Assembly: GCF_003601925.1 (NCBI RefSeq)
Contig: NZ_QZWH01000016.1
Location: 1 to 64,000 of the forward strand
Direction: 5' to 3'
Origin: Buttiauxella izardii
GTDB lineage: Bacteria > Pseudomonadota > Gammaproteobacteria > Enterobacterales > Enterobacteriaceae
DNA length: 64,000 nucleotides
Made by a program: the position numbers and the translations under genes. Positions within the stretch are counted from its first letter, which is position 1. Each line of letters opens with the position of its first letter. Shown in pieces: positions 1 to 64,000 of this stretch. The notes below the pieces were generated by a model. That model was not told the origin of the DNA, did not search any database, and saw nothing but the letters and a program-made list of their open reading frames with translations.

Positions 1-57
1 GTAAGCGTAGCGATACGTTGAGCTAACCAGTACTAATGAACCGTGAGGCTTAACCTT
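1..57 (+). rRNA. rrl: 23S ribosomal RNA, 3' end (partial)
   Basis: The first 57 bases match the extreme 3' end of enterobacterial 23S rRNA, finishing in the usual GCTTAACCTT. The rest of the gene lies before the window. The 5S rRNA and a tRNA-Asp follow, as at the distal end of rrnH in E. coli, and the dkgB/yafC genes after that confirm the locus. Confidence 0.95.
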
Positions 58-168
58 ACAACACCGAAGGTGTTTTGGTTGAGAGACTAAGATATTGATT
101 TTCAGCTTGAACCGAGATTTTAAGTTAATGGTTACAGATAAGACTGTGACGGTTGATGAAACAGAATA

Positions 169-288
169 TGCCTGGCGGCACTAGCGCGGTGGTCCCACCT
201 GACCCCATGCCGAACTCAGAAGTGAAACGCCGTAGCGCCGATGGTAGTGTGGGGTCTCCCCATGCGAGAGTAGGGAACTGCCAGGCTC
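169..288 (+). rRNA. rrf: 5S ribosomal RNA
   Basis: This is a 120-nt segment nearly identical to E. coli 5S rRNA. It begins TGCCTGGCGGC and ends CTGCCAGGC, so the terminal stem closes. It lies 111 nt after the 23S end within the same transcript. Confidence 0.96.
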
Positions 289-350
289 CAAATTCAAAGC
301 AGTAAGAGCCAGAAAGTGACATCTGGTGGCAGTAAGAAAAGAAATTCGGT

Positions 351-427
351 GGAGCGGTAGTTCAGTCGGTTAGAATACCTGCCTGTCACGCAGGGGGTCG
401 CGGGTTCGAGTCCCGTCCGTTCCGCCA
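351..427 (+). tRNA. aspU: tRNA-Asp (anticodon GTC), distal gene of the rRNA operon
   Basis: A 77-nt tRNA with encoded CCA at 425-427. The acceptor stem GGAGCGG pairs with CCGTTCC, the T arm contains GGTTCGAGTCCC, and the anticodon GTC is at 385-387. It is identical to the copy at 9781-9857. Its place after 5S rRNA and before dkgB matches aspU of E. coli rrnH. Confidence 0.97.
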
Positions 428-433
428 CTTATT

Positions 434-466
434 AAGCCCTGAGTCTTTTAGACTCAGGGCTTTTTT
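434..466 (+). terminator. rRNA operon terminator
   Basis: A 12-bp perfect stem (AAGCCCTGAGTC / GACTCAGGGCTT) with a five-base loop is followed by a T run, a classical intrinsic terminator. It ends the rRNA-tRNA transcript just before dkgB. Confidence 0.92.
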
Positions 467-604
467 CTTGCCTAAAATTCAGTAAAAATCGTTCAATTAT
501 TGCTTTTAAAGCAAATATCTTCTGCATTTCTCTGCCTTTTTCAGCAAAATTATTCCCTGCATAATCCTCGTATAACAAACACATATCACCCAACGAGGTA
601 AGAA

Positions 605-1408
605 ATGACAATCCCTGCATTTGGTTTAGGTACTTTCCGTTTAAAAGACGACGTAGTTATCGCATCAGTAAAAACAGCTCTTAAATTGGGCTATCGTGCT
701 GTAGACACCGCACAGATTTATGATAATGAAGCGGCTGTAGGGCAGGCTATCGAAGAGAGTGGTGTCTCACGTGATGAGCTGTTTATCACCACCAAAATTT
801 GGATTGAGAATCTAAGCAAAGATAAATTGATTCCAAGCCTGAATGAAAGCTTGCGCAAATTACGCACAGATTATGTTGATTTGACCTTAATTCACTGGCC
901 TTCGCCAAATGATGCCGTTCCGGTAGCTGAATTTATGACGGCATTACTCGAAGCAAAAAAAGAAGGACTGACGCGCCAGATTGGTATTTCTAATTTCACT
1001 ATTAATTTAATGCAGCAGGCGATTGATGCTGTTGGTGTAGAAAATATCGCAACCAACCAAATTGAGCTTTCACCTTATTTACAGAACAATAAAGTGGTTG
1101 ATTGGGCACAAGAACATGGTATCCATATCACGTCATATATGACACTTGCTTATGGTAAAGCTTTGAAAGACGAAGTCATCGCCCAAATTGCCGGGAAGCA
1201 TAACGCAACTCCGGCTCAGGTTATTTTGGCTTGGGCAATGAAACTAGGTTATGCAGTTATTCCTTCATCAACAAAACGAGAGAACCTGGAAAGTAATTTA
1301 CAGGCGCAAGATCTCATTCTAGATGTGGAAGACATGGCCGCTATTGCTACCCTCGACTGTAGCGACCGTCTTGTGAGCCCTGAAGGCCTGGCTCCTGATT
1401 GGGATTAA
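605..1408 (+). CDS. dkgB: 2,5-diketo-D-gluconate reductase B (aldo/keto reductase)
   Basis: A 267-residue cytosolic NADPH-dependent aldo/keto reductase, the usual length for DkgB. It reduces 2,5-diketogluconate, methylglyoxal and other aldehydes. The family signature is visible: catalytic Tyr in DTAQIYDNE (about residue 39), Lys in ITTKIW (about 64), His in LIHWPSP (about 97), and the cofactor-binding [13 protein letters not shown] near residue 220. The ATG is preceded by a good ribosome-binding site (GAGGTAAGAA). It follows the rRNA operon terminator and converges on yafC with only 7 bp between the stops, exactly as in E. coli. Base composition is slightly more AT-rich than that of the genes further along. 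Confidence 0.96.
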
Positions 1409-1415
1409 TTATCGA

Positions 1416-2318
1416 TTACAGCCCCTGCGGGGGCTGTTGCACATGCTCACTCAGAAAATCAATAAAAGCCCGAATGCGGCTGCTGACAGCCCTATCACTG
1501 TAATACACCGCACTAAACGGCATATCAACTTGCAATAGTTTATCTGCCAGCAACTCGACGAACTTTCCATCCGTAATTTCTTTATTAATCATATAGTCAG
1601 ACAGACAAGCAATACCATTACCGGTAAGGCAAAGTTGCTTGAGTGTCTCCCCGCTATTGGATGTTATTCCCGGTGTTATGTCATACCTGAGCCCATCAGC
1701 TTGCGCGACAGGCCACTTGTTCAGACTCTCTGTTTCAGAGAATCCAAGGCAAATATGATCCTGAAGATCTTCTGCGCTATGTGGTATTCCGTTTTGCGCT
1801 AAATATTCCGGGGAGGCGATAATTTTACGCCGACTAGTAAAAAGTGGTCTGGCCCGAAGAGTTGAATCCGTCAATGTCCCCACCCGAATAGCGACATCGA
1901 CTTTACGCTCAATCAGGTTAATAAATGTCTCAGAAGAAATGAGCGAAAGTGTCACCTCTGGATAACGCTCTCGGAACGGTTTAATTAGCGGCATCAAAAG
2001 ATGGAGCATCACAGGCGTTGCAGCGTCTATGCGCAGTAAACCTCGAGGACTTTGCCTGGTTTCCATTAATTCATTTTCCGCCGCCGCCATTTCTTGCAAG
2101 ATCTGTTGTACGCGGCGGAAATAACGCTCACCTTCTTCTGTCAGGCTCAACTGGCGGGTTGTGCGATTTAAAAGAGTTACCCCTAACTTCATCTCTAATT
2201 TCTTTACCGAGCGGCTCACGGCTGAATTAGCGAGTTCAAGCTGCATTGCCGCTCGACTGAAACTCCCGCTTTCCACAACGGCGACAAAAATTGCTAACTC
2301 TTCAGAGGTGGCTTTCAT
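1416..2318 (-). CDS. yafC: LysR-family transcriptional regulator YafC
   Basis: A 300-residue LysR-type regulator: N-terminal winged helix-turn-helix (about residues 4-62, with the SFSRAA and [13 protein letters not shown] helices) and a periplasmic-binding-protein-like effector domain (about 90-295). It is very similar along its length to E. coli YafC, whose target is poorly defined. Unlike in E. coli, it is transcribed divergently from an MFS exporter gene across a 104-bp gap. LysR proteins usually regulate the divergent neighbour, so the exporter is the likeliest target (inference). Confidence 0.95.
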
Positions 2319-2422
2319 TATTGCTCCTGAGACAAAATTGTATTGAGATTTTGCATATTTTTGTTATTTAACCATCGGGCCATACTACGTGTCATCAAAA
2401 GACACCTGCTATGGAGTAAATT

Positions 2423-3598
2423 ATGCCTCTGGCACTATGGGCGCTGACGATCAGTGCATTTGCAATCGGTACTACAGAATTTGTGATTGTTGGTTTGGTG
2501 CCAACAATTGCGGATCAACTCTCAATTTCATTACCCTCTGCTGGATTGTTAGTTTCAATTTACGCGTTGGGCGTTGCTGTCGGTGCTCCGGTTCTAACGG
2601 CATTAACCGGGAAATTGCCTCGCAAGCAATTATTAATTGGCCTGATGGCGTTATTTACAGCGGGTAATCTACTAGCATGGCTTTCGCCAAACTATGAAAC
2701 GTTGGTTGTTGCTCGTCTGCTTACGGGACTTGCACACGGTGTGTTCTTCTCTATTGGCTCAACCATCGCAACCAGCCTGGTTCCCAAAGAAAAAGCGGCA
2801 TCTGCTATCGCCATTATGTTTGGTGGTTTAACCGTCGCACTGGTAACCGGCGTACCACTTGGGACGTTCATTGGTCAGCATTTTGGATGGCGTGAAACAT
2901 TCCTCGCAGTTTCTGCTATTGGTGTAATTGCATTAATCAGCAGCACGATTTTGGTTCCTAAAGATATTCCAACTCGTGCGGTTGCCAGCATAAAAGAACA
3001 ATTGAAAGTGATGACTCACCCTCGCTTATTGATCATTTATGCAATCACTGCTCTGGGTTATGGTGGCGTGTTTACTGCATTTACCTTCCTGGCGCCGATG
3101 ATGCAAGATCTTGCTGGGTATTCACCGTCAGCGGTAAGCTGGATTTTATTAGGTTATGGTGTCTCCGTTGCGGTGGGTAACATCTGGGGCGGAAAACTGG
3201 CTGACCGTCACGGTGCCGTACCCGCGTTGAAGTTTATTTTTGCAGCTCTTGCTGCATTACTTTTGGTCTTCCAGTTTACGGCGAGCTCACATATTGGCGC
3301 TTTGGTAACGGTGTTAGTTATGGGTATTTTCGCCTTCGGCAATGTACCAGGTTTGCAGGTTTATGTTGTGCAGAAAGCGGAGCTTTACACGCCAAATGCG
3401 GTAGATGTTGCTTCTGGTTTGAATATCGCTGCTTTTAATGTTGGCATCGCTTTAGGATCGGTAATTGGTGGTCAGACTGTTCAAAGCTTTGGTTTGGCTC
3501 AAACGCCGTGGATTGGCGCGGTCATTGTTGTGGGGGCATTACTCTTAATTACGTTAAGTGGCCGACTTGATACACGCCGTGAAGTAGCTATCGGATAA
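2423..3598 (+). CDS. MFS drug/sugar exporter (AraJ/YdhP-like, DHA1 family)
   Basis: A 391-residue, 12-transmembrane inner-membrane transporter of the major facilitator superfamily. The N terminus (SAFAIGTTEFVIVGLVP, about residues 10-26) and the loop 2-3 segment GKLPRKQLL are typical of the DHA1 group containing AraJ, YdhP and chloramphenicol-efflux proteins. The likely role is proton-driven export of a small molecule or drug; the substrate cannot be read from sequence. The ATG has a GGAG site 7 nt upstream. The gene lies between yafC and yafD, which are adjacent in E. coli K-12, so it is an insertion relative to that gene order, divergent from the LysR gene. Confidence 0.88.
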   Translation: MPLALWALTISAFAIGTTEFVIVGLVPTIADQLSISLPSAGLLVSIYALGVAVGAPVLTALTGKLPRKQLLIGLMALFTAGNLLAWLSPNYETLVVARLLTGLAHGVFFSIGSTIATSLVPKEKAASAIAIMFGGLTVALVTGVPLGTFIGQHFGWRETFLAVSAIGVIALISSTILVPKDIPTRAVASIKEQLKVMTHPRLLIIYAITALGYGGVFTAFTFLAPMMQDLAGYSPSAVSWILLGYGVSVAVGNIWGGKLADRHGAVPALKFIFAALAALLLVFQFTASSHIGALVTVLVMGIFAFGNVPGLQVYVVQKAELYTPNAVDVASGLNIAAFNVGIALGSVIGGQTVQSFGLAQTPWIGAVIVVGALLLITLSGRLDTRREVAIG

Positions 3599-3605
3599 GA
3601 CATTT

Positions 3606-3641
3606 GAACAAGACCGTTAGCAATTACTTACGGTCTTGTTC
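3606..3641. terminator. Hairpin after the MFS gene
   Basis: A 12-bp perfect inverted repeat (GAACAAGACCGT / ACGGTCTTGTTC) with a 12-base loop starts 8 bases after the stop codon. There is no strong T run, so termination is likely but not certain. Confidence 0.65.
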
Positions 3642-3748
3642 ATCAATGGTTTGAATTGGTCGTTGAAACTCTGTACTAAAGTCCCTATAACTGAAAGACA
3701 GCCTTCGACGTGGAGGCTTCTTTAGTTAAAGGGGTCATTAGTAAAAAC

Positions 3749-4546
3749 GTGCGCAAAAATACTTATGCCATGAGATATGTTGCCGGTCAGCCAGCAGAAC
3801 GCATTCTGCCGCCTGGCTCTTTTGCAACTATTGGTCAGGCATTACCGCCCGGAGAGCCTTTACCTAGCGAAGCTTCTTTAAAAGTCTTGGTTTGGAATAT
3901 CTTTAAGCAACAGCGAGCCGAATGGCTTTCGGTGCTGCAAAATTTTGGTAAAGATGCTCACCTCGTTTTATTGCAAGAAGCACAGGCTACTCCTGAGCTT
4001 GTGAAATTTGCCACCAGTAACTATCTGGCCGCAGATCAGGTTCCGGCATTTGTACTGCCTCAGCACCCCTCAGGTGTGATGACTCTGTCCGCTGCACATC
4101 CCGTCTATTGCTGCCCACTGCGTGAACGGGAACCTATTTTACGTTTATCTAAATCTGCATTAGTCACTGTTTATCCACTGCCTGATGGTCGCTTATTGAT
4201 GGTGGTGAATATTCATGCTGTGAATTTCAGCTTGGGCGTGGATGTCTACAGCAAGCAGCTCGGGCCGATTGGTGATCAAATCGGGCATCATACTGGTCCG
4301 ATTATCATGGCGGGAGATTTCAACGCCTGGAGCCGATCACGTATGAATGCGCTGTACCGCTTTGCTCGTGAGATGGCTTTGCGCGAAGTTCGCTTTACTG
4401 ATGATCACCGCCGTCGCGCTTTTGGTCGCCCTCTCGATTTTGTGTTTTACCGTGGATTAAACGTTACTGAAGCCTCTGTGCTGGTTACCCGTGCGTCTGA
4501 TCACAACCCTCTACTAGTCGAATTCCGTCCCGGCAAACCTGATTGA
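3749..4546 (+). CDS. yafD: Endonuclease/exonuclease/phosphatase-family protein YafD
   Basis: A 265-residue EEP-superfamily protein (DNase I-like fold). Family residues are visible: [13 protein letters not shown] near residue 52, LLQEAQ (metal-binding Glu), [17 protein letters not shown] (Asp/Asn pair) and the terminal [10 protein letters not shown] motif (catalytic Asp-His). It aligns along its length with E. coli YafD, whose substrate is not established. A GTG start is chosen because it gives the E. coli-like N terminus ([10 protein letters not shown]). An in-frame ATG at 3770 is the alternative, and neither has a strong ribosome-binding site. It is probably co-transcribed with yafE. Confidence 0.92.
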
Positions 4547-4622
4547 AGTGAGGTTAGTCAGGTCTGCCACTGGGCAGAGCTGTGTGCTGCCCTTACTTAT
4601 AATCAACTGCAAGGACAATACA

Positions 4623-5390
4623 ATGACAACACAAACTCACCATGACAAAGTCAGTCAACAATTCAGCTCGCAGGCAAGTGCCTACCTGAGTAGCGCTGTA
4701 CATGCTTCGGGGCGAGACTTGGAGCGCTTAAATGCGCGTCTGGCTGATTTTCCTGAGGCAAAACTGCTCGATTTAGGATGTGGGGCAGGGCATGCAAGTT
4801 TTATTGCCGCGTCGCAGGTGAAAGAAGTTGTCGCTTATGACCTTTCTGAACAGATGCTGTCAGTTGTCAGTGATGCAGCAAGAGCCCGCAGTATTGCGAA
4901 TATCACGACGCAGCATGGATATGCTGAAGTCTTACCATTTAACGATGGTTCCTTTGATATTGTGATTACCCGCTATTCAGCCCACCACTGGCATGATGTT
5001 GGAAAAGCGCTGCGTGAAGTTAAGCGTGTGTTGAAACCCGGCGGTATGGTTATCTTTATGGATGTGATGTCCCCAGGACATCCGGTTCTTGATATCTGGT
5101 TGCAAACGGTGGAAGCATTGCGGGATACCTCGCATGTCCATAATTATTCCAGTGGAGAATTTCTGAGTTTGTTTAATGATGCAGGCCTGGTAACCCAAAG
5201 CTTACTGTGCGACCGTTTAGTCCTGGAATACTCAAGCTGGATCGCACGTATGCGTACACCTGCGGTGATGGCCGATGCTATTCGTGCTTACCAGCAAAGT
5301 GCATCAGACGAAGTACAGCGTTACTTTGAGCTGCAGGCAGATGGCTCGTTTACCAGTGACATTGTGATGTTAGAGGCGAAAAAAGCCTGA
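4623..5390 (+). CDS. yafE: SAM-dependent methyltransferase YafE
   Basis: A 255-residue class I methyltransferase. The SAM-binding glycine loop LLDLGCGAGHAS lies near residue 48, followed by VVAYDLSEQML (ribose-binding acidic residue), FDIVITRYSAHHW, and LKPGGMVIFMDV near 140, the usual Methyltransf_11 order. The substrate is unknown. The ATG follows AAGGACAATACA. It lies 76 bp downstream of yafD on the same strand. The E. coli K-12 protein is shorter, so this copy appears to be the intact full-length form. Confidence 0.92.
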   Translation: MTTQTHHDKVSQQFSSQASAYLSSAVHASGRDLERLNARLADFPEAKLLDLGCGAGHASFIAASQVKEVVAYDLSEQMLSVVSDAARARSIANITTQHGYAEVLPFNDGSFDIVITRYSAHHWHDVGKALREVKRVLKPGGMVIFMDVMSPGHPVLDIWLQTVEALRDTSHVHNYSSGEFLSLFNDAGLVTQSLLCDRLVLEYSSWIARMRTPAVMADAIRAYQQSASDEVQRYFELQADGSFTSDIVMLEAKKA

Positions 5391-5409
5391 CATTTAGAAA
5401 TAGAAATAA

Positions 5410-5434
5410 AAAAGGCACCATCAAGGTGCCTTTT
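5410..5434. terminator. Bidirectional terminator between yafE and mltD
   Basis: A 10-bp stem (AAAAGGCACC / GGTGCCTTTT) with a five-base loop, with A/T runs on both sides, sits between convergent genes. It can terminate both. Confidence 0.9.
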
Positions 5435-5448
5435 CTTCAGATAAACAA

Positions 5449-6807
5449 TCACGTATCCGGTGTAGAGTTATTGCTGACAAACAGCGTTAACTGATCGCCA
5501 GGTTTCAGGTTGTCCGTATCATCGTTCCAGCGCAGAACATCTTTGATGTTCACACCGTGACGTTTCGCGATACTCGACAAGGAATCACCCTTACGCACCT
5601 TATAAGTGATGCTGTCGTTCTTAGCTAAACTCTGAGCGCCATTTTTGACACTAAGCGTTTGGCCAACTTTAATGTGTGCACCACGTATGCCGTTCCAGCT
5701 TTGCAAATCTTTGCTGCTTACACCTAAGCGGGAAGCAATGCTCGATAAGGTATCACCTGAACGAACACGATAAGACTTGCTGCCACCTGCAGTTCTGCTG
5801 TTATCAGCGATCATGCGAGGTTGCACGGCTTCGATTTCACCTGAGGCCAGAGAGGCTTTCAGTTGATCAGCATGTTTTTTGGGCACCATCACATAACGCT
5901 GATTTTTGCCAACCGTCGAGGTTTTAACCCCAGCATTGAACGTCTTGAGCGTACTTAATGGTATTCCCGCCATTTCGGCCACTTGTGTCAGCGCTACCGG
6001 ATCACTCACTTCAACTCGTGCTAAAGCACGACTTTCGTCAGTTGTTGGTAGACGCACACCGTACTTTTGGCTGTTCTTGAGAATATCACTCAAAGCCAGC
6101 ATTTTTGGCACGTAAATCTTGGTTTCCCGTGGCAGTGAAAGCGACCAAAAATCCGTAGGTAAACCACGAGCTTTATTCGCTTTCATTGCCTTCAGTACAC
6201 GACCTTCGCCGCTGTTGTACGCCGCCACGGTTAACAACCAGTCGCCGTCAAACATCTTATTCAGACGCTGCATCATATCGAGAGCAGCAGTGGTCGAAGC
6301 CACTACATCACGACGTGCATCGTATGCTTTGGTCTGTTTTAAACCATAATTTCGACCCGTGCTCGGTACAATCTGCCAGATGCCAGCGGCATTTGCAGAA
6401 GAGGTAGCGTGCGGGTCAAAAGCGCTCTCCACTATGGGTAGTAGTACTAGTTCCATTGGCATGTTACGTTTCTTAACTTGCCCGGCAATCCAGTACATAT
6501 ACGGCTCTGCCCGTAATGTTACATCGTGGAGATAGCTCTTATTCTTTAGGTACTTCTGTTTCTCTTCGCGGATCCGGGTATTCTCCGGTATCCCCATCTT
6601 TAGCTCGTCGCCAATGAAGTTCCACAAGTTTTGATTCTGCGCGAGGTATGTCCCATCGTCCATCCATCGCGTACCTGTGTACTTTCCTGCTTCACCTTGA
6701 CCAGCTGCAGACAGACTCTGTGCGTGCTGTTGGATGTTGCCGTCATGCTTCGACGCCTGGCACCCCACTAGCAGGACAGAGGCGAGTAATATCGCTTTTG
6801 CCTTCAT
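5449..6807 (-). CDS. mltD: Membrane-bound lytic murein transglycosylase D
   Basis: A 452-residue outer-membrane lipoprotein that cleaves peptidoglycan glycan strands to 1,6-anhydromuropeptides. A lipoprotein signal peptide ends in LLVGC (Cys16). The SLT-type catalytic domain follows (about 110-220), with catalytic Glu in VESAFDPHA and the downstream AAGIWQ and AAYNSG motifs. Two LysM peptidoglycan-binding repeats lie near the C terminus (YRVRSGDTLSSIASRLG and YKVRKGDSLSSIAKRHG). Length and order match E. coli MltD. gloB lies upstream on the same strand, 71 bp away. Confidence 0.96.
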   Translation of the reverse strand: MKAKAILLASVLLVGCQASKHDGNIQQHAQSLSAAGQGEAGKYTGTRWMDDGTYLAQNQNLWNFIGDELKMGIPENTRIREEKQKYLKNKSYLHDVTLRAEPYMYWIAGQVKKRNMPMELVLLPIVESAFDPHATSSANAAGIWQIVPSTGRNYGLKQTKAYDARRDVVASTTAALDMMQRLNKMFDGDWLLTVAAYNSGEGRVLKAMKANKARGLPTDFWSLSLPRETKIYVPKMLALSDILKNSQKYGVRLPTTDESRALARVEVSDPVALTQVAEMAGIPLSTLKTFNAGVKTSTVGKNQRYVMVPKKHADQLKASLASGEIEAVQPRMIADNSRTAGGSKSYRVRSGDTLSSIASRLGVSSKDLQSWNGIRGAHIKVGQTLSVKNGAQSLAKNDSITYKVRKGDSLSSIAKRHGVNIKDVLRWNDDTDNLKPGDQLTLFVSNNSTPDT

Positions 6808-6878
6808 GTGTGTGTCAATTGGTTGCTTAAAAGACGAGCAAGAATACCTTCCACTTTAAAACAACACAACCAGAAAAT

Positions 6879-7634
6879 TCAGAATGTATCTTTCTTTGTC
6901 CGTAACCAGGCGAATATCTGCTGTGGTTGTTGCAAGTTTGTTTCTTTGTTGATTTTTTCTTTTAAATCAACGTCATTAGTTCTTAGAAATAAATTTATTT
7001 TCCGCTCATTTCCTAAAGAACTGGGGAGGGTTGATTGGTTTTTTGCGCGTAACTCATTAACTTTACGACAGTATTGGTTTAACTCATCATCCTCAGGCAG
7101 GATGGATAAGGAAAACTTTATGTTTGAGAGCGTGTACTCATGAGCACAACAAATTAACGTTTCTGCTGGCAGGTGGTTAAGCTTTTGAAAAGAATCATAC
7201 ATATTTTCTGCGGTACCCTCGAAAAGCCTGCCGCATCCCCCTGAAAACATCGTGTCGCCGCAAAAAAGATAAGGTTTACTGTAGAAACAGATATGTCCTA
7301 AAGTGTGACCGGGTGTAGCAATTACAGTAAATTCAGACTTTAAAATATTGACCTTATCTCCCTCTCTGACTACCCGGTTCGTTCCCTTATCTTGTGTCTC
7401 TTCGGGACCATATACCACAAGGCCTGGATACTTTTTGAGAAGTTCTTTTACGCCGCCAACGTGGTCGTGATGGTGATGGGTCAATAAAATAGCTTCCGGT
7501 TGCCACTGGTTCTCTTCAAGGGCTTTAAGTACTGGCTCGGCTTCACCCGGGTCGACAATAATGCATTTACCCTGTTCGTCGTTCAGAACCCAGATGTAGT
7601 TATCCTGAAATGCTGGAATACTGTTAAGATTCAT
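6879..7634 (-). CDS. gloB: Hydroxyacylglutathione hydrolase (glyoxalase II)
   Basis: A 251-residue metallo-beta-lactamase-fold enzyme that hydrolyses S-lactoylglutathione to D-lactate and glutathione, completing methylglyoxal detoxification. The binuclear metal site is plain: [10 protein letters not shown] at about residues 52-61, the histidine in TPGHTLGH (about 110), the Asp in [12 protein letters not shown] (about 127), and the histidine in CAHEYTLSN (about 165). It is divergent from yafS with 36 bp between the start codons. dkgB nearby also acts on methylglyoxal, a functional theme rather than an operon. Confidence 0.96.
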
Positions 7635-7670
7635 AATTAAACCTCTCTGAATTACGTTAAGAAGGTAGTG

Positions 7671-8432
7671 ATGAAGCCGGCAAGGATACCTGATTATTTC
7701 GTTTCACCACATCATTGGGGAGAGCTGCCCTGGGGCGAGTACTACCGCGAAGCTCTGGAAAATCAGCTTCAGCCCTGGCTCGCTAAAATGTTTGGTTTGC
7801 ATCTGTTGAAGATTGGTAACTTAAGCACAGAAATTAACACTGAAGCATGCGCAATTTCACATCAGGTGAATGTCGCATTGCAAGGCGACAGGCTTCAGGT
7901 TAATGCAAATCCCCTTTATTTGCCCTTTGCCGCAAAATCAGTGGATGCTTGTATGTTGGCTCATACATTGCCCTGGTGCCAGGATCCTCACGGATTGCTC
8001 CGCGAGGCTGATCGTGTATTGATTGATGATGGTTGGCTAATTCTGAGTAGTTTTAACCCGGTGAGTTTGCTTGGGTTGGGCAAAACAATACCGTTTGTGC
8101 GCAAACGTTCGCCATATCATTGTCGAATGTTCACTCCCATGAGGATGTTCGATTGGCTGTCATTACTGAATTTTGAGGTGATGCATCAGCGCAGTTTCCA
8201 GGTTTTACCCTGGAGTAAGCAAGGTGGGAAAATGCTCAGTACCCATCTTCCGGCTTTGGGATGTATGCATGTCATTGTGGCGCGTAAGCGGACTTTGCCA
8301 CTTACGCTTAACCCAATGAAAAGTCGAAAAGCAAAAACACAAATTCGATCAGCGGTCGGCGCGACCAGGCAATTTAGAGAAACGACTAAGGTTTCGACGC
8401 CTCTGGCTGATAGCCAACATCCTCACGAGTAG
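7671..8432 (+). CDS. yafS: Methyltransferase-like protein YafS
   Basis: A 253-residue SAM-methyltransferase-like protein of unassigned function that aligns throughout with E. coli YafS ([11 protein letters not shown] start, [21 protein letters not shown] core near residue 100). The conserved core resembles the second half of a Methyltransf_11 domain, while the usual glycine-rich SAM loop is not obvious. ATG 7671 is chosen because AAGAAGG lies 5 nt upstream. Its 3' end overlaps the convergent rnhA gene by 47 bp. Confidence 0.92.
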
Positions 8433-8862
8433 GATTGGACGCTGCTTCACGCGCAAGTTCATCGCAGCGTTCATTCTCAGGGTGACCGGCATGGCCTTTT
8501 ACCCATTCCCATGTGATTTTATGTTCGCTCAAGGCCGCATCCAGTCGCTGCCATAGATCGACATTCTTCACGGGTTTTTTATCGGCCGTTTTCCAGCCCC
8601 GTTTCTTCCAGTTATGAATCCATTGAGTAATACCCTGGCGCACATACTGGCTATCGGTACTTAGAACGACGTCACAATGTTCAACTAAAGCTTCAAGAGC
8701 CACGATTGCCGCCATCATTTCCATGCGGTTATTTGTGGTTAATCGAAAACCTTCGCTGAAGATTTTTTCATGCTGTTTGTATCGTAAAATAGCACCGTAC
8801 CCACCCGGTCCGGGGTTACCGAGGCAAGAGCCATCGGTGAAAATTTCTACCTGTTTGCGCAT
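8386..8862 (-). CDS. rnhA: Ribonuclease HI
   Basis: A 158-residue enzyme that degrades the RNA strand of RNA-DNA hybrids (R-loops, primer removal, limiting initiation away from oriC). The carboxylate catalytic residues are visible in [14 protein letters not shown] (Asp about 10), NRMEMMAA (Glu about 48), STDSQY (Asp about 70) and the [10 protein letters not shown]-like region near the C terminus (Asp about 134). The ATG at 8862 gives the E. coli-like start MRKQVEIF; longer in-frame starts run into the divergent dnaQ gene. The rnhA-dnaQ divergent pair is conserved. Confidence 0.96.
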
Positions 8863-8914
8863 CTCTGGTAGACTTCCTGTGATTAAAAAACCAAGTCTGA
8901 CATAAACGAGCGCC

Positions 8915-9646
8915 ATGAGCACACCAATTACACGACAGATAGTCCTCGATACAGAAACCACCGGTATGAACCAAATCGGTGCTCACTATGAAGGGCATCG
9001 TATTATTGAAATCGGTGCGGTTGAAGTTATCAACCGCCGCCTGACGGGTAATAACTTCCATGTCTATCTGAAACCCGATCGGCTGGTGGACCCGGAAGCG
9101 TTTGGCGTGCATGGAATTGCCGATGAGTTTCTGGCGGACAAACCAACCTTTGAGCAGGTTGCTGATTCATTTATGGATTACATCCGCGGCGCGGAACTTG
9201 TTATCCATAACGCCTCGTTTGATATCGGGTTTATGGATTACGAATTCAGTAAACTCAAACGCGATATCCCTAAAACTAATACCTTCTGCAAAGTTACAGA
9301 TAGCCTGGCGCTGGCGCGTAAGATGTTTCCGGGCAAACGTAATAGCCTTGATGCACTGTGTTCTCGCTATGAGATAGACAACAGCAAACGAACACTGCAC
9401 GGCGCATTGCTCGATGCCCAAATCCTGTCCGACGTCTATTTGATGATGACGGGTGGGCAAACTTCTCTGAAATTCGCCATGGAAGGGGATGTACAACAAC
9501 GAACTGGAGACAACGAAATTCAGCGTGTTGTGCGTCATGCATCGGGTATACGCATCATTCGTGCCAGTGATGTTGAACTGGATGCGCATGAATCGCGGCT
9601 CGACCTCGTTGAGAAGAAGGGCGGAAGCTGCCTGTGGCGCATGTAA
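8915..9646 (+). CDS. dnaQ: DNA polymerase III epsilon subunit (3'-5' proofreading exonuclease)
   Basis: A 243-residue DnaQ. The exonuclease motifs are intact: ExoI DTETTGM at about residues 12-18, ExoII in HNASFDIGF near 98, and ExoIII H-x(4)-D in LHGALLDAQ near 162. The C-terminal segment that binds the alpha subunit ends in [10 protein letters not shown]. It acts in the replisome core with alpha and theta. It is divergent from rnhA, with 52 bp holding both promoters. Confidence 0.97.
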
Positions 9647-9664
9647 AATCAGCAAGAATGGATT

Positions 9665-9708
9665 AAAACTAACCGTTTGGGCGAAAATTGCGGCAAACGG
9701 TTAGTTTT
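9665..9708 (+). terminator. Terminator after dnaQ
   Basis: A perfect 14-bp inverted repeat (AAAACTAACCGTTT / AAACGGTTAGTTTT) with a 16-base loop lies between dnaQ and the tRNA gene. Confidence 0.8.
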
Positions 9709-9780
9709 AGAAGAAAAATCGTTGACGCTTATCAGTGCTATACGTATTATCTGCCTCGTTCCCGACGGGGAACAAAACGC

Positions 9781-9857
9781 GGAGCGGTAGTTCAGTCGGT
9801 TAGAATACCTGCCTGTCACGCAGGGGGTCGCGGGTTCGAGTCCCGTCCGTTCCGCCA
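9781..9857 (+). tRNA. aspV: tRNA-Asp (anticodon GTC), second copy
   Basis: Identical in all 77 bases to the tRNA at 351-427, with the anticodon at 9815-9817 and CCA encoded. Its position after dnaQ matches aspV of E. coli, a known hot spot for accessory DNA. Here the T6SS island begins directly downstream. Confidence 0.97.
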
Positions 9858-9863
9858 CAATTA

Positions 9864-9902
9864 GAAAGCCTGAATCAGAAATGATTCAGGCTTTCGTCGT
9901 TT
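9864..9902 (+). terminator. Terminator of the second tRNA-Asp; left copy of a flanking repeat
   Basis: The hairpin GAAAGCCTGAATCA / TGATTCAGGCTTTC is followed by a T-rich stretch. Positions 9868-9902 recur with two mismatches at 32907-32941, at the far end of the T6SS island, in the same orientation. Confidence 0.88.
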
Positions 9903-10186
9903 CTATAAAGTGAAAAATTACTCTTCCAATTAAACCTATTCCTTCATTTTTTTCTTTTTTCCGATTGATTAAATTAATTATTTCCTTATCGATTAATTAA
10001 AACATACAAAAATATGATAAATTGTAGTTATTCATAATCATTAATGTATGAATATTTTATTTGTACTAAATATTCGATATCAAACTTTGGTATACATCAA
10101 TACAATAAATAAAAATCCAAACAATTTTCATGCAATTATATAGAATACTCATTAAACCTGTTATTTAAAATATTGAGGCTCTAATA
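9903..10186. other. AT-rich intergenic region before the candidate effector
   Basis: About 284 bases, very AT-rich and without a convincing gene. It presumably contains the promoter for the two genes that follow. The composition contrasts sharply with the backbone on the left and suggests acquired DNA, perhaps silenced by H-NS (inference). Confidence 0.6.
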
Positions 10187-11026
10187 ATGGATGCATGGAA
10201 AGAATATTTAGAGAGAAATCCAGATATCAAGAACCATGTTGATATGGGGTCGGATGAAGAACGCAGAAATATAGAAACATTTTTAAATAAACAAAACGAA
10301 CTCATTCAGGTAATGAATGAGGTTGCTCGTAAGTTTATACAATGGAGTATGGCAAAAGATCATTTTATAAGTGAGGTCATAGCGTATTCTTCAGATATAA
10401 ACTCGAAAATAAATAATGGTATAATATCGGTCAATGAAGCGATTGATGCTATAAACAATGAAATAATATCGTTGAAGAAACAAAGTGAAGAGCTAAGTAG
10501 AAATGACCGCAGGCAAGTTATTATTGTTAAGCCAATTTTAGAAGATACGAAAAATAGTCGGCAGAAAGAAAACATTGATTTAATTGTCGCTGGTGTCGGT
10601 TTTGTTGCTGGTGGTTTGCAAATAGCGTCCGGTGCCGCGCTGATTGGTAGTGGTGTTGGTATTATCCCCGGATCATTTTTACTTGCTCATGGCATAAATA
10701 ATGTCATAGAGAATGGATACTTTTTACTTTTTCGAGATAGTTGCACTGGACCGGTTAGATTTATCTATGAGGGGGTTGGTGAGATAATTGGTCTCAATAA
10801 GCAAGAATCTGATGTTATTTATACATTTGTTGATGTTGGTATTTCTTTGAATGGCTTACTTGCATACAAACTTACAGAGGACGCAACACGGTTATATCGG
10901 TATATAAATGCTGACTTGCTTTGGGGTATGAAACAAATGGGTATGAAACTCATGTCCAAAAAGGAGTTGGTATTAGAAGTGTTAGGTGATGCAAACACAG
11001 TCTTTGGACAATATAGGGCATACTAG
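10187..11026 (+). CDS. DUF4225-like protein, candidate T6SS effector
   Basis: A 279-residue protein of unknown biochemical activity. Residues about 30-125 are charged and probably helical/coiled-coil. Residues about 131-180 form a glycine-rich hydrophobic stretch (VAGVGFVAGGLQIASG, then GSGVGIIPGSFLLAHG), followed by the GPVRFIYEGVGEIIG segment. I recall this arrangement from DUF4225 proteins found beside enterobacterial T6SS genes; family membership should be tested by profile search. The hydrophobic hairpin suggests a membrane-acting toxin. Its stop is immediately followed by the ATG of a small membrane protein, the typical form of an effector-immunity pair. The gene is AT-rich with no visible secretion signal. 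Confidence 0.6.
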   Translation: MDAWKEYLERNPDIKNHVDMGSDEERRNIETFLNKQNELIQVMNEVARKFIQWSMAKDHFISEVIAYSSDINSKINNGIISVNEAIDAINNEIISLKKQSEELSRNDRRQVIIVKPILEDTKNSRQKENIDLIVAGVGFVAGGLQIASGAALIGSGVGIIPGSFLLAHGINNVIENGYFLLFRDSCTGPVRFIYEGVGEIIGLNKQESDVIYTFVDVGISLNGLLAYKLTEDATRLYRYINADLLWGMKQMGMKLMSKKELVLEVLGDANTVFGQYRAY

Positions 11027-11329
11027 ATGAGTTTAATGACAATAATTACTTTGTATGTATTATGTACAGCGGTTACATTGATTCCATTTTATTATATTAT
11101 TAGCCATCTTTTGTACTCCATAAATGTCTATGTTAATTTTCTGGCTATCATTATATTAGTTCTGTGTGCGTTATTTCATTTTGCGGCTTTTCGTACGGGG
11201 GTAATTCCTTTCTTTGATGTTGATATTAGTGGTGATGGTAGCATGGGGTTTGTATTGATTCCTTTTGTATGTGCATATTCATATGCCATACCTTTTTATA
11301 TCGCTCAATCCAGGTATTATAATAGGTGA
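11027..11329 (+). CDS. Small membrane protein, candidate immunity protein
   Basis: A 100-residue hydrophobic protein with about three transmembrane segments (residues about 4-28, 33-55 and 70-92). Its ATG directly abuts the TAG of the preceding gene, so the two are almost certainly translationally coupled. A small membrane protein tied to a membrane-active candidate toxin is what is expected of an immunity protein that protects the inner membrane from self or sibling attack. I recognise no named family, so the role is inferred from position and topology. Confidence 0.55.
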   Translation: MSLMTIITLYVLCTAVTLIPFYYIISHLLYSINVYVNFLAIIILVLCALFHFAAFRTGVIPFFDVDISGDGSMGFVLIPFVCAYSYAIPFYIAQSRYYNR

Positions 11330-11363
11330 TTCTTGGAGGGGGAGAACCTGTTTTATGGAAAAT

Positions 11364-11402
11364 AAAAATGCTGGTTAAGAAACATGACTTAATCAGCATT
11401 TT
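11364..11402. terminator. Bidirectional terminator between the effector pair and the T6SS operon
   Basis: A stem of about 15 bp (AAAATGCTGGTTAAG / CTTAATCAGCATTTT, one G-T pair) with an 8-base loop and flanking A/T runs lies between convergent transcripts. Confidence 0.85.
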
Positions 11403-11424
11403 AATAATAGTATTAAGCTACAAA

Positions 11425-11904
11425 TCAGTAAACCCGGTCAGTCCAAAGGCTATAAGCACTCGTCCCAGCGTTGATATGCTCCCAAGTGATAGTTTCATAG
11501 ACCAGAGAAAGTTTCTCTTGCGGTTGACCTTTATTGTTATGAACTGTGTGGGGAAGCATTAGATGGATATCTACCAATCTCGCTTGGGTGAGTTTTATTT
11601 TATAGAAAAGTTCGTTGATGCCAAATTTATTGGTTTGATGAACATAAAAATCACAGTTTAGTATCTCATTCTCGGAGATGGCTTTGCCAAGTAGTGGTGA
11701 AGATTTATCGATAGGTTTGGTGATAATAACGGGATTATGGTTGGCATTTTGCTGCCTTGTTATCGAGTGAGACAACTCATAAACCATAATCTGATCTAAA
11801 TGTGCGATCTGAGCTTTATTGCCAATTGAATCTAGCGAACAGCAGCCTGCGGACATCAGTCCCTGCTGTAATCCAGTCAGTGTCAGATAAATTAAATTTG
11901 CCAT
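11425..11904 (-). CDS. Hcp-family T6SS tube protein (divergent paralogue)
   Basis: A 159-residue Hcp-superfamily protein. Hcp hexamers stack into the inner tube of the T6SS and carry effectors. Family marks: MANLIYLTLTG start, the central ITKPIDKSSPLLGKAI segment, and the C-terminal SLVYETITWEH-AGTSAYSLW. This is the subclass that often has C-terminal toxin extensions, but this copy ends at the tube domain. It is the last gene of the minus-strand operon, 15 bp after the TssA/VasL-like gene. It differs strongly from the hcp at 31438, so the two may carry different cargo. Confidence 0.85.
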   Translation of the reverse strand: MANLIYLTLTGLQQGLMSAGCCSLDSIGNKAQIAHLDQIMVYELSHSITRQQNANHNPVIITKPIDKSSPLLGKAISENEILNCDFYVHQTNKFGINELFYKIKLTQARLVDIHLMLPHTVHNNKGQPQEKLSLVYETITWEHINAGTSAYSLWTDRVY

Positions 11905-11919
11905 GTTAGTCCCTTATCT

Positions 11920-13275
11920 TTAGTTTTTAGTTTCGACAATATTTGAATACGCGCTCGGTTCAAGGATGTTTCTTATCGAAAAATACCGGCTCGATAAAGC
12001 ATCTATTCGTTCGTTAATCTGCTTCTCTAGGGTTTGCGTATTTTGGTTCTGCTTCCGGGCGTCTTCGAGTTGCGTTAGTAATGCTTCCAATGGAATTTCT
12101 TTATTCAGTTGAGTTTCTGCCTGATAAGCCACAGTTTTAAGGTAGGAAAGTGTCAGCCCCTCTTTATTTTTCTCTCGCTCTACAAGCAACGCTGAAAATT
12201 GATGAAGATCCTGTTGTACCTGCAGATAGCCACGTAACTGAGGGCTATTTGCTGCGCGTAATTTCAGCGCATTGTTCCAGCTTGCCGTTGCCTTTTGCTG
12301 TTGCTCGCTATTGGGCCAGATTGAGTTTGCGGTTTTGGTGAGTCGTTCTCCCGTTTCCAACGTCTGAAGCGGTGATGCATTAAGCAATCTCTTCAGGTTT
12401 TGCGGGTAATTTTCGAGGGTTGGCATCGCTAACCACAATGCGGCACTGCCCTGGCTAGTATCATCCAACTGCGCGATCTGTTTTTGCATAGGAAGAACCT
12501 GCCACCACCAAAGTGTTAGCGCTACGGTAGCGGCACAAGCCACACCTGCCAGAAAAGCCCAGGTAGAATTCCATGATGATTTCTTGGTATGGTTTTCTGA
12601 ACCGGGGAAATGCACTTCTACTCTAGCGGGTTGGGGACTTTGTTCTACTCCAGGCAGAGGGTAAATAACTGAATCGACCATCTCTGACTGTGAAGGCATA
12701 TAAACCAGAGTTGGGGAGGCATACTGATGAGAGGATACGGATAATGTTTGTTGATCCGTTTCCACTCGCTTGCGGATGTTCTGCACGAAATAAAGCAGAT
12801 TCTCAACGCGAGGGATACGTTTTAATTGTACTTGCTGAAGTTTATCGCAAATAAGTTGTAGCGTTCTTTCTGTACGCTGCAGGAGATTAATATCCGTACT
12901 AAGTAAGGAAGGATTTTGACGCAAGATATTTCCTACACGGCTATTAAACCATTCCAGCATATCTGAGCGGGCCTGATAGTTCTGAGGCCAAAAATTTTCC
13001 CACTCCGCAGTAATTAACCCCGCCAATAATTCGCAACCTTCGCAAAAACCCGCTAGACCATTAATTCTGGTTCGCGCCAGGGTGTAATAGGTTGCACTGT
13101 GCAAATCGACGCCATTACTTTTAAAAAGTGTCAGCGCTAGCGACTCCACTAGCCTCCAGTTCACTTCTGGCTGAGTGGGATGATTGGCCTTATTCACCTC
13201 TTCCCGAATGGCACTGAACTCTGGCAGGCTACGAGGATCTTCACCGAGTTTGATGATGTGTGTTGTATCGTTCAT
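11920..13275 (-). CDS. TssA-family/VasL-like membrane protein (TagA-type)
   Basis: A 451-residue protein with an N-terminal ImpA_N domain (about 10-130, including GCELLAGLITAEWENFWPQ), one transmembrane segment (about 234-256, WAFLAGVACAATVALTLWWW) and a C-terminal soluble VasL-like region rich in helices. In other T6SSs, long membrane-bound TssA relatives such as TagA/VasL act on the distal sheath end, stopping or stabilising the extended tail. A second, shorter TssA protein is encoded at 16886-18274, so this one is likely the accessory relative. It is in the operon between tssM and the Hcp gene. Confidence 0.78.
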   Translation of the reverse strand: MNDTTHIIKLGEDPRSLPEFSAIREEVNKANHPTQPEVNWRLVESLALTLFKSNGVDLHSATYYTLARTRINGLAGFCEGCELLAGLITAEWENFWPQNYQARSDMLEWFNSRVGNILRQNPSLLSTDINLLQRTERTLQLICDKLQQVQLKRIPRVENLLYFVQNIRKRVETDQQTLSVSSHQYASPTLVYMPSQSEMVDSVIYPLPGVEQSPQPARVEVHFPGSENHTKKSSWNSTWAFLAGVACAATVALTLWWWQVLPMQKQIAQLDDTSQGSAALWLAMPTLENYPQNLKRLLNASPLQTLETGERLTKTANSIWPNSEQQQKATASWNNALKLRAANSPQLRGYLQVQQDLHQFSALLVEREKNKEGLTLSYLKTVAYQAETQLNKEIPLEALLTQLEDARKQNQNTQTLEKQINERIDALSSRYFSIRNILEPSAYSNIVETKN

Positions 13276-13321
13276 GTTGTCTTTCCCTGAAAGACCCCGG
13301 CATTAGCGCCGGGGAATGAGA

Positions 13322-16300
13322 TCAATAAAGAGTGTCAGGAAGGGTGAATTCGCTGAAAAGCCCGCCGGTGAATGGGTTGTCCTGGGTATCGACGTGAATG
13401 CGATAAACCATATGGCCGCCATCGACGTTAAACCTAACGTCAAATGAACCGTCATCCACATTGGTCAGGGTGCCTGCATCTATCAGGCGGAATTGCGCCC
13501 ATGGCCCGCTGAAACTAATGCTGCGAGGTGCGCCACCACCGGTTCCAATCAGTGTCAGCTTACTTTCAGATCCCTCACGCATCGTGTTCGGCCACACCAG
13601 ATGTGCGGTGAAATTACGTCCGTGGTTATAATCCAGTAGCTGACCATCCATATTCAAAACACTGCGGCGTTTATTGGCAGACAACTCGACCGTTTCTGCG
13701 GCATATTGCGTACCCAAACCACTTTGCTGCGTGAAGAAGGTGTCGCGAATTTTTTGTGCCGTTTCCAGTTGTTGCTGCACGTCCTGACGAATCAGCACCT
13801 GCCCGTCCTCACCTAAAGTGAGTTTGCTTTCGATAAACAGTTTCAGGTTTTCCTGGTAGAAACTGTCCAGAATCCCGCCCGGTTTAAAGAAACGGTCGAA
13901 AGCGTCAAGCGAGGCATCCTGGGCTGACTGCGGATCGAATGGATAGCGATCGGCCAATGTCTGTTGCCAGGTTTTCACGACTTTTTCGTTCCACTCCACT
14001 TCCATGTAATGAACCGCTTCAATCATCACGACATGCCAGGCTTGATCCGCGAGTTTGCCTACCCATCTGTTCAATGGCGCCGGCAGAGTTTTTGCCAACT
14101 GGCGAGTTGCGAAAATAGGATCACTGCTGTTTTGGTCGAGGCGAAGCTGCACGGCTTTAAGGGCTGATTTTCCCGGTACCGGTGAGTTCTGGATTGCCAG
14201 CAGATAACGGTGTAACTCCGTTAATTGCTGATAGACCGTCTGCAATGTGCTGTCTTTATCTTTTACCTCGGTCAACACGCTATTTTCTGGAGCAAATTCA
14301 CGACCAAGACGTGTGAGCAACTGGAAGTCCAGTGCAGACATCATCGCTTCACGCGTTTTATCCGGGAGATTGGCAGGTGGCGGTGGCGATTGAGTATTAT
14401 CACGCAGGGTTTGCAACGTGCGATAGAACGGCTGATCGCCACTGATGATTTGCTCAAGAGCATCAATAACTTGCTGCATATCCTCATAATCACGAACATC
14501 GAGATTATTCAGAGCCGCTTGCCAGGTGGCGGTATAGTCGCTGATATATTGCTCAGTAATATGCCGCTGGATTTCTTCGCGATCGGCCGCACTGTATGTC
14601 ACATTTTTGGTGATATTTAGCACCCAACTATCCAGCGCTGTCAGCTCAACCAGACTGTCGCGTTGCTTAACGAAATAGCTTTGCAGACCGTAGCGCGTCA
14701 GGAATTGCGGGACAGATAAATCCTCTTCCTTATTAGCAACAAACACTTTGTCAAAGCTTGGGCCAATTTGATCTCGCAGATTCAAGTCAGCAGGCAACAC
14801 ACCTAAGGCTTTGGTGCGCAAACTCTGGTAAACGCGCTGATAGATTGAGAGCTTACTCAGCTCTTTTTGCGCCGCAGCGATGGGTTTCGCATAGGGAATA
14901 AAACGATTGATCGAATCGTTATCGCCCGCCATACGTTGTGCCTGCCAGTTGGTATGCTCAAGGGCATAATCCAGGTGCGCCATGAGTTGCCCCTGCAATC
15001 CGCGCTGCCCATGGAAATTATCACTCCAGCGTTGGGCCATATATTGCTCTACGACTTTATTATCACGCCCGCTTTTATCTTCGAGCATGCGGATAACCCG
15101 CAGTATCGCGAGCTTTTTCTCACTCTCAGGTTCTGCGTTGTTCAAGTCCTTGATCAAACCGTTGAGCAGTGCCGGTAAATAGCGCTGCTCAAGCAGTTGT
15201 AAGTAGGTTCTCTCGACGTAAGGGCCAATTCTTCGTCCCTGATAAAGAGCCATATCTGTCAGTGCGTTATGTTCACGATAATCACCGTAAGCGAGCGTGG
15301 CATCCCGGATAGGGTTCAGTAGTGGCAATTGCAGATTACCCAGCTCATCAATGCCTTGTGGCGGAGGGATATCCATAAAGGTTTTGGCCTGTGCCAGAAC
15401 GGTAACGCCCGAGCGGTAATTTGATTTGTAATAGTGATGCCAGCCTGCAACGCAAGCGATAACTGCAACGCCGCCAATAGCGGAGAAGACCGTGAGTTGG
15501 CGTCTGCTTTTCCCACGCCAGACACTGTTTTCACTAGCAAGATTAGGCTCTGCTAGTAAAGTTTGTGGGAATAGCCTGCGGGTAAAGTAGGGTTGTGTTT
15601 CGACCATTGGCCAGGAGGTGAGGGCATTTTGCCCCAGGCGATATTGAGCTGCGGCTGATTGAATGAACATATCGTCAACCTGCCCACGTTGCAGCGATGA
15701 AGTGAGATAAACCCCGCGCAACATCACCGCCATATTATCACCTGCCAACAAACCAGAAATCAGTGCTTCAAGATGATCGACAATTCCCTGGATCTGGCGG
15801 CTAAAACTAAACAGCGTGCTACGCTGACTGCTTTCCACATGATTGAGCGATAAGTTCGGTAACGCCTGATTAAAACGCTCCATCCATTCTTGCCAGAAAG
15901 AACGCAGTTCCTCGCGCCAACGTTCATTTTCATGAGCGCCGACGGAGAAAGTCACACCCAGCGTTGCATCCCGCTCTTGCTTATCGAGCGGTTGGAAAAG
16001 CGGGGCGAATCCATGAAGCAGATCCAACTTTGTTAGGGTGATATACACCGGGAGTTCGCAATGTAACTGCTGACGGATATCCTGCAGGCGCTGGCGCAAT
16101 ACCGTAAGTTGGCGTTCGCGTTGGTACTTACTGGCCGTCAATAATTCAGGCAAATCCACCGTCAGAATAATCCCGTTGAGCGGTTGGCGTGGGCGCTTCT
16201 GGTTTAGCCATTCCAGCCAGTGCCCCCATAGTCGCGCATTAGCGTTTGCTTCTTCCTGGCCACTAACGGGTTGCTCAATCAGCGCTCCATCAATATCGAA

Positions 16301-16864
16301 AATAACCGCGTGCGCGCCCACTCGAGGGGCGATATGCCAGGTTGAGCTATTTTCACCGCGTACTTTTTCAGGCACATAAATAGTGTCGGAGGAGTAACCT
16401 TCCCCAAGTAGCGTGCTTTTGCCGCTCCCGGAAGTGCCGATGACCATGTACCACGGCAGATGGTAGAGATAATTTCGTCGTGCGAGATGGCGTTGCAGGC
16501 GTAACAACCAATGATCGAGATGGCGCTGTTGCTGGTGGATCTCCAGACTTAACGGATCTTTTTCATGCTGGCGTTGTTGCTGTTGCTGCGTCTCAAGAAC
16601 CTGCAATCGTTTAACGATTCGCACCGTCAGCCACGCTAGTGCAATCAGTACCCAGACGGCGGTTGCCAGCCAGCGGTTAGCCTGCGGAGCGAGTGGATGT
16701 TGCTCGCCCAGAATCCATGCGGGTCCTTTCCACCAAATCCACACCAGTGATAATACCCAGGCAACAATCAGCAATATCATTGCAGAGATTTTTAGCCTCG
16801 GCATGGCTGGCTTAAGTGTTGGCCTTAGCGCTCTTAGAAAGCTGGGTTTAGATACTTTGAACAC
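13322..16864 (-). CDS. tssM: T6SS membrane-complex protein TssM (IcmF/VasK)
   Basis: A 1180-residue inner-membrane protein that spans to the periplasm and forms the TssJLM envelope complex. Two N-terminal transmembrane helices (about 27-46, 67-84) flank a short loop. A cytoplasmic NTPase-like domain with an intact Walker A motif (GTSGSGKSTLL, about 141-151) follows, then a third helix (about 455-472) and the large periplasmic region with the C-terminal DUF1215-type domain that contacts TssJ. The start is GTG with AGGAG 8 nt upstream. Length is normal and no stop interrupts it. Confidence 0.95.
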   Translation of the reverse strand: MFKVSKPSFLRALRPTLKPAMPRLKISAMILLIVAWVLSLVWIWWKGPAWILGEQHPLAPQANRWLATAVWVLIALAWLTVRIVKRLQVLETQQQQQRQHEKDPLSLEIHQQQRHLDHWLLRLQRHLARRNYLYHLPWYMVIGTSGSGKSTLLGEGYSSDTIYVPEKVRGENSSTWHIAPRVGAHAVIFDIDGALIEQPVSGQEEANANARLWGHWLEWLNQKRPRQPLNGIILTVDLPELLTASKYQRERQLTVLRQRLQDIRQQLHCELPVYITLTKLDLLHGFAPLFQPLDKQERDATLGVTFSVGAHENERWREELRSFWQEWMERFNQALPNLSLNHVESSQRSTLFSFSRQIQGIVDHLEALISGLLAGDNMAVMLRGVYLTSSLQRGQVDDMFIQSAAAQYRLGQNALTSWPMVETQPYFTRRLFPQTLLAEPNLASENSVWRGKSRRQLTVFSAIGGVAVIACVAGWHHYYKSNYRSGVTVLAQAKTFMDIPPPQGIDELGNLQLPLLNPIRDATLAYGDYREHNALTDMALYQGRRIGPYVERTYLQLLEQRYLPALLNGLIKDLNNAEPESEKKLAILRVIRMLEDKSGRDNKVVEQYMAQRWSDNFHGQRGLQGQLMAHLDYALEHTNWQAQRMAGDNDSINRFIPYAKPIAAAQKELSKLSIYQRVYQSLRTKALGVLPADLNLRDQIGPSFDKVFVANKEEDLSVPQFLTRYGLQSYFVKQRDSLVELTALDSWVLNITKNVTYSAADREEIQRHITEQYISDYTATWQAALNNLDVRDYEDMQQVIDALEQIISGDQPFYRTLQTLRDNTQSPPPPANLPDKTREAMMSALDFQLLTRLGREFAPENSVLTEVKDKDSTLQTVYQQLTELHRYLLAIQNSPVPGKSALKAVQLRLDQNSSDPIFATRQLAKTLPAPLNRWVGKLADQAWHVVMIEAVHYMEVEWNEKVVKTWQQTLADRYPFDPQSAQDASLDAFDRFFKPGGILDSFYQENLKLFIESKLTLGEDGQVLIRQDVQQQLETAQKIRDTFFTQQSGLGTQYAAETVELSANKRRSVLNMDGQLLDYNHGRNFTAHLVWPNTMREGSESKLTLIGTGGGAPRSISFSGPWAQFRLIDAGTLTNVDDGSFDVRFNVDGGHMVYRIHVDTQDNPFTGGLFSEFTLPDTLY

Positions 16865-16885
16865 AATAAAACTCCTGTTTATACA

Positions 16886-18274
16886 TCACTGTCCTGTCGT
16901 GATTTTTTCTTCTAATTGTTCAACCAAGGCGGGTTCCCACTGGGATAACGTCATCTGGCATGCAGTTTGATGCAGTGTTTTGTATTGTTGACGCGCAGAG
17001 GCGACCATGCCGGCATGTTCAAAAAGCTGGGCGCTGAAAAATTGTTGATAAAATTGATCTCGAGGTTCGTGGGCTTGTTGCTGATATTGCTCAACTAATT
17101 GCAATGCAGGAATAAGGCCTTGTTCTGAAAAACACTGCCATAGGCTTTGCGTGTTGGAATCACTATTCAAAGATGAATTTGCCGCGCTAGTCTCCAGCCA
17201 GCGTTGCGTAACCTGCGACAAATACGGTGAGTAATCGTTAAACAGCAAAGTCTTAAGCGCAGGAATTCGGTTTAAGAAATGATTAAGCTCGTCGCGTATT
17301 GCTTCCGCTGTGTCGGAATGCCCGAGCTGGATCGCAATGTGCGCCGAAAGATAATGTCCGTCGAACCAGTAAGGTGTGAGTAGCAGGCTTTTCTCAATCT
17401 GTTCCCAAAGTTCACTATTTGCAGAAGCCAGGCGAGCCTGGTAATCCTCCATTAAATCGACAGAAAATGCCGCCAACGACGTTCTGCCATCTGTTTCAGC
17501 TTGAGGGGCGCTGGTAATGCTTTGCCAGATAGCATGGCGGCGCAGGCGATAGCCGACCGCGCATTGTGGGTTGCGTTCACATAGTAAATCCGCGACTTTT
17601 AACATTGTCTGTCGCCATGATTTATCATCATGATTTTCAACCGGAATGACGGGGATTGGCGCACTGGCTGCAGTCGATGAACCTGGTGTTGACGGTGTTG
17701 CGATGCTTTCAACCGGTCTGGAAGCCTGTTCCTGAATATGTCGTTGATAAAGCGCAATCAATTCATGCGCTGTTGCGGCTAGTGGTGTGCAGCCAGCCTT
17801 ATTCCAGAACATTGAGAGTTGAGTAAATTCACCATTGATCGCTTCACGCTGGCTCTCGTTTGAATCACAAGCAAAGCTTGCGGCGGCGGCTTCAAAACGC
17901 TGAAGGATCTGTTGAGAAAAGCGGCTCTTATGAGCCTCTTTTTGTGGCCATGACTGCGCCCAGAATTGTTGTAAATACTGATTTAGCAACTGCATCGCGA
18001 GAATCAACTCAGCCGCTTTTCCGGTGTGTTGCAGCGTGCGCAGCAGATGAACCATCAAACGAAAATCTTTGCTTTCGGTTGCCAGTAATTTCAGTGAGCG
18101 CTGCTGTACCTCAGCAATATTCAGTAGTGCGTGATTGAGCGACCCAAGCTTAACCATTTCCCTGTCGATGTACTCCCAGTCAACATTACTCTCGCTGAGC
18201 GTAGAACGGATTTGTTCTTCTGACAGGGGCGCGACAACCTGTTTCACCCATGTGTGCGGTGTTGAAATATCCAT
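16886..18274 (-). CDS. tssA: T6SS protein TssA (ImpA_N plus VasJ-type C-terminal domain)
   Basis: A 462-residue cytoplasmic protein. TssA binds the membrane and baseplate complexes and caps the growing tube/sheath. The N-terminal ImpA_N-like domain (about 20-150), a proline/alanine/serine-rich linker (about 190-215) and a C-terminal VasJ-like helical region ending in SQWEPALVEQLEEK are visible. It lacks the transmembrane helix of the relative at 11920-13275. It lies 21 bp upstream of tssM in the operon. Confidence 0.88.
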   Translation of the reverse strand: MDISTPHTWVKQVVAPLSEEQIRSTLSESNVDWEYIDREMVKLGSLNHALLNIAEVQQRSLKLLATESKDFRLMVHLLRTLQHTGKAAELILAMQLLNQYLQQFWAQSWPQKEAHKSRFSQQILQRFEAAAASFACDSNESQREAINGEFTQLSMFWNKAGCTPLAATAHELIALYQRHIQEQASRPVESIATPSTPGSSTAASAPIPVIPVENHDDKSWRQTMLKVADLLCERNPQCAVGYRLRRHAIWQSITSAPQAETDGRTSLAAFSVDLMEDYQARLASANSELWEQIEKSLLLTPYWFDGHYLSAHIAIQLGHSDTAEAIRDELNHFLNRIPALKTLLFNDYSPYLSQVTQRWLETSAANSSLNSDSNTQSLWQCFSEQGLIPALQLVEQYQQQAHEPRDQFYQQFFSAQLFEHAGMVASARQQYKTLHQTACQMTLSQWEPALVEQLEEKITTGQ

Positions 18275-18292
18275 ATTAGATTCCTTGTAGAA

Positions 18293-18985
18293 CTAACTTG
18301 CCCAGTGGCAGGCAACCCGCAATGGCTCAAGTGTTTTTTCCAGGTCGGTAATTGCAAAGGTCATCGCATGTAGGGAAGGTTGCGACCGGCCGTTAACGTC
18401 GACCGTCAGCGTCTTTGCTGCGAATAACTGTTTGATTTCATCAATTCCGGCAAGGCCACGGCTGGACTCAAGAAGAGAGTCGTTTTCACGCAGGAACCAA
18501 TGGACGTTAAAGCGCGTTTTTTCCGTGGTAATCGTCAGGTCCGGCGCACTTTTAAGCGGCTCAGGTAACGCGATTTGCATTCGCGTGATGTTATCAATGC
18601 AGCTGAACATCAATACCGGACGCGGAGGCACGCTTCCCAGTGCTGGCGTGGTAATCACGACCAAAGGGCGTTCACCTTCCGTTTGGCGAGTCAAAAAAGT
18701 GGTGGAATGATCGTCTCGCAGTAGCTCCTGGCTATAGGCACGCATCCAGGCTTCGCCTTGTTGTTGCGCTTTCTTTAGCGCGCCACCAAAGCCGGGATAT
18801 TGCGGTGCCAGAACCCGGTCATAACAGTCGAGGCGCACCAGTGAAGCCGGTTCTGCCCGGCAGGTGAGCATCGCTTTTAGCGTGGCTTCTGTCGGCAGAT
18901 TATCGGGCTGAGCTGTTGCACAACTGGCCGTTAGTGGTAGCAAAACCAACACCAACACCAGGCTGGCTATTGTCAATCCCTTCAT
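18293..18985 (-). CDS. vasI: T6SS-associated protein VasI (TagO-type)
   Basis: A 230-residue secreted or periplasmic protein with an N-terminal signal peptide (hydrophobic 5-20, Cys22 possible lipidation). A CRAEPASLVRLDCYDRVL segment with paired cysteines follows, typical of the VasI/TagO (VMA_A0118-like) family found in many T6SS clusters. Its exact role is poorly known. The start overlaps the clpV stop by 4 bp (ATGA), so translation is coupled. Confidence 0.75.
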   Translation of the reverse strand: MKGLTIASLVLVLVLLPLTASCATAQPDNLPTEATLKAMLTCRAEPASLVRLDCYDRVLAPQYPGFGGALKKAQQQGEAWMRAYSQELLRDDHSTTFLTRQTEGERPLVVITTPALGSVPPRPVLMFSCIDNITRMQIALPEPLKSAPDLTITTEKTRFNVHWFLRENDSLLESSRGLAGIDEIKQLFAAKTLTVDVNGRSQPSLHAMTFAITDLEKTLEPLRVACHWAS

Positions 18986-21615
18986 GACACGTCCTGCGCC
19001 GCAGCAACCGAATCTTCAATTTCTGCGGTGAAGCGATGCTCATCAACAGCGATATAAACGCGCTCAATACCCGAACCCGATGCCATTTTTTGCAGCAATA
19101 GCAACGAAAGCGGTGGCAGCACTTCGCCATCAATGACGGATTCGAGCATACGGGCACCGTTTTCAGCACGCGTGACACGCAGCATAATTTCGTCACTGAC
19201 TTCTGCTGCAATCACTGTTTCAGCGCCAAATCGCTGTTTTAACAGCGCGGCCAGCCTTTCCAGTTTGGAGGCGATAATGGTTTTTAAGGTTTCGCTTGAA
19301 AGCGGCAGGAAAGGAATAATCTCCATGCGTGCCAGCAGAGCCGGTTTGAAGAAATCGGCCAGCACCGGATACAACTCTTCATGAAGTTGCTCCGGATTTT
19401 GTGCATGTTCGACGATGACTTGGTAGCCCAAATTCGACGTAAGGAAAAAGACCACATTTTTGCAGTCGATCAGGCGTCCTTCGCCGTCGGCCATTTCACC
19501 TTTATCGAATGCCTGATAGAAGAGGTTCAGCACATCAGGATGGGCTTTTTCCACTTCATCGAGCAGCACAACGGAATAGGGTTTCTGGCGAATGGCTTCC
19601 GTCAGCACGCCCCCTTCGCCGTAACCGACGTAGCCGGGAGGTGAACCTATCAGGCGCGAAACGGTGTGTTTTTCCTGGAATTCCGACATGTTGATGGTGG
19701 TGAGATACTGGCGGCCACCGAATAACAATTCAGCCAGTTGCAACACCGTTTCTGTTTTCCCCACGCCGCTTGGGCCGGCCAGTAAAAATGCGCCCAATGG
19801 GCGACCCGGGCGACGCAGATCGGCTCTCGCCGTCAGCAAATGTTTATGCAAATGTTCTATGGCTAAGGCCTGGCCTTTAATTTTGTCACCCAGCCATGTT
19901 GGCAATTCAGTGATCAACGCCATTTCACTTTGCGATAAGCGGTTAAGCGGCACGCCTGTCCACTCGGCAATGACCGACGCAATCTGGCGTTTATCGACAT
20001 GCGGGGAAACCAGTAACCTTTCCTGATGCAACGCTTCAAGTTCGACCATGAGTAACTGAAGAGCTTCGAGCTGTTCAGGCAATGTCGCGGTATCTGTTTC
20101 TTCGTCGCTGGCTAAAAGCTCATGGCGCAGCGCGACAATTTTTTGCACCAAATCCTGCTGTTTGCGCCAACAAGCGTCCAGTTCACCAAGCTGCACGTTG
20201 GCTTCTTCATGTAACAAATGCAGCTCGGCCAGTCGGACATCGTTCTGCGGCAAACCAATTTGCAGCTCCCGCTCCAGTTGTCGGATTTCCGCCTGATACT
20301 GATGGCACTGTGTGGTGAGTGCAGATATTTGGCGAGGAGGAGAAGAGAGATTGATCGCCACGCGTGCGCAGGCGGTATCCAATACATCAATAGCTTTGTC
20401 GGGAAGTTGTCGGCCTGAAAGATAGCGCTCACTCAGTGTGGCTGCGGCCTGTAATGCTTCATCGTCGATTAACACGCCATGCGCGAGTTCATATACAGAT
20501 GCCAGGCCGCGCAAAATAATAGTGGCTTCAGCTGCGGTCGGCTCGCTGACCTTAACCGGCTGAAAACGCCGCGATAGGGCAGCATCTTTTTCAAAATACT
20601 TTTTGTATTCACTCCAGGTGGTCGCGGCAATGGTTTTCAGCTCGCCACGAGCCAGTGCGGGTTTTATCAGATTGGAAATATCCAGCCCACCCTGCTGGTT
20701 ACCGGCACCAATCAGCGTATGCGCTTCATCAATAAATAAAATCACCGGCGTTGCAGACTCACGCACTTCCGCCATGATGCCTTTGAAGCGTTTTTCAAAT
20801 TCGCCCTTAACGGATGCTCCAGCCTGAAGCGCGCCTAAATCGAGCGTGACAAGTTCCGTATTCAGCAGTTTTTCAGGAACCTGGCCATTAACAATACGCA
20901 GGGCCAGACCTTCAATTAACGCGCTTTTCCCGACGCCAGCCTCACCCACGACAATGGGGTTATTTTTACGGCGTCGACAGAGAATATCGATCATCAGGTC
21001 AATTTCGGTGTCGCGGCACAATACGGGATCAAGCTTGCCGTTACGGGCGTCATTCGTCACGTTGGTGGAGTAGCGAGCGAGAAGGCTTTCCTCGCCGTGT
21101 GGCAGTGCCTGCGCTTTGGCCTGATCATCCAGAATCACGGATTCTGCTGAGTCTTTAGTGCAGGAGGCAAAATTCAAGCGGAGCAGGTCGCGGTTGATCT
21201 GTGCCAGTAAATGCGCAGCGGCAGGCGGCACATAACGTAAAGGCGTATGAAGTAGGGTTAGTAGCAAGATTCCGCCACGCAGTTGTGTCACCTGCATTTC
21301 CGCAGAAGCCAGCAGCCAGGCATCTTTCAGCCATTCCACCAGTAATGGCGAGAAGCTGGGATAGCTATCAACAGATTGCCCTTTATATTCACCAACCAGC
21401 GTTAGAGCATCACGCAATTGCGCAAAATCTATTCCGGACTGTTCGGCAATCACCCGGACATCGCTACGAGGTGTCGCTAGCATTTGTAGCAGCACTTGGG
21501 CGACGGTGATTTCTGAAGCTTGCTGATTTATGCACTCAGCCGCTGCCATTTCCAGCGCCTGTTTTGACAAAAGATTCAGCCGGTTAACCAGCGTAGGCAA
21601 ATCAATCTGGATCAT
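18982..21615 (-). CDS. tssH: T6SS sheath-recycling AAA+ ATPase ClpV (TssH)
   Basis: An 877-residue ClpB-like hexameric unfoldase that disassembles contracted TssBC sheaths. An N-terminal Clp-N domain binds the TssC helix. AAA1 has Walker A GEAGVGKSALIEG (about 222) and Walker B VILFIDEAHTLIG. A coiled-coil middle domain (about 425-530) follows. AAA2 has Walker A GPSGVGKTETVLQ (about 615) and Walker B VVLLDEVEKAHPD. All ATPase motifs look intact, unlike two other genes of the operon. Confidence 0.95.
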   Translation of the reverse strand: MIQIDLPTLVNRLNLLSKQALEMAAAECINQQASEITVAQVLLQMLATPRSDVRVIAEQSGIDFAQLRDALTLVGEYKGQSVDSYPSFSPLLVEWLKDAWLLASAEMQVTQLRGGILLLTLLHTPLRYVPPAAAHLLAQINRDLLRLNFASCTKDSAESVILDDQAKAQALPHGEESLLARYSTNVTNDARNGKLDPVLCRDTEIDLMIDILCRRRKNNPIVVGEAGVGKSALIEGLALRIVNGQVPEKLLNTELVTLDLGALQAGASVKGEFEKRFKGIMAEVRESATPVILFIDEAHTLIGAGNQQGGLDISNLIKPALARGELKTIAATTWSEYKKYFEKDAALSRRFQPVKVSEPTAAEATIILRGLASVYELAHGVLIDDEALQAAATLSERYLSGRQLPDKAIDVLDTACARVAINLSSPPRQISALTTQCHQYQAEIRQLERELQIGLPQNDVRLAELHLLHEEANVQLGELDACWRKQQDLVQKIVALRHELLASDEETDTATLPEQLEALQLLMVELEALHQERLLVSPHVDKRQIASVIAEWTGVPLNRLSQSEMALITELPTWLGDKIKGQALAIEHLHKHLLTARADLRRPGRPLGAFLLAGPSGVGKTETVLQLAELLFGGRQYLTTINMSEFQEKHTVSRLIGSPPGYVGYGEGGVLTEAIRQKPYSVVLLDEVEKAHPDVLNLFYQAFDKGEMADGEGRLIDCKNVVFFLTSNLGYQVIVEHAQNPEQLHEELYPVLADFFKPALLARMEIIPFLPLSSETLKTIIASKLERLAALLKQRFGAETVIAAEVSDEIMLRVTRAENGARMLESVIDGEVLPPLSLLLLQKMASGSGIERVYIAVDEHRFTAEIEDSVAAAQDVS

Positions 21616-21631
21616 CTCAATATCCTTATTG

Positions 21632-22393
21632 TTATCTCAGCAAGCCATTGAGCTGCTGCAAAATATCCTGGGTTTGCGCATTCAAACGCAGCAGATAAAA
21701 CAGATAGGTGGCAAGCAAAAGAGTGATGCCGCCGATCAGCAGATGCTTAATGCTCAGGCGTTTGAGCAAGCGGTAAGGTGAATGCTGATTTCCTTTGTCC
21801 TGATGCAATAACGGGAACAGCCCATCCCCTCGCAGTTGGTGGAGTACGTGATGCAAGCGGCGAAAAATATGCTCGAACTCATCGTTGTTTTGCGTACTCA
21901 CTTTGTAGCGGCCACGAAAACCGAGCGAAAAGCATAAGTACAGAAACTCCAGCAAATCGCGGTAACGCTTCGGTTCACCAATCAGTCTTTCAAGCAGGAT
22001 ATAAACCTTTTCGCCGCCCCAGGTTTCGTTATGGAAATGCACCAGGAGCGATTGTTTTACCCATTCGTTCTGACTCGACCAGCCTTGCCCCAGCGCGGCT
22101 TCGTCAATAAAAGTGCAGAGGACATAGCGAAACGAAATAATGGTTCCCGGTTCGTAACCCTGGTTCTGAAGGAGTTGTTCGATAGCGCGGACATCGGTTA
22201 CCACCTGGCCAAAAAGATGATCCGGTAACCCACGGCTGCTCATGGTTTTCAGGCGCAACACCATGCCGAGCAGCGGCGTTGCCGCATCAATCATAGGGTT
22301 CAGGCTATTACCGCGTAGCGCCTGGCGGTACTGACGACGGCTATCTTCATTCGTCTCATCCGCAAAAACGGAAGCTGCAGAGATTTCGCTCAT
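21632..22393 (-). CDS. tssL: T6SS membrane-complex protein TssL (DotU/IcmH)
   Basis: A 253-residue tail-anchored inner-membrane protein. The cytoplasmic helical DotU domain (about 30-200) contains FIDEAALGQGW and FLYLCFSLGFRGRY, hallmarks of the family. A single C-terminal transmembrane helix (about 218-236) anchors it. There is no OmpA-like peptidoglycan-binding extension, so anchoring to the cell wall must come from another protein. It lies 4 bp after tssK. Confidence 0.94.
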   Translation of the reverse strand: MSEISAASVFADETNEDSRRQYRQALRGNSLNPMIDAATPLLGMVLRLKTMSSRGLPDHLFGQVVTDVRAIEQLLQNQGYEPGTIISFRYVLCTFIDEAALGQGWSSQNEWVKQSLLVHFHNETWGGEKVYILLERLIGEPKRYRDLLEFLYLCFSLGFRGRYKVSTQNNDEFEHIFRRLHHVLHQLRGDGLFPLLHQDKGNQHSPYRLLKRLSIKHLLIGGITLLLATYLFYLLRLNAQTQDILQQLNGLLR

Positions 22394-22397
22394 AGCG

Positions 22398-23741
22398 TTA
22401 TCCTCTTATTGCCCAAAGCTGCAGAGCCAATTCCGGGAAGTTCCCGGAGACGTGCAACGCGATTCCGTTGTTACGTATAATTTCAGCCCAGGCCGGACTG
22501 TTTTTATCCAGTGTGAAATAGACATAGTTGGCATGATATGGAATCTGGCGCGGTGCGGTGGAAAGCGGCACGAGCTGCACGCCAGGAACCTGAACGCTCA
22601 CGACATTGCGGATTTTTTCCACTGAGCTGATTTTGGATTGCTGCACAAATTGGCGATGCAGAATTTCGTGTGGCATTTGCGCATTTACTGCCAGCACAAA
22701 AGTCGCGGATTGCAGCAGGCTTGCGTCATTGATTACGGCAACGTAAATACCGTCCATATAGTTAAATGGCAGATTCATCGCACGCGGAGCCAATACTGTA
22801 CTCAGCGCTTTGCGCAAACGAGGCATGATCTGATTGAAAGTTTCGGTCAGGTTTTCCTGCTGATAAAAACCGAGTTTTTCTGACAGGCGGCTTTCTTCGG
22901 TGAAAGTCACGAGCTCGCCATACAATGAAATCAAATCAAGATAAAAATCTTCAGGATGCAGACGGGCGAGTGCGGAACGATGAGCGAACTTTGTCTGGTT
23001 GCGGTTAAACATTTGCAGCATCATAAATTCGGCGACATCGGCAATGCCTTGCTGGGAAGGTGAGCCAATACGTTTTGCTAATTCTTCAGCGCGGTGAGAA
23101 ACAGAAGCGCTCACTTCGCCCAGATAGCGTGTTAACGCAGTGCTGGCATGTGTCGTCATTGCACTGGGAATAAATTCGGGGTCAAGTTCTAGCATCCCGT
23201 TGGGATGACGTTCCTTAATACGACACAAAGGGATTGTCACCCACGCGCTTAAATCTTCGGCACCGCTCATCAGGCAAGGGAGCAATTGCCCAAGCGCAAG
23301 CGCGCTGGCATCTCCTTCATTGGTGTGAAGATCACGAACATCGCTGTAGCTAATACGGTAGCGGCCTGACGATTGCCCGGCGCTATGCATTCCCTCAACC
23401 TCATTAATCACATCGCTGATAATAGGCAGCGCCAGATAAATATCGCGGCTGGCGGTGGTTTTCAGTTCATTTATCAGCAAGGGGACAGGGATAATATCCT
23501 GATCGGGAATACTGAATACCGAGCCATCGGACATGCAACCGATCGCTTTATTAATACTCACTTTGCCATGCTTGAGCTGCGTTTCATCTATATCCAGCTC
23601 GGTAAAACCCCAGTTGATATTGCTCAGCGCCAGCAAACGATTGTGGAGAACATAGTCGTTATGACGTTGCTGTTGCTGAAAATGCTGGGGTTTAATAAAT
23701 AAACCTTCCTGCCAGATAACTTTATTTTTCATGGTTGCCAC
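22398..23741 (-). CDS. tssK: T6SS baseplate protein TssK
   Basis: A 447-residue cytoplasmic baseplate connector that links the TssEFG wedge to the TssJLM complex. The N-terminal shoulder domain begins KVIWQEGLFIKPQHFQQQ, the standard TssK opening, followed by helical and C-terminal head domains. The start is GTG 23741, with AGAGGA 9 nt upstream; the ATG three codons later is too far from the site. It directly follows tssJ. Confidence 0.95.
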   Translation of the reverse strand: MATMKNKVIWQEGLFIKPQHFQQQQRHNDYVLHNRLLALSNINWGFTELDIDETQLKHGKVSINKAIGCMSDGSVFSIPDQDIIPVPLLINELKTTASRDIYLALPIISDVINEVEGMHSAGQSSGRYRISYSDVRDLHTNEGDASALALGQLLPCLMSGAEDLSAWVTIPLCRIKERHPNGMLELDPEFIPSAMTTHASTALTRYLGEVSASVSHRAEELAKRIGSPSQQGIADVAEFMMLQMFNRNQTKFAHRSALARLHPEDFYLDLISLYGELVTFTEESRLSEKLGFYQQENLTETFNQIMPRLRKALSTVLAPRAMNLPFNYMDGIYVAVINDASLLQSATFVLAVNAQMPHEILHRQFVQQSKISSVEKIRNVVSVQVPGVQLVPLSTAPRQIPYHANYVYFTLDKNSPAWAEIIRNNGIALHVSGNFPELALQLWAIRG

Positions 23742-23746
23742 GATCG

Positions 23747-24277
23747 TTATTCCTCTTTTTTTATTTCGATACTGCTGTCGCGCACATGTATCAGCAGGTG
23801 GTAGGTATGTCCGATGCCTTCAACAGATGTTATTTGCTTCCATTCGGTCGTTTGATCGTCAGAGAAATAGGCCACTACGCCGATATAACGCGTAGCAGGA
23901 TTCATCTTCATCGTCGGCAAGGTTTTAATAACATCGGGCAGCAAACTGAAATCCTGGTGATCGAGATAATTTTTGCCTAATGCTTCATCGAGTTTGGTGC
24001 TGGCAATCAGATCAAAGTCAGCTTCCTGAAGCTTTGAATCTTCACTCATATAGATAAGCTGAAGGCTAACCGGCGAGCCTTCACCACTTTCGTTGGGATT
24101 AGTATTCGGCTCGGTTAATAGCGTGACGATCACTTCTGAAGGTTGGTCGGCGACCTCACCCACTTGAATATTCGGATCGGCGATCACCTGGCCTAATTTT
24201 TTTGCCGTTTCGCATCCGTTAAGTGTTCCTACGATGAGGCACAAAAGCGCCATCGTCAGGGGCCATCGACACTTCAT
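23747..24277 (-). CDS. tssJ: T6SS outer-membrane lipoprotein TssJ (VasD)
   Basis: A 176-residue lipoprotein with a lipobox LNGC (Cys22) after a signal peptide. The rest is a transthyretin-like beta sandwich that binds the C terminus of TssM and anchors the complex to the outer membrane. Family residues include VSLQLIYMSEDSKLQEADF and the late YIGVVAYFSD segment. The start overlaps the tagH stop (ATGA) and has a strong GGAGG site. Confidence 0.92.
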   Translation of the reverse strand: MKCRWPLTMALLCLIVGTLNGCETAKKLGQVIADPNIQVGEVADQPSEVIVTLLTEPNTNPNESGEGSPVSLQLIYMSEDSKLQEADFDLIASTKLDEALGKNYLDHQDFSLLPDVIKTLPTMKMNPATRYIGVVAYFSDDQTTEWKQITSVEGIGHTYHLLIHVRDSSIEIKKEE

Positions 24278-25599
24278 AGTGCATCCGCCTCCCGGTTCGA
24301 TTGGCGTAATACGCGGTCGTAAACTTGAGCGTAAACCTCGTTAAACAACTTTTCGAAACCCAGTTGCCGACTGGATGCCAACTCATCGTAATAGTTGCAG
24401 TACATGTTCCAGGCCCAGGCTTCGTTCATCTCCTGACGTTGCTCGTGGCTACGGCGGTACTGGGCAAAACGTGTCATTAATTGATTTGGAGAGAAGGCTT
24501 CAAGCATCAGGCGCAGTGCTTCAACGATAGCGATTTGATTCGCCTGGTTGTGCAGCTTCATGTTACGTAGACTTTCTGCGACGGCCGCCGGAGCAGATAA
24601 ATGCACTGGACTCTTTTCATCGGCAAACAGCACATTCAATGCGCTTTCATAGCTTAGATTCAGGCGTAGTGGATTATCTTCCAGTGGGCGTAAGTGCTTA
24701 TCAGATAGGCTATTTTGCTGATGTTGCAAATCTAACAACCCCTTTACCGTCGCTTGTAAAGTGCGGCCTATTTCTTCAAGGAAATCATCAGCATTTTGCG
24801 AATTATGCAATGGAAGTGCATGACTTAAACCACGCATCAGCGGTGATACGGCAACGTGGTGATAAGTCAGGTCGTTGACATGATTCTGGTGCGATTTTTC
24901 ATCTTTTTCAGTACGTAAATTCTGGATATCGGGCAAATCCATAAAATGGTTATCAATGCCACCTTTATGAGCAATGTCCGAACCTGGCGCGGTTAGCGGT
25001 ACGTGATGGGTATATTGCATAAGAGAAGGTTCTTCAAATGCTGAGAATGTCGCGTGGTGAGTCGTCAGATTCTCTTTTTGCAATGCCGCAAGAGGGTCTT
25101 GAGAAAAACCATTCACAACGGAAGGCGCTATTTCTCGATAGGGTAGAGTGCTTTGATAGCTGGGTTGCCCTTCGGTGGTGAGTAATGTTTCCGCTAGCCG
25201 ATCGCGGTTCATCACAATAGTTTCAGGCGTCGCATTTTGAAGATCAAAATCGGCACCTTCACCCAGATGAAACTGTGCTTTTATACGCAGCGAACCGAGG
25301 CTAATTTCATCCCCCTGGCGCAAGCGAATTAAACCCGCGCTTTGTGTTACAGGAGCCTGATTTATCTGTAAATTCCGGGTGAGTATTTGCAAACAAAAGG
25401 TGCCGTCTTGCCAAACAATGGATCAGGCTTTGTCATCAATGTTTTGTTTGTTGTCTTGTATAGACCAATAACACATTTCGGCATGGCCAATATCACCGCC
25501 TTCTGTCGTAAACAGGCATTTTGCTGCCCGGCCACTTTCCAGTTCATTACCGTTCAAAATCTGTAATGAGAGTGACGGCTGCTGTTTATCCTCTGCCAT
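24274..25599 (-). pseudogene. tagH: T6SS FHA-domain protein TagH, interrupted by in-frame TGA
   Basis: Reading through gives 441 residues: an N-terminal FHA domain (about 8-95, TTEGGDIGHAEMCYW being the phosphothreonine-binding region) and a C-terminal T6SS-FHA domain (about 250-435) ending EVYAQVYDRVLRQS. Codon 59 (25423-25425) is TGA. The frame is otherwise continuous from ATG 25599 (GGAGCG upstream) to the stop at 24274. The break lies inside the FHA fold, so a product restarted at TTG 25392 would lack the phosphopeptide pocket. FHA proteins switch on some T6SSs through phosphorylated TssL or PpkA signals; no PpkA/PppA gene is visible here. Loss of function, a base error or readthrough are all possible. 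Confidence 0.82.
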
Positions 25600-25625
25600 A
25601 CTGCGCTCCGTGTTTTAAAGCTTGG

Positions 25626-26663
25626 TTACGATCTCACCGTGATTGTCACGTGAGGATACTGATCGGGGCGCCCGAGAAAGCTCGTCCATCCCAGAAGTGA
25701 ATTTTGTTCATTGCCAAGCGTCATGCCGCCCACTTGTTGCGGGGCAATCCCTAAGCGCAGATCCCAGGCGAACTGGTCTCTTAAAACGAAGGCGACAAAA
25801 AGCGTTAGCGGAAGGAAATTTTTGCCATTAGGTAAAAAAGAAAGAAAACGATCGCGAGTGAGATTATTGAGGCACAACAAAAACTTACCGCCGCGGTCAG
25901 GAATTTGAGCCCCGATGGAGAAGTTTTTACCCAGCACTGATTTTTCCAGGTATTTATTGCTGCCGCGCATAACCCGGCTTCCCAATCTGTTTTGTTGCTA
26001 AGGGGCAATACGCACTTTGCGCAATTGCCAGCCGTGTAATGCGACTTCGTCATGATCAAAGCAGTGAGTGACCAGGCTACAAATCACTTCGGGCGAACGG
26101 CCTGGATTAGCCAGTGCTCCTGAGTAGGCCAGCATTTTGCTGTGATTGATTACCAGGCGACTACGAATGCTTTCGCTACCTAATCCAACGAGGGAATACA
26201 TCCGTTGTGAAAAGGCATCCACGCCGCCATTGCGAAAACAGGCGTAATAACGATATTTGCGCCAGATGTGGTAGACGAATTGAGTCCAGCGATGGGAAAA
26301 CATATCGAGAAAGTCGCCAAGTTTTTTCTCACCTTGCGCAGATCCCCACGCGAGATTATCCAGGTAATAGCCAGGCAATGGAGACTGACTGCCATGCAAT
26401 CCCAGAAACGTGGTGGTCATAATCAACGGACCAGTTTTATTACGCGTAAGCGCTTGCACATCGCTTTTAGGAAAAGCAATGCTGGCATCTGCCTGAAATC
26501 GTAACACTTCATTCTGCGGTTCAGTTTGAAGCGAAATAAGTTGATAGTTTCCGGTCTGTTTATATATCGCTTCAACGAGTACATAAAAATTGTAGCGGCA
26601 GACATCGTGAAATGGATTATTCACCATTAAATCAGCGCGTGCTGACCTATTCTTTCCGGCCAT
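25626..26663 (-). pseudogene. tssG: T6SS baseplate protein TssG, interrupted by in-frame TAG
   Basis: Reading through gives a 345-residue TssG, normal in length, with features such as LGLHGSQSPLPGYYLD and the C-terminal LPLTLFVAF, WDLRLGIAP and LGWTSFLG segments. Codon 222 (25998-26000) is TAG, in a place where Gln (CAG) would fit; the reading frame continues unchanged to the stop at 25626. The truncated 221-residue form would lack the C-terminal third, which contacts TssF in the baseplate wedge. ATG 26663 is chosen for its AGGAG site; a second ATG at 26627 overlaps the tssF stop. Confidence 0.85.
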
Positions 26664-28465
26664 TCGTAACACTCCTGATTATCGATGTTGACAATTTTTA
26701 ATTCGTGGAAGCTATTTACGCTGGCGTAGAGTGAAAAAAAGTGTGAAAGCACCGTGCCCAATAAATAAAGCTCACCTTCGCAAACGAATGGGGTTTGACG
26801 GATATAGATGGTTGACGCTAATCCTCTGATTGGCACACCTTTAAAAAGATGATCGACCGGTTTGGTTTCAATCTTCTCAATCGCATCTAATTTTTGTTGA
26901 GATAACCGTGCCGCTTGAGGATGATGAATACCCGGTAAATCATAGGTACGTAGTACTTGTTTCAAGGCATCAAGATCTAGCAAAGACAGATAGTTAAGGC
27001 TCATATTTGATAGCAGCGACCAGTGTAGACTTCCGTCAAGAATCGGATACAAAGGATGCGAAGGGCGGGTGACATTCCTGAACGAGGACACCGCTGGATT
27101 TTTCCCCATTGCACGATGGATATCGCCAGTTTTGAGCTGTGCAGGCAAGTCTCGATTGGTACAAGTTAATTCGACCGACACCACTTCGTATTCACCATTT
27201 TTATATTCTCTTTCAGGTGACGTACCATCACCATGAACAAATGAAATAAAATGCTCAAGCCCATGATAGGAAATCGAGGTTTTGGCTTTAACCCGATAAT
27301 ATAAAGCTTCACGTTGCTGCGCATATTCAACCTGATGCTGGAAACTTTCAAAAGATGAATAGGTTCGTGTAATCGATTCGGTGAGCTTTCCTTGATTTTC
27401 GTTATCAAAACGCCAGCCACTTTCAACATGATTAACAGAAAATATATCGTAACATTCAGAGAGCCGATGGTGTGCTTTTAACAAATAATCCGTTGTGGTG
27501 TTATCAAGTACAATAGTCTCTGCGCTTTGTGAAAAAAGATTCACCGCAGGTGTGCAATACAAACGAACAGATTCCTGCCGTAGCTTAAGATCGGGAGGCA
27601 ATGGTTTTGAAAAATGTAACCGTAGCGTGAATTCCTCAGTGACTGTATCTGTCGGGATCGAATGAACACCCGTGGTATCGAAAAAGAAAAAGCTATCTAA
27701 ATAGCACAGATATTCTTGCAATATACGATAGCCACTATAAACATTCTTTGGATAAGGTAATAATGCATCTTGTTTTTCAAAACCTACCGGAGTCAGTCTG
27801 AAATCAGGCATACGCAAAATGTCTTCGCCCACAACTAACTCTGCTTCTGTCATATATTCGCAGAACCACAGGTAGAGTTGGTAGCGAGTGTAATTATCGT
27901 CGTTACCTAACCACAGGCGAATTTTGTCAAAATCTAGCGTACTGATGTCCTGTGGTTTACCAAAAGTGAATGTAATATCAATCATGCCATGTTTATGGCT
28001 GCTATTAGTGGCAACATCAGCAATGCTAATGGGCAATAACCAGACGTCGCGGCTCAATGTGAATACGCATGCTGGAATAGATTCTTCAGCATGCTGATCC
28101 GTGTTTATCCCAGTAGCATCACCCGGAGCACTCATAACTTGTGAGTTTGAGTCTATTAAAAATGCAGTGGTAACGGTTTTCGGATTGGGTGTGTATTCGA
28201 TAATCGTCATACTAGGTGTCGGGCGCAGGTAATTTGGCCACAACATATTGAGTAGACTATGAGTCAATTCAGGAAATTCATCTTCAATTCTGGAACGTAA
28301 ATTACCCGATAAAAATGCAAACCCTTCTAATAGGCGTTCAACATCAGGGTCTGCTTCTTTCTCTGCCAGAAAGGGAGCTAAATGTGGCTTTTCTTTAGCC
28401 AATAGTTTTCCCGACTGGCGCAGATAATCCAGTTCTTCTCGAAAATATCTTTCCTCAAATGACAT
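26627..28465 (-). CDS. tssF: T6SS baseplate protein TssF
   Basis: A 612-residue baseplate wedge protein that forms a TssF2-TssG unit. The start MSFEERYFREELDYLRQSG and the early EFPELTHSLLNMLWPNYLRPTPS segment are family hallmarks, and the C-terminal half ends near FFSLYASVNSFHELKI. It is intact and of normal size. Its 3' end overlaps the start of tssG by 37 bp, so the two are translated in a coupled way. Confidence 0.95.
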   Translation of the reverse strand: MSFEERYFREELDYLRQSGKLLAKEKPHLAPFLAEKEADPDVERLLEGFAFLSGNLRSRIEDEFPELTHSLLNMLWPNYLRPTPSMTIIEYTPNPKTVTTAFLIDSNSQVMSAPGDATGINTDQHAEESIPACVFTLSRDVWLLPISIADVATNSSHKHGMIDITFTFGKPQDISTLDFDKIRLWLGNDDNYTRYQLYLWFCEYMTEAELVVGEDILRMPDFRLTPVGFEKQDALLPYPKNVYSGYRILQEYLCYLDSFFFFDTTGVHSIPTDTVTEEFTLRLHFSKPLPPDLKLRQESVRLYCTPAVNLFSQSAETIVLDNTTTDYLLKAHHRLSECYDIFSVNHVESGWRFDNENQGKLTESITRTYSSFESFQHQVEYAQQREALYYRVKAKTSISYHGLEHFISFVHGDGTSPEREYKNGEYEVVSVELTCTNRDLPAQLKTGDIHRAMGKNPAVSSFRNVTRPSHPLYPILDGSLHWSLLSNMSLNYLSLLDLDALKQVLRTYDLPGIHHPQAARLSQQKLDAIEKIETKPVDHLFKGVPIRGLASTIYIRQTPFVCEGELYLLGTVLSHFFSLYASVNSFHELKIVNIDNQECYEWPERIGQHALI

Positions 28466-28470
28466 ATAAC

Positions 28471-28902
28471 TTAATCCAGATTGTAGTGGTTTTGATTATC
28501 TAATTGCATATTAAATTCCACGACATCTCTGAGGCCATTAAAGTCTATATGCGCCACAATATGAAAACTAAGATCCATGGGATTATATCCATCACTGCTT
28601 ACAGCATGGACTTCTGCTTGTTTTATACGAGGTTCGTAATCCTCGATGCATTGTTTAATCGCTTCTTCGATTGTCCTTCTAAAATCTGCCGTTGATGCAG
28701 TCGCATCGTTGAGATCGATAACCCCTAAATTCAATGTACTTTGAGAACTGCCAGGCCTGGAATTAAGTATGCTGCGCAGATTACGTTTAATCGATAACTG
28801 TAAGTTTTCGATCTGCATTGCACGTGAATAGCTAACCGATCCACTTTCAATGCGCTCAAATAAACTGGCAGAAGCCCCTCTTTTTCGACCTGGCGTTATC
28901 AT
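28471..28902 (-). CDS. tssE: T6SS baseplate protein TssE (gp25-like)
   Basis: A 143-residue protein with the gp25-like lysozyme-fold domain of the phage T4 baseplate, which initiates sheath assembly. LFERIESG near the N terminus, LRSILNSRPG, and the late acidic segment EDYEPRIKQAEV fit the family. It starts 2 bp after the tssC stop and ends 5 bp before tssF. Confidence 0.92.
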   Translation of the reverse strand: MITPGRKRGASASLFERIESGSVSYSRAMQIENLQLSIKRNLRSILNSRPGSSQSTLNLGVIDLNDATASTADFRRTIEEAIKQCIEDYEPRIKQAEVHAVSSDGYNPMDLSFHIVAHIDFNGLRDVVEFNMQLDNQNHYNLD

Positions 28903-28904
28903 GA

Positions 28905-30389
28905 TTATTCCTTGTCAAGCCTGCCAACAAGAGATAATTCAAAGTTAGCACCCATGTATTTAAAATGAGGGCGAACTGAAATAGCGACCTGATACCAACC
29001 AGGCTCACCATCAACATCTAATACATCAATTTTGGCTGCGCGAAGAGGTTTGCGGCTACGTACGTCTGCTGGTGGATTTTCTTGATCGGCAATGTATTGC
29101 TTGATCCAGTTATTCAACTCGCGTTCCAGATCGTTACGAACCTTCCACGAACCGATTTGCTCGCGCTGCAGCACTTTGATGTAGTGCGCCAGGCGGTTGA
29201 TAATGAACATATACGGCAGTTGCGTACCCAACTTATAGTTGGTTTGCGCAATTTTCCCTTCCGGTGTGCCAGGGAATTTACGAGGTTTTTGCACTGAGTT
29301 TGCAGAGAAGAAGGCTGCATTATTGCTCCCCTTACGCATGGTCAGCGTAATAAATCCCTCTTCGGCAAGCTCAAATTCACGACGGTCGGTGACGAGGATT
29401 TCTGTTGGGATTTTGGCTTGTGTTTGACCTAATGCGTCAAAGAGATGCACTGGCAAATCGTTTACCGCTCCGCCGCTTTGTGGGCCAATAATATTTGGAC
29501 ACCAGCGATATTTAGCAAAGCTATCCGTCAGGCTACTTGCCAATAAGAAGGCCGTGTTTCCCCATAAATAATCTTCATGACGATGGCTAACATCTTCCTG
29601 AAAATTAAAGTTTTTAATGGGGTTTTCGATAGGTGAATAAGGCAGGCGCAATAAGAAGCGTGGTGCCGTTAGGCCCAGATAACGGGCATCTTCAGATTCA
29701 CGCAATGTGCGCCACTTGGTATATGACGGTCCTTCAAAAATTGATGCGACGTCTTTGATCGTTGGCAATTCAGTAAAGGATTTTAAACCGAAGAAATCAG
29801 GCGATACAGAAGTCAGGAATGGGGCGTGAGCCATTGCTCCTACTGCGCTCACATAGTTCAGCAGCTTCATATCCTGAGCGGTATTGTTAAATGCGTAGCT
29901 GCCAATGATTGAAGCAATAGGTTCGCCGCCAAACTGACCATAACCCGATGAATAAACGTGCTTATAAAATCCAGATTGAACAATCTCAGGAGCAAATTCA
30001 AAATCTTCCAGCAGCTCTTCTTTGGTCGCATGCAGGATATTAATTTTGATGTTTTCTTTGAAATCTGTGCGGTCAACTAGCAGCTTCATCGAGCGCCAGA
30101 ATGACTCAACTTCCTGGAATGGTTCAGCATGCAAAATGTTATTCATCTGCTTGCTAATTTTGCTGTCCAGCTCTGCAATCATGCGATCGACCGCGAGTTT
30201 GTTCACTGGATCCTGGTGATTACCCGTCTGCAAGATGCTGGTGACAAACGCGGCAATGCCCTGGCGAGCAACATCATAACCGTCAGACTCTGGCTGAATG
30301 CGGGTCTGAGCCATGATCTCATCCAGAAGCGATGTTGATTTAGCAACCGCTCCCTTCACGGGCGAGGCAAGTTCTTCCTGTAATGACAT
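28905..30389 (-). CDS. tssC: T6SS contractile sheath large subunit TssC (VipB)
   Basis: A 494-residue large sheath protein that with TssB forms the contractile tube around Hcp. Conserved parts: WRSMKLLVDRTDFKENI, LLNYVSAVGAMAHAPFLTSVSP, RFLLRLPYSP and the ending LVGRLDKE. ATG 30389 is chosen because AAGAAGGA lies 8 nt upstream; a TTG two codons earlier is unlikely. ClpV should recognise its N-terminal helix. Confidence 0.96.
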   Translation of the reverse strand: MSLQEELASPVKGAVAKSTSLLDEIMAQTRIQPESDGYDVARQGIAAFVTSILQTGNHQDPVNKLAVDRMIAELDSKISKQMNNILHAEPFQEVESFWRSMKLLVDRTDFKENIKINILHATKEELLEDFEFAPEIVQSGFYKHVYSSGYGQFGGEPIASIIGSYAFNNTAQDMKLLNYVSAVGAMAHAPFLTSVSPDFFGLKSFTELPTIKDVASIFEGPSYTKWRTLRESEDARYLGLTAPRFLLRLPYSPIENPIKNFNFQEDVSHRHEDYLWGNTAFLLASSLTDSFAKYRWCPNIIGPQSGGAVNDLPVHLFDALGQTQAKIPTEILVTDRREFELAEEGFITLTMRKGSNNAAFFSANSVQKPRKFPGTPEGKIAQTNYKLGTQLPYMFIINRLAHYIKVLQREQIGSWKVRNDLERELNNWIKQYIADQENPPADVRSRKPLRAAKIDVLDVDGEPGWYQVAISVRPHFKYMGANFELSLVGRLDKE

Positions 30390-30409
30390 GTTCAAAATCC
30401 TTCTTAAAA

Positions 30410-30907
30410 TTATGCCTTATTGACGATATCGAGCTCTTTGAGGAGTTGGGCACGCGACTCCTCTTGATCCAGCAATGCCTGTAACTGAGAGCGGAAAGCA
30501 GGAACATTGCCCATTGGCCCTTTCAATGCGACCAAAGCCTCACGGAGTTCAAGCAATTTTCTGAGTTCAGGAATCTTTCTGGCGATGTTATCCGGGGAGA
30601 AATCTTCGAGTGATTTCACATCAAGCTCGACCTGCATCTCTTCACCTTTTTTCTCGCTTAGGGCGTTGCCCACGCTAAAATTCAGGTTGATACCCGTCTC
30701 ACTCATGACTGAGTTAAAATTGTTTTTGTTGATAGAAACTGAACTGCGTTCATCTAACTGTGAATCTTCCGCTCGGCCTTTCATATCGCCGACGACTAAT
30801 AAATTCAGCGGTAATTCAACCTCAGAATTTAATCCATCAGCTTTTGGAACATAACGGATGTTAATTCGCTCTTTAGGTGCGACGCTACCGTCTTTACTGT
30901 TACTCAT
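30410..30907 (-). CDS. tssB: T6SS contractile sheath small subunit TssB (VipA)
   Basis: A 165-residue small sheath subunit. VAPKERINIRYVPKADG, LPLNLLVVGDMKG and the long central segment FSPDNIARKIPELRKLLELREAL are standard TssB. It is the first gene of the minus-strand T6SS operon; the promoter must lie in the 530-bp gap before it, shared with the divergent hcp. Confidence 0.96.
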   Translation of the reverse strand: MSNSKDGSVAPKERINIRYVPKADGLNSEVELPLNLLVVGDMKGRAEDSQLDERSSVSINKNNFNSVMSETGINLNFSVGNALSEKKGEEMQVELDVKSLEDFSPDNIARKIPELRKLLELREALVALKGPMGNVPAFRSQLQALLDQEESRAQLLKELDIVNKA

Positions 30908-31437
30908 ATTTGGTTACCCTTTTTGTTACGCACTTTTAGCATGCCAGGCATCGATTGACCGGCTTTATTAATAAATACAATATGGACGGTAATATCTTGC
31001 TGGTTAACCCTGAATTGCGGCTACGTTATCACTATAAGTCGATATTTTGTATAGGTGCAAAAGTACAGAAAACGACTTTCCAAATTTATTATTTGCTACT
31101 GGTGTATGTTTACAACTTGACCCCAAGTGGGAAAGCACCACTTTTAGGGGTTGTTGTATTATGTTTTTGTATATTTCATGGGTTACTTATAATTTAAAAT
31201 AGTGATTAAGGTAGGGATACGGACATTGCCTTATTTTTGGTTTTTTCATCTATTTACTAATGTTATTTTATCGCTGATTTCATTTTTGTTCTGTTTGCCA
31301 GTTGAGAAGTTTTAACGATGCGAGTGATTTTATTTCATCCATTTTATTTAGTTCTCTGAGTGGCTGGCCAACCTAATGAATATGTGGGAATCAACGTTGA
31401 TTTATAGTGATGTTTATTACTTACAGGAGTTTTTTCA
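30908..31437. other. Divergent intergenic region between tssB and hcp
   Basis: 530 AT-rich bases that should contain the promoters of the main T6SS operon (leftward) and of hcp (rightward). I see no sigma-54-type site, no recognisable operator and no convincing gene. An 80-codon open frame (30955-31197) lacks a good start site. Its length and AT content are suggestive of a silenced, multi-regulated control region. Confidence 0.6.
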
Positions 31438-31956
31438 ATGCCAACCCCATGTTATATATCAATGACGGGTCAGACCCAGGGACATATTACCGCTGGCGCT
31501 TTCACCTCTGAATCGGTCGGGAATATTTATGTTCAGGGGCATGAAGATGAAATGCTGGTGCAAGAGTTCCAGCATATCGTCACGGTTCCTACAGATCCGC
31601 AATCAGGCCAGCCTGCTGGTCAACGTGCTCACAAACCTTTCATTTTCACCGTGGCGCTGAATAAAGCTGTACCGCTGCTTTATAACGCATTGGCTTCCGG
31701 TGAAATGTTGCCAACGACAGAACTGAAATGGTTCCGTACATCTGTAGAAGGTAAGCAGGAGCATTTCTTCACTACGCGCCTGACTGACTCCACCATTGTG
31801 GATATCAATTGCCATATGCCGCATTGCCAGGACTCAACTAAGCGTGAGTTCACCCAGTTGATCCAAGTCTCTCTTGCTTACCGCAAAATTGAATGGGAAC
31901 ACACGTCTGCTGGTACTTCAGGTGCTGACGACTGGCGTGCTCCACTGGAATCTTAA
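31438..31956 (+). CDS. hcp: T6SS tube protein Hcp (TssD)
   Basis: A 172-residue Hcp1-family protein forming the hexameric inner tube. Its family segments are ISMTGQTQGHITAG, the HEDEMLVQEFQHIV region, and VSLAYRKIEWEHTSAGTSGADDW at the C terminus. A strong AGGAG site lies upstream, and its own palindromic terminator follows. It is monocistronic and divergent from tssB, the usual arrangement for the abundantly expressed Hcp. Confidence 0.96.
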   Translation: MPTPCYISMTGQTQGHITAGAFTSESVGNIYVQGHEDEMLVQEFQHIVTVPTDPQSGQPAGQRAHKPFIFTVALNKAVPLLYNALASGEMLPTTELKWFRTSVEGKQEHFFTTRLTDSTIVDINCHMPHCQDSTKREFTQLIQVSLAYRKIEWEHTSAGTSGADDWRAPLES

Positions 31957-31974
31957 TTCCAGGTTAAAGGTAAT

Positions 31975-32000
31975 AACGTCCTGCATGCAGGACGTTTTTA
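31975..32000 (+). terminator. Terminator after hcp
   Basis: A 22-bp perfect palindrome (AACGTCCTGCA / TGCAGGACGTT) runs into T-rich sequence 18 bases past the hcp stop. It also serves the end of the convergent lipoprotein gene. Confidence 0.88.
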
Positions 32001-32014
32001 TATCCTTTAAATAA

Positions 32015-32785
32015 TCAGTGTTTGCTTTTCCCACTAGTAAACCGTGAATAAATCTCCTGAGCATTAACCTGATAGGTCTGTTGTTTTGATTTTTTAATTA
32101 CATTTTCCAAATCTTTTACTTTAGTTGTATTGACGGGAGGAGTGGGTATCGCTGTCTCAATACTCGTTGGTGAATACATTTCCCAGTTACCCGTTTTGAC
32201 ATCAATAACGGCATAGCGCGTTAAATAACGTAGTGAGCTTATTTGATCGTTATTGCTGCCAGGCTGATAATCCTGCCACACAACCGCGTTAGCTTCTTTA
32301 TCGAACTTACCCATTTGCAATGTTGGCCAATAGACAATCACCGTGCTTTGTCTACCTTTTGCACCTAAATAACGTAAGGTCAGCGCGTAACTATTGGCAA
32401 TAGCCGATGGTTCTTTGTTAGCGTGACTTCTTTTCGAAGGAGGAATACCAGAGAATGTCGCGACTTTATAGTATTTCTCTAGTTCTTTTTGCATATCGGC
32501 ATCGGGGTTTTTCTCGCCCGACTGCACCAGAATTAAGGAAGCCCCACGCGGAATACTTATTTCTTCTTCAGCCTGAGCAATAGCATCCTGGATATCTTCC
32601 TCAGTGATTTCAGCCGTAGGGTCCCAACCAAAAAGTTCTTGTTCCGTTAGCTGAGTTGATACGGCAGGGCGTGATTTATATGTTGATTTTTGAGTGTCAA
32701 TAAATTTCCCCTGCTGATTACATCCGCTCAGTGTCAGGCAGAAAATAGTAGAGGTGATACCAACAATGATCTTTTTATATTCCAT
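32015..32785 (-). CDS. yafT: YafT-like lipoprotein
   Basis: A 256-residue predicted lipoprotein with a signal peptide and lipobox LSGC (Cys22 from ATG 32785). It resembles E. coli YafT: LTEQELFGW, ITEEDIQDAI, ILVQSGEKNPDADM, YYKVATFSGIPP, then VIVYWPTLQMGKFD and SLRYLTRYAVIDVKTG. YafT sits just after aspV in E. coli K-12, so this gene is at the equivalent locus, here inside the T6SS island. Its function is unknown; a T6SS-associated envelope role is an inference from context. ATG 32785 gives a normal-length signal peptide; a longer TTG start at 32809 is less likely. Confidence 0.83.
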   Translation of the reverse strand: MEYKKIIVGITSTIFCLTLSGCNQQGKFIDTQKSTYKSRPAVSTQLTEQELFGWDPTAEITEEDIQDAIAQAEEEISIPRGASLILVQSGEKNPDADMQKELEKYYKVATFSGIPPSKRSHANKEPSAIANSYALTLRYLGAKGRQSTVIVYWPTLQMGKFDKEANAVVWQDYQPGSNNDQISSLRYLTRYAVIDVKTGNWEMYSPTSIETAIPTPPVNTTKVKDLENVIKKSKQQTYQVNAQEIYSRFTSGKSKH

Positions 32786-32906
32786 TATAATGATGTACCT
32801 TTTCAGCAATTCACAATGACATCGGGTTAGCCGAAAATAATAAGGTACATCAGGGAAAATGACGCATTGAGAAAGTATCGGTTTTCGTACTTTCTTAATG
32901 TGAATT

Positions 32907-32941
32907 GCCTGAATCAGAATTGATTCAGGCTTTCATCGTTT
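32907..32941 (+). repeat. Right copy of the tRNA-Asp terminator (island-flanking repeat)
   Basis: The segment matches 33 of 35 bases of 9868-9902 in the same orientation. The hairpin is GCCTGAATCA / TGATTCAGGC followed by TTTCATCGTTTT. It points rightward although no rightward gene precedes it (hcp has its own terminator, the lipoprotein and permease are leftward), so it looks like a displaced duplicate and not a working terminator. Confidence 0.85.
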
Positions 32942-34434
32942 TAATCTTTCGAAACCACAACCTGCCCGTTGTATTCAGGCACATCAGAGACTTTCTCGGC
33001 ACGAGCCAGCCAGCGGTAGCAGCCTGCACTCATAAATGCACCGATAAACCAGCTAAAGTTCGCCACTTCATGAAGCGAAGGAATAAAGCTGATGGTCAGA
33101 CAAATGGCGACGGACGGCACCAGCGCAAGAATTGCTTTGGGATTGAATCCGCCTTTGTACCAATAGCGGCCTTTGGAAGTGTCATCAAACAAGTCGTCGA
33201 CGTAAATCTTGCTGCGCTTAATCACGTAGAAATCGGTCAGCAGAATGCCAAATAGCGGCCCAATAAACGATCCCAGCACATCGAGCGTGTAGTGAATAAG
33301 TTCAGGTGACTGGAACAGGTTCCACGGTGTCAGCAATACAGAACCCACAGCTGCAATCATCCCACCGGTACGGAAGCTGATTTTCTGCGGCGAGCAGTTA
33401 GAGAAGTCGAATGCCGGGGAGACGAAGTTCGCCACGATATTAATGCCAATGGTGGCGGTAATCATGGTCAGCAAGCCAATGGCCATCGCGAGGCTATTGC
33501 CCACGTGGCTTACGGTTTCGATTGGGTCGGTAATCATTTTGCCAAATAGTGATTGTGTGCCGGAAACAATAACCACGGTCACAATCGAGAACAGCAGGAA
33601 GTTAAACGGCAGTCCCCAGCGGTTGCCACGGCGGATCTCTTTCATACTTTTTCCGTAGCGCGAGAAGTCACCGAAGTTCAACAATGGGCCGGAGAAGTAG
33701 GAAACGACCAGTGCCGTTGCGGTCAGCATTTGCCAGGCTTGTTCGCCTGAAGTGAGTTGTTTGCTGGCAAGAGTAAACGAAATTCCGTCAAACCCTGTTT
33801 GATACAAAATCCAGCCTGCCAGAGCCATCATCACTACATAAACCGCAGGCCCAGCGATATCAATAAAGCGCTTAATGGCGTTCATGCCGTGCCAGAACAC
33901 CATCGCTTGCAGTACCCACATGATGCCAAAGCAGATCCAGCCGAGATGTGAGAGGCCGAGGAAATGCCCGGTCGTCATCGGCGCGAGCGACGGCCAGAAT
34001 TTCAACATGACTAACATCAGCGCGTTGGCTGCCAGATAAGTTTGGATGCCGTACCAGGCGAACGCGATAAGCCCGCGAATCACCGCCGGAATATTTGCCC
34101 CGAAGACGCCAAATGCCTGGCGGCAAATGACCGCATAAGGCACACCCGCCATCTGGCTTGGTTTTGCGACCAGGTTTGCACACAGTTGCACGATACAAAT
34201 TCCGACCAACAGGCACAGCAAAACTTGCCAGCTCGCCAGCCCTAATGTGAAGAAACTGGCGGCCACCACATAGCCACCCATACTGTGCACATCGGACATC
34301 CAGAAAGAAAAAATATTATACCAGGACCATGTCTGGTTGCGCGTCGGCGCCAAATCTTCGTTACACAGGCGCGGGCCGTACCCGGCATTGGCGCTATCGG
34401 TCATGGTTGCTGACGTATTTTCAGTGTTTGGCAT
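32941..34434 (-). CDS. NCS1-family allantoin/hydantoin permease
   Basis: A 497-residue inner-membrane transporter with about 12 transmembrane segments of the nucleobase-cation-symport-1 family (PucI, AllW, Mhp1). The start of helix 1, TWSWYNIFSFWMSDVHSMGGY, carries the family substrate/cation-site motif, and NFGDFSRYGKS and GINIVANFVSPAFDFSN are further NCS1 marks. The allantoin racemase/allantoinase genes alongside make allantoin the likely substrate. ATG 34434 has AAAGGAG 8 nt upstream. The longer frame to 34509 would place a palindrome and a sigma-54-like promoter inside the coding region. Confidence 0.88.
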   Translation of the reverse strand: MPNTENTSATMTDSANAGYGPRLCNEDLAPTRNQTWSWYNIFSFWMSDVHSMGGYVVAASFFTLGLASWQVLLCLLVGICIVQLCANLVAKPSQMAGVPYAVICRQAFGVFGANIPAVIRGLIAFAWYGIQTYLAANALMLVMLKFWPSLAPMTTGHFLGLSHLGWICFGIMWVLQAMVFWHGMNAIKRFIDIAGPAVYVVMMALAGWILYQTGFDGISFTLASKQLTSGEQAWQMLTATALVVSYFSGPLLNFGDFSRYGKSMKEIRRGNRWGLPFNFLLFSIVTVVIVSGTQSLFGKMITDPIETVSHVGNSLAMAIGLLTMITATIGINIVANFVSPAFDFSNCSPQKISFRTGGMIAAVGSVLLTPWNLFQSPELIHYTLDVLGSFIGPLFGILLTDFYVIKRSKIYVDDLFDDTSKGRYWYKGGFNPKAILALVPSVAICLTISFIPSLHEVANFSWFIGAFMSAGCYRWLARAEKVSDVPEYNGQVVVSKD

Positions 34435-34473
34435 GAAATCTGCTCCTTTAAAAACAGATGCTGACGGAATGTC

Positions 34474-34489
34474 TGCAACTTTTGTTGCA
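34474..34489. promoter_or_regulatory. Palindrome in the permease leader, possible operator
   Basis: A perfect inverted repeat TGCAAC-TTTT-GTTGCA lies 40 bp upstream of the permease ATG, where the transcript would begin from the sigma-54-like site at 34486-34501. It may bind a local regulator; identity unknown. Confidence 0.5.
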
Positions 34490-34501
34490 TTAACCAGGCC
34501 A
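34486..34501 (-). promoter_or_regulatory. Sigma-54-like promoter for the permease gene
   Basis: Read on the minus strand: TGGCCTGGTTAATGCA, with the GG and GC pairs separated by the required 10 bases. It is weaker than consensus (TGGCAC-N5-TTGCA) but correctly placed about 50 bp upstream of the ATG. Confidence 0.45.
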
Positions 34502-34656
34502 GGTTTCATATTTTATGGAACGAATGGATTTTTCAGGCTTTTAAGGGCAGGAATAAGTCCGTGGCAATGCACATAACGCTTCACCATAGTGCAACCGATC
34601 ATTTTATTGCCCGGATCTGGTGCTAAATCGAAGGTAAAAAATACAGAGGACTCAGC

Positions 34657-35394
34657 ATGACGAAACATTTGATCCAGGTGATCAACCCAAATACGAACAT
34701 TGCGATGACGCACACTATTGCAGAAGCAGCGCGAAGCGTGGCGGCTCCATCAAGCGAGATCGTTGCCGTTTGCCCCACGCAAGGTGTGGAATCTATAGAA
34801 GGACATTTTGATGAAGCCATTGCCGCCATCGGCGTGCTTGAGCAAATCAAGCGTGGCAAGGAGCAGGGCGTGAGTGGCCATGTGATTGCCTGTTTTGGCG
34901 ATCCTGGTTTGCTGGCAGCGCGTGAACTGGCGGATGGGCCGGTTATCGGTATCGCCGAAGCGGCGATGCATGTTGCAACGATGGTTGCGACACGCTTCTC
35001 AATTGTGACTACCTTGCCGCGCACGGTCATCATCGCGCGCCATTTATTACAACAGTATGGATTTGAGCACCACTGTGCGGCGCTACATGCGATCGATCTT
35101 CCGGTTCTCGCTTTGGAAGATGGCACGGGTCTTGCTCAGATGAAGGTACGCGAGCGTTGTATACAAGCTATGAAGGAAGATAACAGCGGAGCCATTGTGC
35201 TCGGTTGCGGTGGGATGGCGAATCTTGCCCGGGAACTGACTGCCGAATTAGGCATTCCGGTTATCGATGGCGTCACGGCTGCGGTGAAAATGGTGGAATC
35301 CCTCATCGCACTTGGCCTTGGAACCAGTAAACACGGCGACCTCGCGTATCCGAATAAAAAGCCGTTATCAGGCTGTTTTGACATGCTGAGTTGA
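34657..35394 (+). CDS. hpxA: Allantoin racemase
   Basis: A 245-residue Asp/Glu/hydantoin-racemase-family enzyme that interconverts R- and S-allantoin. Both catalytic cysteines are present at the positions reported for Klebsiella HpxA: Cys79 in VIACFGDPGL and Cys184 in VLGCGGM. The start VINPNTN is typical of the family. The ATG has AGAGGA upstream. Allantoinase follows after 31 bp, so the two form an operon that lets the cell use racemised allantoin. Confidence 0.93.
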   Translation: MTKHLIQVINPNTNIAMTHTIAEAARSVAAPSSEIVAVCPTQGVESIEGHFDEAIAAIGVLEQIKRGKEQGVSGHVIACFGDPGLLAARELADGPVIGIAEAAMHVATMVATRFSIVTTLPRTVIIARHLLQQYGFEHHCAALHAIDLPVLALEDGTGLAQMKVRERCIQAMKEDNSGAIVLGCGGMANLARELTAELGIPVIDGVTAAVKMVESLIALGLGTSKHGDLAYPNKKPLSGCFDMLS

Positions 35395-35425
35395 TGTTCT
35401 GGCTCGGCTCATAAGGAACCGAACC

Positions 35426-36373
35426 ATGACTGCTGTAAAAACCTATAACTTTACTGAAAACTACCCGCGTGACATGAAGGGTTACGCGGGTAAGCCGCCC
35501 CATGCGCAGTGGCCGAATAACGCCCGTATTGCCGTGCAATTTGTGCTTAATTTTGAAGAAGGCGGTGAAAACCACGTTCTGCATGGCGACGCCGGTTCTG
35601 AACAATTCCTTTCCGATATCATCGGCGCGGCCAGTTTCCCTGACCGCCATATGTCGATGGATTCGCTCTATGAATATGGCTCGCGCGCCGGGTTCTGGCG
35701 CATTCACAATGAATTTCAGAAACGCGGCTTGAGCATGACGGTTTTTGGTGTTGCGATGGCGCTGGCGCGAAATCCCGAAATTGTGGAGGCGATCAAAGCG
35801 GCGGACTACGACGTGGTGAGTCACGGCTGGCGCTGGATCCACTATCAAAATCTTGATGAAGCCACCGAGCGCCAGCACATGCATCAAGCCATCGAAATCC
35901 TTGAGGATTTGTTCGGCAGCAAACCCATCGGCTGGTACACCGGGCGCGACAGCCCGAACACTCGCAGGCTGGTGGCGGAAAATGGCAACTTTATGTATGA
36001 CAGCGATTATTACGGCGACGACCTACCGTTCTGGAGCGAAGTCGCTTGCAGCGATGGCAGCGTAAAACCCCATCTGATCGTGCCCTATACGCTGGATGCT
36101 AACGACATGCGCTTTGCCACCGCGCAGGGTTTTAACACCGCCGAGCAGTTTTATACTTATCTGAAAGACAGTTTTGACGTGTTGTACGAGGAAGGGGAAA
36201 CCGCTCCGAAAATGATGTCGATTGGCATGCATTGCCGCTTGCTAGGTCGCCCTGGTCGTTTCAAAGCGCTACAGCGTTTTCTGGATTACGTGCAGCAACA
36301 TGACGATGTGTGGATTTGCCGTCGTCAGGATATTGCCGAGCATTGGGTGAAGACGCATCCGTTTAACAAATGA
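35426..36373 (+). CDS. hpxB: Allantoinase (PuuE/HpxB type)
   Basis: A 315-residue cofactor-independent allantoinase of the polysaccharide-deacetylase fold, which opens the allantoin ring to give allantoate. Recognisable segments: YPRDMKGYAGKPPHAQWP, VQFVLNFEEGGEN, YDVVSHGWRWIHY (conserved His), GWYTGRDSPNTRRLV and IGMHCRLLGRPGR. This class is unrelated to the metal-dependent AllB of E. coli. It is co-transcribed with hpxA. Confidence 0.94.
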   Translation: MTAVKTYNFTENYPRDMKGYAGKPPHAQWPNNARIAVQFVLNFEEGGENHVLHGDAGSEQFLSDIIGAASFPDRHMSMDSLYEYGSRAGFWRIHNEFQKRGLSMTVFGVAMALARNPEIVEAIKAADYDVVSHGWRWIHYQNLDEATERQHMHQAIEILEDLFGSKPIGWYTGRDSPNTRRLVAENGNFMYDSDYYGDDLPFWSEVACSDGSVKPHLIVPYTLDANDMRFATAQGFNTAEQFYTYLKDSFDVLYEEGETAPKMMSIGMHCRLLGRPGRFKALQRFLDYVQQHDDVWICRRQDIAEHWVKTHPFNK

Positions 36374-36380
36374 TTCGAGT

Positions 36381-36400
36381 GGCGGGTGTGTTGACCCGCC
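36381..36400. terminator. Hairpin between convergent hpxB and hpxZ
   Basis: A GC-rich 7-bp stem (GGCGGGT / ACCCGCC) with a six-base loop lies between convergent genes; a short T-rich run follows. A likely terminator. Confidence 0.65.
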
Positions 36401-36409
36401 ATTCTCTGT

Positions 36410-36793
36410 TTAACTCATCAAGCTGACATGGGCGGCGACAATGCGCCAACCGTAGGGAAACTTCACCCATGTTTGCATCTGACGGCCAATTTTGTCGCTG
36501 CCTTCCCGAGTAAATTCGGTGCTGGCAACGGCCATATCATCACCGTAAGTGGTGATCGTCGTGTTCTGTAAAAGCCGGTCTAAGCCCTGTGATGATCGTG
36601 TATTTCTGAACGCTCTGATCTCATCGATCCCATACAGGTTTTCACTGGCACCGTAGCGAACAGTGCGCGGATCGGACCAAAATAATTCATCTAACACCGC
36701 AACATCGTTGCTAATCAGCGCTTGTTCGTAGCGGTAAAAAGCGGCACTCACTTCATTGACGATTGCCGGGCGATCAATATTGTCTCGCATCAT
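36410..36793 (-). CDS. hpxZ: Oxalurate catabolism protein HpxZ
   Basis: A 127-residue NTF2/SnoaL-like (DUF3225) protein: AFYRYEQALISNDVAVLDELFW, VRYGASENLYGIDEIRAFR and the C-terminal GWRIVAAHVS. It belongs to the hpxWXYZ operon of Klebsiella, assigned to oxalurate breakdown; its relative AtzH acts beside AtzE/AtzG in s-triazine degradation. Its own reaction here is not settled. ATG 36793 with AGGTAA upstream is chosen; the longer frame would overlap hpxY. Confidence 0.87.
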   Translation of the reverse strand: MMRDNIDRPAIVNEVSAAFYRYEQALISNDVAVLDELFWSDPRTVRYGASENLYGIDEIRAFRNTRSSQGLDRLLQNTTITTYGDDMAVASTEFTREGSDKIGRQMQTWVKFPYGWRIVAAHVSLMS

Positions 36794-36803
36794 AATATTT
36801 ACC

Positions 36804-38183
36804 TTACCTGGTGATTTTCCCTGCCAGCATACCCTGTATTTCAAGCCGATGGGCGGCTCTCAGGCAGATATCTTCTCGCCATGGCGGCGCAATGAGCTGC
36901 ACGCCAATTGGGTTGCCGCTTGCCGTCATTAACGGCACTGTTACGACCGGGAGGCCGAGGAACGAAATCGGCTGGGTTAGCATTCCCATGCTAGCTTTTA
37001 CCGGAAGATCGGTTCCGTTGATTCGCATGGTTTGCTGGCCGATAAGTGTGGCGCTGCATGGCGTTGCCGGGGCGATTAACAGATCAAATTTGTCGAATAG
37101 CGGCAGCGTTTTATCACGGAACCATGCGCGGAAACGTTGTGCCTGCGTGTACCAGGCGGATGGCGACATCGCCCCAGCCAGCAGGCGCTCGCGAGAGTTA
37201 ATTTCAAAACGTTCCGCCTCTTCGCGCAACGCGGGCAAATAATGGTTTCCCCCTTCAGCCGCAGAGAGTAAAAAAGCCGCCGAGCGCGCTAATTCGGCTT
37301 CGGGCAACGTGATGCAATCCAGTGCTTCGAGCGACTGAGCCACGCGAGCGACGGCATTTTTGGCATCAATATCACACCAGGTTTCAAAAAAACCACCCAA
37401 CACCACGCACCGTAAATGCGATGAGTGTCCCAGTTTATCGGCGACGGGTTCAGTTTCCCGAGTCGACTGAAAATGATCATCCGCATCCCTTCCCTGAAGC
37501 GCGTCATAAACCAGAGCCAGATCATCTACGCTACGAGCCAGCGGGCCGATATGATCGAGGCTTGCAACAAAAGGCTGGCTGCCTCTGCGCGACAATCTGC
37601 CGAAAGTCGGTTTCAGCCCCAGAATGCCGCATAACGAAGCGGGGACACGAATCGATCCGTTGGTATCAGTGCCGAGGGTAAAATTTACCATTCCAGCCGC
37701 GACGGCTGCCGCAGAGCCGCCGGATGAACCGCCCGCAATTCGTGTTAAATCATGCGGGTTGCGGGTCGCGCCATAATGGCTATTTTCGGTGGTAAAGCCG
37801 TAGGCGTAGGCATCCATATTCAGCGCGCCTGAAAGCATCGCTCCGGCAGCGTTTAATTTTTTAATCGCGAAAGCATCAATGGCGGCGGGCGGTTTTGTAC
37901 TAAACAATTCGGCACCGGCAAGTGTTGTTACGCCTTCAATATCAAAGAGATTTTTTACCGCATAAGGCACGCCAGCCAACGGAGGCAGCGTTTCCCCGCG
38001 CGCGCGCAGTTGGTCAATGGCGGCGGCTTCTTGCAGTAAACGCGAGGCGGTAATTTCCGTAAACGCATTAATATCAGGATTAACTTGCTCGATTTTCGCA
38101 AGCGTGACCTGAGCCAAATCCTGTGCGGAAAACTCGCCGATAGCTAATCCTTGCTGAATATCGCGAATGGAAAGTGCGTTCAT
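36804..38183 (-). CDS. hpxY: AtzE-family amidohydrolase HpxY
   Basis: A 459-residue amidase-signature enzyme. The Ser-cisSer-Lys triad is visible: Lys in YAVKNLFD (about 82), the GGSSGGS loop (about 155) and the nucleophile Ser in [10 protein letters not shown] (about 180). It is thought to hydrolyse an oxalurate-derived ureido acid; the homologue AtzE acts on 1-carboxybiuret. Its start overlaps the hpxX stop by 4 bp (ATGA), fitting an obligate small-partner complex like AtzE-AtzG. Confidence 0.9.
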
Positions 38184-38368
38184 AACTTATAAATCCCCGC
38201 GACTTCCTGGCGTTCAGGCAATGGGAAATCGATTAACGGTTCTGCCATTTTCTCCATGCGTGTCAATTGCACTTCAAGTTCCTGGCGGCGTGGCTCATCA
38301 ACGGGAACGTCAAGCAGTTGCTCCATGACTTTGATATACGCGGGCCAGTCGATAGAATTTAATAGCAT
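38180..38368 (-). CDS. hpxX: Small partner protein HpxX (AtzG-like, DUF4089)
   Basis: A 62-residue protein. The start is ATG 38368 with AAGGAG 6 nt upstream; the frame is open for longer but those codons belong to hpxW. The helical segment around YIKVMEQLLDVPVDEPRR and the end PLPERQEVAGIY match the small GatC-like AtzG family, which stabilises the AtzE-type amidase. It overlaps hpxY by 4 bp. Confidence 0.87.
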   Translation of the reverse strand: MLLNSIDWPAYIKVMEQLLDVPVDEPRRQELEVQLTRMEKMAEPLIDFPLPERQEVAGIYKL

Positions 38369-38378
38369 TTTGTTCTCC

Positions 38379-39965
38379 TTAGAATCCTGCGGCGCTGCCG
38401 TTGCTGCGTGGGTCGTATGCGCCTTCGAGCATGCCATTGGTGTGGCGCACGATGGCACCCGCATGGCCGACGGCTTCGCTAAAATCGGGCAATGCCTCAA
38501 CGTCATGCCCCAATTCTTGTAACGCTTTGAAAGTTTCAGGGCTGAAGCGGCCTTCTAATTTCAGGCTGTCGGAAGCTTGCCCCCAGGTTCTGCCGAGCAG
38601 CCAACGTGGAGCGGTGACCGCTTCCTGAAGTGCCATGCCCTGAATGACGTGGCGGGTAAAAATGGCGGCCTGAGTTTGTGGCTGTCCGTCACCGCCCATC
38701 GAGCCATAAACCATGGTGCGCCCATCAGCCAGGCGTGCGGCGGCTGGGTTCAGCGTGTGGAATGGCTGTTTCCCGGGAGCCAGGCTGAGCAAACTTTCCG
38801 GGTTGAGGCTGAACGCCGCGCCCCGGTTTTGCCACAACACGCCGCTTTTAGGCAGCACCACGCCGCTGCCAAATTCGTGATAAATACTTTGAATAAACGA
38901 AACCGCCAGGCCGCTGCTATCAATCACACCCATCCAGACCGTGTCGCCGGGGCCTTTGCCGGTTCCCCAGTCTGCGGCTTTGTGGTCATCAATTTCTGCG
39001 GCGAGTGCGGCGAGCGGTTCAGGTTCCAGCAAACTCTGGATTGAAGTGGTGATATGGCGCGGATCGGTGATGTATTTGTCACGCAGCGCAAAAGCTTTTT
39101 TGGTCGCTTCGACGATGCGATGAACCGTTTGTGTTTCATTGGCTTGCGCCATATCCAGATTCTCGGTGATCCCTAGGATCGCCAGCGAAACCAGGCCTTG
39201 CGTCGGCGGCGTCATATTATAAACATCGCCCAAATGGTGGCCCAGATGCAGAGGGATACGCCGTTTGGCGCGTTGCGCGGCGAGATCCTGCAACGTAATC
39301 GGCATACCTGATTCAGCAAGCTCTTCGGTGATCAGCGCCGCCAACGGGCCGCGATAAAAACTCTCAAGCCCTTCAACGGTCAGGCGGGTTAAGGTTTCGG
39401 CCAGCCGTGGCTGAGTGAAACGGCTGCCCGCGCGTGGGATTTCGCCTCGGTCTAAAAAAGTTTCGGCAAATCCGGAGATGTTAACCAGCTCGTCGTATTT
39501 GCTGTGCGTCGCCAGCGCCTGAGATTGGGTGACTGGAATGCCGTCAGCCGCGTAGCGTATGGCATCGGCCAGCAAACGTGACAGCGGCAATTGCCCGCCG
39601 CCCAGTTGTGTCGCTATCTTTAAAGCTTCGTCCCAACCGCTCACGGTTCCCGGCACAGTAAGCGCTGCTTTAGGGCCACGATGCGGGATTGACGTTTCGC
39701 CTGCGTAAAATTCCAAAGATGCGAGAGAACCCGCAGCACCGCTGGCATCAATGGCAATCGGTTCGCCTTCCGGCGGCACAATCAGCCAGAAACCATCACC
39801 GCCAATACCATTCATGTGGGGATAAACCACGGCAATCGTTGCCGCCGCTGCCACCATCGCTTCGATAGCATCGCCACCGTGGCGCAGCACGGATAATGCG
39901 GTTTCACTGGCTAAATGGTGCGGTGTCACCGCCATACCGGACGGGGCCATATTGCTTTGCATCAT
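38379..39965 (-). CDS. hpxW: Oxamate amidohydrolase HpxW (gamma-glutamyltransferase-like)
   Basis: A 528-residue Ntn-hydrolase that splits itself into two chains; the Klebsiella enzyme converts oxamate to oxalate and ammonia. The predicted autocleavage nucleophile is the Thr in GPGDTVWMGVID (about residue 340), and a conserved GSMGGDGQPQTQ oxyanion segment lies near 435. No signal peptide is visible, so unlike classic gamma-glutamyltransferase it should be cytosolic. First gene of hpxWXYZ; the ribosome-binding site is weak (GAGA). Confidence 0.9.
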   Translation of the reverse strand: MMQSNMAPSGMAVTPHHLASETALSVLRHGGDAIEAMVAAAATIAVVYPHMNGIGGDGFWLIVPPEGEPIAIDASGAAGSLASLEFYAGETSIPHRGPKAALTVPGTVSGWDEALKIATQLGGGQLPLSRLLADAIRYAADGIPVTQSQALATHSKYDELVNISGFAETFLDRGEIPRAGSRFTQPRLAETLTRLTVEGLESFYRGPLAALITEELAESGMPITLQDLAAQRAKRRIPLHLGHHLGDVYNMTPPTQGLVSLAILGITENLDMAQANETQTVHRIVEATKKAFALRDKYITDPRHITTSIQSLLEPEPLAALAAEIDDHKAADWGTGKGPGDTVWMGVIDSSGLAVSFIQSIYHEFGSGVVLPKSGVLWQNRGAAFSLNPESLLSLAPGKQPFHTLNPAAARLADGRTMVYGSMGGDGQPQTQAAIFTRHVIQGMALQEAVTAPRWLLGRTWGQASDSLKLEGRFSPETFKALQELGHDVEALPDFSEAVGHAGAIVRHTNGMLEGAYDPRSNGSAAGF

Positions 39966-40003
39966 CGTTTTATCTCTCAGAATGGAAGCTTAAGTGTATC
40001 TCT

Positions 40004-40019
40004 AGCAAGAGATGTTCCA
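40004..40019 (-). promoter_or_regulatory. Sigma-54-type promoter for hpxWXYZ
   Basis: Minus strand: TGGAACATCTCTTGCT, close to TGGCAC-N5-TTGCW with the GG/GC pairs 10 bases apart. It lies about 40 bp upstream of the hpxW ATG, so initiation near 39992 is expected. Confidence 0.68.
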
Positions 40020-40033
40020 GGTTGACTCGGTTA

Positions 40034-40061
40034 GTTTCACTGTGCCAGGCTCGAGTGAAAC
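40034..40061. promoter_or_regulatory. Inverted repeat between hpxW and hpxU, candidate HpxU operator
   Basis: Perfect 8-bp arms GTTTCACT / AGTGAAAC separated by 12 bases lie 20 bp before the hpxU ATG and just upstream of the hpxW promoter. A half-site GTTTCAC recurs at 41151-41157 before hpxJ. An RpiR-type repressor site is the simplest reading (inference). Confidence 0.55.
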
Positions 40062-40080
40062 AAAAGTTACAGAGGTCATG

Positions 40081-40920
40081 ATGAAACAATTAGATGAACG
40101 CTTAAGGGCGACATACGAACAGCTTTCCCCGCAGGAACAGCGAGTTGCTGCGTTTATTGTCGATCATTTTGATGACCTGATTAGCTACAACAGCGCCGAA
40201 CTGGCCCGTCTTTCTGGCGTTTCAAAAGCCACGGTGAGCCGCCTGTTTAAGCGCCTTGGCTACGACCGTTATAAAGATATGCGTGAAGAACTGCGCAATC
40301 TGCGTCAGAGCGGAATGCCGCTCACAGAAAACCGTGATGCGGTGCAAGGTAACACGCTGTTGGCGCGGCATTATAAACAGGAAATGGCGAATCTGACGCA
40401 GTGGGTCAGCCTGCTCGAAACGCAGCAATTTTCCGAGGTTGTGACGGCGCTGACGACGGCAAAACGTATTTTTATTATCGGCTTAAGAAACTCGTGGCCG
40501 GTCGCAATGCACCTGCGCCAACAGTTATTGCAGGTACGTAGCGACGTTTATCTATTGCCGCAGCCGGGCCAGACGCTGGCCGAAGAAGTGGTGGATATCA
40601 GCGAACAAGATTGTGTTATCGCTATCGCGTTCCGCAGGCGTCCGCGCATTATCAAGCCGCTGCTGGCGAATCTGCATCAGCGGCAGGTGCCGCTTTTGGT
40701 AATGAGTGAAGCGCAGGGTTCGGGCTTGACGCCTTATTGCCGCTGGCATTTTGCCGCCCCGCTGGACAGCGTTTCAGCCTTCGACAGTTACAGCAGCGCG
40801 ATGAGCCTCGTCAATTTGTTATCCAACGCCGTTCTCCACGAAGCGTTAACCACAGGCCGCCAGCGTATTCATCATATTGCTGAGTTGTATTCTGAACTGG
40901 ATGAGCTCGAGCAACGCTAG
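40081..40920 (+). CDS. hpxU: RpiR-family transcriptional repressor HpxU
   Basis: A 279-residue regulator: N-terminal helix-turn-helix (about 1-77, SAELARLSGVSKATVSRLFKRLGY) and C-terminal SIS sugar-isomerase-like ligand domain (about 120-260). In Klebsiella, HpxU represses the allantoate genes. ATG 40081 is chosen because AGAGG lies 5 nt upstream; the ATG one codon earlier is too close. It is divergent from hpxWXYZ and precedes the hpxJ operon. Confidence 0.9.
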   Translation: MKQLDERLRATYEQLSPQEQRVAAFIVDHFDDLISYNSAELARLSGVSKATVSRLFKRLGYDRYKDMREELRNLRQSGMPLTENRDAVQGNTLLARHYKQEMANLTQWVSLLETQQFSEVVTALTTAKRIFIIGLRNSWPVAMHLRQQLLQVRSDVYLLPQPGQTLAEEVVDISEQDCVIAIAFRRRPRIIKPLLANLHQRQVPLLVMSEAQGSGLTPYCRWHFAAPLDSVSAFDSYSSAMSLVNLLSNAVLHEALTTGRQRIHHIAELYSELDELEQR

Positions 40921-40937
40921 CGCACTTTAGTGGTGCA
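40921..40937 (+). promoter_or_regulatory. NtrC-type enhancer upstream of the hpxJ operon
   Basis: CGCACTTTAGTGGTGCA fits the NtrC pattern GCAC-N7-GTGC and closely resembles the glnA enhancer. It begins right after the hpxU stop and lies about 174 bp upstream of a consensus sigma-54 promoter, a normal activation distance. It overlaps a second palindrome, GTGCAATTGCAC (40933-40944). Confidence 0.75.
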
Positions 40938-40995
40938 ATTGCACACATCATGGGAGCCATTCTGGTTCAAAATTACAGGGGTGGCCAATCTCTTC

Positions 40996-41071
40996 GTAGG
41001 TCGGATAAGCGCAGCGTCATCCGACACGATTGCCGTAAATGGTGGATGACGCTAACGCTTATCCACCCTAC
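40996..41071. repeat. REP-type palindromic element pair
   Basis: Two facing REP-like units (GTCGGATAAGCG...CATCCGAC and GGTGGATGACGC...TTATCCACC) form an extended inverted repeat with outer arms GTAGG / CCTAC. Such elements normally sit in extragenic space; this one lies between the NtrC enhancer and the sigma-54 promoter. Confidence 0.78.
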
Positions 41072-41110
41072 AAAATCCGTTTTTCACCCTTTGTCATTAT
41101 CGAAATTTGG

Positions 41111-41126
41111 TGGCACATTAGTTGCA
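41111..41126 (+). promoter_or_regulatory. Sigma-54 promoter of the hpxJ operon
   Basis: TGGCAC-ATTAG-TTGCA matches the sigma-54 consensus at every specified base. Transcription should begin near 41138, 40 bp before the hpxJ ATG. This is strong evidence of nitrogen control. Confidence 0.87.
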
Positions 41127-41177
41127 GAATATTTTTATTAAGAATCTTTTGTTTCACGCAAAATAAAAGGAAATGCC

Positions 41178-42419
41178 ATGTTCGATATTCAGCACTTCTC
41201 ACAAATCAATCCGCCACATCGGTTGTTGATGGGGCCGGGGCCAATTAATGCCGATCCCCGCGTATTACGGGCGATGGCGAGCCAGTTGATTGGGCAATAT
41301 GACCCGGTCATGACCGGTTATATGAACGAAGTGATGGTGCTGTATCGCGAACTTTTCCGTACTCAAAACCGTTGGACAATGCTGGTGGATGGCACTTCTC
41401 GCTCCGGCATCGAAGCGATTTTGCTTTCTGCGATTCGCCCCGGCGACAAAGTGCTGGTGCCGGTATTTGGCCGTTTCGGTCATCTGCTATGTGAAATTGC
41501 CCGCCGCTGCCGCGCAGAAGTTCACACTATTGAAGTGCCGTGGGGAGAAGTATTCACACCCGACCAAATCGAAGATGCTATCAAAACGGTAAAACCGCGT
41601 TTGCTGCTGACGGTTCAGGGCGATACATCCACCACCATGCTACAGCCCCTGGAAGAACTCGGTGAAATCTGCCGCCGCCACGGCGTGCTGTTTTACACCG
41701 ATGCCACGGCGTCATTTGGTGGCAACAAACTGGAAACCGACGCCTGGGGTTTAGATGCGGTTTCAGCCGGGTTGCAAAAATGCCTCGGAGGCCCGTCTGG
41801 CAGCTCGCCGATCACCCTCAGCGCACAAATGGAAGAAGTGATCCGCCGCCGTAAATGTGTGGAAGAGGGCATTCGTACTTCCGCGCATCAGGATGGCGAT
41901 GACGAAATGATCTACTCGAATTATTTCGATCTCGGCATGGTCATGGATTACTGGGGCCCGGAGCGCCTGAACCACCACACGGAAGCGACCAGCATGTTGT
42001 TTGCCGCCCGTGAATGCGCGCGCATTATTCTGGAAGAAGGGGTGGATGTGGGGATTGCTCGCCACGAACTGCACGGACGTGCGCTGGTGGCCGGGATTCA
42101 GGGCATGGGGCTGGAAACCTTCGGCAATCTGCAACATAAAATGAATAACGTGCTCGGCGTGGTGATCCCTTCAGCCGTTCACGGCGAAGAAGTGCGCAAA
42201 ATGCTGCTAGAAGATTTCCATATTGAAATCGGCACCTCGTTTGGCCCGCTGCAAGGCAAAATCTGGCGCATCGGCACCATGGGTTATAACGCGCGCAAAG
42301 ATTGTGTGCTGCAAACGCTGACGGCGCTGGAGGCGGTGCTGAATCGTCTTGGGTTCAAGTCGACGCAAGGGGCAGCAATGCAGTCGGCTTGGGATGTTTA
42401 TGCGCAGGAAAATCGCTGA
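41178..42419 (+). CDS. hpxJ: Ureidoglycine-glyoxylate-type aminotransferase HpxJ
   Basis: A 413-residue PLP-dependent class V aminotransferase of the PucG/alanine-glyoxylate type. The PLP lysine is in SAGLQKCLGGPSG (about 199), with the DATASFGG Asp (about 176) and the N-terminal LLMGPGPINADPRVL. It is expected to transaminate S-ureidoglycine with glyoxylate, giving oxalurate and glycine, so feeding HpxWXYZ. First gene of a three-gene operon; its TGA overlaps the next ATG (ATGA). Confidence 0.88.
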   Translation: MFDIQHFSQINPPHRLLMGPGPINADPRVLRAMASQLIGQYDPVMTGYMNEVMVLYRELFRTQNRWTMLVDGTSRSGIEAILLSAIRPGDKVLVPVFGRFGHLLCEIARRCRAEVHTIEVPWGEVFTPDQIEDAIKTVKPRLLLTVQGDTSTTMLQPLEELGEICRRHGVLFYTDATASFGGNKLETDAWGLDAVSAGLQKCLGGPSGSSPITLSAQMEEVIRRRKCVEEGIRTSAHQDGDDEMIYSNYFDLGMVMDYWGPERLNHHTEATSMLFAARECARIILEEGVDVGIARHELHGRALVAGIQGMGLETFGNLQHKMNNVLGVVIPSAVHGEEVRKMLLEDFHIEIGTSFGPLQGKIWRIGTMGYNARKDCVLQTLTALEAVLNRLGFKSTQGAAMQSAWDVYAQENR

Positions 42420-44170
42420 TGGTTAAACATGTCATGAATGCCGCGCAGGCCAGCGCCGCCGCTCGCCGGGTTATGCAGCGCGCGGATGAACTCGCGCAAA
42501 TTAGCGAAACACCGGGCCAGCTCACGCGCGTTTATCTCTCCCCTGAACATCTGCGGGCTAACCACATGCTTGGAGCATGGATGGAACAAATCGGCATGGC
42601 CACCTGGCAAGATGCGGTGGGCAATATTTGTGGGCGCTACGAAGGGGCAAGTGAAGGCGCTCAGGCGATTTTGCTGGGTTCGCACCTCGACACGGTACGC
42701 AATGCCGGGCGCTACGACGGCATGTTGGGCGTACTTACCGCGCTGGAAGTGGTCGCATTTCTCTATGAAAACAATCTTCAATTAGAGCAGGCGATTGAAA
42801 TTGTTGGCTTTGGAGATGAAGAGGGCACGCGTTTTGGCATCACATTATTAGGCAGCCGTGGTGTAACCGGAACCTGGCCGGATAACTGGCTGGCCTGCGA
42901 AGATGCGGCAGGAATCAGCGTCGGGCAAGCGCTGGTAAATGCCGGTTTTGATCCTTCGCGTATTCAGAGTGCCGCGCGCAGCCCGGAAGAATTCAGCGCT
43001 TATCTGGAAATGCATATTGAGCAAGGGCCGGTGCTTGAGCGTGAAAATCTGGCGCTTGGCGTGGTGACGGCGATTAACGGTGCTCGCCGTCTGAAATGCC
43101 GATTTGTTGGCGAAGCAGGCCATGCAGGCACGGTTCCGATGACTCTTCGTAAAGATGCGCTCGCCGCCGCTGCCGCGTGGATGACTGACATCGAAACAGC
43201 GACAGCGGCTTATGCGCCGGATATTGTCGCGACGGTCGGCACGCTGCAATGCTTACCGGGAGCGGCGAATGTGATTCCCGGCGAAGTGAATCTGACGCTG
43301 GATATTCGCAGCCCACGAGATTCTGACCTCGAATTGTTGCTCGCAAAATTGTTGAACCAGGCGCAGCAAATCGCCGCTCAACGAGGCGTAACCTTTAGCG
43401 CCGAAACTTACTATTCCATCCCTGCGACACCTTGCGATACTCGTTTACAACAAGCGTTAACATCATCTATTTCTGCGGTGCAGGGGCGCAGTTTATCTTT
43501 GCCAAGTGGCGCGGGGCACGATGCTATCGCCATCGCAGAACACTGGCCGGTGGGCATGATGTTTGTGCGCTGCGACCGCGGGATAAGCCACCATCCGGCG
43601 GAGTCTGTGATTGAAGCTGATGTGATGCAGGCAGTGCAGGCGTTTACACAAACGGTAATGGCGTTGGCGGCGAATCCTCTGGCTGAATTTAACGACGCCA
43701 CTAACAGCGATGCGCTGAATCTGGTTGCGCCATGCGTCGCGATTGCGACCTGGGCTGAAAACCTGGTTGCCGCTCGCCCTTATTCGAGCGTCGATGTATT
43801 GCAGCATTATGCTTCGCAACTGACTTTGGATTGGGGGCGTGAGGAGCTAAATCAGGCGCTTAGCGCACATCCGCGCATCGGCGAAAAAGCGCAGGGCAGC
43901 AGTCAAGAGGCGGCACTTTCGAAAGGTGAACAATCCGCCGTTGATACCGAAAACAGTGCATTAACGCTCGCGCTGGCGCAAGGCAATGCGCAATACGAGG
44001 CGCAATTTGGGCGTGTTTTTTTGATTCGAGCTAAAGGTCGCTGCGGTGAAGAAATTCTCGGGGAGCTTAAGCGCCGCCTGAATAATTCGCCGGAAGAAGA
44101 AGAGCTTGAAGCGCTGGAGCAATTACGCCAAATCACGTTGTTACGCCTCGAAGGAGTGTTTGCCGCATGA
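42419..44170 (+). CDS. Fused allantoate amidohydrolase and OHCU decarboxylase
   Basis: A 583-residue fusion. Residues about 1-415 form an M20/AllC-type allantoate amidohydrolase with metal ligands His89, Asp100, Glu135, His199 and His391-region plus GHD at 366-368. Residues about 418-583 form a UraD/HpxQ-type 2-oxo-4-hydroxy-4-carboxy-5-ureidoimidazoline decarboxylase (SAHPRIGEK with His484, GEQ with Glu504, FGRVFLIRAKG, RRLNNSPEEE). The joint is in frame with no stop or repeat. The product would act at two separate points of one pathway: OHCU to S-allantoin and allantoate to ureidoglycine. The start overlaps the hpxJ stop. Confidence 0.88.
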   Translation: MVKHVMNAAQASAAARRVMQRADELAQISETPGQLTRVYLSPEHLRANHMLGAWMEQIGMATWQDAVGNICGRYEGASEGAQAILLGSHLDTVRNAGRYDGMLGVLTALEVVAFLYENNLQLEQAIEIVGFGDEEGTRFGITLLGSRGVTGTWPDNWLACEDAAGISVGQALVNAGFDPSRIQSAARSPEEFSAYLEMHIEQGPVLERENLALGVVTAINGARRLKCRFVGEAGHAGTVPMTLRKDALAAAAAWMTDIETATAAYAPDIVATVGTLQCLPGAANVIPGEVNLTLDIRSPRDSDLELLLAKLLNQAQQIAAQRGVTFSAETYYSIPATPCDTRLQQALTSSISAVQGRSLSLPSGAGHDAIAIAEHWPVGMMFVRCDRGISHHPAESVIEADVMQAVQAFTQTVMALAANPLAEFNDATNSDALNLVAPCVAIATWAENLVAARPYSSVDVLQHYASQLTLDWGREELNQALSAHPRIGEKAQGSSQEAALSKGEQSAVDTENSALTLALAQGNAQYEAQFGRVFLIRAKGRCGEEILGELKRRLNNSPEEEELEALEQLRQITLLRLEGVFAA

Positions 44171-44502
44171 GCCAGTTAAGTACTCATATTCTTGATACCG
44201 CGTTGGGAAAACCTGCGAAGGACGTGGTGATTCGCCTTGAACAGCAGATTGCAGAGCAATGGGAAGTGATTGCGCAAGGTGTGACGGATGCGGACGGGCG
44301 GCTAAAAGATTTCACCCCAGCGCATTTGGCGGCGGGGCGTTATCGCCTGACTGCCGAAATCGGGCATTATTTTGCCGCAACGCAGCGGGAAACGCTTTAT
44401 CCCAGCGCGCAAATTGATTTCATGATTACGCAAAACGGCGGGCATTATCACCTGCCGTTTCTGATTTCCCCGTGGTCGTGGTCGACTTACAGAGGTTCGT
44501 AG
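44167..44502 (+). CDS. hiuH: 5-Hydroxyisourate hydrolase
   Basis: A 111-residue transthyretin-like enzyme that hydrolyses 5-hydroxyisourate to OHCU. The N-terminal LSTHILDTALGKPA (catalytic His7), HYHLPFLISPWSW and the terminal YRGS signature are intact; no signal peptide is present, so the enzyme is cytosolic. The start overlaps the fusion-gene stop by 4 bp (ATGA). Its product is the substrate of the UraD domain encoded just before it. Known in Klebsiella as HpxT. Confidence 0.93.
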   Translation: MSQLSTHILDTALGKPAKDVVIRLEQQIAEQWEVIAQGVTDADGRLKDFTPAHLAAGRYRLTAEIGHYFAATQRETLYPSAQIDFMITQNGGHYHLPFLISPWSWSTYRGS

Positions 44503-45270
44503 TTAAAGGCTGAACGGATCGGCATCTTGCCAGGCGGGGAATTTCTCGCGGTATTCTTGCAATGCAATCAGCGATAAATCGGCATCGAGCCGCATCGCCT
44601 GATGGGCTTCGCCATTCGCCAGAATTTCACCCTGAGGATTAATAATTTTGCTATCGCCACGGTAATGATGCCCGTTACCGTCGGTGCCAACACGGTTGCA
44701 GCCCGCGACATACGCCTGGTTTTCAATGGCGCGAGCAATCAGTAAACTTTGCCAATGCAGAGAGCGCGGGGCAGGCCAGTTCGCCACATACAACGCCAGG
44801 TCATAATCGTTGCGGTTGCGTGAAAATACCGGGAAGCGCAGGTCGTAACACACTTGCGGCAGAATGCGCCAGCCGCGCCATTCCACGATAACTCGCTCAT
44901 TGCCCGCCTGATAATGATGATGTTCATCCGCCATGCGGAAGAGGTGGCGTTTATCGTAGAAGTGGACTTTGCCGTCGGGCTGAACCAGCAGAAAACGGTT
45001 TACTGGCCCACGTTCGGTTTGCAATGCCGCACTTCCGGCAATCATCGCCTGAGTTTGCTGGGCTTTAAACTGCATCCAGTCAATCACTTCTTCTTCAGCA
45101 AGCGACTGTGTGGCGGCTTCCATTGCAAAACCGGTAGTGAACATTTCCGGCAAGACAATCAGATCGCGGCCATGAATAGCGTCCAACTGTACATCGAAAT
45201 GGCGCAAGTTTGCCGCGCCGTCCATCCAGACCAGCGGTTGTTGCAGAACGGTGATTTTCAAACCAGACAC
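44503..45270 (-). CDS. yafV: Omega-amidase YafV (nitrilase family)
   Basis: A 255-residue carbon-nitrogen hydrolase. The Glu-Lys-Cys triad is seen in VLPEMFTTGFA (Glu about 40), DKRHLFRMADE (Lys about 107) and PQVCYDLRFPV (Cys about 141). The E. coli enzyme hydrolyses alpha-ketoglutaramate and ketosuccinamate-type omega-amides in methionine salvage and transamination cycles. GTG 45270 matches the E. coli start; an ATG at 45285 is the alternative. Its stop abuts that of hiuH, marking the end of the purine insertion. The ivy gene that follows in E. coli is absent. Confidence 0.93.
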   Translation of the reverse strand: MSGLKITVLQQPLVWMDGAANLRHFDVQLDAIHGRDLIVLPEMFTTGFAMEAATQSLAEEEVIDWMQFKAQQTQAMIAGSAALQTERGPVNRFLLVQPDGKVHFYDKRHLFRMADEHHHYQAGNERVIVEWRGWRILPQVCYDLRFPVFSRNRNDYDLALYVANWPAPRSLHWQSLLIARAIENQAYVAGCNRVGTDGNGHHYRGDSKIINPQGEILANGEAHQAMRLDADLSLIALQEYREKFPAWQDADPFSL

Positions 45271-45319
45271 AATCGGAAGCCTCATGATAAACAGTGTTTC
45301 ATTCACTTTAGCATGAGTA

Positions 45320-45349
45320 GAAAAGAAAAAACCCCGCGAACGGGGTTTT
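45320..45349 (-). terminator. fadE terminator
   Basis: A 9-bp stem (AAAACCCCG / CGGGGTTTT) with a four-base loop and a T-rich run on the minus strand lies 9 bases after the fadE stop. Confidence 0.88.
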
Positions 45350-45357
45350 AAGAAGGC

Positions 45358-47802
45358 TTATGCCGCTTCAATCTTGCGATGCTTTTCCGGCACCTTTACC
45401 GGCATGGTTGCCAGTTCCTCCGGCTCAAACTCATCAACGTTGATACTGCGCAGACGGCTTGCTTCCGCTTTGGTCAGAATCGCCGCTTCTTCAGCGTTGA
45501 TTTTCCCTTCTGCCAGCCATTGTTTGGCCTGCTCATCAAGACGGGTAAACGACAGGTTACGCCCGGTTTCTTTACTGATGCGCAGATGGATTGGCTCAGC
45601 AGCCATCACGTCCATCAATGCTTCTTCCAGCAGGCCAGCCGGGTTGAACTCGCTTGGTGTCAGATACTGGCCGCGCCCGATACGTGAACGGGTAGCGGAT
45701 GGGATCTGCATGATCTTCGCCAGTTTGTGGTCCAGCTTGTCCGATGGAGCATCGTAACGACGGCCCAGCGGGAAGATAACCACGCGCAACATGCCAGCCA
45801 CAAACGCATTCGGGAAGTTACGCAGCAGGTCGTCAATCGCTTGCTCGGCCTGATACAGCGCATCCTGAACGCCCCAGTGAACCAACGGTAAATCCGCTTC
45901 GTTACGGCCTTCGTCGTCGTAGCGTTTCAGCACGGAAGAGGCGAGGTACAGCTGGCTTAACACATCACCCAGGCGAGCTGAAATGCGCTCGCGACGCTTG
46001 AGGCTGCCGCCCAATACCGCCATGGAAACATCTGACAGCAATGCCAGGTTGGCGCTCAGACGGTTCATGTACTGGTAGTAGCGTTTAGTCGAGTCTTTGG
46101 TCGGTGTGGCGCTGGTCAAACCGTTGGTCAGGCCAAGCCACAGGCTGCGCATTTTGTTGCTGCCGACGTGGCCGATATGCTTGAACAGCAGCTTATCGAA
46201 CGCGTTGACGTCATTGTTTTGCGCCGCATTCATCTCGTCGAGAACATACGGATGGCAACGAATCGCACCCTGGCCGAAGATAATCATGCTGCGGGTCAGG
46301 ATATTCGCCCCTTCAACAGTAATGGCGATTGGTGCGCCTTGATACGCTCGCGCCACAAAGTTGGAGTTGCCGAGCATAATGCCTTTACCGCCGAGAATAT
46401 CCATCGCGTCGAGAATCGCGCGCTGGCCACGGTGGGTACAGTGGTACTTCACGATAGCCGACAGCACCGCCGGTTTTTCACCGAGCATAATCCCGTAAGT
46501 CACCAGCGAAGCCGCCGCATCCATCACATAAGCGTTACCGGCAATACGCGCTAATGGCTCTTCAATCCCTTCCATTTTACCGATAGAAATTCTGAACTGG
46601 CGGCGAATGTGCGCATAAGCACCGGTTGCCATTGCCACAGATTTTAAACCACCGGTAGAGTTAGACGGCAGGGTAATGCCACGGCCAACGGACAAGCATT
46701 CCACCAGCATACGCCAGCCCTGGCCGGCCATTTTCGGACCACCGATGATGTAATCAATCGGCACGAAAATATCTTTACCGCGAGTTGGGCCGTTCTGGAA
46801 CGGTACGTTCAGCGGGAAGTGGCGTTTGCCAATTTCCACGCCCGGCGTGTGAGTTGGAATCAACGCACAGGTAATGCCGAGTTCTTCTTCATTGCCCAGC
46901 AGTTTATCCGGGTCAGACAGTTTGAATGCCAGGCCAAGAACGGTGGCGATTGGGGCCAGCGTAATGTAGCGCTTGTTCCAGGTCAGACGCATACCGAGAA
47001 CTTGCTGACCCTGCCATTCGCCCATACACACAACGCCAGTATCGGGAATCGCGCCCGCATCGGAGCCTGCTTCAGGGCTGGTCAGTGCAAAGCATGGGAT
47101 CTCTTGACCACGCGCCAGGCGTGGCAGGTAATGATCTTTCTGCTCTTCAGTACCGTAATGTTGCAGCAATTCGCCCGGGCCTAAAGAGTTAGGCACACCG
47201 ACGGTAATCGCCAGAATCCCGGAAACGCCCGACAGTTTTTGCAACACGCGAGATTGTGCATAAGCAGAGAACTCGAGGCCGCCGTACTCTTTCTTGATGA
47301 TCATCGCGAAGAAGCGATGTTCTTTTAAATATGCCCACAGTTCTGGCGGCAAATCGGCCATTTCGTGAGTGATTTGGAAGTCATTTGCCAGGCGGCAAGC
47401 TTCTTCAACCGGGCCGTCAATAAAGGCTTGCTCTTCTTCAGTCAGCTTAGGCTGCGGATAGTTGTGCAGTTTTTCCCAGTCTGGTTTCCCGCGGAACAAA
47501 TCGCCTTCCCACCAGGTTGTACCGGCATCGATAGCTTCTTTTTCAGTACGCGACATCGGCGGCATGACTTTACGGAAGCTGCGGAAGACTGGAGCGGAAA
47601 TCAAAGATTTGCGGATTGGTGTGAAAACAAACGGCACCAGAATAATCGCCAGCGGAACCAGTACCCAGATTGACCAGATACCGGCGAAACCAAGCGCTGC
47701 CGTCCACACCAGCAAAATTGCGCTACTCAGCAGTAAATTGACCTGGTGATAGAAAAGCACACCGAGGAGAACAACGGTTGCAACGATACTCAACATTAAC
47801 AT
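45358..47802 (-). CDS. fadE: Acyl-CoA dehydrogenase FadE
   Basis: An 814-residue FAD enzyme performing the first step of fatty-acid beta-oxidation. Two N-terminal hydrophobic segments (about 1-25 and 28-50) attach it to the inner membrane. The dehydrogenase core follows ([13 protein letters not shown] near 240, [16 protein letters not shown] near 340), with a long C-terminal extension ending HRKIEAA. ATG 47802 has GGGAG 8 nt upstream and gives exactly the E. coli length. A FadR operator lies upstream. Confidence 0.96.
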
Positions 47803-47823
47803 AAGGAAAACTCCCTTGCTTGT

Positions 47824-47840
47824 AGGAGGTCTGACCACTT
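47824..47840 (-). promoter_or_regulatory. FadR operator upstream of fadE
   Basis: AGGAGGTCTGACCACTT has the invariant core GGTCTGACC of FadR sites. It lies 22-38 bp before the fadE ATG, so FadR would repress fadE until long-chain acyl-CoA is present, as in E. coli. Confidence 0.8.
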
Positions 47841-48015
47841 GGATGTATTCGTTTTAGTTCATGTGGTTTTTTTTAGCAATATCTTCACAAAATAATTACA
47901 ACTCAGCTCACATTGTTACCGCACGGAACAGCAAAAGCAGGAGGATATGGCGCTTCTCGCGCTATCCGGTAAACTGCTTGGGTTAATCAATCAAAAAATG
48001 CTGAAGGATATCCTC

Positions 48016-48597
48016 ATGTACCAGGATCTTATTCGTAACGAACTGAATGAAGCGGCAGAAACACTGGCTAACTTCCTGAAAGATGACGCTAACATTCACG
48101 CCATTCAGCGCGCAGCAGTGTTGCTGGCTGATAGCTTTAAAGCGGGTGGCAAAGTGCTTTCTTGTGGCAACGGTGGTTCACATTGCGACGCAATGCACTT
48201 TGCTGAAGAACTGACCGGGCGTTATCGCGAGAACCGTCCTGGTTACCCGGCGATTGCGATTTCTGACGTTAGCCACATCTCTTGTGTCGGCAACGATTTT
48301 GGCTACGACCACATTTTCTCTCGTTACGTTGAAGCGGTTGGCCGTGAAGGCGACGTTTTACTGGGGATCTCCACTTCTGGCAATTCCGGCAACGTGATCA
48401 AAGCGATTGAAGCGGCGCGTGCGAAAGGCATGAAAGTAATTACCCTGACCGGTAAAGACGGCGGCAAAATGGACGGTTCTGCGGATGTTGAAATTCGTGT
48501 GCCGCACTTTGGTTACGCTGACCGCATTCAGGAAATCCACATCAAAGTGATTCATATCCTGATTCAGCTGATCGAAAAAGAGATGGTTAAGGCTTAA
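48016..48597 (+). CDS. gmhA: Sedoheptulose-7-phosphate isomerase
   Basis: A 193-residue SIS-domain enzyme making D-glycero-D-manno-heptose 7-phosphate, the first step to ADP-heptose for the LPS inner core. [18 protein letters not shown] (about 52-69), [11 protein letters not shown] and [11 protein letters not shown] are typical, almost identical to E. coli. ATG 48016 gives the E. coli start MYQDLIRNE; upstream in-frame codons are not conserved. Divergent from fadE. Confidence 0.97.
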
Positions 48598-48610
48598 GTT
48601 TTGCCTGATC

Positions 48611-48655
48611 TTGTTCCCTCTCCATCAGGGAGAGGGTTAGGGTGAGGGTGAGGGT
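48611..48655. repeat. Dispersed CCCTCTCC-type palindromic repeat, copy 1
   Basis: The stem CCCTCTCC / GGAGAGGG is followed by GTTAGGGTGAGGGTG. The same unit appears at 57955-57986. It lies between gmhA and yafJ, may serve as the gmhA terminator, and is of a type dispersed through enterobacterial genomes. Confidence 0.78.
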
Positions 48656-48679
48656 AGTTAAAAGTGGTGGGAGGTTAAG

Positions 48680-49447
48680 ATGTGCGAACTGCTCGGGATG
48701 AGCGCCAATGTGCCAACAGATATTTGCTTTAGCTTTACTGGTCTGGTGCAGCGTGGCGGGGGAACGGGGCCGCATAAAGACGGCTGGGGCATTACTTTCT
48801 ACGAAGGTAAAGGCTGTCGTACGTTCAAAGATCCGCAACCGAGTTTTAACTCTCCCATTGCAAAACTGGTGCAGGATTACCCGATCAAATCCTGTTCTGT
48901 GGTCGCCCATATTCGCCAGGCAAACCGCGGCAAAGTGGCGCTGGAAAATACCCATCCTTTTACCCGCGAACTTTGGGGCCGCAACTGGACCTATGCTCAT
49001 AACGGCCAGCTTAAAGGGCATCGCTCGCTGGATACCGGCCCGTTTCGCCCGATTGGTGAAACCGACAGTGAACAGGCGTTTTGCTGGTTGCTGCATAAAC
49101 TGACACAACGTTATCCACGAACGCCGAGCAATATGCAGGCGGTATTCCGTTATATCACCGAACTTGCAGTGCAATTGCGTGAAAAAGGCGTGTTCAACAT
49201 GTTGTTGTCAGATGGGCGCTACGTGATGGCGTTTTGTTCCACAAACTTATACTGGATTACCCGACGGGCACCGTTTGGTGTGGCAAAATTATTGGATCAG
49301 GATGTGGAAATTGATTTTCAGGAAGAGACCACACTCAACGATGTGGTCACTGTTATCGCGACTCAGCCTCTGACAGGGAACGAAACCTGGCACAAGATTG
49401 CGCCAGGCGAGTCGGAATTATTTTGTCTCGGGGAGCGCGTAGTTTGA
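48680..49447 (+). CDS. yafJ: Class II glutamine amidotransferase-like protein YafJ
   Basis: A 255-residue protein with an N-terminal Ntn-type glutaminase domain. Cys2 (MCELLGMSA) would be the nucleophile after removal of Met1. Further conserved parts: [42 protein letters not shown] and [11 protein letters not shown]-like GETDSEQAF. The partner or product is unknown; no separate synthetase domain is present. The 3' end overlaps the convergent yafK by 30 bp. Confidence 0.93.
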
Positions 49448-50155
49448 TGCCAACTGCGGTTGCGTCGAAGGCGTAACCGGCTTGCTAACCACGTAATTAC
49501 CACTTACAACAGAAACGCCCGGCGGCTGATGATTCGCCGTAAAGTAGTCATAACCCGGTTTTAGCTGTTTCCAGAAGTCGATGTAATAAGAATATTTGTG
49601 GCGCTGCATGTTGGCATCAGTCATGCGGAACGGATAGATGCTGACCTGCACGCTTGGCTGGCCGAAGACTAATGCGCCGGTCACAAACTGGAAAATCTCA
49701 TCAATGTTGGTGTCGGTCATGGCATAGCAGCCAACGGACACACAAGCACCGTGAATCATCAGATATTGACCCTGATAACCATGCTGGCGATCAAATTCGT
49801 TCGGGAAGCCGATATTAATGGCTTTATAGAAACGGCTATCAGGTTTTAACTGACTGCGACTCACGTTATAAAAACCTTCAGGACTTTTAAAATCACCCTG
49901 ACGCTGTTTTGGACCTAATCCACCGGAATAGTTACAGATGCTATAGCTGTCGAGCAACTGGAACTTCTCGCCCATTTTTACGTATAGCTCTAGCGTGCGC
50001 TCTTCCTTAAATATTTGAATATAAACAGGAGAGCCCATGAGTTGTTGCTTGAATTCTTTGCTGACAGGCGTGTTTGACGAGTTGCTGCTTAACAAGCTGG
50101 CAAACGACAAGCACGGCATCAAAAGCATCGCAATAACGAGTGCGATCTTACGCAT
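49418..50155 (-). CDS. yafK: Murein L,D-transpeptidase-family protein YafK (DpaA)
   Basis: A 245-residue periplasmic protein with a signal peptide (residues 1-19, CLSFA). The YkuD-type catalytic motif [14 protein letters not shown] carries the active-site His and Cys (about 149-158). In E. coli this enzyme (DpaA/LdtF) detaches Braun lipoprotein from peptidoglycan and does not form crosslinks. The C-terminal region is proline/threonine-rich and poorly conserved. Confidence 0.93.
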
Positions 50156-50641
50156 ACTGCTTTATTCCTTGATAAAACTTATACCGAATGCCAGGACGGC
50201 AAAATGGAGACCTGAAATCAGATTACTCTGGATTAGGAGCGCTCACATTAGCATCGTTATGATTTTTCGCAACCCCAAAACAGGGCGTGCGAAGTTATAA
50301 AATTGGACTTTATAGAATACTTCTGGAAAGGGAAAGTATTAGCTTTTTGCGTAACAGCTCGCATAGCTGCATATCTGTATGTTGTTTTGTGCCCCTTCCG
50401 GGCGCTAATGATGCTAAAATCCCGCCGAATGTTGACCTGCGGATATGAACGGAAACTATCCATAAGTCAGTTGTACCGGCTTTCCGGGCGACTTATACCT
50501 CCCTCTCGCAATAGTGAATGGATGCGTTTCCTTTTTTTTCTGCCTTATGTGTCGCATCGGTTGAACGTTAATTCAACCCATCCGTTGTCGGCTACAGTTT
50601 TTTGTCGGTATGTTTAAGCCAATTTTAAACGTGATAACCTT
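50156..50641. other. Intergenic region between yafK and nqrA
   Basis: 486 bases without a gene, expected to hold the yafK and nqr promoters. A perfect inverted repeat GGTTGAA-N6-TTCAACC is at 50559-50578, 64 bp before nqrA. No known operator is recognised. Confidence 0.6.
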
Positions 50642-51985
50642 ATGATAAAAATCAAAAAAGGTCTGGATTTGCCTATTGCCGGTTTGCCGGAACAGCAAAT
50701 CCATGACGGCCCAGCGATACCTTTCGTGGCCCTGCTCGGTGAAGAGTATGTCGGCATGCGTCCTTCTATGCTGGTGCAGGAAGGCGACAAGGTATTGAAA
50801 GGTCAGCCTCTCTTCGAAGATAAAAAGAACCCTGGCGTGCTGTTTACCGCTCCTGCGTGTGGAACGGTGACTGCGATTAATCGCGGTGAACGTCGCGTGC
50901 TGCAATCTCTGGTTATTGAAGTTCAAGGCGACGAGCAGGTTGTTTTTGAACGCTTTGCTCCAGAAACCCTTGCCAAACTGCCGCGTGAAACCGTTCAGGC
51001 ACATTTATTGTCCTCCGGTTTGTGGACTGCGTTGCGCACTCGTCCATTTAGCAAAACACCACCACCAGCCAGCGTTCCTGCGGCCATTTTTGTCACGGCG
51101 ATAGATACCAATCCGCTGGCGGCTGACCCACAACCTATTATTCGTGCGCATCGCGAAATGTTTGATGCGGGCTTAACCGTGCTTTCACGCCTGACCGATG
51201 GCAAAGTCCATGTCTGCCAGGCGGGCGGCGGCAAACTGGGTGGTCATTCTGCTGGGCAGGTCACTTTTAATGAATTTGCAGGCCCACATCCTGCCGGGTT
51301 AGTGGGTACACACATTCACTTCCTCGAACCGGTCAGCCTGCAAAAATCGGTCTGGCACCTGAATTACCAGGATGTTATCGCCATCGGCAAACTGTTCGTT
51401 GAAGGCGAGTTGTGGACCGAACGCGTTATTGCGCTCGCTGGGCCGCAGGTTATAAAGCCACGCCTGATTCGCACTCGTTTGGGGGCTTCAATAGAAGTTC
51501 TGACAGCAGGTGAACTGGCAGAAGGTGAAAACCGTGTGGTTTCCGGTTCTGTGCTGAGCGGAACGATCGCAGCAGGCCCTCGTGCCTGGCTGGGGCGTTT
51601 CCATCTGCAAGTTACCGTTCTGAAAGAAGGCCGTGAAAAAGAGTTGTTTGGCTGGGTGATGCCGGGGGCCGATAAATATTCGATTACCCGCACGACCATC
51701 GGCCACTTCCTGAAGCGCAAACTCTTTAGCTTCTCAACAGACACGAATGGCGGTGAACGTTCAATGGTGCCCATTGGCAACTATGAACGCGTGATGCCAC
51801 TGGATATTCTGCCGACGATGCTGTTGCGTGATTTGTTGGCGGGCGATACCGACAGCGCGCAGGCGTTGGGGTGTCTTGAGCTGGATGAAGAAGATTTGGC
51901 GCTTTGTACCTATGTGTGTCCGGGGAAATACGAGTACGGCCCGGTTCTACGCGAGGTCTTAACCCGCATCGAGCAGGAAGGATAA
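50642..51985 (+). CDS. nqrA: Na+-translocating NADH:quinone reductase subunit A
   Basis: A 447-residue cytoplasmic-side subunit of the sodium-pumping Na+-NQR complex, involved in quinone binding. The N-terminal [18 protein letters not shown] and the [15 protein letters not shown] biotin-carrier-like segment are standard. First gene of nqrABCDEF-nqrM; its ribosome-binding site is weak. The next gene starts 3 bp after the stop. Confidence 0.96.
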
Positions 51986-51988
51986 GTC

Positions 51989-53227
51989 ATGGGCTTGAAG
52001 CATTTATTTGAAAAACTAGAGCCGCACTTCACGCAAGGCGGAAAGCTAGAAAAGTACTACCCGCTCTTTGAAGCGACGGCGACACTGTTTTATACGCCAG
52101 GCATTGTCACGCCTGGCGCTTCACACGTTCGTGATGCTATCGATCTGAAACGCATGATGATCCTGGTGTGGTTCGCCGTGTTCCCGGCGATGTTCTGGGG
52201 CATGTACAACGTCGGCCTACAAACCATTCCTGCACTGAACAAAATGTACGGTGCGGAGCAACTCCAGCAGGTGATTTCATCTGACTGGCATTATGTGGTC
52301 GCGCAGTGGCTGGGGGTGAACTTCACGCCTGATGCTGGCTGGCTAAGCATGATGACGCTGGGCGCGGTCTTCTTCCTGCCAATTTACGCCACGGTATTCC
52401 TGGTGGGCGGGTTCTGGGAAGTGTTGTTTGCCATCATCCGCAAACACGAAGTTAACGAAGGCTTCTTCGTCACCTCCATCCTGTTTGCTCTGGTGGTTCC
52501 ACCCACTTTGCCTCTCTGGCAAGCCGCGCTCGGTATCAGTTTTGGCGTGGTGATTGCGAAAGAGATCTTCGGTGGGACAGGGCGTAACTTCCTCAACCCG
52601 GCACTGGCGGGGCGTGCGTTCCTGTTCTTCGCTTACCCTGCGCAAATCTCCGGTGATTTGGTATGGACGGCGGCGGATGGTTTCTCCGGCGCGACCCCAC
52701 TTTCACAGTGGTCACATGGCGGCGGTGAAGCGCTGGTTAATGTTGTCTCTGGCCAGCCTGTCACCTGGATGGATGCTTTCCTCGGTAACATTCCGGGTTC
52801 CATTGGTGAAGTCTCGACCCTGATGATCCTGATTGGTGGCGCGATTATCCTGTTCGGTCGCGTGGCTTCCTGGCGCATTGTCGCAGGCGTCTTGCTCGGC
52901 ATGATTGCCACCGCAACCCTGTTTAATTTCATTGGTTCTGATACCAATCCTCTATTCGCTATGCCGTGGTACTGGCATCTGGTGCTGGGTGGTTTTGCCT
53001 TCGGCATGATGTTCATGGCGACTGACCCGGTTTCCGCCTCATTTACTAGCAAAGGTAAATGGTGGTACGGCGCGCTTATCGGTGTGATGTGTGTGTTGAT
53101 TCGTGTAGTAAACCCGGCCTATCCAGAAGGGATGATGCTGGCGATTCTGTTCGCCAACCTCTTTGCACCGCTGTTCGATTACCTGGTGGTGCAAGCCAAT
53201 ATCAAGCGGAGGAAGTCGCGTGGCTGA
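51989..53227 (+). CDS. nqrB: Na+-NQR subunit B
   Basis: A 412-residue integral membrane subunit with about 10 transmembrane helices. It carries covalent FMN on the Thr of [12 protein letters not shown] (about residue 236) and riboflavin, and forms part of the sodium channel. The [22 protein letters not shown] segment is highly conserved. The end overlaps the nqrC start by 8 bp. Confidence 0.96.
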
Positions 53228-54014
53228 AGTAAAAAGTAACGATAGCATTGGCAGAACACTGCTGGTGGTGCTGGTGCTTTGCCTGGTCTGTTCCGTGGTG
53301 GTTGCAGGCTCTGCTGTTGGTTTGAAGTCGCGCCAGCAGGAACAAAAAGCACTGGATAAACAGCGTAATATTCTGGACGTAGCAGGTCTTGCCACGCCGA
53401 AGATGAGCGGTGAGGAAGTGAAATCTACTTTTGAATCCCGTATTACGCCGCGTCTTTTAGATTTGAAATCTGGCGAAATGCTAGATAAAGACCCAGCAAA
53501 ATTTGATCAAGCCGCTGCACTGCGGGACCCGCAGCAAAGTGTTGAACTGGCTTCTAACGATGACCGCGCCGGAATCAAACGCCGCAGCAACATCGTGGAA
53601 ATCTATCTGGTGCGTAACGAGCAAAACCAGGTCCAGGAAGTTGTCTTGCCGGTGTATGGCAAGGGCTTGTGGTCAATGATGAACGCTTTTGTCTCCTTGC
53701 AGACTGATGGTCGCACTGTAAAAGGCATCACTTACTACGATCAGGGTGAAACACCGGGTCTGGGGGGTGAAATTGAAAACCCAACCTGGCGGGCGAAGTG
53801 GATCGGCAAGAAATTGCTTGATGACAACGGCCAACCCGCACTGCGCGTTGTAAAAGGCGGGGCGCGTCAGGGTGATGAATATGGGGTCGACGGTTTGTCT
53901 GGCGCAACGCTGACGGCAAACGGAGTACAACACACTTTTGATTTCTGGATGGGCGAACTTGGGTTTGGCCCGTTCCTGAAACAAGTTCGTGAAGGAGCGC
54001 TCAACAATGGCTGA
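53220..54014 (+). CDS. nqrC: Na+-NQR subunit C
   Basis: A 264-residue subunit with one N-terminal transmembrane helix (about 12-32) and a periplasmic domain holding covalent FMN on the Thr of [13 protein letters not shown] (about residue 225). A GTG start at 53220 is supported by GGAGGAAG just upstream and the MAEVKSNDS-like N terminus. Confidence 0.95.
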
Positions 54015-54645
54015 TATTTCAGACATGAAAGAGGTCAAACGGGTTCTGGTGAGTCCGCTGGTGGACAACAACCCGATTGCCTTGCAAATACTCGGCGTTT
54101 GTTCGGCGCTAGCGGTGACCACGAAACTGGAAACCGCGTTTGTTATGACGATAGCGGTAACGGTGGTGACGGCGTTCTCAAGCATGTTCATCTCAATGAT
54201 TCGTAACCTGATTCCAAACAGTGTCCGCATCATCGTGCAGATGGCAATCATTGCTTCACTGGTAATCGTCGTGGATCAGATTCTGCGTGCTTATGCTTAC
54301 GAGATTTCCAAACAGCTCTCCGTATTCGTCGGCTTGATCATCACCAACTGTATTGTGATGGGGCGCGCCGAAGCCTACGCCATGAAGTCACCGCCGCTGG
54401 CGAGCTTTATGGATGGCATCGGTAACGGCTTGGGTTATGGCGTGATTCTGTTGCTGGTTGGCTTCCTGCGTGAACTCATCGGCAGTGGCAAACTCTTTGG
54501 TATCACGGTGCTGGAAACTGTTCAGAACGGTGGCTGGTATCAGCCAAACGGTATGTTCCTGTTAGCGCCGAGTGCGTTCTTTATTATCGGCCTGCTGATT
54601 TGGGCCCTGCGCACGCTGAAGCCTGCGCAACAGGAAAAGGACTAA
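54007..54645 (+). CDS. nqrD: Na+-NQR subunit D
   Basis: A 212-residue membrane subunit with six predicted helices, forming with NqrE the inverted-repeat pair that shields an Fe-S centre. Motif [24 protein letters not shown] 54007 has GAAGGAG upstream and overlaps nqrC by 8 bp. Confidence 0.95.
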
Positions 54646-54651
54646 CTGACT

Positions 54652-55248
54652 ATGGAACATATGATTAGTCTGTTTGTGCGTGCTGTGTTTATTGAAAACA
54701 TGGCGCTCGCGTTCTTCCTTGGCATGTGTACCTTCCTTGCCGTTTCCAAAAAGGTTTCCACGGCATTTGGTTTGGGTGTCGCGGTGACGGTCGTTTTGGG
54801 AATCGCAGTGCCTGCGAACAACCTGGTTTATAACCTGGTTCTGCGTGACGGCGCGCTGGTTGAAGGTGTCGATCTCAGCTTCCTTAACTTCATCACCTTT
54901 ATTGGTGTGATTGCCGCGCTGGTGCAGATCCTTGAAATGATCCTCGATCGTTTCTTCACGGCTCTCTATAACGCGCTGGGGATCTTCCTGCCGCTTATCA
55001 CCGTTAACTGCGCCATCTTCGGTGGCGTGTCGTTTATGGTGCAGCGTGATTACAGCTTCGGTGAATCTATCGTTTACGGTGTCGGTTCCGGTGTGGGCTG
55101 GATGCTGGCGATTGTCGCAATGGCCGGTATTCGCGAAAAAATGAAGTATGCCAATGTGCCCGCAGGATTGCGTGGCTTAGGAATTACCTTTATCACCACT
55201 GGATTAATGGCGCTGGGCTTTATGTCATTCTCCGGTGTGCAGCTATAA
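54652..55248 (+). CDS. nqrE: Na+-NQR subunit E
   Basis: A 198-residue membrane subunit with six helices, homologous to NqrD in inverted orientation. [20 protein letters not shown] and [16 protein letters not shown] carry the cysteines that ligand the shared iron-sulfur centre. Confidence 0.95.
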
Positions 55249-55260
55249 GGGCGAAAACGT

Positions 55261-56484
55261 ATGGAAATTATTCTTGGCGTGGTGATGTTCACGCTAATTG
55301 TTTTGGCACTGGCGCTGATGATTCTGTTTGCCAAGTCAAAGCTTGTTAACTCCGGCGATGTGCTGATTGAGATTAACAACGAAGCCGACAAACAGTTCCA
55401 TGCTCCGGCTGGTGACAAACTGCTTAACACGCTTTCAAATCAAGGGATTTTCATCTCTTCGGCTTGTGGCGGTGGTGGTTCGTGCGGGCAATGCCGCGTG
55501 ACCATTAAAGAAGGTGGTGGCGATATTCTGCCGACCGAACTTTCGCACATCACTAAGCGTGAAGCGAAAGAGGGTTGCCGTCTTGCGTGTCAGGTGGCTG
55601 TGAAGCAGGACATGAAAATTGAGCTGCCGGAAGAAATTTTCGGCGTGAAAAAATGGGAATGCGAAGTTATCTCTAACGATAACAAAGCGACTTTCATCAA
55701 AGAGCTCAAGCTGCGAATTCCTGACGGCGAAGTGGTTCCGTTCCGTGCCGGTGGTTATATCCAGATTGAAAGCCCGCCTCACGAAGTTAACTATCAAGAC
55801 TTCGACGTGCCACAGGAATACCGTAGTGACTGGGATAAGTTCAACCTTTTCCGCTTCAAATCAGTGGTGAAAGAGCCGTGTGTTCGTGCTTACTCCATGG
55901 CGAACTATCCGGATGAAGCAGGCATCATCATGTTGAACGTGCGTATCGCGACGCCACCGCCGAATGTGCCAGACGCTCCTCCGGGGATTATGTCTTCATA
56001 CATCTGGTCGCTGAAAGCAGGCGATAAAGTGACAATTTCCGGGCCGTTTGGTGAGTTCTTCGCTAAAGAAACGGAAGCTGAAATGGTGTTTATTGGCGGT
56101 GGTGCCGGTATGGCGCCAATGCGTTCGCACATCTTTGACCAGCTCAAACGCCTGCATAGCACTCGCAAAATCAGCTTCTGGTATGGCGCTCGTTCTCTGC
56201 GTGAAATGTTCTACGAAGATGAGTTTGAAAAGCTGGCGCAGGAAAATCCGAACTTTACCTTCAATGTGGCGCTTTCTGATCCACAGCCAGAAGATAACTG
56301 GACGGGCTACACGGGCTTCATTCACAACGTATTGCTGGAAAACTATCTGCGTAGCCATCCGGCCCCAGAAGATTGTGAATTCTATATGTGTGGGCCGCCA
56401 ATGATGAACGCTGCGGTGATCAAAATGCTCAAAGACCTGGGCGTTGAGGATGAAAACATCATGCTCGATGACTTCGGCGGCTGA
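55261..56484 (+). CDS. nqrF: Na+-NQR subunit F (NADH-oxidising)
   Basis: A 407-residue electron-entry subunit: one N-terminal helix (about 4-26), a [2Fe-2S] domain with [10 protein letters not shown] and the distal Cys of GCRLAC (about 69-113), and a ferredoxin-reductase domain with FAD-binding RAYSMANYP and NADH-binding [13 protein letters not shown], ending LDDFGG. Confidence 0.97.
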
Positions 56485-56495
56485 CGGGAGCCAAT

Positions 56496-56720
56496 ATGCT
56501 GACAGTATTTTTAGCCACCTTCGCCATTTTTATTCTGGTGATATTCGGTATGTCGCTCGGCGTTATCGTGAAGCGCAAAACGCTTCAGGGTAGCTGCGGT
56601 GGTATTGCCGCGCTTGGCATGGAGAAAGTTTGCAATTGCCCTGAACCTTGCGATGCGCGTAAGAAACGAATCGCGAGAGCGGAGCGGCAGGCGAAACTTC
56701 AGCAAAACCGTATCCTATAA
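56496..56720 (+). CDS. nqrM: Na+-NQR maturation protein NqrM
   Basis: A 74-residue single-span membrane protein (helix about 2-24). Its cysteines, in GSCGG and CNCPEPC, are thought to deliver iron to the NqrD/E site. It lies 11 bp after nqrF. The flavin transferase gene apbE, which often sits between nqrF and nqrM, is not here. Confidence 0.93.
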   Translation: MLTVFLATFAIFILVIFGMSLGVIVKRKTLQGSCGGIAALGMEKVCNCPEPCDARKKRIARAERQAKLQQNRIL

Positions 56721-56727
56721 GCCCCTC

Positions 56728-56760
56728 AAAACCTCTCGCCGATGCGGGAGGTTTTCTTTC
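56728..56760 (+). terminator. Terminator of the nqr operon
   Basis: The stem AAAACCTCTCGC / GCGGGAGGTTTT (one T-G pair), with a four-base loop, is followed by CTTTC, just after the nqrM stop. Confidence 0.85.
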
Positions 56761-56786
56761 TCACTGACTTTCCTTAATCTCAGCTT

Positions 56787-56806
56787 AACTGTATACTTAT
56801 CCAGTA
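56787..56806 (+). promoter_or_regulatory. LexA (SOS) box of dinB
   Basis: AACTGTATACTTATCCAGTA fits CTG-N10-CAG of the SOS box and closely resembles the E. coli dinB operator. It lies 21 bp before the dinB ATG. Confidence 0.88.
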
Positions 56807-56827
56807 TTAACACTGGTGCGAAAAAGT

Positions 56828-57883
56828 ATGCGTAAAATCATTCATGTCGATATGGACTGCTTTTTTGCAGCCGTTGAGATGCGTGATAACCCGTCTTTAC
56901 GGGATATCCCGTTGGCGATTGGCGGCAGCGCGCAGCGGCGCGGGGTGATCAGCACCGCAAATTATCCGGCAAGAAAATTTGGTGTTCACAGCGCAATGTC
57001 GACGGCTATGGCACTAAAATTGTGCCCGCATTTGACGCTTTTGCCGGGGCGCTTTGATGCATACAAAGAAGCATCAAACCATATCCGTGAAATATTTAGT
57101 CGCTACACCACACTTATCGAACCTCTGTCTCTGGATGAGGCCTATCTTGATGTCACCGATAGCCTGAACTGCCACGGCTCTGCCACATTCATGGCAAAAG
57201 AAATTCGCCAGACTATTTCATATGAACTGAATCTCACGGCCTCTGCGGGGATCGCTCCGGTTAAATTCCTTGCGAAAATAGCATCCGATCTTAATAAGCC
57301 GAATGGGCAGTACGTTATTACGCCAGAGGAAATCCCTGCATTTTTGCAAACGTTGCCACTCGGCAAAATTCCGGGCGTTGGCAAAGTGACGGCGGGGAAA
57401 CTTGAAAGTCTGGGGTTGCGCACTTGTGCCGATGTGCAGAAAACGGATTTAGCTTCGCTGCTCAAGCGTTTTGGCAAGTTTGGGCGGGTGTTGTGGGAAA
57501 GAAGTCAGGGCATTGATGAGCGCGAAATTAACAATGAGCGGCAGCGTAAATCCGTAGGCGTTGAGAAAACCCTGGCCGAGGATATTCATCAATGGCATGA
57601 GTGTGAAGCCATCATTGAACAGCTTTATTCAGAACTTGAACGGCGGCTGATAAAAGTGAAGCCTGATCTGCTGATAGCCCGGCAGGGGATCAAACTCAAG
57701 TTTAATGATTTCCAGCAAACGACTCAGGAACATGTCTGGCCGCAACTGAATAAAGCCGATTTAATCGCAACCGCAAAGCAAGCGTGGGATGAGCGGCGAG
57801 GGGAGCGAGGTGTGCGGTTAGTGGGAGTGCATGTGACGTTGCTGGATCCGCAACTGGAACGCCAGTTGGTTCTGGGGTTGTAA
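56828..57883 (+). CDS. dinB: DNA polymerase IV
   Basis: A 351-residue Y-family translesion polymerase. Catalytic carboxylates lie in [12 protein letters not shown] (Asp8) and [11 protein letters not shown] (Asp103, Glu104); the little-finger domain ends in the beta-clamp-binding QLVLGL. ATG 56828 matches E. coli; a GTG 12 bp upstream is not favoured. SOS-induced through the LexA box. The yafN-yafP genes that follow it in E. coli are absent. Confidence 0.97.
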
Positions 57884-57887
57884 AATT

Positions 57888-57987
57888 GCCCTCATCCCGG
57901 CCTTCTCCCTCAGGAGAAGGAGAAAACCCCCCTGGCGAAGAAGAAAACCAAATTCCCTCTCCTGGGGGAGAGGGTTAGGGTGAGGGC
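57888..57987. repeat. Dispersed palindromic repeat, copy 2 (extended form)
   Basis: Outer arms GCCCTCA / TGAGGGC enclose internal stems, including CCCTCTCC / GGAGAGGG at 57955-57974, followed by GTTAGGGTGAGGG. It is related to 48611-48655 and lies between convergent dinB and pepD, where it may end both transcripts. Confidence 0.8.
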
Positions 57988-57996
57988 GTTTAGTAC

Positions 57997-59454
57997 TTAT
58001 TTAGCTGGAATCGCTTTCAGCAACTCAGTCAGCAGAATCCAGTACTGACCTACGCTTGCAATATGAACCTGTTCATCCGGGGAGTGTGGACCCGTAATGG
58101 TTGGCCCAATAGAAACCATGTCCATATCCGGATAAGGTTTTTTGAACAGACCACATTCCAGACCCGCATGGATAACCATGATGTTTGGCGTTTTGTTGAA
58201 CAGCTTCTGATAGGTTTCACGCACCAGACCCATCACCGGGGATTGAGCGTCTGGCTGCCAGCCAGGATAGCTGCCTTTAGCAACGCTTTGTGCGCCAGCC
58301 AATTTACCCAAAGCTTCGAGCATGCCAACAACATAGTCTTTCCCGCTATCAATCAGTGAACGAATCAGGCAGATAATTTCTGCGCTTTCATCGGTCATTG
58401 AGACAACGCCCACGTTCAGTGAGGTTTCCACGACACCTTTAACGGCGTCGGAATTGCGAATAACACCGTTTGGCATTGCATTGAGCAGGTTGATGAAAGC
58501 ATCACGGCTTTTTGCAGTCAGCGCAGTTTTGTCTGTGCTGGTAGCTTCAACCAATACCGTGGTGTTTTTCTCGACCGCACCCAATTCATTTTGCAGAATT
58601 GACAGGAACTGGGCTGCCAGGTCTTTGAACTGTGCAACTTTGTCGGCAGGAATCGCGACAATGGCCGAGCCTTCACGTGGGATAGCGTTACGCAGTGTGC
58701 CGCCGTTCAAATCGATCAGGCGTGCATCCAGTTCCGCTGCGTGAGCAAACAGGAAACGCGCCAGCAGTTTGTTGGCATTGCCCAGACCCAGATGGATTTC
58801 CGCACCTGAGTGGCCGCCTTTCAGGCCTTTAATGGTCAGCTTGAAGGTTTCATAACCCGCCGGAACCGCTTCGCGTTGCAGTGGCAGCGTGGAGATAAAA
58901 TCAATCCCGCCAGCACAGCCCATATAGATCTCACCTTCTTCTTCAGAGTCGGTGTTGATCAGAATGTCAGCTTGCAACCAGCCCGCTTGCAGGCCGAAAG
59001 CGCCATCCATACCCGCTTCTTCGGTCATGGTCAGCAGAACTTCTAACGGGCCATGAGCGACAGTTTCATCAGCCAGTACCGCCAGTGCGGATGCCATACC
59101 GATGCCATTATCGGCACCCAGAGTCGTACCGCGAGCTTTAACCCACTCACCGTCGATGTACGGCTGAATCGGGTCTTTGGTGAAGTCATGGACAGTGTCG
59201 TTGTTTTTCTGCGGCACCATATCAAGGTGAGCTTGCAGGACCACCGCTTTACGGTTTTCCATGCCTGCGGTCGCAGGTTTACGGATCAGGATATTGCCTA
59301 CCTGGTCACGCTCAACATGCAGGCCTTTTTCTTTTGCCCAGGACAGAATATGTTCCGCAAGTTGCTCTTCATGATAAGAAGGGTGCGGAATAGAACAGAT
59401 TTTGGCAAAAATATCCCACAGTGGCTGCGGAGATAATTGAGACAATTCAGACAC
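57997..59454 (-). CDS. pepD: Cytosol non-specific dipeptidase (aminoacyl-histidine dipeptidase)
   Basis: A 485-residue M20C dinuclear zinc peptidase that cleaves X-His and other dipeptides. Zinc ligands and catalytic residues: LQAHLDMVPQ (His, Asp), LGADNGIGMA (Asp), MTEEAGMDGAFG (Glu pair), and ECGLFK near the C terminus. A GTG start at 59454 is chosen (AGGAGA upstream), giving exactly the E. coli length. Confidence 0.97.
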   Translation of the reverse strand: MSELSQLSPQPLWDIFAKICSIPHPSYHEEQLAEHILSWAKEKGLHVERDQVGNILIRKPATAGMENRKAVVLQAHLDMVPQKNNDTVHDFTKDPIQPYIDGEWVKARGTTLGADNGIGMASALAVLADETVAHGPLEVLLTMTEEAGMDGAFGLQAGWLQADILINTDSEEEGEIYMGCAGGIDFISTLPLQREAVPAGYETFKLTIKGLKGGHSGAEIHLGLGNANKLLARFLFAHAAELDARLIDLNGGTLRNAIPREGSAIVAIPADKVAQFKDLAAQFLSILQNELGAVEKNTTVLVEATSTDKTALTAKSRDAFINLLNAMPNGVIRNSDAVKGVVETSLNVGVVSMTDESAEIICLIRSLIDSGKDYVVGMLEALGKLAGAQSVAKGSYPGWQPDAQSPVMGLVRETYQKLFNKTPNIMVIHAGLECGLFKKPYPDMDMVSIGPTITGPHSPDEQVHIASVGQYWILLTELLKAIPAK

Positions 59455-59719
59455 GATGAGTCTCCTGGATATCGGCTCTGCTAACATTATTGATTCGCGC
59501 AGAGCGGGATTGAACTTAATGAAATACAACACAAGTCAGGTTTGTGTGCTGGTCTGAGAATATCACTATAACCAAGGCTGTGACGACCTAAAGCACGTAA
59601 AAACCAGAAGGACAGGCCTGCAACACTGGTTTTTAGTGCGCCAGATCTCTATAATCTCGCGCAACCAAAACCCCTTTGAACATTTTTAAGCCGTTAATAA
59701 CTGGCTGGGATAACTTCAC

Positions 59720-60178
59720 ATGAGCGAAAAATACATCGTCACCTGGGACATGTTGCAGATTCACGCACGTAAGCTTGCAAGCCGTCTGCTTCCTGCTGAA
59801 CAGTGGAAAGGCATTATTGCCGTTAGCCGTGGCGGCTTGGTTCCTGGCGCACTGCTGGCACGTGAACTGGGGATTCGTCATGTTGATACCGTTTGCATCT
59901 CCAGCTATGACCACGACAACCAGCGTGAGCTGACCGTCCTGAAACGTGCTGAAGGCGATGGTGAAGGTTTCATCGTTATTGATGACCTGGTCGATACCGG
60001 CGGCACCGCGGTGGCTATCCGCGAAATGTATCCAAAAGCGCACTTCGTGACTATCTTCGCTAAACCTGCTGGTCAGCCTTTAGTCGATGATTACGTTATT
60101 GATATCCCGCAGGATACCTGGATTGAACAACCCTGGGATATGGGTGTTGCGTTTATTCCACCTTTAGCGGGTCGTTAA
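59720..60178 (+). CDS. gpt: Xanthine-guanine phosphoribosyltransferase
   Basis: A 152-residue purine-salvage enzyme converting guanine, xanthine and hypoxanthine to nucleotides with PRPP. The PRPP-binding motif [13 protein letters not shown] (about 86-98) and [12 protein letters not shown] loop are intact; [12 protein letters not shown] closes the base site. It begins 265 bp from the divergent pepD. Confidence 0.97.
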
Positions 60179-60202
60179 TCGTCTCAGAATTTGCACTGAT
60201 TT

Positions 60203-60223
60203 ACGCCCGGCATTGCCGGGCGT
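60203..60223 (+). terminator. Terminator after gpt
   Basis: An 8-bp GC-rich stem (ACGCCCGG / CCGGGCGT) with a five-base loop is followed by a short T-rich run. Confidence 0.8.
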
Positions 60224-60290
60224 TTGTGTTATTTGGTCACTGACAGAGTACAATAGCCCCATTCCTGACGTTTGTATGGAGGCAGAAACG

Positions 60291-61538
60291 ATGTCGCAGG
60301 CCAATCTTAGCGAAACGCTATTTAAACCCCGCTTTAAACACCCCGAGACGTCGACTTTAGTTCGTCGCGCTCATCATCAAACTGCCCCTGTGATTCAATC
60401 TGCGTTGGACGGCGCAACCGTACCTCACTGGTATCGCATGATTAACCGCCTGCTTTGGGTATGGCGTGGCGTTGACGCGCGTGAAATTCTTGAAGTTCAG
60501 GCCCGAATTGCGGCCAATACGGGCGAGCGCACTAATGAAGATTTATACGATACGGTGGTCGGTTATCGCGGTGGCAACTGGATTTATGAATGGTCGAAGC
60601 AGGCCATGGTGTGGCAGCAGCGGGCCAATCAGGAAACGGACAAAGTAAAAAGCGGCAAATATTGGTTACAGGCCGCCAATCTTTATAGCATCGCAGCGTA
60701 CCCGCATTTGAAAGGCGATCTGCTTGCTGAACAGGCGCAAGTACTGGCAAATCGTGCATACGAAGAGGCGGCTCCACGTCTTTCTGGTGGCTTACGTGAA
60801 CTGGAGTTTACGATCCCTGGTGGCGGTGCAATCACTGGATTCCTTCATGTTCCAAAAGTAGGAGAAGGGCCATTCCCGACGGTACTTATTTGCGGCGGTC
60901 TGGACGCGCTACAAAGCGATTATTACACCCTGTTTGAGAAATATTTTGAGCCTCAGGGCATCGCGATGCTGACTATCGATATGCCATCAGTCGGGTTTTC
61001 ATCAAAATGGAAACTGACTCAAGATTCCAGCCTGTTGCACCAGCATGTTTTGAAAGCATTGCCAAATATTCCGTGGGTGGACCATACCCGTGTCGCGGCG
61101 TTTGGTTTCCGTTTCGGTGCAAACGTAGCGGTGCGCTTAGGCTACATTGAAGCCCCTCGCCTGAAAGCTGTTGCCTGTCTTGGACCGGTTGTTCACAGTT
61201 TATTGAGCGATGCATCACGCCAGGCGCAGGTGCCAGAGATGTATATTGACGTGCTGGCAAGTCGTCTTGGAATGAATGATGCGTCTGATAGCGCGTTGAG
61301 AGTTGAGTTAAATCGTTACTCGCTAAAAACACAGGGGCTTTTAGGTCGCCATTGCCCAACACCGATGTTATCTGGTTATTGGGAAAATGATCCGTTCAGC
61401 CCTGAAATCGATTCCCGGTTAATCGCTTCGTCATCTGCGGATGGTAAGTTACTGGCGATCCCGTTTAACCCGGTGTATCGCAACTTTGACAAAGCGTTGA
61501 AAGAAATTACCAGTTGGATCAAGCAGAGATTACGTTAA
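60291..61538 (+). CDS. frsA: Esterase FrsA (fermentation-respiration switch protein)
   Basis: A 415-residue alpha/beta-hydrolase-fold protein described in E. coli as an esterase that binds enzyme IIA-Glc. Conserved parts: [49 protein letters not shown] and [15 protein letters not shown] (where a nucleophile elbow would be). ATG 60291 has GGAGG upstream. Confidence 0.95.
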
Positions 61539-61595
61539 TGATTTGCTAAATTTCATTGGTTTGGTAAAACAGTTGCTTCACAACAGGAGATCGCA

Positions 61596-61997
61596 ATGAC
61601 GTTACCGAGTGGACACCCGAAAAGTAGATTGATTAAAAAATTCGCCTCGCTTGGCCCATATATCAGGGAAGAGCAATGTGAAGATAACCGTTTCTTCTTC
61701 GATTGCCTGGCTGTGTGCGTCAATGTGAAGCCTGCACCAGAGAAACGTGAGTTCTGGGGCTGGTGGATGGAATTAGAAGCGCAGGAAAAGCAATTTACCT
61801 ACACCTACCACTTTGGTCTGTTCGATAAAGATGGAAAGTGGACTCAGACGGCAGCAAAAGACAAAGAAGTGGATGAAAGACTTGAGCAAACATTACGTGG
61901 CTTCCACGAGCGTTTACGAGAGTTACTCAGCACGCTAGGTCTTAGTTTGGTGCCCGCAGAAAATTTTGCAGAAAAGCCGGTGAAGCTTTCTGCATAA
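61596..61997 (+). CDS. crl: Sigma factor-binding protein Crl
   Basis: A 133-residue protein that binds sigma-S and helps it form holoenzyme, raising expression of curli and stationary-phase genes. Conserved aromatic-rich parts: [22 protein letters not shown] and [21 protein letters not shown] precedes the ATG. Followed by a strong bidirectional terminator. Confidence 0.96.
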
Positions 61998-62000
61998 ACA

Positions 62001-62032
62001 AAAAAGCCCTTCTCAAATGAGAAGGGCTTTTT
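62001..62032. terminator. Bidirectional terminator between crl and phoE
   Basis: A 14-bp perfect stem (AAAAAGCCCTTCTC / GAGAAGGGCTTTTT) with a four-base loop ends both convergent genes. Confidence 0.93.
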
Positions 62033-62041
62033 ATTCGTATA

Positions 62042-63094
62042 TCAGAACTGATAAACCATACCTAACGCGACGATATCATCACTGCTAATACCCAGTGGGT
62101 TATTATCATCCAGTTGGTTAATTTTATAATCGACGAAAGCAGACATGTTTTTATTGAAATAGTAAGTTGCACCAATATCAATGTATTTAACTAAATCAGC
62201 ATCACCAATACCTTCGATTTCTTTACCTTTCTGTTGCACATAACCTAATGATGGGCGCAGGCCGAAATCAAATTGATATTGTACGACCGCTTCGAAGCTT
62301 TGTGTTTTATTTGCGAACCCACCAGAAATAGGTGTCATATTGCGTGTTTCAGAATACATCGATGCGACATACAAATTATTTGCATCATATTTCACACCTG
62401 TGGCCCAGGAATCAGCTTTATTTCCGTCACCGCGTGCCATAGCCTGTTGGGCATCAGTACGGTCAGAAGTAGTATAGGCACCACCGACCTGGAAATCACT
62501 GCCGCCAAAATCGTAAGTCAGAGCGCTACCGAAACCATCACCGTTTTGCTTAGAGACATCGCGGTTTTCATTTTTGCCCTGGTATTGCAGCGTCATGTTC
62601 AGGCCATCTACAGCACCGAAGAAATCGGTGCTGCGGAACGTTGCCAGACCGGATGCTCGCTTGGTCATAAAGTTATCTGTTCTGGCTGAAGAATCACCAC
62701 CAAATTCCGGGAACATATCGGTCCAGGCTTCTACGTCATACAACGCGCCCAGGCTACGGCCATAATCAAATGAACCGAAATTAGCATATTTCACACCAGC
62801 GAAAGCATAACGTGTTTTAGTGGTGGAACTGCCTTCATCTTTATTACCTGAAAACTCGGCTTCCCATTGACCATAACCGGTTAATTGATCGTTAATCTGC
62901 GTTTCACCTTTAAAACCGAAACGAACATAGGTTTGATCGCCATCTTTGGTATTGTCGTCGCTTAAATAATGCATGGCTTTGACTTTTCCATAAACATTAA
63001 GCTTGTTGCCGTCTTTATTGTATATTTCCGCAGCCTGAGAAGATGCTGATGCAACAATGCTCAATACCATTAATGCCAGAGTGGTCTTTTTCAT
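62042..63094 (-). CDS. phoE: Outer-membrane phosphoporin PhoE
   Basis: A 350-residue general porin of 16 beta strands with a signal peptide (residues 1-21, ASSQA). [21 protein letters not shown] starts the mature protein and VALGMVYQF gives the terminal Phe required for outer-membrane insertion. The constriction-loop segment [21 protein letters not shown] is present. Position between crl and proB plus an upstream Pho box identify it as PhoE, not OmpC/OmpF. Confidence 0.95.
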
Positions 63095-63176
63095 TTTTCA
63101 TCCCAATAGTGTGATACGCGCTAAATTTAATCGGGAAATTCCCGTTAAAAAACGCAGAGAGTTTTATCGTTTTGAG

Positions 63177-63194
63177 ATGAAAGATTTATGACAG
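63177..63194 (-). promoter_or_regulatory. PhoB binding site (Pho box) of phoE
   Basis: Minus strand: CTGTCATAAATCTTTCAT, close to the Pho box CTGTCATAWAWCTGTCAY. It lies 83 bp upstream of the phoE ATG, predicting induction under phosphate starvation. Confidence 0.83.
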
Positions 63195-63388
63195 AGTCAG
63201 ATAAAGTTTAAATAAAAGTAATAAATTATGATTGTCATAAATATGTAAAAATTTGCCGGTACGTTGCTCGATCCTTTACGCAAACTTCGTTGTTTTCCTT
63301 ATCCTCATAGTTGGCAAGCCGCGTGACTCCTGTTACAACGTGATCTGACATTTTAATTTTTCCAATTTCGTTTAAACGGCAGAGAATC

Positions 63389-64000
63389 ATGAGTGACAGC
63401 CAGACGCTGGTGGTAAAACTAGGCACTAGCGTATTAACCGGTGGCTCACGCCGCCTGAATCGGGCTCATATCGTTGAGCTAGTGCGTCAATGTGCGCAAC
63501 TCCATGCCGCAGGGCATCGTATTGTTATTGTCACCTCCGGGGCGATTGCCGCCGGGCGTGAGCATTTAGGCTACCCCGAACTCCCCGCGACTATCGCCTC
63601 AAAGCAACTGCTTGCAGCGGTAGGGCAAAGCAGGCTGATTCAGCTTTGGGAACAACTATTCTCCATCTATGGCATTCATGTCGGGCAAATGCTTCTGACG
63701 CGTGCAGATATGGAAGATCGCGAACGTTTCCTGAATGCGCGTGACACCTTACGCGCTCTGCTTGATAACAACATCGTGCCGGTCATTAATGAAAACGACG
63801 CTGTTGCGACAGCAGAAATAAAAGTCGGCGATAACGATAATCTTTCGGCATTGGCCGCAATTCTGGCGGGTGCGGATAAGCTACTTTTGTTGACGGATCA
63901 GCAAGGCCTGTTCACTGCCGATCCGCGCAATAATCCGGCTGCTGAATTAATCAAAGAAGTTCACGGCATAGATGACGCATTGCGTGCCATCGCTGGTGAC
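63389..64000 (+). CDS. proB: Glutamate 5-kinase, 5' part (runs off the window)
   Basis: The first 204 codons of ProB, which phosphorylates glutamate in the first step of proline synthesis. The amino-acid-kinase fold is clear: [46 protein letters not shown] and [13 protein letters not shown]. The C-terminal PUA domain lies beyond the window. proA is expected next. Confidence 0.97.

Follow-up and report, generated by a model that had tools for sequence, protein, structure and literature searches.

A single gene of Buttiauxella izardii, located within the 64,000-nucleotide stretch of contig NZ_QZWH01000016.1 analyzed here (the window), joins an allantoate amidohydrolase (AllC) to an OHCU decarboxylase (UraD) and, as judged from its sequence and those of its relatives, probably encodes a real, conserved bifunctional enzyme that is specific to one clade. 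This AllC-UraD fusion gene of the HpxK-HpxQ type, recognized by its frame and by profile matches, occupies positions 42419 to 44170 of the plus strand and is translated as one uninterrupted frame of 583 residues with zero internal stops. On the same strand, the N-terminal allantoate amidohydrolase domain covers residues 1–417 (42419–43669; NF006773 and conserved residues), a junction of three residues between the two domains follows (418–420; 43670–43678), and the C-terminal OHCU decarboxylase domain takes up residues 421–583 (43679–44167; TIGR03180 and alignment to 5uou and 3o7h). An AllC-type M20 enzyme and UraD in one frame of this length had been claimed by a sequence-only reading of this DNA, and this was borne out, both halves passing the curated cut-offs of their profiles.

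The open reading frame, if delimited mechanically, opens at a TTG at position 42302 and yields 622 residues; because six other Buttiauxella proteins align from the ATG at 42419, this codon is supported as the start of the fusion, where the gene overlaps the stop of the preceding aminotransferase gene by one base. The full-length fusion is found in six other named Buttiauxella records, which show 81–88% identity and are the closest matches in the genome collection.

In our sample of 295 genomes from the GTDB family, 68 carried UraD. AllC and UraD shared one frame in 17 of these, belonging to seven genera, while they were separate neighbors, AllC followed by UraD, in 27, and AllC was absent from the fetched stretch in the other 24. 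The search for the same domain pair in other genomes, put forward earlier as a check, has thus been run and found it in these 17 genomes and in the six Buttiauxella records. A sequencing or assembly error as the source of the fusion can practically be dismissed: nothing speaks in its favor, and it is ruled out by independent genomes, the same frame recurring in all those just counted. HpxO was encoded in the UraD stretch at 23 of the 24 loci without AllC, at none of the 17 fused loci, and at none of the 27 separate ones. UraD thus has two homes, one with HpxO and one with AllC, and the fusion arose in the second. That AllC of Klebsiella is a separate protein, as the sequence-only reading had stated, held for the one K. 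pneumoniae record, with an AllC frame of 459 residues and UraD unmatched within 12 kb on each side. In the plasmid collection, 1286 records gave a match, but in none did a single place span 80% of the query, and a fusion in this order was not seen there. On a plasmid of the insect-associated Serratia symbiotica, an aminotransferase gene and hpxK adjoin an amino acid ABC transporter, with the RpiR regulator seemingly split into two frames.

The amidohydrolase half (residues 1–417) matches NF006773 (PRK09290.2-2) with 734.5 bits at a curated cut-off of 584 and is 68.9% identical to a separate protein annotated as hpxK. With TIGR03176, the allantoate deiminase AllC equivalog, it reaches 256.8 bits, below the cut-off of 597.75; it is related to this equivalog but stands outside it. 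The M20 set, consisting of His89, Asp100, Glu134, Glu135, His199, and His391, which we take to be the catalytic residues, is identical in all 58 AllC rows, and all 12 AllC positions tested are invariant across 17/17 fused and 27/27 separate proteins as well as 14/14 proteins with the reverse domain order, described below.

Residues 424–580 of the decarboxylase half match TIGR03180 (UraD_2) with 174 bits (curated cut-off 139.4) and PF09349 with 136.4 bits (cut-off 24), while TIGR03164, representing the other OHCU decarboxylase subfamily, gives 53.5 bits, below its cut-off of 96.25. Residues 1–161 of the 163 in this half align to the OHCU decarboxylases 5uou and 3o7h. Seven of the 11 tested UraD positions are invariant in all 82 rows, including His484, Ser501, Glu504, Gln505, and Arg576, which are presumably catalytic; Leu535, Arg537, Arg541, and Glu544 vary, Arg537 being replaced by Ala in 14/14 reverse-order proteins. 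All five residues singled out in the sequence-only reading, namely His89, Asp100, His199, His484, and Glu504, stand at the positions given there.

Among 21 pairs of the seven Buttiauxella genes, dN/dS was 0.071 for the AllC half and 0.109 for the UraD half, values that are rough, as dS is about 1.2 and near saturation; they point to purifying selection on both halves. The somewhat faster evolution of the UraD half, together with a Leu in place of Arg541 in three of the 17 fused proteins, could be read as the mark of a vestigial or merely structural tail on an amidohydrolase that alone is active. We consider this very improbable: His484, Ser501, Glu504, Gln505, Arg537, and Arg576 are kept in 17/17 fused proteins, and a search of the genome, which comprises 91 contigs and is rated 100% complete, did not find a second UraD, so that the fusion carries the sole copy detected. 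A second close AllC was not found in the genome either, the one extra match having an E-value of 0.002 over 119 residues.

The fusion gene lies in a purine cluster. This includes a permease of the cytosine/purine/allantoin family (32941–34509, minus strand; PF02133), a member of the Asp/Glu/hydantoin racemase family (34657–35394, plus strand; PF01177), and the allantoinase PuuE (35426–36373, plus strand; TIGR03212, 527.6 bits, cut-off 424.6). For the racemase-family protein, no NCBIfam match at 1e-15 was found; judging from its context, it is probably an allantoin racemase. The minus strand further encodes an AtzH-like protein (36410–36844; PF11533), an AtzE-family amidase (36804–38183; NF006631, 741 bits, cut-off 461), the AtzG-like HpxX (38180–38506; NF033624, 89.4 bits, cut-off 70), and a gamma-glutamyltransferase-like protein (38379–39965; PF01019), and the plus strand an RpiR-family regulator (40012–40920; PF01418 and PF01380) and a class V aminotransferase (41178–42419; PF00266). 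We take the AtzH-like protein, the amidase, the gamma-glutamyltransferase-like protein, and the regulator to be HpxZ-, HpxY-, HpxW-, and HpxU-like, respectively, and presume the aminotransferase to be HpxJ-like from its position and the pathway; a class V aminotransferase was found at all 44 family loci with AllC beside UraD. Downstream, a 5-hydroxyisourate (HIU) hydrolase gene of the HpxT type (44167–44502, plus strand; TIGR02962, 126.9 bits, cut-off 87.45) overlaps the 3′ end of the fusion gene by 4 nt. At 68/68 family loci, fused or not, UraD is followed by a same-strand HIU hydrolase frame, so this adjacency is no specific explanation of the fusion, for which the sequence-only reading had proposed co-expression or assembly with HIU hydrolase. 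The urate hydroxylase HpxO is encoded on another contig of the same genome (629 bits, cut-off 500).

On its two sides, the purine cluster borders on other functions. Just upstream is a type VI secretion cluster (13322–31956) with IcmF-type, ClpV-like AAA, TssF, VipA, VipB, VasJ, VasI, FHA, and Hcp proteins. Adjoining it on the other side is a gene pair (44503–47838) resembling fadE and what we assume to be yafV; the yafV-like gene was seen in the fetched stretch at 12/17 fused, 22/27 separate, and 1/24 other family loci.

As neither enzyme was found in a second copy, and HpxO, HIU hydrolase, and PuuE are all encoded in the genome, the data are most simply read as showing a bifunctional enzyme. 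Very probably, going by these comparisons, the fusion acts in aerobic purine catabolism with two independent, tethered sites, having originated in a single event and been retained thereafter. The C-terminal domain would decarboxylate OHCU to S-allantoin, PuuE, encoded about 6 kb away, would perform the intermediate step, and the metal-dependent M20 domain at the N-terminus would hydrolyze allantoate to ureidoglycine. The allantoinase step falls between the other two, so the UraD and AllC reactions are not consecutive. Both active sites would work independently, tethered through the junction, which measures between three and eight residues from one matched domain to the other across the 17 fused proteins; we infer that both domains are active, that neither depends on the other, and that they were fused only once. 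The benefit might be, at a guess, that both domains are made in a fixed 1:1 ratio and that the small UraD domain is stabilized. An AlphaFold2 model (mean pLDDT 87.4) based on 25 alignment rows, only three of which were separate UraD rows, displays two folded domains, with a helix that ends at residue 417 followed by another from 420 onward; it is poor at residues 485–511 (pLDDT below 50), next to the UraD active site.

The junction is also where translation could start anew and release free UraD, fused and free forms then coexisting. With positions counted from the matched UraD start and hence approximate, an in-frame ATG lies seven codons ahead of the UraD domain, without a motif resembling a ribosome-binding site, and five of the 17 fused genes have a GTG at codon −21 that is preceded by such a motif. 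Across all 17, however, a motif-bearing start codon at one shared place is absent, and we regard an internal start as improbable.

With respect to its origin, the fusion can be compared with the separate enterobacterial genes for hpxK and OHCU decarboxylase, which belong to the same families and occur in the same order and operon in the 27 sampled genomes, but encode two proteins where Buttiauxella has one. Relative to the AllC stop, the UraD match at these loci starts anywhere from 10 nt upstream to 88 nt downstream, and its frame varies. Given such separate neighbors in the same order, the fusion most likely arose when the boundary between the genes was lost: two adjacent operon genes would have merged once, in an ancestor of the seven enterobacterial genera, and the merged gene would then have been retained. 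All our AllC and UraD trees were quick searches. The 17 fused rows lie on one side of a branch in the 44-row AllC tree (SH-aLRT 100), and the fused rows do so again in the 69-row AllC tree with outgroups and a mixture model (SH-aLRT 99), in which the separate rows do not form one clade, although constraining them to do so is not rejected (p-AU 0.49). The 133-row AllC tree, computed under a simpler model and with one too-short row dropped, needs two changes for the fused group and places separate rows inside fused ones, a nesting that would imply an older fusion and later splitting. In the UraD tree, built from 82 rows of this short domain, there is no single fused clade, though holding the clade together is not rejected (p-AU 0.215). 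On balance, the trees favor a single origin of the fused gene, and fusion over fission.

UraD is joined to other enzymes elsewhere. Our phylum-wide sample comprised 398 genomes, 141 of them with UraD, from which 27 UraD frames of at least 550 residues were classified along with 17 shorter ones. Among the long frames we counted four forward AllC-UraD (already known from the family loci), 13 reverse UraD-AllC, seven PuuE-UraD, and one UraD-HIU hydrolase fusion, while in two no such partner pair scored; the shorter frames included five PuuE-UraD and three UraD-HIU hydrolase fusions, nine being without a partner. In the PuuE-UraD and UraD-HIU hydrolase fusions, UraD is likewise joined to a pathway enzyme, but to another partner. 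The reverse UraD-AllC order was thus present in 13 of the 398 genomes, and Robbsia andropogonis is a named example; the sequence-only reading mentioned neither this reverse fusion nor the spread of the forward one over seven sampled genera. These 14 reverse rows lie on one side of a branch, apart from the forward rows, in both the 133-row AllC and the 82-row UraD tree; the genomes seem to be Burkholderia relatives, based on their grouping with Robbsia in the 69-row AllC tree.

Three scanned reverse fusions, including that of Robbsia andropogonis, have NF010373 as their best NCBIfam match, with 668.5, 880.1, and 1070.3 bits, below the cut-off of 1087, the profile covering nearly all or most of each protein. 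They pass TIGR03164 with 125.3, 182.3, and 171.4 bits (cut-off 96.25). NF010373 (PRK13799), termed ‘unknown domain/N-carbamoyl-L-amino acid hydrolase fusion protein’, thus resembles our fusion in having the same two domains on one chain, and the comparison suggests that its ‘unknown domain’ is an OHCU decarboxylase. It differs in that UraD comes first and in belonging to the other UraD subfamily and another AllC branch; the 583-residue AllC-UraD fusion, with its reversed domain order, reaches 388.3 bits, below the same cut-off. AllC-UraD therefore looks like a new order of a pair already known in fused form, and like an independent variant of it. We take the Conserved Domain Database entry PRK13590 to name a bifunctional OHCU decarboxylase/allantoate amidohydrolase; searched for this code, the open-licence literature returned no paper. 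Within the accessible text of that literature, no description of an AllC/UraD fusion was found. Of PucL, which the sequence-only reading cited as a Bacillus fusion of UraD with uricase, one paper says that it possibly also decarboxylates OHCU (PMC5270733).

Distant groups have fused this pair of non-consecutive enzymes, in one order or the other, which could mean that the joined UraD and AllC form a scaffold around PuuE, passing S-allantoin to PuuE and its product to the amidohydrolase in a three-step module. The distribution of PuuE is in keeping with this: it was found in the fetched stretch at 16/17 forward-fused and 11/14 reverse-fused loci, but at only 3/27 separate ones (and at 13/24 of the other family loci), the single fused locus without it being a contig of only 8473 bases. 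These counts cover the fetched stretches, however, and PuuE may sit elsewhere in a genome. Moreover, gene adjacency accounts for the forward fusion without any complex, and UraD may simply be fusion-prone, given its other partners, with 12 PuuE-UraD and four UraD-HIU hydrolase fusions among 40 loci picked for the length of their UraD frames. We consider such a scaffold rather unlikely. The stronger proposal, that the joining was selected twice independently and in opposite orders because it brackets PuuE, giving a three-enzyme assembly from OHCU to ureidoglycine, is in our estimate unlikely as well; if it were true, the first and third enzymes would be fused around a separate second one.

Two steps of urate breakdown that do not follow one another have apparently been brought together on at least two occasions, with the domain order inverted between them. 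Apart from this apparent convergence, the gene would be an ordinary operon fusion. The fused and split versions of related genera would allow a direct test of the reason for the joining.
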